Notes under the pieces: generated by a model
What the model saw: only the letters and a program-made list of their open reading frames with translations
Databases searched by the model: none
What the model was told of the DNA's origin: nothing
NCBI GenBank assembly: GCA_016789365.1
Contig: JAEURH010000032.1
Span: forward strand, 1-34,853
DNA from: Anaerolineales bacterium
GTDB lineage: Bacteria; Chloroflexota; Anaerolineae; Anaerolineales; Villigracilaceae
Direction: 5' to 3'
DNA: 34,853 nt
In this document: in pieces, positions 1 to 34,853 of the stretch
How the letters are laid out: every line of letters starts with the position of its first letter
Numbering within the stretch: position 1 is the stretch's first letter
Program-made: the position numbers and the translations under genes

Positions 1-821
1 TATTGCAACCAAACTGGAAAACGCTTTGGCTCTTTATCAAATCGTTCTTTAATTTCTTTCAGCAATTCATATTGATTTTTATTTTCCAAAGTTTTGGCAT
101 ATTGTTCTACTTTCAAACGCACAATTTGATTTACAGTTACAGGATTCTTAAGATGTGCTTCAACAATATAAGTTTCTTCGGAAGGTTCGTAATTCAGGTC
201 GCCTTTGCTGAGTTTGTACCATTCCAATTTGGGCTGTTCAAGTTTGTCGTAAGTTTGTTCAAACTCGCGTAGTTTATCCATTTCATCAAATAGCATCGGC
301 AAAGAAGAACCTTCTTTAAGTTTTAATTCCGCTTCATCTTTTGCACGGCTGGGATGGTCAGGAGCCATCGCCTCTAAACGTTTTGTAAGATATTTCACGC
401 GGTCTTTCAAAAAACCAATTTGCAATTTGAGCGAGTCAATGCGCATGAGGATAAATGGTCGTTCTCCGCGAATGTCTTTGGGCCAAGAGGAAACAAAAAT
501 GGCATGAATTTTATGAATCTCTGCCAAAGCCACTTCGTCAATCGGCTTATATTTGATGAAGAAACTCTTAACATCTGGTGTGAGAAAATAATTCTTCAAT
601 GACTTGTATTTCTTAAATTCAGTAACTTTGGCATCTTCCAGCCCTTGCTGATAATCATCTACATCTTTTTTCAATGTAGAAATATCTTTGCCTTTATATT
701 CTTGCCACAAATCGGCTTCTTTATAATAAATCAAAAAGTCCCGCAATTTGACCAAGCGCATCGGGTAAATGGTCTTCAATAAATATTCATTTTGCCATTG
801 GAAGTGGAGGTTGTTGGGCAT
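1..821 (-). CDS. Hypothetical protein, 3' end outside window
   Basis: An open frame runs leftwards from an ATG at 821-819 to the window edge without a stop, giving at least 273 codons. The start is preceded by AAGGAG five bases upstream. The product begins MPNNLHFQWQNEYLLKTIYP and is rich in Lys, Glu, Leu and Tyr, with long charged stretches that probably form helices. There is no signal peptide or membrane segment. I recognise no family motif, and the C-terminal part is missing, so no function is offered. It is separated from the pterin genes by a repeat and a terminator, so it is probably its own transcription unit. Confidence 0.8.
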   Translation of the reverse strand, partial: MPNNLHFQWQNEYLLKTIYPMRLVKLRDFLIYYKEADLWQEYKGKDISTLKKDVDDYQQGLEDAKVTEFKKYKSLKNYFLTPDVKSFFIKYKPIDEVALAEIHKIHAIFVSSWPKDIRGERPFILMRIDSLKLQIGFLKDRVKYLTKRLEAMAPDHPSRAKDEAELKLKEGSSLPMLFDEMDKLREFEQTYDKLEQPKLEWYKLSKGDLNYEPSEETYIVEAHLKNPVTVNQIVRLKVEQYAKTLENKNQYELLKEIKERFDKEPKRFPVWLQ

Positions 822-889
822 GGTTGCTCCTTGAAGATATTCAATAAATGCCTGCTCTATTTTATTCTATTTTTAGAATTAAGAATTAT

Positions 890-974
890 GTCATTCTGAG
901 CCGCGCTCTTGCTCTTTGCAGCAAAGAATCTCTGAGATTATTTGTAGAGACCTTTCGCATTCGCTCAGGATGAC
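890..974. repeat. 85-bp inverted-repeat element, GTCATTCTGAGC type
   Basis: The ends GTCATTCTGAGC and GCTCAGGATGAC are inverted with one mismatch. The interior is AT-rich with small palindromes. In size and layout it resembles the 86-bp GTCATTGCGAG elements at 2865 and 9924 but is a different sequence family. It is non-coding and lies between two same-strand genes. Confidence 0.7.
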
Positions 975-982
975 ATAAAACA

Positions 983-1010
983 AAACTCCCGAAAACAGTT
1001 TCGGGAGTTT
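983..1010 (-). terminator. Rho-independent terminator of the hydroxylase gene
   Basis: A perfect 12-bp stem (AAACTCCCGAAA with its complement) has a 4-base loop. On the minus strand it is followed by a T-rich tail, TTGTTTTATG. It sits about 34 bases after the stop codon of the hydroxylase gene. Confidence 0.8.
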
Positions 1011-1043
1011 GATTAAGTTGAGGTTCAAAAACCAAGTTAAGGG

Positions 1044-2051
1044 TCAAGAACGAAGCGCGATGGGTTTGAGATAAGAGTCCAAAAGTTCATCCATCTTTTC
1101 TAATGACTCGCACACAAATAACATCGGGTTGAAAGCATAAACTGTTTTTGGGATGCGAGCAATCGTTTCAATATCAAACGGCGCGATGATGACATCACCA
1201 CCAAACATGCCTTCTTGTTTGATGTTTAATTTTTTATACAACGAAAGCACCACATTCCAGCCTTCATCAGCCGATGACATTTGACCGCCTTGATGCAATT
1301 CATTCACGCCGTCAATGATGCGATGCAAATCATTTTTATTTTTGAGGAATTGCTCATACAGTTGTGCATAAATCGGGCGCGTGTAATCAATGACATTATC
1401 ACAGCCGAGACGATAAAATTCGATAATCGTGCGCGTTAATTCTTTTCGTCCAGAAATAATGCCCGCGCCAAAAACTTTAATGCGATTATCTTGTACAAAC
1501 AAACCAAATTCAGTGCTATACCAAGCCAAACGCTTAATCACTTCGCGTTCTTCTTGCGTGGCTTTCATATAGGCAGGCGCAAATTTATCTTCAATGCGTG
1601 CATAAAATTCTTGCGTGAGAAATGGCAAGTGACCAAAAATATCATGGAACATATCAGGCTCGGGTGTAAATTCCATTTGGTCGCGCGTGCGTAAATAATC
1701 AGTGATTAAAAAAACACGTTGCGCAAATTTTTTGTACCAATCATCTGCCAACGTGTATCGAACTACGGTTCTTTCAATTTTCCAGCCTGTGCGAGTTGTA
1801 ATATTGTTATTCAAATGCGCCACAGTCGGAATAAATTTCGGGTTCAACTGCAACAACTCCATGCCCGTTTTCCACTCGTTACAAATATGCTCGAGCAAAT
1901 ACGGCTGGTGCACACCTGCAAACAAATCTGCCCAAATCGAATTTTGTTCCTCCGAAAAAACAATTTCTTGATTTTCAGTTGAATACTCTTTGGTCGGGTC
2001 AATTTCTTGCGCGGCAATATCGCCAGTGTACGAGGGTTTGTTATTAATCAT
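1044..2051 (-). CDS. phhA: Phenylalanine 4-hydroxylase (biopterin-dependent aromatic amino acid hydroxylase)
   Basis: This 335-residue cytosolic iron enzyme should hydroxylate phenylalanine to tyrosine using O2 and a tetrahydropterin. The catalytic core is clear: PEPDMFHDIFGHLP supplies the two His iron ligands (His136, His141) and WYSTEFGLF supplies the Glu ligand (Glu181). A C-terminal segment around FVCESLEKM matches the usual end of bacterial enzymes. An upstream ATG would add 62 residues, but I chose 2051 because AAAGGAG sits five bases before it and a good promoter lies just upstream. The gene is divergent from a pteridine reductase-like gene and close to folB, folK and folE, which fits a need for a reduced pterin. 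Strict preference for Phe over Trp cannot be read from the sequence. Confidence 0.95.
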   Translation of the reverse strand: MINNKPSYTGDIAAQEIDPTKEYSTENQEIVFSEEQNSIWADLFAGVHQPYLLEHICNEWKTGMELLQLNPKFIPTVAHLNNNITTRTGWKIERTVVRYTLADDWYKKFAQRVFLITDYLRTRDQMEFTPEPDMFHDIFGHLPFLTQEFYARIEDKFAPAYMKATQEEREVIKRLAWYSTEFGLFVQDNRIKVFGAGIISGRKELTRTIIEFYRLGCDNVIDYTRPIYAQLYEQFLKNKNDLHRIIDGVNELHQGGQMSSADEGWNVVLSLYKKLNIKQEGMFGGDVIIAPFDIETIARIPKTVYAFNPMLFVCESLEKMDELLDSYLKPIALRS

Positions 2052-2079
2052 TTTTCTCCTTTCGAACGATGATAAAACC

Positions 2080-2108
2080 ATAATATCACCCACAAAAAAA
2101 CAAGTCAA
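2080..2108 (-). promoter_or_regulatory. Sigma-70-type promoter for the hydroxylase gene
   Basis: Read on the minus strand, TTGACT (2108-2103) and TATTAT (2085-2080) are separated by exactly 17 bases. Transcription would start near 2073, leaving a leader of about 20 bases that contains the Shine-Dalgarno sequence. The element occupies almost the whole 64-bp divergent gap, so it may also affect the reductase gene on the other strand. Confidence 0.75.
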
Positions 2109-2115
2109 GAAAAAC

Positions 2116-2856
2116 ATGAGATACAATGTTAAGGTGAATGATTTAAAAGGCAAAACGATTCTCATCACAGGCGCGGCAAGACGAGTGGGAAAGATTTTTG
2201 CATTCGCCTGTGCGAAGGCTGGCGCGAATGTAATCATTCATCATGGACATTCGCCAGACGAAGCCGAAGCATTAAAAGAAGAAATCGCTTCGCTTGGACC
2301 TTCCGCTTGGGTACTGCCCTGCGACCTCTCTCAACCTGACGCAGTTTCACAACTCATCACACAAGCCAATGAAATTAGTCCGTTGTATGCTTTGGTTAAT
2401 AGTGCTTCGATATTTGAAAATTTATCTTTTCAAGAAACAAGTTTAGAAGATTGGGAAAAACATTTTGCAATCAACTTAACGGCTCCGTTTTTATTAAGCC
2501 AAGCCTTTGCAAAACATACAACACACGGAAGAATTGTTAATATTTTAGATTGGCGAGCATTACGTCCCGGCGCAGACCATTTTCCTTATACCATCACAAA
2601 ATCCGCACTTGCATCCATGACAAAATCTTTAGCCATTGCATTGGCTCCGAATATTATTGTGAATGGTTTGGCATTAGGTGCAATCCTTCCGCCAGCAGAT
2701 TCATCATCAAACAAAAATAAAATTATAGAAAATGTCCCTGCTCAACGTTGGGCTGAAACAAAAGAAGTAGAAGAGGCTTTAATATTTTTACTCACCTGCC
2801 CTGAATACATTACAGGTGAAATTATCCATTTGGATGGTGGCAGGCATTTAATTTAA
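2116..2856 (+). CDS. Pteridine reductase / dihydromonapterin reductase-like SDR
   Basis: This 246-residue NAD(P)H-dependent short-chain reductase probably reduces a dihydropterin to its tetrahydro form. The cofactor motif is TGAARRVG (18-25), which fits the TGxxxRxG signature of pteridine reductases. The usual catalytic Ser is replaced by Asp145 in VNILDWRA, followed by Tyr158 and Lys162. This Asp-Tyr-Lys triad has the same 13 and 4 residue spacing as Leishmania PTR1 and is also seen in FolM. The C-terminus ends in LDGGRHLI, typical of SDRs. The ATG at 2116 puts the Rossmann fold near the N-terminus; a longer in-frame extension would run into the divergent gene. The ribosome binding site is weak. 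Neighbours are the hydroxylase gene (divergent) and folB/folK downstream. Substrate is inferred. Confidence 0.88.
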   Translation: MRYNVKVNDLKGKTILITGAARRVGKIFAFACAKAGANVIIHHGHSPDEAEALKEEIASLGPSAWVLPCDLSQPDAVSQLITQANEISPLYALVNSASIFENLSFQETSLEDWEKHFAINLTAPFLLSQAFAKHTTHGRIVNILDWRALRPGADHFPYTITKSALASMTKSLAIALAPNIIVNGLALGAILPPADSSSNKNKIIENVPAQRWAETKEVEEALIFLLTCPEYITGEIIHLDGGRHLI

Positions 2857-2864
2857 TTAAACCC

Positions 2865-2950
2865 GTCATTGCGAGGAGTGCCAAAGGCACGACGAAGCAA
2901 TCTTATGGTTATGTTGGAGATTGCTTCGCCTCTTCGAGGCTCGCAATGAC
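2865..2950. repeat. 86-bp palindromic element, GTCATTGCGAG type (copy 1)
   Basis: The termini GTCATTGCGAG and CTCGCAATGAC are perfect inverted repeats. An inner pair, GAAGCAATCT and AGATTGCTTC, is also complementary. A second copy of exactly the same length lies at 9924-10009. The right end is immediately followed by the folB Shine-Dalgarno sequence. It looks like a REP/MITE-like dispersed element. Confidence 0.85.
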
Positions 2951-2962
2951 AAGGAGAGTGAT

Positions 2963-3319
2963 ATGGACAAAGTATTTATAAAAGATTTACTTGTGCGCGG
3001 CATTATCGGAATCCGTGAGTGGGAGCGTGAAAAGCCACAAGACATTTTAATTAATGTGACTGTATTTACCGATATATCCCAAGCCGCAAAGACAGATGAT
3101 ATTAATTATTGTGTAGATTATAGCGCCTTAGCAAGAAAAATCCAAGCACATGCAGAAACCGCCGCACGATTAACTGTGGAGGCATTAGCGGATGATTTGG
3201 CAGAAATTTGTTTGAAAGAAAATTTAGTCAAGAAAGTGATTGTGAAAGTTGAAAAACCTGGCGCAGTGCGCTTTGCAAAATCTGTGGGGGTAGAAATTGA
3301 GAGAAAGAAAAACGAATAA
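2963..3319 (+). CDS. folB: Dihydroneopterin aldolase (FolB)
   Basis: At 118 residues it has the usual length of the FolB/FolX family, which converts 7,8-dihydroneopterin to 6-hydroxymethyl-7,8-dihydropterin, or epimerises it. Seen are the N-terminal VRGIIGIREWEREKPQD segment, an acidic stretch VEALADDLAEICL, and the C-terminal VEKPGAVRFAKSVGVEIER with the conserved Lys and KPGA motif. The ATG at 2963 was chosen because AAGGAG lies seven bases upstream; a longer frame would begin inside the upstream repeat. The gene follows the pteridine reductase-like gene and precedes folK. Aldolase and epimerase activities cannot be told apart here. Confidence 0.93.
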   Translation: MDKVFIKDLLVRGIIGIREWEREKPQDILINVTVFTDISQAAKTDDINYCVDYSALARKIQAHAETAARLTVEALADDLAEICLKENLVKKVIVKVEKPGAVRFAKSVGVEIERKKNE

Positions 3320-3327
3320 TGCTCGCA

Positions 3328-3378
3328 GGCGGTCTGAGACCGCCGTATTTTTATAAAACGCAGGGTCACAGACCCTGC
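3328..3378. repeat. Two adjacent perfect hairpins in the folB-folK spacer
   Basis: The first is GGCGGTCTGAGACCGCC (8-bp arms, one central base), followed by a T-rich run that could terminate transcription after folB. The second has arms GCAGGGTC and GACCCTGC around a 3-base loop and ends shortly before the folK ribosome binding site. Both have the look of dispersed intergenic palindromes. Confidence 0.7.
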
Positions 3379-3392
3379 TGGAGCAAATTAAA

Positions 3393-3890
3393 ATGAATAA
3401 AGTTTATTTGAATCTCGGTTCAAATATTGAACCAGAAAAAAATATTCCCCAAGCCGTGAAGTTATTACGAGAAGTTACAAAAGTAGAATCTGTTTCGTCA
3501 GTTTGGGAAACAAAATCTGTCGGATACGATGGTGCAAATTTTTTGAATGCCTGCGTTTTAATTGTCACCAATTTACAGCCTGATGAATTAAAAAATAAAA
3601 TTCTTCGTCCTATTGAGGATAAAGTAGGACGCATAAGAAATGAAAATAGATATGCCCCTCGCACGATTGATATTGACATTATCTTATTTAATGAAACACC
3701 TCACAACCTTGAAACATGGAATCATGCCTTTGTGATTGTGCCACTGGCAGAATTGATTCCAAATTTTACTCATCCTGTAGAAAAGAAAATGCTCAGCGAA
3801 GTTGCTGAGCAAAATCAAGTGTGGATAATGAAGCGGGACAATGTACTAGGTGCGTCGCACACTATTAATGAAATTAAGCCTGAATTTTAG
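3393..3890 (+). CDS. folK: 6-hydroxymethyl-7,8-dihydropterin pyrophosphokinase (FolK/HPPK)
   Basis: This 165-residue enzyme transfers pyrophosphate from ATP to 6-hydroxymethyl-dihydropterin, the step before dihydropteroate synthesis. The N-terminus YLNLGSNIEPEKN and the signature NRYAPRTIDIDIILF, whose Asp residues bind magnesium, are both present. GGAG lies nine bases before the ATG. The last roughly 15 codons, from GASHT onward, overlap the first arm of an inverted-repeat element, so the native C-terminus was probably shorter or different. It converges on folE. Confident for family and role. Confidence 0.95.
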   Translation: MNKVYLNLGSNIEPEKNIPQAVKLLREVTKVESVSSVWETKSVGYDGANFLNACVLIVTNLQPDELKNKILRPIEDKVGRIRNENRYAPRTIDIDIILFNETPHNLETWNHAFVIVPLAELIPNFTHPVEKKMLSEVAEQNQVWIMKRDNVLGASHTINEIKPEF

Positions 3891-3938
3891 TTTTGTCTGA
3901 TTAACCAAATAAACCTTTCGTGTTATGGTGCGACGCAC
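3850..3938. repeat. GTGCGTCGCAC inverted-repeat element (copy 1), between folK and folE
   Basis: Arms GTGCGTCGCAC (3850-3860) and GTGCGACGCAC (3928-3938) are reverse complements, and each arm is itself near-palindromic around one base. The intervening stretch is 67 bases. The left arm lies inside the end of folK and the right arm abuts the folE stop codon. Two more copies occur at 19760 and 31888. Confidence 0.85.
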
Positions 3939-4568
3939 TCATATTCTCAGCGGGTCTGCGCCTCTATCTAAGTGATTCAAAAATTCTTGTCTGGTTGCTA
4001 CACGAGTTCTAAATGTCCCTAACATTGTTGAAGTTGTCATACGGGCATCATGTTTTTTTACGCCGCGCATCATAGCGCATAAATGTAAACCTTCCACTAC
4101 GACTGCAACACCTTGAGGTTTGAGTAAATCCATAAGAAAATCTGCAATTTGACGAGTCATTTGTTCTTGCACTTGCAAACGGCGAGCAAACATATCTACA
4201 ATGCGTGGAATTTTTGAAAGCCCAATCACTTGTCCATTTGGAATGTAGGCTACATGTGCTCGACCCATAAACGGAAGCATGTGATGTTCACACATACTAA
4301 AGTATTCAATGTCGCGCACAATCACCATATCATCGTAGGTGACATTAAAAATGGCTTTGTTCAAAAGTTTTTCTGTATCGGTTTTATACCCACTTAATAA
4401 TTCAGGATACATGCGTGCCACACGCTTTGGTGTGTTAAGCAAACCTTCACGGTTTGGGTCTTCACCAAAGGCGACAAGCATTGAATGAACTGCTTCTTCA
4501 ATCTTTTTCATATCAATTTCAGAGTTTGTAGTTTGTTCTACATCATCATTTATTTCAGGGTTTTGCAT
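3939..4568 (-). CDS. folE: GTP cyclohydrolase I (FolE)
   Basis: This 209-residue zinc enzyme converts GTP to 7,8-dihydroneopterin triphosphate, the first step of pterin and folate synthesis. The zinc ligands are visible as Cys93 and His96 in MCEHHMLPF and Cys164 in [19 protein letters not shown] and the family's usual order of segments are intact. I chose the ATG at 4568, with GGAG six bases upstream, over one 16 codons earlier that overlaps the neighbouring terminator region. It converges on folK and shares the pterin theme with the hydroxylase. No clear promoter was found in the short leader. Confidence 0.95.
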
Positions 4569-4604
4569 GTTGCTCTCCAGTGATTTGATTTTATCATCGG
4601 CAAT

Positions 4605-4636
4605 AAAAAAGGACATCCTCTCGGATGTCCTTTTTT
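4605..4636. terminator. Bidirectional terminator between the beta-helix gene and folE
   Basis: Six A, an 8-bp stem GGACATCC/GGATGTCC with a TCTC loop, then six T. The whole unit is symmetrical, so it can end transcription from either side. It sits one base beyond the stop codon of the beta-helix gene and isolates folE from that transcript. Confidence 0.92.
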
Positions 4637-4637
4637 A

Positions 4638-6437
4638 TTATGGGGTTGATGTTGGTGTAGGTGACAGATAATATGTAGGTGTTGGGCTTGGAGTCTCTGT
4701 CGGTGGTGGGGAGGTTACGGTTGGGGTTGCAGTCGGCAGGCTGAGGGGAGTCTCTGAAGCGGTTGGGGTAGCAGTTTGTGTGGAGTCAGGCATCGTCTTC
4801 ATAAATGGAACTGAGCCATTAAAGGAATGCATCACAATTCCATCAAACATACCATTTCCGTTGGTAAAAACAATTTTGATTGTGTTTTCACCTTCAGGTA
4901 ACAAGTCTGGATAATCCCAGCGTTGTTGGTAGCGGGTTTGATAAGCCCTGCGATTGACGGTGTACATCAGCACGCCGTTTACAAAGACTTCCATTTTTCT
5001 GAAACTAGGTCCATCGGTATAAATAATGCCGAAAGATTCGCCTACAAATGTAAAGCTGACAGAAGAATTGTGTTTTGGGTTGCGTAGGTATGAACCGTTA
5101 TATGCTTTATTATTTGTAATCTCTTCCCAACCAGTAGAATAAACAAGGCTGGGGTCTGTATCATCAATTACAAGGTCATCAATGCTGGTTGGGGTGGCTG
5201 TTGGTTCAAGTGTAGCAGTATGTGAAACCACCGGCGTTTTAGATGGCGTAAATGTAAGTGTTGGGGTAAATGTAGCCGGCGTAACTGTAATCGTTGGAGT
5301 TCGTGTAAATGTTGGTGTGCGAGTTGGCGTTGGCGATTTGACAGTTGTTGCCGTCGGCGTACGAGATGGTGTGGAGGTTGCGCCACTGGTAATGGTATTA
5401 TTTTTTAAGGTCACACCTGTTGGATAAGCAAGGTAAATGCCGCCAAAAATCTGGTTATTTTCAATTAATACATTTTGATTTCCAGAGTTAATTGTAATCC
5501 CTCGGCGTGTGCCACTAGGGATGATGTTGCCAGAAATAACAGAGTCTTTTAATTTTCCGCCTGCTATATCCCCTAGGAAAGAAGCGATACCATCTCGGCA
5601 ACCTTCAATATAATTATTTAATACATAGTTATGATGTCGTTGCCCTCCCCAACCAGAATAGTATTCTTCGCCTAAGGTAATGCCACTAGCTCGGTGGCCA
5701 TCTCTTAAGTACGTATTTCCGCATAGGACTGTGTTATTTTTTATCGTAACATAAGGTGAATTATCTATATAAATATTCACAGAAAAATTATCGCGCACGG
5801 TATTATTTTCAACCAATATATTTACGCCTCTTGTTACTGCAATTCCTTCACCACAATTCTCATAAACCGTGTTTCCACGAATAGTGACATTTTCAGCACC
5901 TACTACTAATTTTAAGGCACTTCCCCAACTACTAGCGATATTGCAATTTCCATTAGAGCCATTCTCTAAAACGCTATGATGAACTAAAGAATTTTCAAAA
6001 CGGACATGCTTTCCGCCAATTAGTACCGCATGTTGCACAGCATTATAAACATTAAACCCAGAAACATTAACATAATTCCCAGAGATATTAATTGCATTAC
6101 TCTTAATGGCTTGTGCATTAATTACTGCATTATTCCCAACAATCGTAATCGGCGCAGAAGCCGTGCCAGATTTTGCAACAATCAAGGTCTGATTATTAAA
6201 CGTTCCAGAAACCATTAAGGTATCACCGGCAACTAAAACCGAAACCGCCTTAGAAAAAGTCTTAAATGGTGCTGTAGAGGAACCCGAATTCGAGTCATTG
6301 CCAGAAGGGTTCACATAATAAACTTTGGGGGCATGAACCGGAGAGACATTCTGCGACGCTGAGACGCTGTGATAACTCACAAGAATCACAGCAACTACTG
6401 TGAATACACTTATGAATTGATACAGTGCTTTTTTCAT
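4638..6437 (-). CDS. Secreted right-handed beta-helix protein with Thr/Pro-rich linkers
   Basis: The 599-residue product starts MKKALYQF with a hydrophobic signal segment; likely cleavage follows SVSA near residue 27. Residues about 38-62 (YYVNPSGNDSNSG, then APFKTFSKAV) are the DUF1565-like opening of a parallel beta-helix. The helix continues to about residue 350 with many N-rich turns such as VRDNFS and IENNQIFGG. A Thr/Pro-rich linker follows, then a beta-sandwich-like domain of about 115 residues, then a second Thr/Pro-rich tail that ends the protein. Such helices are often polysaccharide-binding or lyase-like; no catalytic site is identified. The chosen ATG has AGGAAG at suitable spacing. 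The tail ends one base before the terminator, with no anchor after it. Confidence 0.88.
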   Translation of the reverse strand: MKKALYQFISVFTVVAVILVSYHSVSASQNVSPVHAPKVYYVNPSGNDSNSGSSTAPFKTFSKAVSVLVAGDTLMVSGTFNNQTLIVAKSGTASAPITIVGNNAVINAQAIKSNAINISGNYVNVSGFNVYNAVQHAVLIGGKHVRFENSLVHHSVLENGSNGNCNIASSWGSALKLVVGAENVTIRGNTVYENCGEGIAVTRGVNILVENNTVRDNFSVNIYIDNSPYVTIKNNTVLCGNTYLRDGHRASGITLGEEYYSGWGGQRHHNYVLNNYIEGCRDGIASFLGDIAGGKLKDSVISGNIIPSGTRRGITINSGNQNVLIENNQIFGGIYLAYPTGVTLKNNTITSGATSTPSRTPTATTVKSPTPTRTPTFTRTPTITVTPATFTPTLTFTPSKTPVVSHTATLEPTATPTSIDDLVIDDTDPSLVYSTGWEEITNNKAYNGSYLRNPKHNSSVSFTFVGESFGIIYTDGPSFRKMEVFVNGVLMYTVNRRAYQTRYQQRWDYPDLLPEGENTIKIVFTNGNGMFDGIVMHSFNGSVPFMKTMPDSTQTATPTASETPLSLPTATPTVTSPPPTETPSPTPTYYLSPTPTSTP

Positions 6438-6645
6438 AATAAATCTTCCTGCTCCTTTGAACAACAATGGAATCTAAATTTCTACTAAATAAGTAACACC
6501 CAGATAACATAGTAACATGACAGTCTACCAAAAAATATCAAAAAACATGACCAAAGTACTAATTTTTCCCTGCATTTCTGTAAGGAACTGCAAATTCAAA
6601 CAAAAATCAGTTATTTTTTGATTACACGCAGTATTCATGTTCAAT

Positions 6646-6651
6646 TACAAT
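6646..6651 (+). promoter_or_regulatory. -10 element just upstream of the exonuclease start
   Basis: TACAAT ends seven bases before the ATG at 6659, and no Shine-Dalgarno sequence is present. This geometry suggests a leaderless mRNA. No -35 with proper spacing was found (TTGATT at 6618 is 22 bases away), so confidence is limited. Confidence 0.45.
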
Positions 6652-6658
6652 TAGAACA

Positions 6659-7471
6659 ATGTTTGATATTTCTAACGCCCGCTTTGCATTTTTAGATATT
6701 GAAACGACCGGCCTTTCGCCTTGGTTTGGAGATAGGATTTGTCAAATTGCCATTGTGCTAACCGAAGGCAAACGCATCAAACAGACCTTCGACCTGTTGA
6801 TTAACCCTGAGCGGAATCTTTCGCCTGCGGCAGTTCACATCAACGGCTTGGATGAAAATGAATTAAAGCAAGCCCCACGTTTTGTTTTAGTTTCTAATGA
6901 AATAGAAAATGCTTTGAGAGATTCTGTTGTGGTTTGTCACAATGCAAAATTTGACATTCAATTTTTAGATAATGAATATCGAAAATTAAATCGCCACATT
7001 GAAATCCCTAACTTGATTGATACCTTATTAATCGCCCGCGATTTTTATCAATTGCCTTCTTACAGTTTGAACCAACTCGCCAAAGAATTTAATATTTCCA
7101 CGAATATGCAAGGTTCACACGCTTTGGCAGATGCGATTACATTGAAAAATCTTTTCTTCGCTATGATGGATTCGTTAAAATCAATTAACAAATCTTTAGA
7201 TGATTTTATTGGAATCTACAATTCCCCTGCCTGGCCCCAAGAAGGGATTTATTTGCCTACTGAGTTAAGCGAAGCAATTAATAGTGGTAAAAAACTATTC
7301 ATCAAATATGCAGATAAAGATGGCGAAACTTCAGAACGTTGGATTACCCCCAAAGATGTAATCGGCTTAGCAGATTATATTTATTTGCAGGCATATTGCC
7401 ACACCCGCCAAGCAGATAGGACGTTTCGATTGGATAGAATTTTGAATGTTGAAATAGAAGTAGAAAAATAA
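6659..7471 (+). CDS. DnaQ-like 3'-5' exonuclease with C-terminal WYL-like segment
   Basis: In this 270-residue protein the N-terminal 170 residues form a DEDD exonuclease. Motif I is FLDIETTGLSP (Asp13, Glu15), motif II is HNAKFD (Asp99) and motif III is GSHALADA (His154, Asp158). Residues about 205-268 (FIKYAD, RWITPKDV, YLQAYCHTRQADRTFRLDRI) look like the core of a WYL domain, a ligand- or nucleic acid-sensing fold. His-to-Asp spacing in motif III is one residue shorter than the usual HxxxxD, so activity deserves checking. The start is unusually close to a -10 element and lacks a Shine-Dalgarno sequence. A convergent terminator follows. The physiological substrate is unknown. Confidence 0.87.
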   Translation: MFDISNARFAFLDIETTGLSPWFGDRICQIAIVLTEGKRIKQTFDLLINPERNLSPAAVHINGLDENELKQAPRFVLVSNEIENALRDSVVVCHNAKFDIQFLDNEYRKLNRHIEIPNLIDTLLIARDFYQLPSYSLNQLAKEFNISTNMQGSHALADAITLKNLFFAMMDSLKSINKSLDDFIGIYNSPAWPQEGIYLPTELSEAINSGKKLFIKYADKDGETSERWITPKDVIGLADYIYLQAYCHTRQADRTFRLDRILNVEIEVEK

Positions 7472-7493
7472 AAGAGCAGAAATCCTGCTCTTT
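7471..7493. terminator. Bidirectional terminator between convergent genes
   Basis: Stem AAAGAGCAG/CTGCTCTTT with a 5-base loop, flanked by A-rich and T-rich sequence. It begins at the last base of the exonuclease stop codon and ends four bases from the stop of the DsbA-family gene. Confidence 0.85.
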
Positions 7494-7497
7494 TTGT

Positions 7498-8109
7498 TTA
7501 TTCTTTCTTTTGACTTAATATCTGCATCAAAGCATTCTTGAACACATCATAAGGTTGTGCGCCAACGATAGCATATCTATCATTAATCACATAAGTGGGG
7601 ACTCCGCTTACGCCAATTTGATATGCTTGTTGCACTTGACTTGCCACTTCTTCGGTATAAGTTCCACTTTCGACTTTTTGTTGCATATCATTTGCATCTA
7701 AGCCAACTTCTTCAGCGGCAGAGCGAAGCACTTCCCAACTGCTTGGGTCTAAGCCCTCTCCATATACTTTATGAAAAACCACTTTATGAAATTCGTTTAG
7801 TTTTCCATGCAAGCGAGCATATTCTGTGGCTTCATGTGCCAAACGGGTATTATAAAAACGTTTGGTAGAAGTAAATGGCAAATTGTTTAACTTTGCTAAT
7901 TCATACAAACGGTCTTCTATACCAGTATTACGCGCTTTTAAGACATATTCTGGCAAATCCATGCCTTCTTCTGGCGTATCGGGGCGCAGATAAAACGGTC
8001 GCCATTCAATATCAATTTCGTATTCTACTTTTAGTTTATTAACAACACCTTGACCAACATAACACCACGGGCAGATGTAATCAGAGAAAATAGTTAATTT
8101 AAAATCCAT
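7498..8109 (-). CDS. DsbA family oxidoreductase, FrnE-like
   Basis: This 203-residue thioredoxin-fold protein begins MDFKLTIFSDYICPWCYVGQG, so the CxxC centre is CPWC near the N-terminus. The cis-Pro loop is GVSGVPTYVIND near the C-terminus, with a helical insertion between. No signal peptide is seen, so it is probably cytosolic, as are FrnE and related proteins. The start at 8109 has AAGG upstream; a longer in-frame ATG would reach the neighbouring gene and break the N-terminal strand. It follows the DUF4173-type gene by 62 bases on the same strand, so co-transcription is possible. Likely role is thiol-disulfide exchange or isomerisation; substrate unknown. Confidence 0.9.
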   Translation of the reverse strand: MDFKLTIFSDYICPWCYVGQGVVNKLKVEYEIDIEWRPFYLRPDTPEEGMDLPEYVLKARNTGIEDRLYELAKLNNLPFTSTKRFYNTRLAHEATEYARLHGKLNEFHKVVFHKVYGEGLDPSSWEVLRSAAEEVGLDANDMQQKVESGTYTEEVASQVQQAYQIGVSGVPTYVINDRYAIVGAQPYDVFKNALMQILSQKKE

Positions 8110-8171
8110 TGACTGTCCTTTATGAATAGTAAAGTAGACTGTCAATGGGCGAGATTTCTTACTCCAATACA

Positions 8172-9809
8172 CTAGCCATCATAAGTTCGATAACATTTAA
8201 ACTCTGCACCTGATGGCGTGATGATTCTTGCTAGCCAGTAATCACTGCCTCCAATTTCATATTGGTCAAGCTCATCTTTCACAGATGCAAGCATATTATC
8301 CGCATTGAAGCGTGAAAAGTGAAAAGATTGCCATTCGTGGTCGCGGGCATTTAGTGTGCGTGCATAGCGGATACAGGCTAAGGCGGCGGCAACTTTCTCA
8401 TGGACGGTATCAGGCAGGGTCGAAGAATGAAGCACGTCCACAAGTGGAGGAATGGCGTCGTCAGAGAGTTGGATGAAGTATTGAGAGTCTAAATCCACCC
8501 TATCTCCTCTACTTAATTCTTGTTGAGTATTTTGATCGATATTAATACCCGCCCCACTTAGTTCACGTTGGATATTTTGATTCACAATAAAAGCATCTAC
8601 GTTAAGAATTGGGAGTGAAATAGCAAATCCAAACGAAGCAATTAACATGGCAATCGCAAATAATCTTTCTTTGCGTAGAATTTCAAGCGCAATGATTGCA
8701 ACGAGAAGTAAACCTAGCCAAATTAGAAAAACGTGTGTATATGTACGCACGCGAGAAAAACCATACGCGGCTTCATAAAGATTGAGGCGTTGAAATGCGG
8801 AGAATAACATCACGAGCAAAAGCAAAACGAGTGCAATGCCAAAACCTGAATAAATTTTTCTTTGTGATTCATTTTCACGTTTGGTGACTGCACTTAATGT
8901 AAGAAGCATGAGCAATGCAAAAAATGCAACTGTGACTAATTCACCAAAACCTTTGCGAGCATATTCGGCATACGTGTAACCTTCAACATTGATGTTGGTT
9001 GTGCCACCAAAAAAATATTGGAATTGAATCACAACGAAGATAGCAAAGAGTGTAACGACACTTCCTAAAATAATTGAAGATTCGATAAAACCTAAAAATG
9101 GTGGGATAACTGGTTTGCTCTCGCCAATCAATTTTTCATCTTTTGATTCGGTGGCGGCATGTAAAACAATACCTGCCAGTGCATAACCAATGACAAGGAT
9201 ATAAATTAATCGAAAGATGTATTCGGGCAAATCTTCCAATTTGAAGAGTTTAATAAAATCATCTAAGCGTTGACCAAAGACCACATCAGCAGAGGCAAGT
9301 AAAGCGGCAAAAACGGCGACGATTGGCAATGCAATCACAAGCCCGCGAATAATGGGCATGAAATTATATTTTGAAGGTTTCACACCTGATTCGGCTTGTG
9401 CTTTACGAACATCGTTTGAAAATAAAATTGGTCGAGCAACGACACTTCCAGCTAGGTTTGCAAGTTTTGCCACGCCATCTGCAAAGGTGTATTGAAGCCA
9501 TCGTCCGCCGAGATAGGTGACGGTGAGAATTGTGAGTGTCACTAATGTGAATGTATAGGCTAAAAAGCTAGTCATTGATTCGGCACGCCAAAATGTCACT
9601 GCAACGAAAAAGATGAAGAGCGGAATCAAAATCAAGGAAGAACGATGCGGGCGAAGCCCATCACTCATTAAGAGATAAAAGGCGGCGATTAAACAAGCAG
9701 TCCAAAAAATTGCGAAGTTGATGCCGGGGGATTGTTCCCAAAATAGAAAGTCGAAGAACCATCCAAGCGCGAGGACGATAAGCCAAAGTTTGTTTGGGTT
9801 TGTTTTCAT
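8172..9809 (-). CDS. DUF4173-type multi-pass membrane protein
   Basis: At 545 residues it has roughly a dozen hydrophobic segments from residue 8 to about 430, then a soluble tail of about 110 residues that ends in CYRTYDG. The tail contains DHEWQSFHFSRFNAD, a pattern I associate with DUF4173/DUF4153 family proteins, whose function is not established. The start at 9809 has TTGGAG six bases upstream. It is upstream of the FrnE-like gene. No catalytic motif was seen. Family call is moderate; membrane nature is certain. Confidence 0.8.
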   Translation of the reverse strand: MKTNPNKLWLIVLALGWFFDFLFWEQSPGINFAIFWTACLIAAFYLLMSDGLRPHRSSLILIPLFIFFVAVTFWRAESMTSFLAYTFTLVTLTILTVTYLGGRWLQYTFADGVAKLANLAGSVVARPILFSNDVRKAQAESGVKPSKYNFMPIIRGLVIALPIVAVFAALLASADVVFGQRLDDFIKLFKLEDLPEYIFRLIYILVIGYALAGIVLHAATESKDEKLIGESKPVIPPFLGFIESSIILGSVVTLFAIFVVIQFQYFFGGTTNINVEGYTYAEYARKGFGELVTVAFFALLMLLTLSAVTKRENESQRKIYSGFGIALVLLLLVMLFSAFQRLNLYEAAYGFSRVRTYTHVFLIWLGLLLVAIIALEILRKERLFAIAMLIASFGFAISLPILNVDAFIVNQNIQRELSGAGINIDQNTQQELSRGDRVDLDSQYFIQLSDDAIPPLVDVLHSSTLPDTVHEKVAAALACIRYARTLNARDHEWQSFHFSRFNADNMLASVKDELDQYEIGGSDYWLARIITPSGAEFKCYRTYDG

Positions 9810-9923
9810 ATATGCTCCAATTTTTACCACGAAGTGTCACAAAGAAACACAAAGGTAAGGAAAGATTTTGGCAAGAATAACTTGGCGGGGCTTGCGGAGT
9901 CTATCAAAAGGTATCAGAATGCT

Positions 9924-10009
9924 GTCATTGCGAGGCGAAGCCGAAGCAATCTTATGATTGGGTTGGGGATTGCTTCGCCACAAAATACAAGAGCGTGGCT
10001 CGCAATGAC
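9924..10009. repeat. 86-bp palindromic element, GTCATTGCGAG type (copy 2)
   Basis: It has the same inverted termini (GTCATTGCGAG, CTCGCAATGAC) and the same length as the copy at 2865-2950. The inner GAAGCAATCTTATG block and GATTGCTTCG are also shared. It lies in the 522-base gene-poor interval before the small transcript described at 10088. Confidence 0.85.
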
Positions 10010-10052
10010 ATAGACAAATAAATTACAAATTTGTGAGAATCTTAAAAACCTA

Positions 10053-10081
10053 TTGACACGTCAAATATTTTGGGGCATACT
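10053..10081 (+). promoter_or_regulatory. Strong sigma-70-type promoter for a small transcript
   Basis: Perfect -35 TTGACA (10053-10058), a 17-base spacer, and -10 CATACT (10076-10081). Predicted transcription start is close to A10088. No annotated gene of usual size lies downstream on this strand. Confidence 0.7.
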
Positions 10082-10142
10082 TTCGTCATTATTACACGGG
10101 GCAAACAAATTGAATTGCCATCCTTTAAGAAAGGAGGAGGTG

Positions 10143-10199
10143 ATGTCTAACATGGATAGTAGTATTAAACCCAGCGCTGTGGCATCCCTCCTCAAGTAA
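10143..10199 (+). CDS. Small open reading frame, 18 residues, strong ribosome binding site
   Basis: The frame encodes MSNMDSSIKPSAVASLLK. Directly before the ATG is AAAGGAGGAGGTG, an extended match to the 16S anti-Shine-Dalgarno sequence and one of the strongest sites in this window. The peptide has no membrane segment or Cys and resembles no family I know. Codons 11-14 form the 5' arm of a 10-bp hairpin whose 3' arm follows the stop codon, so translation would disrupt that hairpin. It may be a leader peptide, a regulatory small protein, or part of an RNA element that uses translation for control. Confidence 0.5.
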   Translation: MSNMDSSIKPSAVASLLK

Positions 10200-10223
10200 G
10201 TAAAGGAAGCCACAGCGCCCCAC

Positions 10224-10256
10224 GAATGTCATCCGCAAGGATGGCATTCTGGTTTT
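10224..10256 (+). terminator. Terminator of the small transcript
   Basis: Stem GAATGTCATCC/GGATGGCATTC (11 pairs including one T-G wobble) closed by a GCAA tetraloop, then TGGTTTT. Confidence 0.75.
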
Positions 10257-10265
10257 AAAATCTTC

Positions 10266-10325
10266 GCCACAGAGACCACAAAGTTCTCTGAGTTTTTTCT
10301 CAAAGGTCTCTGTGAACTCTGTGGC
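10266..10325. repeat. Inverted-repeat element, GCCACAGAG type
   Basis: Ends GCCACAGAG and CTCTGTGGC are perfect inverted repeats, with more internal complementarity (CTCTGAG, CTCAAAG, GGTCTCTG). It lies just after the stop of the rhodanese gene and may act as its terminator on the minus strand. Confidence 0.65.
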
Positions 10326-10331
10326 TAAAAA

Positions 10332-10673
10332 TTAATAAACACCAATTTCTGGGTTTATTTTATTTGCAAATTCATCAATGCCGCCGCTAACGTTGAAAAT
10401 ATTTTCATAGCCCTGACTTTCAAGCCACATCGTTACTTGTCTGCTTCTATTGCCATGATGACAAATCACATACACAGGATGTTCTTTCTTTTGAACGGAT
10501 TCTGGCAACGCACTTGGTCCTTCATTCGCCAAACGGCTCATCGGCGTGACCTGCAACCTGTTATCTGTTATTTTGGCTTGGTCTAACTCCCAATCTTCGC
10601 GCACATCTAACAAAATAAACTTTTCATCCGATTTTAGTTTTTGGTCAAGTTCTGTGACTGTGATTTCGTTCAT
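10332..10673 (-). CDS. Single-domain rhodanese-like protein
   Basis: This 113-residue cytosolic protein has the rhodanese fold: FILLDVREDWEL near the N-terminus, and the active-site loop CHHGNRSRQ with Cys71, followed by WLESQGYENIFNVSGGIDEF. The loop matches the CxxGxR pattern of thiosulfate:cyanide sulfurtransferases and GlpE-like proteins, which carry sulfur as a Cys persulfide. GAGG precedes the ATG by five bases. It begins 11 bases after the glgP stop, so the two are probably co-transcribed, although no biochemical link to glycogen is evident. Confidence 0.9.
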   Translation of the reverse strand: MNEITVTELDQKLKSDEKFILLDVREDWELDQAKITDNRLQVTPMSRLANEGPSALPESVQKKEHPVYVICHHGNRSRQVTMWLESQGYENIFNVSGGIDEFANKINPEIGVY

Positions 10674-10684
10674 AAACGCCTCAC

Positions 10685-12820
10685 TTACGATTTACCATTG
10701 GCTTTTGTATAAAACTTCTCTACATATTCCTTCACCATGCGCCGCGTAGAAAATTGCGGAATGACCGTTTGCATGGCGTTTTTCATGCGTCCAATCCATT
10801 CGGCAGACATTTCTTTTGGGTCGCGGTTGTAATACATGGGGATAATCTCATGTTCAAGTTTGTGATACAAATCTTCAGCGTCGGCAACATCTTGCACATC
10901 AGTTGCTTCGTATTCTTTATCTTCACCAATTGACCAGCCATTTTTTCCGTTGTAGGCTTCGCGCCACCAACCATCCATGATTGAGAAATTCAACACGCCA
11001 TTAATAGCGGCTTTCATGCCTGATGTGCCACTGGCTTCGTAAGGTCGGCGAGGCGTGTTGAGCCACACATCTACACCTTGCACGAGGTAACGCGCCAGAT
11101 TCATTTCATAATCTTCCACAAAGACGATTCTTCCGCCCGTCTCTGCTTTTTTGACGGTTTGATACACTTTTTGAATCAACTGCTTGCCTGGGTCATCGGC
11201 GGGGTGGGCTTTGCCTGCAAAGATAATTTGTACTGGCATATTGGGGCGATTGATAATTTCAAGCAAGCGTTCTACTTGCGAAAGAACTAAACTCGCTCGT
11301 TTATACGTTGCAAAACGGCGAGCAAAACCAATGGTGAGCGCATACGGATTAATCAACACGCCAGAAGAAACCACTTGCACAGGATGAAATCCGCCGTGAG
11401 TCCATCTGTCGCGCACTCTTTCTTTGAGGTAAAAGGCGAGTTTGCGTTTGAGATGCAAATGCGTTCCCCACAATTCTGCATCTGGAATGGCATTTATTTT
11501 TTGCATCAATTCATGGTCATCTAAATTCTCGTACCAATCAGCACCTAGATATTTTTCGAGCAAAAGATTCATTCGACGAGCAAGCCAATTGCGCGTGTGA
11601 ACGCCGTTGGTGACGTGGTCTATCGGAACATCTTTCACATTTTTATCATTCCATAAAAATTTCCACATATCGCGCGAGACTTCGCCATGTAATTCCGAAA
11701 CGCCATTTCGCCCGTTGGATAATTTCAATGCCAAAATAGGCATGGAATATGTTTCTACATGGGCTTGTTGATGTTTGGCAACATCTACAAATTGCTCGCG
11801 GGTTAAACCTAACTCACCCCAATAAGATGATAAATATTTATCAATGAGCCATAGTGGAAATTCGTCATTACCAGCAGGCACGGGTGTGTGCGTGGTGAAA
11901 ACATTTTGAGCGCACGTCTGTTCGGTGGCTTGGTCGAACGTTAAACCTGAAGTCACAAGTTCACGAATCCGCTCCAACGTCAAGAAAGAAGCGTGACCTT
12001 CATTCATGTGCCAAACGGCGGGGTCATATCCTAATGCTCGTAAAGCACGCGCACCGCCGATTCCCAAAAGAATTTCTTGCATCACGCGGCGGTCTAAATC
12101 AGACCAATATAAACGCGCGGTGAGCAAACGGTCATATTCATTATTGTTGGGGACGTTTGAATCAAGTAGATACAGCGGAATGCGCCCGACACGCACTTCC
12201 CAAATTTGGGCGTGAAGCGTTCTATCTGGAAATTTAAATTCGATGATAACTGGCTGATTATTTTTTGTGACGAGCGAGACGGGCAAGTGTTCAAAATTTA
12301 ATGGATTGTTTAACGCTTCTTGCCAACCGTGTTCGCTGATGCGCTGAGAAAAATATCCTTGTGCATACATGAAGCCCACGCCGATTAACGGCAAACCTAA
12401 ATCAGACGCTTCTTTGAGATGGTCACCCGCCAACACGCCCAAGCCGCCTGAATAAATTGGGAGTGTTTCATGCAAACCAAACTCCATTGAAAAATATGCA
12501 ATCGGGTTTTTTAATTCGGGATGCGTTTTTTGCGTCCATGTTTTTTGTTTGAAATACGAATCAAATGTTTTAAATAGAGAATCATATAAAGATAAATATT
12601 CTTTATCTTTGGCAGATTGGTTTAATTTTTCTTTATCAATTTCTTTGAGCAGACGAATCGGGTTGTGACCGAGTCTTTCCCACAGGTCATAATCTAAACG
12701 TCCAAACAGACGCGCGGCTTCGGGGTGCCACGTCCACCACATGTTTGTAGCAAGTTCGCTTAAACGGGCGATTGGTTTTGGTAAATCAAATTTTTGAGAG
12801 GGTGAGGTTAAAAATTCCAT
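10685..12820 (-). CDS. glgP: Alpha-glucan phosphorylase (GT35)
   Basis: This 711-residue PLP enzyme releases glucose 1-phosphate from glycogen or maltodextrin. It belongs to the short bacterial/archaeal type with the N-terminal LATNMWWTWHPEAARLFGRL motif. Other landmarks are YFSMEFGLHETLPIYSGGLG, VWHMNEGHASF, and the PLP-lysine segment EASGTSGMKAAING (Lys603). The start has no obvious Shine-Dalgarno sequence; a TATCAT lies about nine bases upstream and could give a near-leaderless mRNA. A rhodanese gene follows. Family assignment is certain. Confidence 0.95.
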   Translation of the reverse strand: MEFLTSPSQKFDLPKPIARLSELATNMWWTWHPEAARLFGRLDYDLWERLGHNPIRLLKEIDKEKLNQSAKDKEYLSLYDSLFKTFDSYFKQKTWTQKTHPELKNPIAYFSMEFGLHETLPIYSGGLGVLAGDHLKEASDLGLPLIGVGFMYAQGYFSQRISEHGWQEALNNPLNFEHLPVSLVTKNNQPVIIEFKFPDRTLHAQIWEVRVGRIPLYLLDSNVPNNNEYDRLLTARLYWSDLDRRVMQEILLGIGGARALRALGYDPAVWHMNEGHASFLTLERIRELVTSGLTFDQATEQTCAQNVFTTHTPVPAGNDEFPLWLIDKYLSSYWGELGLTREQFVDVAKHQQAHVETYSMPILALKLSNGRNGVSELHGEVSRDMWKFLWNDKNVKDVPIDHVTNGVHTRNWLARRMNLLLEKYLGADWYENLDDHELMQKINAIPDAELWGTHLHLKRKLAFYLKERVRDRWTHGGFHPVQVVSSGVLINPYALTIGFARRFATYKRASLVLSQVERLLEIINRPNMPVQIIFAGKAHPADDPGKQLIQKVYQTVKKAETGGRIVFVEDYEMNLARYLVQGVDVWLNTPRRPYEASGTSGMKAAINGVLNFSIMDGWWREAYNGKNGWSIGEDKEYEATDVQDVADAEDLYHKLEHEIIPMYYNRDPKEMSAEWIGRMKNAMQTVIPQFSTRRMVKEYVEKFYTKANGKS

Positions 12821-12966
12821 AGCGGGGAATGATACCGTAAAAGTTTTTATTTGGCGGTTTTATAGAAGAAAGTTTGTTGAGTGGGGAAACAAATTACTTG
12901 TTCAACAAATCTCTTAACTTAATCCCAGTTAAGAATAATAGTCTTATTAATGAAGTTGGACATTGC

Positions 12967-12994
12967 TTGACTTTGATTAAAATAACTGTACAAT
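12967..12994 (+). promoter_or_regulatory. Promoter of the FAS1 lipoprotein gene
   Basis: TTGACT (12967-12972) and TACAAT (12989-12994) with a 16-base spacer. Transcription would begin near 13001, giving a leader of about 70 bases. The rest of the upstream gap from 12821 holds only weak AT-rich palindromes. Confidence 0.65.
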
Positions 12995-13069
12995 ACCTTT
13001 ATAAGTTTTGCAAAACCTGTGCAAGTTTTCGTATCCAAACATCAATTAATATTAAGGAGTGAAAAGAAA

Positions 13070-14047
13070 ATGAAACGTAATTCCCTATTTCTCGGACTGC
13101 TTCTCGTAGTCTCCCTCGTTTTAGCGGCGTGTGCGCCTGCCACTACCCCGACTCCAGCCCCTGAGCCAACTGCCATGCCGGAGCCAACAGCAACACCTGA
13201 GCCTGAATTGTTAGACATTGTAGACACAGCCGTGGCTGATGGTCGCTTCACCACTCTGGTAGCCGCAGTAGAAGCCGCTGGTTTGGTCGAAACACTTAAA
13301 GGCGAAGGTCCATTCACCGTGTTTGCTCCAACAGACGATGCGTTTGCGGCTCTTCCTGAAGGTACAGTAGAAAGCCTGCTCTTACCTGAAAATAAGCAAC
13401 AATTGACCGATATTTTGCTCTACCATGTTGTTTCAGGCAAAGTGATGGCGGCGGATGTTGTTGGGCTTACCAGCGCGCCGACTGTGTTAGGTCAAGATAT
13501 TGCCATCAACGTAGATATGGGCAATGTGTACCTCAACGAATCAGTAAAAGTCATCATCACAGATATTGAAACATCCAATGGTGTTATTCATGTGATTGAT
13601 GCAGTTTTATTGCCACCTGCCGCGGAAGAATCCAATACGATTGTTGATGTGGCTGTAGCGGATGGGCGCTTCACCACTTTGGTTGCCGCTGTGCAAGCCG
13701 CTGGTTTAGTTGAAACACTTCAAGGCGAAGGTCCGTTCACTGTCTTTGCACCAACAGACGATGCTTTTGCCGCTTTACCTGCTGGCACAGTCGAAAGTTT
13801 GCTCTTGCCTGAAAATAAGCAACAATTGACCGATATTTTGCTCTACCATGTTGTTTCAGGCAAAGTGATGGCGGCGGATGTCGTTGGGCTCACCAGTGCG
13901 CCAACTGTGCTTGGTAAAGACATCACAATCACAGTAAAAGACGGAAAAGTATTTTTGAATGATACTGTGCAAGTCATCATCACTGATATTGAAACATCCA
14001 ACGGTGTAATACACGTCATTGATGCGGTTCTCCTCCCGCCTCAATAA
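13070..14047 (+). CDS. Lipoprotein with two tandem FAS1 (fasciclin) domains
   Basis: The 325-residue protein begins [10 protein letters not shown] and carries a lipobox LVLAAC with the lipidated Cys at 21, so it is anchored to the outer face of the membrane. A Pro/Glu/Thr linker follows to about residue 42. Two FAS1 domains follow, each beginning with the [18 protein letters not shown] type motif, with [17 protein letters not shown] and a C-terminal [15 protein letters not shown]. The repeat period is 141 codons, and one block of 74 bases is identical between the copies. AAGGAG lies ten bases before the chosen ATG. FAS1 domains mediate adhesion or polymer binding; the ligand is unknown. Confidence 0.93.
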
Positions 14048-14085
14048 AGTAAACGTATTTACTTCTCCTATGTTGTTAGTGTAAG

Positions 14086-14118
14086 TCAAACAGACGGGCG
14101 TATTGCTCGTCTGTTTGA
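14086..14118 (+). terminator. Strong hairpin after the FAS1 gene
   Basis: A 14-bp stem (TCAAACAGACGGGC with its partner, one G-T wobble) and a GTATT loop, 38 bases after the stop. The tail is only moderately T-rich. Confidence 0.65.
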
Positions 14119-14205
14119 TTCTGTAATAAGATATTTTCTGAATGACCATGCCGTTTTAAGAAAGGCGATAATAACTGCTCAAAATTCAGCCAGTGAATTT
14201 TGGAG

Positions 14206-14211
14206 TATAAT
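14206..14211 (+). promoter_or_regulatory. Consensus -10 (TATAAT) upstream of the PAPS synthase gene
   Basis: A perfect TATAAT with no convincing -35 at 16-18 bases. Transcription would start near 14218, placing the palindrome at 14228-14254 in the leader. Confidence 0.45.
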
Positions 14212-14227
14212 CGGGGCTGATAAATTC

Positions 14228-14254
14228 ATAGAGGCGAGATAATCTCGCCTCTAT
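14228..14254 (+). repeat. Perfect 27-base palindrome in the PAPS synthase leader
   Basis: Arms ATAGAGGCGAGAT and ATCTCGCCTCTAT surround one base. The sequence is related to the palindrome at 21628-21656, with two paired, compensating base changes. It lies ten bases before the GGAG ribosome binding site. Confidence 0.8.
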
Positions 14255-14271
14255 AATAAAACGGAGAAAAA

Positions 14272-15999
14272 ATGGCAAAAGCAAAACTGATTGCCCCTTA
14301 TGGTGGCAAACTTGTGAATTTAGTTGTGAACGGCGAAGAGCGCGAGGAATTAATTGCCCACGCTTCACAACTTCCTTCTATCAAAATTACAGCAAGAAAT
14401 TTATGTGATTTTGAATTAATCGCTACGGGCGGCTTCTCTCCATTGACCACGTTCATGGGTAAAGCCGATTATGACCGCGTGTTGCGTGAAATGCGTTTAG
14501 CAGATGGAACTTTCTTTCCGCTTCCGATTACGCTGACGGCTGACCCTAAAGAATTACCCACCGTTGGTGAAGAGTTAGCATTACGCAATGCAAACTTTGA
14601 TTTGATTGCAGTGTTGACATTGCAAGAAATTTATCACTGGGACCCAGAAGTAGAAGCGGCACATGCTTACGGGACAACTGACCCAAAACACCCAATGGTT
14701 TCTGAAATGGCTCGTTGGGGTAAAGTTTGTATTTCTGGTCCAATGAAAGTATTGAACCTGCCCAAGTATTATGATTTTGTTAATCTTCGTCACACTCCAA
14801 CACAAGTACGTGAAATGCTTGAAAACATGGGGCATGACAATGTTGTTGCCTTCCAAACACGAAATCCATTACACAGAATCCATGAAGAATTGACCAAGCG
14901 TGCCGCCGCGCAAGTAAACGGTTCGTTGATTATTCATCCAGTGGTTGGTTTGACCAAACCAGGTGATGTTGACCATTACACGCGCGTGCGAACATATAAA
15001 GCATTGGTTGATAATCATTACGATAAAAAAAGCACAATGTTAAGTCTGCTTCCGTTGGCAATGCGCATGGCGGGTCCAAAAGAGGCGTTGCTTCATGCCA
15101 TCATCCGCAGAAATCATGGTGCGAATCATTTCATCGTTGGGCGTGACCATGCAGGACCAGGCAATGATTCTACGGGCAAACCATTTTACGGTCCGTATGA
15201 CGCGCAAGAATTAATGAAACAACACGAAGCAGAAATCGGAGTCAAAATGATTCCGTTTGAGATGCTGGTTTATCTTCCCGATGAACAAAGATATGTGGAA
15301 GAAAAAGATGTGCCCAAAGGTGCAAAAGTTGCCAACATCTCTGGCACACAAGTTCGTGATGAATATTTAGCAAAAGGAAAACTTTTGCCCGAATGGTTCA
15401 CCCGTCCAGAAACTGCTGAAATTTTACGCGAGACCTATCCTGCTCGTCACAAACAAGGTTTTTGTATTTGGTTCACAGGCTTAAGTGGTTCAGGAAAATC
15501 TGCAACAACTTCTGTGTTAACTTCTTTATTACTTGAACGCGGACGTGAAACAATGGTGTTGGACGGTGATGTGGTTCGTACGCATCTTTCAAAAGGTTTA
15601 GGTTTCAGCAAAGAAGACCGCGATACAAATATTTTGCGAATCGGCTTTGTGGCGGGTGGCATTGCAAAAGCAGGTGGTGCAGTGGTTTGTGCCGCAATTA
15701 GTCCATATCGCGCCACGCGTGAAGAAGCCCGCAAAATGGTCGGTGAAAACTTTATTGAAGTATTCATGGATACTCCAGTAGAAATTTGTGAAGAACGCGA
15801 TGTAAAAGGTTTATATGCCAAAGCCCGCCAAGCCATGCAAGAAGGCAAACCCATGGGCTTCACTGGTGTGGATGACCCCTACGAATCACCCATCAACCCT
15901 GAAATCACACTCAAAGGGTTTGGCTCTTCACCCGAAGAAAACGCCCGCATCATTTTGAAATACCTTGAAGAACAAGGTTTTGTTTTGTCTCACAATTAA
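14272..15999 (+). CDS. sat: Bifunctional ATP sulfurylase / APS kinase (PAPS synthase)
   Basis: The 575-residue fusion makes 3'-phosphoadenylyl sulfate from sulfate and two ATP. Residues 1 to about 390 form ATP sulfurylase, with QTRNPLHRIHEE (195-206, nucleotide-binding His residues) and GRDHAGPG (290-297). Residues about 397-575 form APS kinase, with Walker A GLSGSGKS (403-410) and a DGDVVR segment. CGGAG precedes the ATG. It opens a series that contains sulfotransferases at 20780, 22608 and 31973, which need PAPS, so a role in sulfation is more likely than sulfate assimilation. No PAPS reductase or sulfite reductase gene lies in the window. Confidence 0.95.
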   Translation: MAKAKLIAPYGGKLVNLVVNGEEREELIAHASQLPSIKITARNLCDFELIATGGFSPLTTFMGKADYDRVLREMRLADGTFFPLPITLTADPKELPTVGEELALRNANFDLIAVLTLQEIYHWDPEVEAAHAYGTTDPKHPMVSEMARWGKVCISGPMKVLNLPKYYDFVNLRHTPTQVREMLENMGHDNVVAFQTRNPLHRIHEELTKRAAAQVNGSLIIHPVVGLTKPGDVDHYTRVRTYKALVDNHYDKKSTMLSLLPLAMRMAGPKEALLHAIIRRNHGANHFIVGRDHAGPGNDSTGKPFYGPYDAQELMKQHEAEIGVKMIPFEMLVYLPDEQRYVEEKDVPKGAKVANISGTQVRDEYLAKGKLLPEWFTRPETAEILRETYPARHKQGFCIWFTGLSGSGKSATTSVLTSLLLERGRETMVLDGDVVRTHLSKGLGFSKEDRDTNILRIGFVAGGIAKAGGAVVCAAISPYRATREEARKMVGENFIEVFMDTPVEICEERDVKGLYAKARQAMQEGKPMGFTGVDDPYESPINPEITLKGFGSSPEENARIILKYLEEQGFVLSHN

Positions 16000-16013
16000 G
16001 ATTTAATTACGGA

Positions 16014-16057
16014 TTACGAATTACGGATTAACGTGATTCGTAATCCGTAATTCGTAA
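16014..16057 (+). repeat. Hairpin spacer built from ATTACG units
   Basis: TTACGAATTACGGATTAACG pairs with CGTAATCCGTAATTCGTAA in a 19-bp stem with one bulged A and a 5-base loop. It fills most of the spacer between the PAPS synthase gene and the next gene and ends one base before the ATG at 16059. Confidence 0.75.
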
Positions 16058-16058
16058 A

Positions 16059-17624
16059 ATGACTCGTTCAAATTTCCCCGCTTCTTTCTTGACATTTCGA
16101 CACGGCTCAATGCAAGCCTTCATCCTGCTTGCTGTAATTGGAACTTTTCTTATCCTGTATGCGACTCCGCAAGGGCTGGGACTCTTCGATGATTCAATTG
16201 CCTACATTGCAGGTGCAAGAAGCATCTTAAACGGAGATGGTTATCGAGAAGCATGGCTCGCCTCCAACCAACCTGTGACGCATTTCCCGCCAGGCTTTTC
16301 GTCACTGCTTGCATTGGTCGGATTAAGTGGCTTAGACCCATTACGAGGCACACGCTTCGTCAACTCATTATTATTTGGCGGAAACATTTTCCTGCTCGGC
16401 ATCATCGGCTGGAAGATGACCAAATTACAAATAGCAGGTATCGCTTTATCAATTTTATTTTTAGTCAATCACTCATTATTTCGCTTGCACACTACCGCCA
16501 TGAGTGAGCCGTTATATATTTTTCTCACACTCGCATCATTCTTAACTTTTTACTATTACTTTCAACTTAAACAAAAACGTTGGCTAATTTTGACTGGCTG
16601 TTTGGTGGGCTTAGCATACTTAACCCGTTATGCAGGTTTGGCATTATTTGCTACATTTCTCGTCAGTTTAATTCTGCTCAAACATCCATGGAATTGGAAA
16701 CTTTCTCGCGCCGCAATTTTTATCGCCAGTTTTATTCCTTTTGCACTCGGCTGGAGCATCCGCAATCGTTTATTAGCAGATAATGCTACAAACCGCACAA
16801 TTTTTTATCACCCCATCACGCCAGAAAATATTGAAACAGGCATTTACAATTTTTCATTATTCTTCATGCCATTTGAAACTTGGCGACGCGAACTCATGCG
16901 CATTCCAAATTTATTTATCGTCATTATTTCTGTCATTCTCTTCATTTTGTTAGCATGGCTGTTATACAAAGGCTTAAAAAAGTTTTTCCAACCCTCTACT
17001 GAAACGCCAGAATTATTATCTTTCATCAGCACACTTTATATATTTGGTTATCTATCCTCTCTTTTCGTTACGATGACGTGGTTTGATGCTAGCACAAAAT
17101 TTCAGTTAAGAATCTTATCGCCAATTTTTGTTAGCCTATTAATCATGGCTATTTATTTCTTAAATCAAATTTGGCATAAACAAAAATATCTTTCCGCTTT
17201 CCTCTTTCTATTTATTATCACATTATCATTATCTGGAATCACCAACACCATCACCGACCTCCGCAAAGGTGGGCAAGGATACGCTTCGTTTCAATGGTTC
17301 GACGCAGAGGCGATGGAATTTTTACGCAATTTGCCCGAAGGCACGCGCATCTACACCAACGAAGCCGCCGCAGTATATCTCTACACAAATCGCGGGGCGT
17401 ATGTATTGCCTGATTTGATAGACCCAGTTACAGGTCAAGAAAGAGGCGGGTTTGAATCAGGTGTTGCCAATTTGCAAAAAGATGTTTTATCAGGCAACGC
17501 TGTCCTCTCACTTTTTGATGTCAGCAAAAATCTACAAACACAAGCCGTGTATCAAATTTTGAGCGAGGGGTTGTATCTTGCGTTTGATAAACAAAACGAT
17601 ACAATTTACACAGCCTACCCATAA
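16059..17624 (+). CDS. GT-C type membrane glycosyltransferase (PMT/ArnT-like)
   Basis: The 521-residue protein has about ten membrane segments from residue 20 to about 390 and a soluble C-terminal part. The first periplasmic loop has FDDSIAYIAGA, a DD pair like the catalytic acidic motif of GT39/GT83-type transferases that use polyprenyl-phosphate sugars. TRYAGLAL and FPPGFSSLLALVG are also typical. No Shine-Dalgarno sequence precedes the ATG, which directly follows a hairpin spacer. The SDR gene starts eight bases after its stop, so translation is probably linked. It likely transfers a sugar to a lipid or protein at the outer membrane face; donor and acceptor are unknown. Confidence 0.85.
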   Translation: MTRSNFPASFLTFRHGSMQAFILLAVIGTFLILYATPQGLGLFDDSIAYIAGARSILNGDGYREAWLASNQPVTHFPPGFSSLLALVGLSGLDPLRGTRFVNSLLFGGNIFLLGIIGWKMTKLQIAGIALSILFLVNHSLFRLHTTAMSEPLYIFLTLASFLTFYYYFQLKQKRWLILTGCLVGLAYLTRYAGLALFATFLVSLILLKHPWNWKLSRAAIFIASFIPFALGWSIRNRLLADNATNRTIFYHPITPENIETGIYNFSLFFMPFETWRRELMRIPNLFIVIISVILFILLAWLLYKGLKKFFQPSTETPELLSFISTLYIFGYLSSLFVTMTWFDASTKFQLRILSPIFVSLLIMAIYFLNQIWHKQKYLSAFLFLFIITLSLSGITNTITDLRKGGQGYASFQWFDAEAMEFLRNLPEGTRIYTNEAAAVYLYTNRGAYVLPDLIDPVTGQERGGFESGVANLQKDVLSGNAVLSLFDVSKNLQTQAVYQILSEGLYLAFDKQNDTIYTAYP

Positions 17625-17632
17625 AGGTTCAC

Positions 17633-18457
17633 ATGACCATATTTGAAAAATTTTCTTTGAAAGATAAAGTTGCAGTTGTAACAGGCGGTGTTGGATTAAT
17701 TGGCGCGGAATTTTGCAAGACGTTAGCAGAAGCAGGCGCATCGGTTGCAGTGGTGGATGTAAACGCTTCATTGATTCAGGCGACAGTTGATACGCTTACG
17801 AAAAATGGATTCAATGCTGTGGGCATTGCTACTGACATCACCAAACCCGATTCAGTTAATGCAATGGTTGAAAAAGTAATTTCAACTTTTGGAAGATTAG
17901 ATGTTTTAGTTAACTCCGCCGCACTTGACCCAAAGTTTGATGCGACTGCTTTAGAAAAAGGCATTGCCCCCGGTGCATTTGAAGATTATCCACTCGCGGA
18001 TTGGAACGCGGCGATGAATGTAAACTTAACGGGCATGTTTTTGGTAACACAAGCCTGTGCAAAGCAAATGGTTAAAAATAAAAAAGGCAGTATTATTAAT
18101 ATCTGTTCAACATACGGTTTGAATGGACCAGACCAACGGATTTATATCAAAGATGGAAAACGTGTTGCGTATAAACCTGTCTATTACACAGTGACGAAAG
18201 CGGGTGTGATGGGCTTTACAAAATATCTCGCCGCTTATTATGCTGAGACAGAAATCCGTGTCAATGCGTTGACTCCAGGTGGTGTATTCAATAACCACGA
18301 AGAATATTTCGTGAAAAATTATTCTGCAAAAACAATTTTGGGTAGAATGGCAAAGAAAGATGAAATGAACGGCGCGTTGTTGTTCCTTGCTTCAGATGCT
18401 TCATCGTATATGACTGGAAATAATTTAATTGTTGATGGTGGTTGGACGGCGTGGTGA
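17633..18457 (+). CDS. SDR family oxidoreductase in the nonulosonic acid cluster
   Basis: In this 274-residue protein the cofactor motif is VAVVTGGVGLIG (14-25). The catalytic Ser lies in INICSTYG, and Tyr and Lys lie in YYTVTKAG. The C-terminus is NNLIVDGGWTAW. AAAGG lies upstream of the ATG. Immediately before a CMP-sugar synthetase and a NeuB-type synthase, it resembles the PtmA position in Campylobacter legionaminate loci. Substrate is probably a sugar intermediate, but this is inference from context. Confidence 0.9.
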   Translation: MTIFEKFSLKDKVAVVTGGVGLIGAEFCKTLAEAGASVAVVDVNASLIQATVDTLTKNGFNAVGIATDITKPDSVNAMVEKVISTFGRLDVLVNSAALDPKFDATALEKGIAPGAFEDYPLADWNAAMNVNLTGMFLVTQACAKQMVKNKKGSIINICSTYGLNGPDQRIYIKDGKRVAYKPVYYTVTKAGVMGFTKYLAAYYAETEIRVNALTPGGVFNNHEEYFVKNYSAKTILGRMAKKDEMNGALLFLASDASSYMTGNNLIVDGGWTAW

Positions 18458-18459
18458 TT

Positions 18460-18525
18460 TCAGTGTTCAGTATTCAGTGTTCCAGTCATCAGTCCGAATA
18501 CTTAACACTGATTACTGATTACTGA
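18460..18525 (+). repeat. Imperfect hairpin spacer built from TCAGT units
   Basis: TCAGTGTTCAG... (18460-18481) is imperfectly complementary to AACACTGATTAC... (18504-18525); the inner eight bases TCAGTGTT/AACACTGA pair perfectly. It lies between the SDR stop and the CMP-sugar synthetase start, which has no Shine-Dalgarno sequence. Confidence 0.65.
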
Positions 18526-18546
18526 CTACCGACCTACTAATTACCG

Positions 18547-19782
18547 ATGACCAATATACTCGCACTTATCCCTGCTCGTGGCGGTTCGAAAGGTATTCCG
18601 CGAAAAAATATCCGCAGTTTTGCTGGGTATCCATTAATCGCGTGGAGTATTGCCGCGGCGAAACAATCAAAGTTGGTGACAAGAATTATTGTCTCAACGG
18701 ATGATGAAGAGATTGCAAAAGTTGCTCGTGAATGGGGCGCAGAAGCACCATTTCTACGTCCTGCCGAAATTTCACAAGACAAAACAACGGATTTACCAGT
18801 CTTTGAACATACATTGAAATGGTTGGAAGATGTGGAAGGCTACAGACCTGATATTGTGATTCAGTTACGACCTACATCCCCAATTCGTCCGCAAGGAATG
18901 GTGGATAATGCCATTCGTATTTTACAAAATCATAAAGATGCCGATTGTGTGCGTGGGGTTGTAGTCGCTGGGCAAAATCCGTTTAAGATGTGGCGATTTA
19001 ATGGTGAAGATAAACCTTTGTATCCATTATTAGAAGTGGATGGAATCAAAGAGCCGTACAATGCACCACGTCAAATTCTTCCGCCTGTCTATTGGCAGAC
19101 TGGTCACATTGATGCGATTCGCACATCCACGATTTCAGAAAAAAAATCTTTAACAGGTGATGTGATTTATCCGTTGGTGATTGATTCAAAATATACTGTG
19201 GATATTGATACACTTTCTGACTGGTCAAAATATGAAGCCGTGATTTATAGTGGTTTAGAAGTTGTGTCACCAAGATCACCTCGTAAGCAAATGCCTGAGA
19301 TAATAAAGTTAATCATCTGTGATTTTGATGGTGTTGTGACAGATAACTCTGTGATTACAGATCAAGATGGAAAAGAATCTGTTTTGGCATCAAGAAGTGA
19401 TAGTATGCACATCAAAACCTTGAAAGAAAAAGGAATTGACTTCATGATTCTTTCATCTGAACCCAACGGAGTTGTCCAAGCGCGGGCAAAAAAGATGGGG
19501 GTAGAATCAATTCACGGGATTGGCATGCAAGATAAAGGTCGAGTGATGCGTGAAGTGTTAGAAAAGAAAAATATCAAAGCAGAAAATGTCATCTATGTAG
19601 GTAATGATTTGAATGACCTTCCGTGTTTTGAAATTGCAGGTTGGTCTGTGGCAGTGGCAGATGCGTATCCTGAAATTATCCGCGCCGCAGATTTTGTGTT
19701 GACCAAAAATGGCGGGCATGGAGCAATTAGAGAATTGTGTGAGTTAATATTACAAAAGAGTGCGTCGCACCCAACAGGTTGA
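18547..19782 (+). CDS. neuA: CMP-nonulosonate synthetase fused to KdsC-like HAD phosphatase
   Basis: A two-domain protein of 411 residues. Residues 1 to about 235 are an acylneuraminate cytidylyltransferase: ALIPARGGSKGIPRKNI at the nucleotide site, RIIVSTDDEEIA, and RPTSPIRP. Residues about 253-405 are a HAD phosphatase of the KdsC type: DFDGVVTDN (Asp259, Asp261), LSSEPNG, Lys330 and GNDLNDLPC. The same domain order occurs in animal CMAS. It should activate a sialic acid-like sugar with CTP and may also remove a phosphate from the sugar phosphate. The last codons, SASHPTG, overlap a GTGCGTCGCAC arm, as in folK. The ATG lacks a Shine-Dalgarno sequence. Confidence 0.93.
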   Translation: MTNILALIPARGGSKGIPRKNIRSFAGYPLIAWSIAAAKQSKLVTRIIVSTDDEEIAKVAREWGAEAPFLRPAEISQDKTTDLPVFEHTLKWLEDVEGYRPDIVIQLRPTSPIRPQGMVDNAIRILQNHKDADCVRGVVVAGQNPFKMWRFNGEDKPLYPLLEVDGIKEPYNAPRQILPPVYWQTGHIDAIRTSTISEKKSLTGDVIYPLVIDSKYTVDIDTLSDWSKYEAVIYSGLEVVSPRSPRKQMPEIIKLIICDFDGVVTDNSVITDQDGKESVLASRSDSMHIKTLKEKGIDFMILSSEPNGVVQARAKKMGVESIHGIGMQDKGRVMREVLEKKNIKAENVIYVGNDLNDLPCFEIAGWSVAVADAYPEIIRAADFVLTKNGGHGAIRELCELILQKSASHPTG

Positions 19783-19812
19783 GACACACTACATTCGCAA
19801 GGTGCGACGCAC
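19760..19812. repeat. GTGCGTCGCAC inverted-repeat element (copy 2)
   Basis: Arms at 19760-19770 and 19802-19812 are separated by 31 bases, the same spacing as copy 3. The left arm is inside the end of the cytidylyltransferase gene and encodes part of SASHP. The element ends 24 bases before the next start codon. Confidence 0.85.
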
Positions 19813-19835
19813 CCTCTGCATTCTAAGGAGAAAAA

Positions 19836-20717
19836 ATGGCACGAGAAATAAAATTTGGAAATCGAATGATGGGTGATGGTCACCCTGCATATATCATTGC
19901 AGAAGTTGGAATCAATCACAATGGTGATTTGGATATTGCAAAAAAAATTATTGATGCCGCCGCACATGCAGGCGCGGATGCAGTCAAATTTCAAAAACGC
20001 ACGCCTGAAATTTGCACCCCACCCGAACAACAAAAACAAATGCGTGAAACGCCTTGGGGCTACATCACATATTTAGATTATCGTTATAAAGTTGAATTTA
20101 ACGAAGAACAATATCGTGAAATTGACCGCTATTGTAAAGAAAAGAAAATTGATTGGATGGTTTCAGTGTGGGATGAACCCTCTGTTGATTTCATGGAAAA
20201 GTTTGATACACCTGCTTATAAAGTTCCATCTGCTTCGCTTACCGACCATAACTTGTTAAAGTATGTTCGCAAAACGGGTAAGCCTGTTATTATTTCAACG
20301 GGTATGTCCACCATGCAACAAATTCACAAAGGCATAGAAGTTGTTGGTGAAGATAATTTAGTTATTATGCACTGCACCAGCACATATCCATGTGAGCCTG
20401 AAGAATTAAATCTCAAAATGATTGAAACACTTCGCAAAGAATTTCCAAACAATCCAATCGGATATTCTGGTCACGAAGTTGGGCTTGTGCCTTCCGCAGT
20501 TGCAATTGCATTAGGCGCAACTTCGATTGAACGTCATATCACTTTAGACCGCGCCATGTGGGGCAGTGACCAAGCCGCATCTGTTGAGCCTGGTGGTTTT
20601 GAAAAATTGGTTAAATACATTCGCGTCACTGAGGCTTCATTGGGTGATGGTGTTAAGAAAGTTTATGAATCTGAAAAAGGTTCAATGAAGAAATTACGCC
20701 GCGTTGTGAATGAATAA
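19836..20717 (+). CDS. neuB: NeuB-family nonulosonate (phosphate) synthase, short form
   Basis: This 293-residue TIM-barrel enzyme condenses phosphoenolpyruvate with a hexose derivative to give a nine-carbon sugar acid. Family motifs present are AEVGINHNGD, ADAVKFQKR, KVPSASL, STGMS, HCTSTYPC, GYSGHE and ERHITLDRAMWGSDQAASVEP. The C-terminal SAF (antifreeze-like) domain of classical NeuB, about 60 residues, is absent; the protein ends soon after the barrel. AAGGAG lies eight bases upstream. It follows the synthetase/phosphatase fusion, so the two probably act in sequence. Which sugar is made (sialic, legionaminic or KDN type) cannot be read directly. Confidence 0.92.
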   Translation: MAREIKFGNRMMGDGHPAYIIAEVGINHNGDLDIAKKIIDAAAHAGADAVKFQKRTPEICTPPEQQKQMRETPWGYITYLDYRYKVEFNEEQYREIDRYCKEKKIDWMVSVWDEPSVDFMEKFDTPAYKVPSASLTDHNLLKYVRKTGKPVIISTGMSTMQQIHKGIEVVGEDNLVIMHCTSTYPCEPEELNLKMIETLRKEFPNNPIGYSGHEVGLVPSAVAIALGATSIERHITLDRAMWGSDQAASVEPGGFEKLVKYIRVTEASLGDGVKKVYESEKGSMKKLRRVVNE

Positions 20718-20724
20718 TTGCTTT

Positions 20725-20767
20725 TTACGCATTACGAATCACGTAATAAATAATTCGTAATGCGTAA
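20725..20767 (+). repeat. Hairpin spacer built from ATTACG units
   Basis: TTACGCATTACGAAT (20725-20739) and ATTCGTAATGCGTAA (20753-20767) form a perfect 15-bp stem. It separates the NeuB gene from the sulfotransferase gene, with only 12 bases from its end to the ATG. Confidence 0.78.
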
Positions 20768-20779
20768 TCCGTAATAGTG

Positions 20780-21625
20780 ATGAAAAAAATTCGTAGCACA
20801 TTACGTCCGCACTTAAAAACCGCCCAAGCCATCTTAAGGTGGAAGCGGTTTTCTTTTCATGAAGCCCCACCAATTTTCGGAAATTCAAAACCAAAAAGCG
20901 GTTCGCATTTGTTGTTGCAAATTCTCAACGGTTTCACACAAATCATGCCGTATAAATATGTGGATGCTGAACCTGTGAGAACGATAAAAAAAGACGGTGG
21001 ACGGCGGACGGCAGATGATATTCTTTCTGACTTAAAAAATATTCCTGATGGAGTCATTGGCTGGGGATATTTAGATGCTACAAAAGAAAACGCTTCTTTC
21101 TTAACTCAAGCTGGGCGCGTGACCTACTTCATTTATCGTGACCCACGCGATATGCTCGTATCACAAGTGTTTTTCGCGACAGACATGCACGAAGAACATG
21201 GCATGCACGCCTATTACAACTCATTGCCTGATTTTGGTGAGCGACTCAAAGTCGCAATCACAGGCATTGACAAAGATGGCTTGCACATGGTTTCGGTCAA
21301 ACAAAGATATGAAGGCGTATTTCAATGGCTCGAACAAAAAAATGCAATGTGTATCCGCTTTGAAGATTTAATTGATAATCGTGATGTTACTTTGAATAAA
21401 ATGTTGGATGAAGTCGAAAAGGCTGGGTATAAAATCCCAACTCAAAGAGAAGAAGCAATTTCAATCTTAATTGAAGCGATTCAACCAAAGAAAAGTCACA
21501 CCTTCCGCTCTGGTAAAACTGGCGGATGGAAAAATTATTTCACCGATGAGCATAAAAAATTATTCAAAGATGTGGCGGGGGATTTATTAGTAAAATTGGG
21601 ATACGAAAAAAATAATGATTGGTAA
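20780..21625 (+). CDS. PAPS-dependent sulfotransferase (copy 1)
   Basis: In this 281-residue protein the 5'-phosphosulfate loop is PKSGSHLL (38-45) and the 3'-phosphate site is FIYRDPRDMLVSQVFF, with Arg120 and Ser128. The C-terminal RSGKTGGWKNYF stretch fits the conserved RxGxxGxWKN region. No membrane segment is present. A GTG lies one codon upstream; ATG at 20780 is preferred. No Shine-Dalgarno sequence is visible. The protein is clearly paralogous to the one at 31973. It should transfer sulfate from PAPS to a hydroxyl or amino group on the glycan or its lipid; acceptor unknown. Confidence 0.9.
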   Translation: MKKIRSTLRPHLKTAQAILRWKRFSFHEAPPIFGNSKPKSGSHLLLQILNGFTQIMPYKYVDAEPVRTIKKDGGRRTADDILSDLKNIPDGVIGWGYLDATKENASFLTQAGRVTYFIYRDPRDMLVSQVFFATDMHEEHGMHAYYNSLPDFGERLKVAITGIDKDGLHMVSVKQRYEGVFQWLEQKNAMCIRFEDLIDNRDVTLNKMLDEVEKAGYKIPTQREEAISILIEAIQPKKSHTFRSGKTGGWKNYFTDEHKKLFKDVAGDLLVKLGYEKNNDW

Positions 21626-21627
21626 TA

Positions 21628-21656
21628 TGTAGGGGCGAGGTGACCTCGCCCCTACA
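21628..21656. repeat. Perfect 29-base palindrome
   Basis: Arms TGTAGGGGCGAGGT and ACCTCGCCCCTACA around a central G, three bases after the sulfotransferase stop. It belongs to the same family as the palindrome at 14228. Confidence 0.85.
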
Positions 21657-21676
21657 ACAATTAATTGGAGGAACTC

Positions 21677-22606
21677 ATGCCCGTTCACGGAACGCATAAT
21701 GCGGTAGAAGATAAACGTAACGAAAAAATATTAATTTATGTAAACGGAGAATTATTTCCGCGCAATGAAGCCAAGATTTCAGTCTTTGACAGTGGTTATC
21801 TCGTTGGCGATGGGATTTGGGAAGCACTTCGTTTACATGATGGTGTCTTAGTTTTTCTGGATGAACATCTCAATCGATTATGGCAAGCGGCGGCAACTGT
21901 GGGCATGGATTTAAAAATGACTCGCCAAGAATTGACAGATAAAATTTGGCAAACGCTGAAAGCCAATGATATGCACGATGGCGTACATGTTCGTTTTATG
22001 GTGACACGCGGAACAAAAAAAACTCCATCCCAAGACCCTCGTTTGGTGATGACTGGACCAAACCTTGTTATCATTCCTGAATATAAACAAGCTAGCCCTG
22101 ACTCTCGCAATCGTGGTGTGACTTTATTTACCAGCACGATTCGTCGCGGCTCGCCTGATTATCTTGACCCTCGTTTGAATTGTCATAGCAAATTGCATGA
22201 AGTGATGGCATTAGTCCAAGCGATTGAAGCAGGTGCGGATGAAGCACTCATGTTGGATATTCATGGCTTTGTGGCAACATGCAATGCCACAAATTTTTTC
22301 ATGGTCAAAGATGGTGAAGTGTGGACATCTACTGGACAATATTGCATGAATGGAATCACACGCGGAAAAGTCATCAAAGTTGCAAAAGATAATGGTATTC
22401 CTTGTTATGAAAAAAACTTTTCGTTGTTCGATGTGTATGGTGCAGATGAAGCATTTGTGACTGGAACGTTTGGTGGGTTAACACCCGTCACCAAAATTGA
22501 TGGGCGAGTTATTGGTGATGGAAAAGTTGGAACGATGACTCAAAAATTGTCAGCGATGTATGAGGCTGAGGTTCAGCAAGCAGTTAGAAAGGCGAAGGAG
22601 GCGTAG
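21677..22606 (+). CDS. Class IV (BCAT/D-amino acid type) aminotransferase
   Basis: In this 309-residue PLP enzyme the cofactor lysine is Lys172 in RLNCHSKLHEVMAL, followed by DEALMLDIHGFVATCNATNFFMV, typical of the family, and a C-terminal phosphate-binding loop around TGTFGGLTPV. The chosen ATG has GGAGG five bases upstream; a TTG four codons earlier is less likely. It is one base from the following sulfotransferase gene. Family members act on branched-chain or D-amino acids, or as aminodeoxychorismate lyase. The context suggests it makes or uses an amino compound that is then sulfated, but this is inference. Confidence 0.9.
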   Translation: MPVHGTHNAVEDKRNEKILIYVNGELFPRNEAKISVFDSGYLVGDGIWEALRLHDGVLVFLDEHLNRLWQAAATVGMDLKMTRQELTDKIWQTLKANDMHDGVHVRFMVTRGTKKTPSQDPRLVMTGPNLVIIPEYKQASPDSRNRGVTLFTSTIRRGSPDYLDPRLNCHSKLHEVMALVQAIEAGADEALMLDIHGFVATCNATNFFMVKDGEVWTSTGQYCMNGITRGKVIKVAKDNGIPCYEKNFSLFDVYGADEAFVTGTFGGLTPVTKIDGRVIGDGKVGTMTQKLSAMYEAEVQQAVRKAKEA

Positions 22607-22607
22607 C

Positions 22608-23336
22608 ATGTCATCTAAAAAAATTTGTTTGTGGAGCGGTCCGCGAAATATATCCACCGCATTGATGTATTCATTCGCGCAACGAAATGATTGTCAAGTT
22701 TTTGATGAGCCGTTGTATGCGCATTATCTTTCCAAAACGCCTGCGCGTGCGTATCATCCTGGTGCAGATGAAGTGATTGCAGAAATGGAAAATGATGGCG
22801 AGAAAGTTGTGCGTGATTTGATTTTAGGATTTGATGCCAAGCCTGTGGGGTTTTTTAAACACATGACGCATCATTTACATAACCTCAACTTGGGTTTTCT
22901 CGACCAAACTGTGAATGTGCTTCTAACTCGTGACCCTGAAGATATGTTGCCGAGTTATGCGGCGTGGGTTGCAAACCCAACTTTGCAAGATGTTGATTAC
23001 AAACAGCATATTGAGTTATTCAATGATTTGAAATCACGCGGACAAAATCCGCCTGTGTTAGATTCAAAACAAATTTTGTTAAACCCGAAAAAAGTTTTGA
23101 ATGAACTATGTGAACGCATTGGCATTGATTTTCAAGAAAGTATGTTGAGTTGGAAAGCAGGCGCCAGAGTGGAAGATGGTTCGTGGGCGAAGTATTGGTA
23201 TAAGTCAGTACATGAATCAACAGGTTTTGGGGAATATGTAAAAAAGCCTACGCCGTTTCCTGATTCGTTGAAGCCATTGCTTGAAGAATGTAAGCCTTAT
23301 TATGAGCAATTGAATGCTTTGGCGATAAAGGCGTAA
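22608..23336 (+). CDS. Sulfotransferase-like protein paired with the aminotransferase
   Basis: This 242-residue protein has the N-terminal loop LWSGPRNISTALMYSFAQR (8-26), a P-loop-like 5'-phosphosulfate site of a separate sulfotransferase subfamily, and LLTRDPEDMLPSY for the 3'-phosphate. It differs from the copies at 20780 and 31973 and is not a recent duplicate. AAGGAGG lies within the end of the preceding gene, eight bases before the ATG. The two genes are one base apart. A similar domain is, to my recollection, fused to a class IV aminotransferase in plant BCAT-like proteins. Substrate is unknown. Confidence 0.85.
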   Translation: MSSKKICLWSGPRNISTALMYSFAQRNDCQVFDEPLYAHYLSKTPARAYHPGADEVIAEMENDGEKVVRDLILGFDAKPVGFFKHMTHHLHNLNLGFLDQTVNVLLTRDPEDMLPSYAAWVANPTLQDVDYKQHIELFNDLKSRGQNPPVLDSKQILLNPKKVLNELCERIGIDFQESMLSWKAGARVEDGSWAKYWYKSVHESTGFGEYVKKPTPFPDSLKPLLEECKPYYEQLNALAIKA

Positions 23337-23349
23337 TTTCGCAACCAAG

Positions 23350-23355
23350 TATAAT
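23350..23355 (+). promoter_or_regulatory. -10 element (TATAAT) before the helicase operon
   Basis: A perfect TATAAT lies 13 bases after the sulfotransferase stop, with no good -35. GGAGG near 23390 is 15 bases before the ATG, longer than usual. Confidence 0.4.
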
Positions 23356-23409
23356 GTTAATGTGCCTAACTCTTAAGTAATTAGGCTATGGAGGTATTTT
23401 TAGATAGAT

Positions 23410-25134
23410 ATGACAAACTATCAAGGTTTACTTCAACGACTTCGAGATTTTGTTAATAGTGAATTCGCTACACAACATGCGAATCTAGAAAGACAATGGG
23501 CGCTTCCATTAGGTGAGCGAGTCGCACGAGGTTATGCAATTGAAGGATTGAATGTTGAGAATAGTATCAAACAAACAATTAGATTAAGTTGCCAAGCCAA
23601 TGAATCTAGGTTTCGTGAAGGTGATTTCTTAGTACTACACCGAGGTAATCCTATCGGAATCGAAGCAATGCAAGTTTTAGTTGAATACGATGATGAGACA
23701 TTGTTGGAAGTCAGTTTGCAAGGAGGAAATCCTTTCTTTCTACAGCAGGATTCCGACGGCTGGATCGCTGACGAGAGCATGATGGATTTACGCCGTTTTC
23801 ATTTAGATGCTCTTGATGAAGTGGCTGATACTATTAATGGACGTGAAACTATACTACCAATGCTTAATGGAGATCGAATCCCTCAGTTGAATTTAGCCCG
23901 TTACGAGCGAATACAGAAAAAAATTATACAAAACGGGTTGAATTCATCACAAAATGAAGCAATTGCACAAGCATATGCGACTGATTTGTACCATTTAATT
24001 CAAGGTCCTCCTGGAACTGGAAAAACTTTTGTTTTGGCTAATCTAGTTCGTTTATTAGTTGAAGATGGACAACGGGTATTGGTTACTGCTCTTACGCATC
24101 GTGCAATTAATAATGCTCTTAATAAAGTTTACGAAATAGATTTGGCATTGCCAGTATGTAAGATAGGGATTGAGTCTCGAACCAATGATTTGCAAGTAAG
24201 GAATTATGAAAATTTTATTAATTCAGGATTTGGGGATTTACTTGGTGGGTATGCAGTTGGTGCAACCCCATTTGCCCTCAGAAGTAATCGCCTCTCTGGT
24301 GTTGAATTTGATGTTGTCATATTTGATGAATCATCTCAAGTAACTCTCCCACTAGCCATAATGGGGATGCTTGCAGGCAAAAAATATATCTTTATTGGAG
24401 ATGAGCATCAACTTCCGCCAGTTACATCACTTAAGAGTACAGGTGTATGGAATACATCCGTATTTGGATATTTATCGGGGCGCGGTGCACAAACAATGTT
24501 AACTACAACATATAGAATGAATGACGTGCTTGCTTATTGGCCAAGTCGTGAATTTTATGATAGTTTACTCACGCCTGATGAAAATACGGCCAATCGTCGT
24601 TTAAATTTAAGTGAAACAAATGGAATTTGGGGCCATGTCTTAGATCCTGAGTTTCCTGCTGTTTTCCTAGATTTACAACACCGTGGTAATACCAATCGAA
24701 GTCGAAAAGAAGCAGAAACTGTCGTCGAATTGATTAAAGCCCTGCTCCATGCAAAAGTACCTGCATTGGAAATTGGAGTTGTTGTACCATATCGAGCTCA
24801 AGGACGTGCGATTCGCAACCTTCTTCGTCAGGCTTTACCGAATGAAGAAATTGCGCGTGAAATTGTAGTAGATACTGTTGAACGTATGCAAGGGCAAGAA
24901 CGCGAAGTTATCTTAGTTTCGCTTACAACTTCATCAACAGGCTTCGCCAGTCAAATAGCTGAGTTCTTCTTTCAACCGCAGCGGCTAAATGTTGCTATTA
25001 CACGTCCTCGCACAAAACTAATTATTGTAGGTTCAAGTGTCGTGCTTGAAGCCGAACCTGCTGACACAAATCATCAAAATTGGGTGGGACTATTAAGAAG
25101 TTTGCTAGAAAACTGTCTAACTATCACGATATAA
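23410..25134 (+). CDS. DNA2/UPF1-like superfamily 1 helicase
   Basis: In this 574-residue protein the order is an N-terminal beta-rich segment (about 35-130), then helicase motifs: I GPPGTGKT (199-206), II DESS (306-309), III GDEHQLPP (330-337), IV TTYRMN, V VERMQGQEREVILVSLTTSS, and VI LNVAITRPRTKLIIVGS. These are features of the SF1B AAA_11/AAA_12 group that unwinds DNA or RNA. There is no nuclease domain or zinc cluster. It begins a three-gene run: one base separates it from the second helicase. I cannot assign it to a named defence system. Confidence 0.93.
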   Translation: MTNYQGLLQRLRDFVNSEFATQHANLERQWALPLGERVARGYAIEGLNVENSIKQTIRLSCQANESRFREGDFLVLHRGNPIGIEAMQVLVEYDDETLLEVSLQGGNPFFLQQDSDGWIADESMMDLRRFHLDALDEVADTINGRETILPMLNGDRIPQLNLARYERIQKKIIQNGLNSSQNEAIAQAYATDLYHLIQGPPGTGKTFVLANLVRLLVEDGQRVLVTALTHRAINNALNKVYEIDLALPVCKIGIESRTNDLQVRNYENFINSGFGDLLGGYAVGATPFALRSNRLSGVEFDVVIFDESSQVTLPLAIMGMLAGKKYIFIGDEHQLPPVTSLKSTGVWNTSVFGYLSGRGAQTMLTTTYRMNDVLAYWPSREFYDSLLTPDENTANRRLNLSETNGIWGHVLDPEFPAVFLDLQHRGNTNRSRKEAETVVELIKALLHAKVPALEIGVVVPYRAQGRAIRNLLRQALPNEEIAREIVVDTVERMQGQEREVILVSLTTSSTGFASQIAEFFFQPQRLNVAITRPRTKLIIVGSSVVLEAEPADTNHQNWVGLLRSLLENCLTITI

Positions 25135-25135
25135 T

Positions 25136-27148
25136 ATGGCACAAATTATCCCATCAACCCCGCTGAGTAGTTTACCATCAGAAATCCTGAAAGTTTATCG
25201 CTTCCTGAAATCTCTCCCTGAAGGCTATGTAGTATGGCATCATTTAACACCTTGGGAAAAGGAAGCACCTGATTTTATGATTTTGAACAAGAATAATCAA
25301 GTTATTCTTGTCAAAGTTAGTATGGTTGCAAAATCAACGCACTCTTCGGCTCAGATGCTTCTTTTAGGTGAAGCAAAACCTTTAGGGGAAGAAGAAAACC
25401 TTGTCTTGGAATTATTTAAGAATAAATTCCCAGTATTAATAAAAGATAGGATTGTTACAGTTGTCTTATTTCCAAATATTAACTCTAACAAATTAGAAAC
25501 AGACTATCGTAACGAAAACACAGGACAACATCATTGGATTGGGCAGGAAATGATCCAAACAAATGCCATCGAACACTGGGAAGAATTGTTCAGCGGTGAG
25601 AAATTAACAGCAACTATGCTTGAACAATTACGTTATGTTTTCACTCCAGAAATTGTTATTCCAAAAGAATTAACAGTTCGTCCAACTGATACTGAGCGAC
25701 ACGCTGCTGGATTAGAAGGTTATTTATTAGATACTTTACAAGAGGCAGCAGTAAAAAATGACCTTGAAATCCCATCTGATCGGGAAATAACCGCTAAAGA
25801 TTTTCACATAGGAATTATTAATGGAGTAGCTGGTAGTGGAAAAACATTAATATTGCTTTATCGTTTGAGGTTATTGCATTCTAATTTCCCCAATCATAGG
25901 TTTTTGATTCTCACTCATAATCGTCCGCTTATTCGTGACATCCGATCAAAGTATAAACTTTTGACAGGAGATATGCCAAAGAATATAACATGGAAAACAT
26001 TTAATGGCTTCTGTCGCCAATATTGGCCTGAAAAAGAAAACTCGTGGACCAATCCGATTAGACAATCAGAACGCGAACATGTTGCAAGAACTATTTGGGA
26101 GAAGAAACTTACTAAGACATCCATTCAAATCGATAATTTACTAAGTGAGATTGACTGGTTCAAAGATCAAATCCCAATGGACAAATCAAAATACCTTCAA
26201 ACCGAGCGAAAAGGTCGTAGATTTAGATTGAATCAAGATCAACGTCTTGCCATGTGGGATGCAATGAGTGATTATCAAAATCAGTTAATTGAGCAAAATA
26301 AAATGGATTGGGGTGATGTTCCACGGCGAATGTGGAATTTCCTGCGTGAAAATAAAGTCCAATTGCCAAAATATGATTTTGTAATGATTGACGAGGCGCA
26401 GTTTTTTGCTCCTATTTGGTTCGATATTATTAGACAAATCGCAAAACCAAAAATTAGTCATTTATTTATTGTGGCTGATCCAACTCAAGGGTTTCTTGGG
26501 AGAGGAACATCGTGGAAATCATTGGGAATTGACGCTCGCGGAAAAACACAAAATATGCGCCGTTCTTACAGATCAACGCATGAAATCCTGAACTTTGCAA
26601 CTTTGCTTTATCGTCGGCGGATAAAGAACAATGACGCAGATGAAGATATTATTGAACCTGATTTGATGAATATGCCTCATGGCGCGTTGCCTATTGTTAT
26701 TTCCTTGCGAAGCGCACAAGATGAAATTGGAAGAATAACAGCTGAAATTGAAGCCTTAAATAAACATGGTGTGCCGTTACGAAATATACTGATTCTGCAT
26801 TCTGAATGGGAAGGTGTAAAAGCATTGATTATGTCACTAAATAATCGTTTGGGGGAAGGAACCGCAATTGACCCTAAGGAAACTACCTCTGGTGATTGTA
26901 TAAGGGTAACAACATTGAACGCAGGAACTGGTTTAGAAAGCCCTGTAGTATTTCTTGTTGGATTAAATCGTATCCTTGAAATGGAACAAAGTTTAAGGTT
27001 ATCTGATGATGAAATCGAAAAACTGGTGCTGGAAAATACTCGCAAAATATATATGGCAGCTACTCGCGCGGGGCAAAGATTGATAATCACCTATGTTGGT
27101 GAAATCCCTAATGAGTTAAAAGACATTATTCAAATACCTGCCAGATGA
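25136..27148 (+). CDS. SF1 UvrD-like helicase with degenerate NERD-like N-terminus
   Basis: In this 670-residue protein residues about 10-115 have a nuclease-like layout: PDFMILNKNNQVILVKVS resembles the NERD core, but the catalytic Glu-x-Lys appears as Lys-x-Ser, so the domain may be inactive. Helicase motifs follow: I NGVAGSGKT (to 237), Ia ILTHNRPL, II FVMIDEAQFF, III VADPTQGFLG, IV RRSYRSTHEIL, V TTLNAGTGLESPVVFLVG and VI YMAATRAGQRLIITY. The start is one base after the first helicase stop and lacks a Shine-Dalgarno sequence, which suggests translational coupling. Its stop overlaps the next start by four bases. Role in defence, repair or transfer is open. Confidence 0.9.
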   Translation: MAQIIPSTPLSSLPSEILKVYRFLKSLPEGYVVWHHLTPWEKEAPDFMILNKNNQVILVKVSMVAKSTHSSAQMLLLGEAKPLGEEENLVLELFKNKFPVLIKDRIVTVVLFPNINSNKLETDYRNENTGQHHWIGQEMIQTNAIEHWEELFSGEKLTATMLEQLRYVFTPEIVIPKELTVRPTDTERHAAGLEGYLLDTLQEAAVKNDLEIPSDREITAKDFHIGIINGVAGSGKTLILLYRLRLLHSNFPNHRFLILTHNRPLIRDIRSKYKLLTGDMPKNITWKTFNGFCRQYWPEKENSWTNPIRQSEREHVARTIWEKKLTKTSIQIDNLLSEIDWFKDQIPMDKSKYLQTERKGRRFRLNQDQRLAMWDAMSDYQNQLIEQNKMDWGDVPRRMWNFLRENKVQLPKYDFVMIDEAQFFAPIWFDIIRQIAKPKISHLFIVADPTQGFLGRGTSWKSLGIDARGKTQNMRRSYRSTHEILNFATLLYRRRIKNNDADEDIIEPDLMNMPHGALPIVISLRSAQDEIGRITAEIEALNKHGVPLRNILILHSEWEGVKALIMSLNNRLGEGTAIDPKETTSGDCIRVTTLNAGTGLESPVVFLVGLNRILEMEQSLRLSDDEIEKLVLENTRKIYMAATRAGQRLIITYVGEIPNELKDIIQIPAR

Positions 27149-28761
27149 AAGATTTTTTCACCCAACGCATCAAACGTGGACTTGTCCGCCGATTTAATAA
27201 TTTTAAAATTGCTCGTGTTGCAAAACAAGTTGCGAAGCAAAAATCTGAGCTAAAAGGTCAACCTGTGGTTTTCTTCAAAGCATCTACAGGTATTGACGAT
27301 TTATCTTGGAACAGTGGATTTCATTTGTTAGCATCGTGGGCATTTCGTTTGAAAGGTATCCCTGTTGCCTATTTTGCTTGCAATGCTGGGATGAGCAAAT
27401 GTGTGTTGGGGACGAATCGGGATAATCCGCATAAGGAAATGCCATGTAAAACTTGTGTAAGTCAGGCGAAGACGTTGTATGCAGGAGTTCAGTCACAGGT
27501 TGAAGGTCACAAGTCTCAGGTTGAGTGGTTTGGTTTTGAACGAGACACACAACTTGTATCTCGTATCTCACAACTTTCCCTTCACGAACTTTCTGTTTTT
27601 CAATTTCAAAACATTCCATTTGGTGAACTATGTTTGCCAGCGCTTCGTTGGATTTTACGAATCCATCACTTGAATGATGATGAAAGCACTCGCTATCTTT
27701 TAAGAGAATATATCCTCTCTGCTTGGAATGTGGCTCAAAAGTTTTCAGCTTTTCTGGATCAGACTCAACCGCGAGCAGTCATTGTTTTCAACGGACAATT
27801 CTTCCCTGAAGCAACAGCAAAATATATTGCTCAGAAACGTGGGATTCGAGCCATCACACACGAAGTTGGACTTCAACCTGCATCCGCATACTTCACAGAT
27901 GGTGAAGCAACAGCCTACCCGATTCACATCCCTGATGACTTTGAATTAAATGATGAACAAAATAAAAAATTAGATGATTATTTAGCCAAACGCTTTCAAG
28001 GTGACTTTACAATGGCAGGCATCAAATTCTGGGCGGACATGAAAGGACTCGACGAGACATTTTTGCAAAAAGCCAGCGGATTCAAACAAATTGTGCCTGT
28101 GTTTACGAATGTCATCTTTGACACTAGTCAACCACATGCAAATACAGTTTTTGAGGATATGTTCGATTGGCTGGATTTGGTTTTAGAAGTCATCAAAAAA
28201 CATCCTGAAACTTTATTCGTAATTCGTGCTCACCCTGACGAATTACGAGTCCGCAAGGCAAGCCGTGAGACAGTGGGTGGATGGGTTGAGTCGAATAAAG
28301 TCACAGACTTGCCAAATGTAATTTATGTTGCGCCGAATGAAGCACTTAGTTCGTATGAGTTGATTTTGAAATCAAAATTTGTGATGATTTACAACTCAAC
28401 TATTGGATTAGAAGCATCCATTATGAGAATGCCTGTCTTGTGTGCAGGCAAAGCAAGATTCACACAATATCCCACCGTGTTTTTCCCGCAGACAATTGAT
28501 GAAGTTAGAAAAAAGATGGAAGAATTTTTGCTTGCTGAAAAAATTGAAGTCCCTGCTGAATTCAAACGCAATGCCAGAAGGTTTTTGTATTATCAATTAT
28601 TTAGAACGTCATTGCCATTTGGGGATTTTCTTGAGCCTTCTGTGAGGACGACGCAAACGAAGTTGAAATCATTTGAGTTGGATAAGTTAGTAGAGTCTGA
28701 GTCAGTGAAAGTGATTTTAGACGGGGTTTTGGGGAATGAAGATTTTTTATTGAAAGAATAA
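27145..28761 (+). CDS. Capsule-type GT-B glycosyltransferase-like protein
   Basis: In this 538-residue protein the C-terminal half looks like a GT-B Rossmann domain of capsule or teichoic acid enzymes: FVIRAHPDELR, then NSTIGLEASIMRMPVLCAGKARF. The N-terminal part has four Cys in CNAGMSKC and PCKTC (79, 86, 101, 104), a possible metal site. There is no signal peptide. The ATG overlaps the helicase stop (ATGA). Residues about 115-144 are encoded by a block of repeat-like DNA. The neighbouring genes suggest glycan synthesis; donor and acceptor are unknown. Confidence 0.8.
   Translation: MKDFFTQRIKRGLVRRFNNFKIARVAKQVAKQKSELKGQPVVFFKASTGIDDLSWNSGFHLLASWAFRLKGIPVAYFACNAGMSKCVLGTNRDNPHKEMPCKTCVSQAKTLYAGVQSQVEGHKSQVEWFGFERDTQLVSRISQLSLHELSVFQFQNIPFGELCLPALRWILRIHHLNDDESTRYLLREYILSAWNVAQKFSAFLDQTQPRAVIVFNGQFFPEATAKYIAQKRGIRAITHEVGLQPASAYFTDGEATAYPIHIPDDFELNDEQNKKLDDYLAKRFQGDFTMAGIKFWADMKGLDETFLQKASGFKQIVPVFTNVIFDTSQPHANTVFEDMFDWLDLVLEVIKKHPETLFVIRAHPDELRVRKASRETVGGWVESNKVTDLPNVIYVAPNEALSSYELILKSKFVMIYNSTIGLEASIMRMPVLCAGKARFTQYPTVFFPQTIDEVRKKMEEFLLAEKIEVPAEFKRNARRFLYYQLFRTSLPFGDFLEPSVRTTQTKLKSFELDKLVESESVKVILDGVLGNEDFLLKE
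27488..27576 (+). repeat. Repeat-like segment inside the capsule gene
   Basis: CAGTCACAGGTTGAAGGTCAC and related CACAGGT/CTCAGGT units, then ACAACTTGTATCTCGTATCTC, look like the degenerate spacers seen between genes. Here they are in frame and give GVQSQVEGHKSQVEW plus about 15 more residues. Status as an insertion is inference. Confidence 0.4.
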
Positions 28762-28765
28762 TTCT

Positions 28766-29140
28766 TTATTTCTTTTCAATATATTTCACATCTTCTAAAT
28801 CTTTGAAATGCTCATCTTGTGTCCATAAGGTTGCATTATTTACACGAGCAGTAGCAAGGATAACGCTATCTGCCAATGCAAGTTTATATTCAAGTGATAA
28901 TTTTGCGGCACTTAAAGAAATTGGGAGATTTAAATCAATTACTTTTCCTAATGACATAACCCCAACTGCTCGCAAAGCCGAATCTTTTCCATAGAGTGTT
29001 GTCATTCGTTTGAAAACTTCATAAATACAGATTGTTGGGACAATTAAATTTTCAATATCCTGTATTGTTTTAGAGAAAAAAGCGGCGTTTTCACTATCGC
29101 TAAAATATTCTAACCAACCTGATGAGTCAACGACATTCAT
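28766..29140 (-). CDS. vapC: VapC-type PIN domain toxin
   Basis: This 124-residue protein has a PIN ribonuclease fold with acidic residues Asp5 (VVDSSGW), Glu41 (IYEVF), Asp91 (LALADSVI) and Asp109 (TQDEHF). It likely cuts RNA when not bound by the antitoxin. Its ATG overlaps the antitoxin stop by one base (TAATG). It converges on the capsule gene with only four bases between their stop codons. Confidence 0.93.
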   Translation of the reverse strand: MNVVDSSGWLEYFSDSENAAFFSKTIQDIENLIVPTICIYEVFKRMTTLYGKDSALRAVGVMSLGKVIDLNLPISLSAAKLSLEYKLALADSVILATARVNNATLWTQDEHFKDLEDVKYIEKK

Positions 29141-29352
29141 TATCTTTCCTCATCAACTTCTTCGCGAAGTACGTCAGTATTCATTCCCTTAAACATTCCT
29201 CGTGCTTGCTTAATAGGAGGTACAACAACAACATGAATAATATTGTCATAAGGGATGAACATAATTTTATGCCCAGGTTTTAGATTAAATTGCTCCCGCA
29301 CTTCTTTGGGGATAACCACTTGATATTTAGATGAGATAGTTACTGCTTCCAT
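29140..29352 (-). CDS. vapB: VapB-type antitoxin, SpoVT/AbrB fold
   Basis: This 70-residue protein begins MEAVTISSKYQVVIPKEVRE, the swapped-hairpin DNA-binding fold of AbrB/MazE. The C-terminal half (GMFKGMNTDVLREEVDEER) likely covers the toxin. GGAG precedes the ATG. Promoter and operator lie directly upstream, so the pair is probably autoregulated. Confidence 0.93.
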   Translation of the reverse strand: MEAVTISSKYQVVIPKEVREQFNLKPGHKIMFIPYDNIIHVVVVPPIKQARGMFKGMNTDVLREEVDEER

Positions 29353-29392
29353 CGCTTTACTTCTCCTTATCGAACTGTTTTCGTAAAGCGAT
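29351..29392 (-). promoter_or_regulatory. Operator: 10-base inverted repeat at vapB
   Basis: ATCGCTTTAC (29351-29360) and GTAAAGCGAT (29383-29392) are perfect inverted repeats with centres 32 bases apart, about three helical turns. One arm covers the vapB start and the other overlaps the -10. Confidence 0.7.
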
Positions 29393-29419
29393 TATAGCAT
29401 ATTTCCTCACCTCTCTAAA
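29391..29419 (-). promoter_or_regulatory. vapBC promoter
   Basis: On the minus strand: TTTAGA (29419-29414), a 17-base spacer ending in TGC, and TATAAT (29396-29391). This is an extended -10. Confidence 0.75.
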
Positions 29420-29438
29420 ATAGTAAATTCCTTCATTA

Positions 29439-29531
29439 TCAGGCTTCAACCATTTGTTCCACTTGTATTTTCGGAATGATTACACCGAACCGACATTTTT
29501 TACAGTTGCAATACAAATTAGACGGATAATT
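29439..29531 (-). pseudogene. In-frame extension after the GT-C stop, Cys-rich remnant
   Basis: After the TAG of the GT-C gene (29534-29532), 30 sense codons continue in the same frame to a TGA. They read NYPSNLYCNCKKCRFG, then VIIPKIQVEQMVEA, with a CxCxxC cluster. There is no start codon. It may be the remnant of a lost gene; it could also be chance. Confidence 0.25.
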
Positions 29532-31232
29532 CTATTCAGTAATTAACTGATTGATGTCAATTAACATAAAAGCCGTGCTTAATTTTTGGAGAGCGTCGGG
29601 CCGTGCAAAGTACAAACTGCGTAAGGTTTGAGAATAGCCTGTAAATATAATTTCTTGATACCTCTGAAACAGGCTTAAATAATTTATCAACTCAGAATCT
29701 TCTATTCCTTCAAGCTCTAAATAAAATATAGAAACCGATTGACCTTGCGCGTTATAAAAATTACGAACATAGAATGTCTGATTGTCGCTTTGTTGATAAT
29801 TTGAATCTGTTGTTTGATAGCCTATTGAATAGAGATAATTGAGGTAATAGTCTGGTGACCAGCTTGTAACGACAAGCGGAATATTAAGTTCAATTGCCTT
29901 TTGAATTGCCACTTCTCGCTCAGCCGAATTTTGCTCAACCATCATTTTCCATTCAGACCAAAGCACATAAAAATGACCATACAATGGGCGTATTCCTTCG
30001 GGGGTAGGAAAAGCAAACCCGCCTCGATTTATTAATTGCAGGCTGGTGCTTTGCATCTCTGGATAGTCGTACGGCTTTTTGGTAAAGCCTGGCCCCCAAG
30101 CGGTATCCTCGCGTGTAATGCTTATCCCAACTAGCCAGGGTGCAAGTAAAATAATCAACCCCACAATATAGAAAGATTTGATACGCTGTTTGTTTACATA
30201 TTCTGTTACCGTCATTAATCCTGTTATAAACAATAGAATGAAGGCGGGGAGAGCGGTAATAATAAATTTAGGCACACCCGAACCAAACCAAGGAAGCGCA
30301 CTGATGATTCCTGCCCCAACGACAAATAAAAGCGAACTGCGTTTATACAATAGCTTTAATGTGCCGATTAATACGGCGAATGCACAGAAAGGTGTGAACA
30401 ATGGCGAGAGGGTTAAGATAGTGGCGGCTAAAGATTGAGTGTTGGAATTATTTTGATTTGATAATGAGCCTGTTTGATTGATTACATGTAAAATGGTCTC
30501 AAATTTTTCAAGAAAATCTGCAAAGCCATAACCGCTAAAACCAATCATCAGAAAAGAAAAAACTAAGGCTACACTTCCCCAGGTTGTAGCTAGTTTGAGG
30601 CGTGCTGGAAGCGGCGTATCTTTTTTTATCATTATCAAATCAGCGACAATTACCAAACCATAAGCAATGGTATTCCATCGAAAGGCTACGCCAAAGCCAA
30701 ATGCCACCAGCGCAATAATACAAAGTGTATATGCTTTCATTGTTAATGCACCCGTTGAGATTAGCACTCTTCTGGTTATCAAATGCGAAAACAGAATAAA
30801 GCACATGGCGACGCAGGTAGGCGCATATACCAGCCCTAAATAAAATAGTTCTGGTATAGCTAGTAAAACGGTTATTGATGTTAAGATATACCAAACGCTA
30901 GATTTTTTTGTATCTTTCTCTTTTACCCACTCAAATATCAAGGTTAATATCAAAAGAAGCATAATGATATTGGCGAGGCGTGTTGTTATAAAAGCGTATG
31001 TGCGCAACATCTCTTCTTGTGGTAGCAGCAGGCTTAACATTTTATCCATCATCCCGTGATAGGGCGAGTATGGAGATTGAAGCGTTTTATCTCGCCCCAT
31101 GACGTGATAAGCAATAGAAGTGGCGTCATCGCCATCAATATAAACTAGTGTTCCCGCGCGTTGATACACAATCCAAAATAATAAAAAAACAATTGCTACC
31201 CATAAGTTTGACTTGACCCATTCGCTTTTCAT
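29532..31232 (-). CDS. GT-C type multi-pass membrane protein, putative glycosyltransferase
   Basis: The 566-residue protein has about ten to twelve membrane segments and a C-terminal soluble part of about 170 residues. The first loop has VYIDGDDATSIAYHVMG, with a DD pair at the position of the catalytic acidic motif of GT-C enzymes. AAGGAAG lies upstream of the ATG. It follows the acyltransferase by 34 bases on the same strand, so they may form an operon. It is not close in sequence to the GT-C protein at 16059. Sugar and acceptor are unknown. Confidence 0.75.
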   Translation of the reverse strand: MKSEWVKSNLWVAIVFLLFWIVYQRAGTLVYIDGDDATSIAYHVMGRDKTLQSPYSPYHGMMDKMLSLLLPQEEMLRTYAFITTRLANIIMLLLILTLIFEWVKEKDTKKSSVWYILTSITVLLAIPELFYLGLVYAPTCVAMCFILFSHLITRRVLISTGALTMKAYTLCIIALVAFGFGVAFRWNTIAYGLVIVADLIMIKKDTPLPARLKLATTWGSVALVFSFLMIGFSGYGFADFLEKFETILHVINQTGSLSNQNNSNTQSLAATILTLSPLFTPFCAFAVLIGTLKLLYKRSSLLFVVGAGIISALPWFGSGVPKFIITALPAFILLFITGLMTVTEYVNKQRIKSFYIVGLIILLAPWLVGISITREDTAWGPGFTKKPYDYPEMQSTSLQLINRGGFAFPTPEGIRPLYGHFYVLWSEWKMMVEQNSAEREVAIQKAIELNIPLVVTSWSPDYYLNYLYSIGYQTTDSNYQQSDNQTFYVRNFYNAQGQSVSIFYLELEGIEDSELINYLSLFQRYQEIIFTGYSQTLRSLYFARPDALQKLSTAFMLIDINQLITE

Positions 31233-31266
31233 AGTGCTTCCTTTTTATTTATGGTGCATAAAAACT

Positions 31267-31860
31267 TTATGTTTGAAGTGTAATATATTTTTTCTTTGGA
31301 TTTATCCCTACAATTCCCTTAAACGCCTCTTGGATTAGCTTCATATCGCCATCCATATCATCTGTAGGATGAAAAATTTCACCGACGTACACTGTTTTCT
31401 TTGCGCCGTCTACTTTTGCCATGACGATTGGAATGCCTGCACCTTTGGCGATGCGATGAAAACCTGATTTCCACTCAGTCACTTTATGGCGTGTGCCTTC
31501 AGGAGCAATCGTCAAAATAAATTTGGATGATTGATTCGCGGCTTCAACCATTTGCTCCACTAACCCTGTGGATTTTTTTCTATCCACTGGAATGCCACCA
31601 CAATAATAAAAAAACCATCCATACGGAAAACGAAACAACTCTGCTTTGCCCATGTAACGCGCATCCACTTTCAAGTGAAAGATAATGCCAAGGAACAGCA
31701 CAAAATCCCAATTCGAGGTATGAGGCGCGCCAATCAAAACATATTTTGGAATGTTTGGTAATTTTCCATCTACGCGCCAGCCTGCCAGAAACATAATCAA
31801 ATTGCTGATTTGGCGAAGAACAAAACTAAGAATAGGGGTGGTGAAAATGGTTTTTTTCAT
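31267..31860 (-). CDS. PlsC-family acyltransferase
   Basis: In this 197-residue protein motif I is HTSNWD (HxxxxD) and motif III is APEGTRH, preceded by YCGGIPVDRKKS. These are marks of lysophospholipid/1-acylglycerol-3-phosphate acyltransferases. Its length fits the short bacterial form. A hydrophobic N-terminus suggests peripheral membrane association. The Shine-Dalgarno sequence is weak. It may acylate a lipid or a glycolipid precursor. Confidence 0.9.
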   Translation of the reverse strand: MKKTIFTTPILSFVLRQISNLIMFLAGWRVDGKLPNIPKYVLIGAPHTSNWDFVLFLGIIFHLKVDARYMGKAELFRFPYGWFFYYCGGIPVDRKKSTGLVEQMVEAANQSSKFILTIAPEGTRHKVTEWKSGFHRIAKGAGIPIVMAKVDGAKKTVYVGEIFHPTDDMDGDMKLIQEAFKGIVGINPKKKYITLQT

Positions 31861-31887
31861 GCTTTATAAAACCCTTAAGTGCTTTAA

Positions 31888-31940
31888 GTGCGTCGCACTC
31901 TTTGGGGATAAACTATTTTAACCCGTAAAGTGCGACGCAC
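31888..31940. repeat. GTGCGTCGCAC inverted-repeat element (copy 3)
   Basis: Arms 31888-31898 and 31930-31940 with a 31-base loop, identical in spacing to copy 2. It sits in the divergent gap between the acyltransferase and the third sulfotransferase. Confidence 0.85.
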
Positions 31941-31972
31941 CCTCATCGTAAAATCTGTGGTTAAATACTTAC

Positions 31973-32818
31973 ATGGCTTTGAAATCGAAAATCCGCTCGC
32001 TTATTTATCAGACCGAAAAGCAAATTCAAAACATGCGTTTCAATTCGCAAAATAATTTGCCTGTCTTGCTCGGCATTTCGTTTCCAAAAAGTGGCACACA
32101 TTTGCTCGACCAAATTTTGCTTGGCTTTTCAAATGTCGCGCCGTATGCAAAACGCCTGCATTCTTTTTATGCCGAGTATGAAGGCGAAAGTGGAAAAAAA
32201 CGCGCGCCTGAAAGTGCATTGGCTTGGCTTGATTCTTTGCAAAACAATGATGTTGCTTCAGCGCATTTGTTTGCCCGACCTGATGCAATCAAAAAAGTTT
32301 GCTCGCCAAAATTTATTCCCTATTTTATTTTTCGTGACCCGCGCGATGTGGTCGTCTCGCATGTGTTTTACGTCACCGAAATGGAATCAAAACATGTGCA
32401 TCATGCTTATTATCAATCGCTCCCAAATTTTGATGAGCGCCTCAAAGTCAGCATTTTAGGCAGGCAAGATACAAATATAGAATTTCCGAATATCGCCGAA
32501 CGTTTTGCGCCTTATCTCGATTGGTTGAATCAAAAAGAAGTTTTATCGATTCATTTTGAAGATTTGATTAATAATCGCACCGAAACATTGACTCACATCA
32601 TGAATCATTTTCTGGATAAAGTTCCGCTTCAAACTAGCCGACAATTGATTCTTGATTCTTTGGAAGCGTCTATTAACCCGACCAAATCCCCAACCTTTCG
32701 CTCTGGAAAAACAGGTGAGTGGAAAAAGCATTTCAATGAGCAACATAAACAAATTTTCAAAGAAGTTGCTGGAGATTTGTTACTTAAACTTGGTTATGAA
32801 AAGGATAATACTTGGTGA
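31973..32818 (+). CDS. PAPS-dependent sulfotransferase (copy 2)
   Basis: In this 281-residue protein the 5'-phosphosulfate loop is PKSGTHLL (38-45) and the 3'-phosphate site is FIFRDPRDVVVSHVFY. The C-terminus RSGKTGEWKKHF, then GDLLLKLGYEKDNTW, matches the paralogue at 20780 almost residue for residue. It overlaps the GT2 gene by four bases. No clear Shine-Dalgarno sequence was seen. It probably modifies the same type of glycan at another position. Confidence 0.92.
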   Translation: MALKSKIRSLIYQTEKQIQNMRFNSQNNLPVLLGISFPKSGTHLLDQILLGFSNVAPYAKRLHSFYAEYEGESGKKRAPESALAWLDSLQNNDVASAHLFARPDAIKKVCSPKFIPYFIFRDPRDVVVSHVFYVTEMESKHVHHAYYQSLPNFDERLKVSILGRQDTNIEFPNIAERFAPYLDWLNQKEVLSIHFEDLINNRTETLTHIMNHFLDKVPLQTSRQLILDSLEASINPTKSPTFRSGKTGEWKKHFNEQHKQIFKEVAGDLLLKLGYEKDNTW

Positions 32819-33750
32819 CCTGCTCTATTGTTATCCGCGCTTATAACGAAGAAAAACACATTGGACGTTTGCTCGAAGGCATCAAACAGCAAACAGTCAA
32901 AAATGTGGAAATTATTTTAGTTGATTCAGGTTCCACTGATTCAACTGCTTCAATTGCAGAATCTTTTGGCGTAAAGATTGTCAAAATCCCAGCGGATGAA
33001 TTTACATTCGGACGTTCACTCAATTATGGAATTAAAGAAGCGAAACAGGACTTGGTTGTCATTGCTAGTGCGCATGTTTATCCAGTATATCCTGATTGGT
33101 TAGAGACTTTGCTCAATCCATTCAAAGATGAAAAAATTGCATTGACCTACGGAAAACAACGCGCACCTGACTTCGCAAAATTTTCTGAAAAACAAATTTT
33201 TTATCAATGGTATCCAGACCTGACCAATTTGAATCAAGTCACTGCGTTTTGTAACAATGCCAATGCTGCCATCAGAAAAAGTTTATGGGACAAACACAAT
33301 TATGATGAAACATTAACAGGTCTCGAAGATTTGGAATGGAGTAAATGGGCAAAAGAGGGAAGTTACAAAATTGCTTACATCGCTGAAGCCGAGATTATTC
33401 ATATCCACAACGAAACACCCAGCGGAGTTTATAACCGTTACCGACGTGAAGCGATGGCGTTAAGAAAAATTTACCCCGAAGCACATTTCAATTTTTATGA
33501 TTTTCTGCGATTAACAGTGACAAATATTTTCAGTGACCTATGGCACGCCTTACGAGAAAAAGTTTTACTAAAAAATTTTTTCTCTATCTTTTGGTTCCGC
33601 TTCATGCAATTTCATGGCACACGTATGGGACATCGTGAGACCAGTCTAGTCACACCGCAGTTGAGGGAAACTTTTTATTATGCGAGGGGAAGAAAAATGA
33701 AAGATGAAAGAGAAAGGGAAGTACCACCAATTCAATATAAAGAAGATTGA
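32815..33750 (+). CDS. GT2 family glycosyltransferase
   Basis: This 311-residue GT-A protein begins VTCSIVIRAYNEEKHIGRLL; DSGSTDST and GLEDLEWSKW follow. The acidic DxD region appears as VIASAHVYP, with His rather than the usual Asp pair, so metal binding should be checked. It starts with GTG overlapping the sulfotransferase TGA; a TTG one codon earlier is possible. No membrane segment is certain. It probably adds a sugar to the growing glycan. Confidence 0.9.
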   Translation: MTCSIVIRAYNEEKHIGRLLEGIKQQTVKNVEIILVDSGSTDSTASIAESFGVKIVKIPADEFTFGRSLNYGIKEAKQDLVVIASAHVYPVYPDWLETLLNPFKDEKIALTYGKQRAPDFAKFSEKQIFYQWYPDLTNLNQVTAFCNNANAAIRKSLWDKHNYDETLTGLEDLEWSKWAKEGSYKIAYIAEAEIIHIHNETPSGVYNRYRREAMALRKIYPEAHFNFYDFLRLTVTNIFSDLWHALREKVLLKNFFSIFWFRFMQFHGTRMGHRETSLVTPQLRETFYYARGRKMKDEREREVPPIQYKED

Positions 33751-33776
33751 TAAGCCCTTTTTATTTTCGGTATAAT
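33747..33776 (+). promoter_or_regulatory. Promoter for the GNAT gene
   Basis: TTGATA (33747-33752), 18 bases, TATAAT (33771-33776). The -35 overlaps the GT2 stop. The leader of about 60 bases contains CTAATCT-type short repeats and no Shine-Dalgarno sequence. Confidence 0.6.
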
Positions 33777-33842
33777 CCATAAACCGAATCCCGATTTACT
33801 AATCTCTAATCTCCAGTCTCAAATTACTACTTACCAATTACC

Positions 33843-34661
33843 ATGAACCTACGCCCTGCCTCCGAATTCCCCCTCTCCCAACTCGCAGACTTAATGACTC
33901 GCAGTTTTGAAGGTTATTTTGTGCCAATTAACATCACCGAGTCCGCATTATTGACTATGCTCAAACGCGATAGCATAGACTTAACTTCCAGCCGTGTGAT
34001 GATGAAAGAAGATAAACCCATTGGCATTGCATTAATCGCACGCCGTGGCTGGACGAGTCGACTCGCGGCGATGGGCATTTTATCTGAAGGTAGGAATCAA
34101 AGTTTGGGTACACAGACCATGCACAAATTAATTGAAGAAGCGAAAGAACGTCAAGATAAAGAAATGATTCTTGAAGTCATCGAACAAAATACAGCGGGCG
34201 TCAAGTTATATGAAAAAGTTGGATTCAAAAAAATAAGAAGATTAGTTGGATATAAACTTGAAAATCCGCAAGTTGAATCAAATGAAGAATTAAAAGAAAT
34301 TGATATTCGTGAATTAGCAAGGTTGGTTACATATCACGGACTCAAAGATTTGCCGTGGCAACTTTCAGGCACAACCATCATGCAACACACACCGCCATCG
34401 CGCGCGTTCAAATTAAATGATGCTTATTGTTTAATCAGCAATCCCGATGCAACTGATATTGTCATTTGGTCTGTGTTAGTAAAATCGCGTTCACGTGGCG
34501 CAGGCTTGAGCAATGTGATGATAAAAACTTTATTCAAAAAATTTCAAAATAAAATTTGGCATGTGCCAGCAATTTATCCTGAAGAAATGTCTTTCATTTT
34601 TGAACAAGTGGGCATGCAACGCGAAAATATTTCACAATGGCAAATGAGTTTGAATCTGTAA
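33843..34661 (+). CDS. GNAT family N-acetyltransferase
   Basis: In this 272-residue protein the N-terminal half has a GNAT acetyl-CoA site around GILSEGRNQSLGTQTMHKL, then EVIEQNTAGVKLYEKVGFKKIRR, the usual last strand and helix. The C-terminal half (about 150-272) may be a second, degenerate GNAT fold. It could N-acylate an amino sugar of this pathway, but many GNATs act elsewhere. Confidence 0.83.
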   Translation: MNLRPASEFPLSQLADLMTRSFEGYFVPINITESALLTMLKRDSIDLTSSRVMMKEDKPIGIALIARRGWTSRLAAMGILSEGRNQSLGTQTMHKLIEEAKERQDKEMILEVIEQNTAGVKLYEKVGFKKIRRLVGYKLENPQVESNEELKEIDIRELARLVTYHGLKDLPWQLSGTTIMQHTPPSRAFKLNDAYCLISNPDATDIVIWSVLVKSRSRGAGLSNVMIKTLFKKFQNKIWHVPAIYPEEMSFIFEQVGMQRENISQWQMSLNL

Positions 34662-34673
34662 TAAAATAAAAAC

Positions 34674-34853
34674 ATGAAACTCGCCGCCCTTGTGCCCATG
34701 CGCCATCACAGCCAGCGCGTGCCTGGCAAAAATTATCGTCCGCTTGCGGGCAAACCACTTTTTCATCACATCATCGAAACTTTAATTAAAGTTCCCGAAA
34801 TTGAATCGATAATGATTGATACCGATTCAAAACCTATTTTAGATGAAGTGCCC
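34674..34853 (+). CDS. Second cytidylyltransferase (CMP-sugar synthetase), 5' part only
   Basis: Sixty codons run to the window edge. The N-terminus has LVPMRHHSQRVPGKNYRPLAGKPL, the nucleotide-binding motif of acylneuraminate/KDO cytidylyltransferases, then IESIMIDTDSKPI. It is not a copy of the N-terminal domain at 18547. It starts 12 bases after the GNAT stop. Sugar specificity is unknown. Confidence 0.85.
   Translation, partial: MKLAALVPMRHHSQRVPGKNYRPLAGKPLFHHIIETLIKVPEIESIMIDTDSKPILDEVP

Follow-up and report, generated by a model that had tools for sequence, protein, structure and literature searches.

Described systems and environmental background

The nearest characterised context for the locus described here is that of teichulosonic acid in Streptomyces. 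As given in excerpts of the respective papers, the NeuB of Streptomyces coelicolor is SCO4881 (PMC2367054), this gene lies within the teichulosonic-acid cluster SCO4873-SCO4882 (PMC13011467), and teichulosonic acid is a polymer of galactose and Kdn (PMC11481543, PMC7831098). The Kdn pathways of Bacteroides thetaiotaomicron and Prymnesium run through mannose-6-phosphate, Kdn-9-phosphate and CMP-Kdn. For retaining beta-Kdo transferases of the KpsC (GT107) and WbbB (GT99) kind, excerpted work gives (K/R)xHP as the CMP-binding motif (PMC12887879). The EPS of granular sludge has yielded both KDN and sulfated glycans; the study that measured them surveyed its top ten genera by BLASTp without being able to separate KDN from Neu5Ac synthases, and its main text mentions neither Chloroflexi nor Anaerolineae (PMC10483923). 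The words "sialic" and "nonulosonic" have no occurrences in a paper on sludge Chloroflexota (PMC11653643). Titles and abstract openings searched in the open-access literature yielded no description of a sulfated nonulosonic glycan in Anaerolineae or Chloroflexi, which agrees with the first-pass annotation of this DNA, where such a glycan was said to be undescribed for the lineage.

Gene content of the locus

The window analysed here is the whole stretch of 34,853 nucleotides, which is an entire Anaerolineales contig, and all genes discussed lie on its forward strand. Domain searches confirmed the place and direction of eight genes annotated at first pass: a bifunctional PAPS synthase with both ATP sulfurylase and APS kinase parts (positions 14272-15999; NF004040, 820.9 bits), a PMT-like membrane glycosyltransferase of GT-C type (16059-17624; PF02366, 1.7e-6), an SDR oxidoreductase (17633-18457; PF13561/PF00106), a fusion of CMP-nonulosonate synthetase and KdsC-type HAD phosphatase (18547-19782; PF02348 (CTP_transf_3) and HAD, with PseF-like and KdsC models), a NeuB-family synthase (19836-20717), a first PAPS-dependent sulfotransferase (Sulfotransfer_1, 20777-21625; PF00685), an aminotransferase (21665-22606; PF01063) and a Sulfotransfer_5 protein (22605-23336; PF19798, 2.4e-44; ORF 22560-23336, start probably 22605). 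The third sulfotransferase (a second Sulfotransfer_1, 31973-32818; PF00685, 1.9e-11) and the GT2 glycosyltransferase (32812-33750; PF00535, 4.1e-24) reported downstream were likewise recovered. The second cytidylyltransferase (34674-34853) proved real, though truncated where it runs off the contig end; a full-length relative (L068:19850-20512) matches CTP_transf_3 (PF02348). While these entries stood, the earlier gene list had omitted a core member, a transferase with a KpsC-like GT-B fold at 27145-28761. Among the 20 window proteins scanned, Pfam recognised no export or polymerisation genes.

Gene order from DUF3417 through GNAT is identical in a close relative from a different assembly (L057), so the window's order is not an assembly accident; that relative lacks both helicases and a membrane gene (29532-31232). 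The two helicases, an SF1 helicase (23410-25134; PF13086/PF13087) and a UvrD-type helicase (25136-27148; PF00580/PF13361), were considered as locus members and rejected, as they were unmatched in 100 mapped related loci within the flanks examined; the stretch 23410-27148 is an insertion. The aminotransferase was likewise rejected as a gene of nonulosonate synthesis, since it belongs to class IV (BCAT-like). Together with Sulfotransfer_5, which occurs in 31 of 298 genomes of the class, it is a passenger: besides the window's own, 15 of the 19 Sulfotransfer_5 loci listed have an aminotransferase match within flanks of about 1.5 kb, and the same flanks of all 19 contain no match to NeuB, PAPS synthase or Sulfotransfer_1. 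The pair is a separate module outside the core.

Distribution of the core unit

The conserved unit comprises the SDR, the cytidylyltransferase/KdsC-phosphatase fusion, a NeuB without SAF domain and the KpsC-fold transferase, often accompanied by the second cytidylyltransferase and the GT2 gene, a recurrent neighbour in both families discussed below. A scan of genome contigs gave at least 592 stretches, with 585 confirmed; the best 80 of these 585 were used, and the taxonomic spread given here is accordingly a minimum. At least 8.5 kb was available on both sides in 65 of 100 mapped loci, and removal of two duplicates, both without PAPS synthase, left 63 distinct flanked loci. The window is not counted among them. 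Streptomyces aside, there were 44; 42 of these have the SDR, and 37 combine it with both the KpsC-fold gene and a full-length NeuA fusion.

Every genome sampled from the window's family, 25 including its own, contains NeuB (in G367 as fragments), as do 10/10 sampled from a sister family. Among the 24 family genomes other than the window's, 23 have a NeuB at 77-95% identity. The core locus is conserved in these two families, a mostly uncultured Chloroflexota group. Single genomes sampled from two further families (G289 from f3, G340 from f4) had no NeuB match, so an order-wide trait is not established. The first-pass expectation that the gene set would co-occur in relatives was borne out for the core, which recurs in related genomes; the aminotransferase/Sulfotransfer_5 pair occurs by itself elsewhere in the class. 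To our knowledge, little is known about the Anaerolineae cell envelope; the high NeuB identity across the family and the core shared with the sister family point to a basic envelope component.

Sugar synthesis and the link to Streptomyces

The window NeuB matches PF03102 at 273.2 bits (cut-off 22.1), stops at 293 amino acids and has no Pfam match to a SAF domain. In the Neisseria enzyme we take the catalytic residues to be E25, K53, K129, S132, Y186, S213, H215, H236 and D247; the aligned E23, K51, K129, S132, Y184, S211, H213, H234 and D245 of the window protein are invariant (13/13), and 11 active-site positions are invariant in the 13 sequences aligned. The NeuB tree was built by a quick method and its deep placements are unsure, because long viral and SAF branches meet; it was used only for the SAF split, with support 96, and for the Streptomyces clade, with support 100. 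The fusion protein is 35% identical over nearly its full length to a Streptomyces fusion, and its HAD motifs appear intact, fitting a 9-phosphate route, which needs a phosphatase. These results support the earlier view of NeuB and NeuA as part of a nonulosonate route.

Among the matches listed, Streptomyces NeuB proteins are 64-66% identical to that of the window, and a NeuA match precedes NeuB in 23 of the 24 loci, the 24th beginning at a contig edge. This NeuB is the sole clear one in all seven Streptomyces genomes searched (one genome has a weak extra match). Gene context was called by third-position G+C, longest ORFs being poor owing to high G+C; in one locus (L126), a PF07388 polysialyltransferase, a protein with a weak GT29 match and a GT2 adjoin NeuB. 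Judging by the single NeuB in each genome and by the genes around it, both in species other than S. coelicolor, the Streptomyces NeuB is apparently SCO4881 of the teichulosonic-acid cluster. A Kdn-type sugar is therefore our best guess for the window locus. Since the SDR is unmatched in 19 flanked Streptomyces loci, the sugar made in Anaerolineales may differ from Kdn. The synthase call of the first-pass annotation was kept, and its "sialic acid-like" type was refined to a SAF-less enzyme whose nearest characterised context is Kdn.

The KpsC-fold transferase

By VIA, KpsC ranks first among structural matches to the protein at 27145-28761, which has the KpsC-like GT-B fold of GT107 and GT99. 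Plain Foldseek places an epimerase above KpsC, and the fold search leaves other GT families possible. The CMP-binding motif is kept, with R361, H363 and P364 present in 20/20 sequences. The QxxxD nucleophile motif was not found; the protein has N322xxxD326, its N and D invariant in 20/20. We propose that this protein is a CMP-nonulosonate-dependent retaining transferase.

Sulfation genes

PAPS synthase and sulfotransferase are either both present or both absent in all 63 distinct flanked loci, the window not counted (20 with both, 43 with neither), which upholds the earlier link between them; the pattern contains only three independent phylogenetic contrasts (sign test, P = 0.25). Two of the 20 loci with both lie outside the f1 clade (L087, L099), and two of the 43 with neither lie inside it (L043, L046). 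Of the 35 loci excluded for short flanks, 11 show PAPS synthase or a sulfotransferase and eight show both; two have a sulfotransferase without PAPS synthase (L061, L069) and one the reverse (L070), the flank being short on that side in each. Genome G111 has PAPS synthase and the cluster, no match to a window-type sulfotransferase, and a sulfotransferase 8.5 kb upstream of its NeuB. The GT-C gene, mostly an f1 component, was found in 18 of the 20 flanked loci with PAPS synthase (exceptions L087 and L099); it had no match in L070 and L072, which also carry PAPS synthase, and matched weakly in L089 and L109, both without it. Sulfation is an optional add-on, absent from most sister-family loci. 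Around the core locus of the cultured Bellilinea caldifistulae, neither PAPS synthase nor a sulfotransferase is matched in flanks of 10 kb; genome G202, with the same NeuB, has a PAPS synthase at another place. The outline of the product first suggested, a sulfated sialic acid-like glycan, is retained.

The first Sulfotransfer_1 gene directly follows NeuB in most f1 loci. The PKSG loop, RDPRD and RxGxxGxW are motifs of PAPS-dependent sulfotransferases; P39-G42, R121-D125, R244, G246, G249 and W251 are invariant in 12/12 sequences, including the second window copy, which is 40-42% identical to the first. The window PAPS synthase is the only strong APS kinase match in its genome.

Proposed product and alternative explanations

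The genes, their motifs and conservation, and the coupling of PAPS synthase to sulfotransferases were observed directly and form the basis of our preferred reading, that the locus directs the synthesis of a Kdn-type nonulosonic acid, its activation with CMP and its incorporation into a cell-envelope glycan that is sulfated in the window's family (probability roughly 0.6). From them we infer the substrate, step order, sulfate position, polymer nature and product location at this locus. From PEP and a hexose-6-phosphate, of which mannose-6-phosphate is the likeliest, the SAF-less NeuB would form a 9-phosphate, from which the KdsC-type half of the fusion would strip the phosphate and the cytidylyltransferase half would produce the CMP-sugar. 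At a stage left unplaced in the route, the SDR would alter a hydroxyl by oxidation or epimerisation. The KpsC-fold protein would then move the sugar onto an acceptor, the GT2 and GT-C proteins would attach or pass on further sugars, and PAPS from the PAPS synthase would allow one or two cytosolic sulfotransferases to sulfate the glycan or a precursor.

In a plausible, if less favoured, variant, the SDR would work with a partner enzyme to give a modified Kdn or some other nonulosonate, the partner being either a GFO/IDH/MocA oxidoreductase (as in other phyla and Bellilinea) or a class III aminotransferase (as in Ignavibacterium). SDR matches of 48-54% lie beside NeuA and NeuB in Poribacteria, KSB1, Ignavibacterium and Anaerolineales, with GFO/IDH/MocA genes upstream in L086, L103 and L111 and an aminotransferase in L113, but neither kind of partner was recognised among the window's genes, and assignment of the SDR through family models or PDB matches was rejected because both are unspecific. 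Synthesis of N-acetylneuraminic acid 9-phosphate from ManNAc-6-P, giving an ordinary sialylated glycan, is quite improbable. NeuB_NnaB is the best NCBIfam model for the synthase, yet its 265.7 bits fall far under the cut-off of 399.65; the PDB homologue 6ncs, of only 290 residues, is labelled a sialic acid synthetase, whereas those near relatives whose product context is known sit in the apparent Streptomyces Kdn cluster, and no UDP-GlcNAc 2-epimerase was recognised among the 20 window proteins scanned.

It is also unlikely that PAPS synthase and the sulfotransferases are neighbours only by chance, with roles in assimilation or in the sulfation of small molecules or sulfolipids. The window Sulfotransfer_1 proteins resemble cytosolic SULTs, so their acceptor may be a lipid or small molecule; the genome has seven Sulfotransfer_1 matches, two of them at this locus, and PAPS synthase, found in 153 of 396 class genomes, extends well beyond it. 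Against chance stand the 20-to-43 split inside the locus and the fact that in most f1 loci the sulfation genes share the orientation of NeuB and the transferase and lie between the two. A CysH-type reductase is encoded too, but carries the CC and CxxC cysteines that we take to mark APS reductases, so sulfate assimilation in this genome probably does without PAPS.

Extending the preferred reading of a Kdn-type envelope glycan, we raise as a speculative and rather doubtful idea that an envelope glycan with nonulosonate, akin to teichulosonic acid, is a core trait of at least two Anaerolineales families. It would be put in place by a new family of retaining glycosyltransferases with a KpsC fold, an NxxxD nucleophile and a Cys4 metal site, would have become a sulfated polymer in one family, and would account for part of the KDN and sulfated glycans of granular sludge. 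The locus marks these bacteria as candidate environmental producers of sialic-acid-like, partly sulfated glycans and supplies testable producers for the KDN found in granular sludge and for the sulfated glycoconjugates there. Loci with and without sulfation genes offer a natural comparison of one glycan locus, sulfated and unsulfated.

Comparison with known systems

Like the window, the Streptomyces teichulosonic-acid locus has a SAF-less NeuB that follows a cytidylyltransferase/HAD fusion, and glycosyltransferases nearby. The likely transferases in Streptomyces L126 are the PF07388 and GT29-like proteins, neither of which has a match among the 20 window proteins scanned, and Anaerolineales have the KpsC-fold transferase instead. 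Unlike the window, the Streptomyces loci have no match to PAPS synthase or sulfotransferase, or to the SDR, in 19/19 flanked cases. The B. thetaiotaomicron and Prymnesium Kdn pathways, as excerpted, resemble the route proposed for the window, being phosphorylated and using both a phosphatase and a cytidylyltransferase (PMC6200933), whereas here the phosphatase is fused to the cytidylyltransferase and the product is a predicted one. Compared with the retaining beta-Kdo transferases KpsC (GT107) and WbbB (GT99), to which it is about 14% identical, the KpsC-fold protein has NxxxD in place of QxxxD and four invariant cysteines, and is a candidate new transferase family beside KpsC.

Conserved core of the nonulosonate glycan locus

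At 34,853 bases, the window spans an entire contig of a genome that is 86% complete. It carries a genuine nonulosonate glycan locus, with a predicted product, that is conserved and has a layer of sulfation genes specific to the lineage. All genes named by the first-pass annotation were found; the second cytidylyltransferase is truncated after 60 codons by the contig end. NeuB matches were detected in 121 of 396 genomes of the class. These included all 25 genomes of the window's family, its own counted (24 at ≥77% identity; two fragments in G367), and all 10 of a sister family (65%–73%), with no match in G289 or G340, one sampled genome each from two further families of the order. The sister family seems, from sequence, to be Anaerolineaceae, because NeuB segments of two members (G202 and G392) are shared with L086 (Bellilinea caldifistulae) and L097 (Anaerolineaceae bacterium).

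Mapping of window proteins onto 100 loci (20 from a first set and 80 from named genomes) identified a core common to both families, SDR–NeuA/HAD–NeuB–KpsC-fold transferase, bearing out for these genes the expected co-occurrence in related genomes. The core is often followed by a GT2 and then the second cytidylyltransferase, for which a full-length copy (from relative L068) matched 36 of the 100 loci (32 at ≥57%, counting L068 itself and two duplicate pairs, and 4 at 27%–30%). The KpsC-fold transferase (27145–28761) has four invariant cysteines (79, 86, 101, and 104), possibly a metal site.

Directly upstream of the locus, 13019–14047 encodes a protein of tandem fasciclin domains that begins like a lipoprotein. 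The gene contains an internal 300-base repeat (84%), and the protein is also present in close relative L057. A 38-base repeat with inverted ends occurs at 2893–2930 and 9942–9979 (89% identical, 7 kb between copies), outside ORFs or at an ORF edge.

Sulfation genes

In most loci of the window's family, PAPS synthase and GT-C genes lie upstream of the SDR, and a sulfotransferase lies between NeuB and the KpsC-fold transferase. Among loci with ≥8.5 kb on each side (65 of 100; 63 distinct), PAPS synthase was present in 20, all with at least one co-oriented sulfotransferase, and the remaining 43 had neither. Excluding 19 Streptomyces loci left 20 with both versus 24 with neither (Fisher P = 6e-13, kinship ignored); on the tree, only three independent contrasts were available, all concordant (P = 0.25). 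At the genome level, 22 of the family's 25 genomes had PAPS synthase and 21 the window-type sulfotransferase (in one case matched only in part, at 62%, where a contig ends); G164, G367, and G387 lacked matches to both, and G111 matched PAPS synthase only. Outside the family's clade, L087 and L099 carried divergent PAPS synthases (67% and 70%) and sulfotransferases (42% and 38%) in the NeuB locus. Counting against a tie to the locus, PAPS synthase is widespread in the class (153/396 genomes). The window's copy is the sole strong APS kinase match in its genome, and the single PAPS_reduct protein has the cysteine pattern of APS reductases; hence, PAPS is probably made for sulfation. This genome has seven Sulfotransfer_1 matches, including two at the locus.

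Genes set apart from the locus

The aminotransferase and Sulfotransfer_5 genes (21665–23336), previously counted as locus members, were rejected as such, as they form their own two-gene module elsewhere in the class. Sulfotransfer_5 occurred in 31 of 298 class genomes, and only in the window's own among sampled genomes of its family. Of the 19 other class loci listed, 15 had a class IV aminotransferase gene next to it, on one side or the other, and L039 and L057 carry the pair at the same place as the window. Plants have a fused aminotransferase–Sulfotransfer_5-type protein. Between Sulfotransfer_5 and the core transferase is an insertion of two SF1 helicases (23410–27148), which had no match in the 100 related loci mapped. 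In PADLOC they partially match helicases of defence systems (models MkoA, NERD+UvrD, and GajB).

NeuB and the likely sugar

The window's NeuB (293 residues) has no SAF domain, retains the active-site residues at aligned positions, and falls short of the cut-off of both the NeuB_NnaB and the PseI model. Its genome has two more NeuB-family matches (L002 and L003), so other nonulosonate routes may exist there. Viral relatives of the SAF-less NeuB were found on IMG/VR contigs (46%–58% identity, best 80 of 243 confirmed stretches); of 12 included in a quickly built tree, several were interspersed with cellular NeuB.

The best 80 loci listed from a scan of 84,980 species (one genome each) were mostly from Anaerolineae and Streptomyces, with Poribacteria, KSB1, Ignavibacterium, and Gammaproteobacteria appearing singly or in pairs. 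Among these, a NeuA match preceded NeuB in 23 of 24 Streptomyces loci, and the window's fusion protein could be aligned over nearly its full length with a Streptomyces fusion. NeuB was single in all seven Streptomyces genomes searched, save one weak extra match. Its neighbours in Streptomyces L126 are a PF07388 polysialyltransferase, a weak GT29 match, a GT2, and DUF6716. The SDR had no match in the Streptomyces loci examined, and elsewhere a GFO/IDH/MocA oxidoreductase (L086, L103, and L111) or class III aminotransferase (L113) lies near it, which leaves room for a modified sugar. The S. coelicolor NeuB is SCO4881 (PMC2367054), SCO4873–SCO4882 is the teichulosonic-acid cluster (PMC13011467), and teichulosonic acid is a galactose-Kdn polymer (PMC11481543, PMC7831098). 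By analogy with this Streptomyces context, and with SCO4881 inside the galactose-Kdn cluster, the best-supported product of the locus would be a Kdn-type sugar made via the 9-phosphate.
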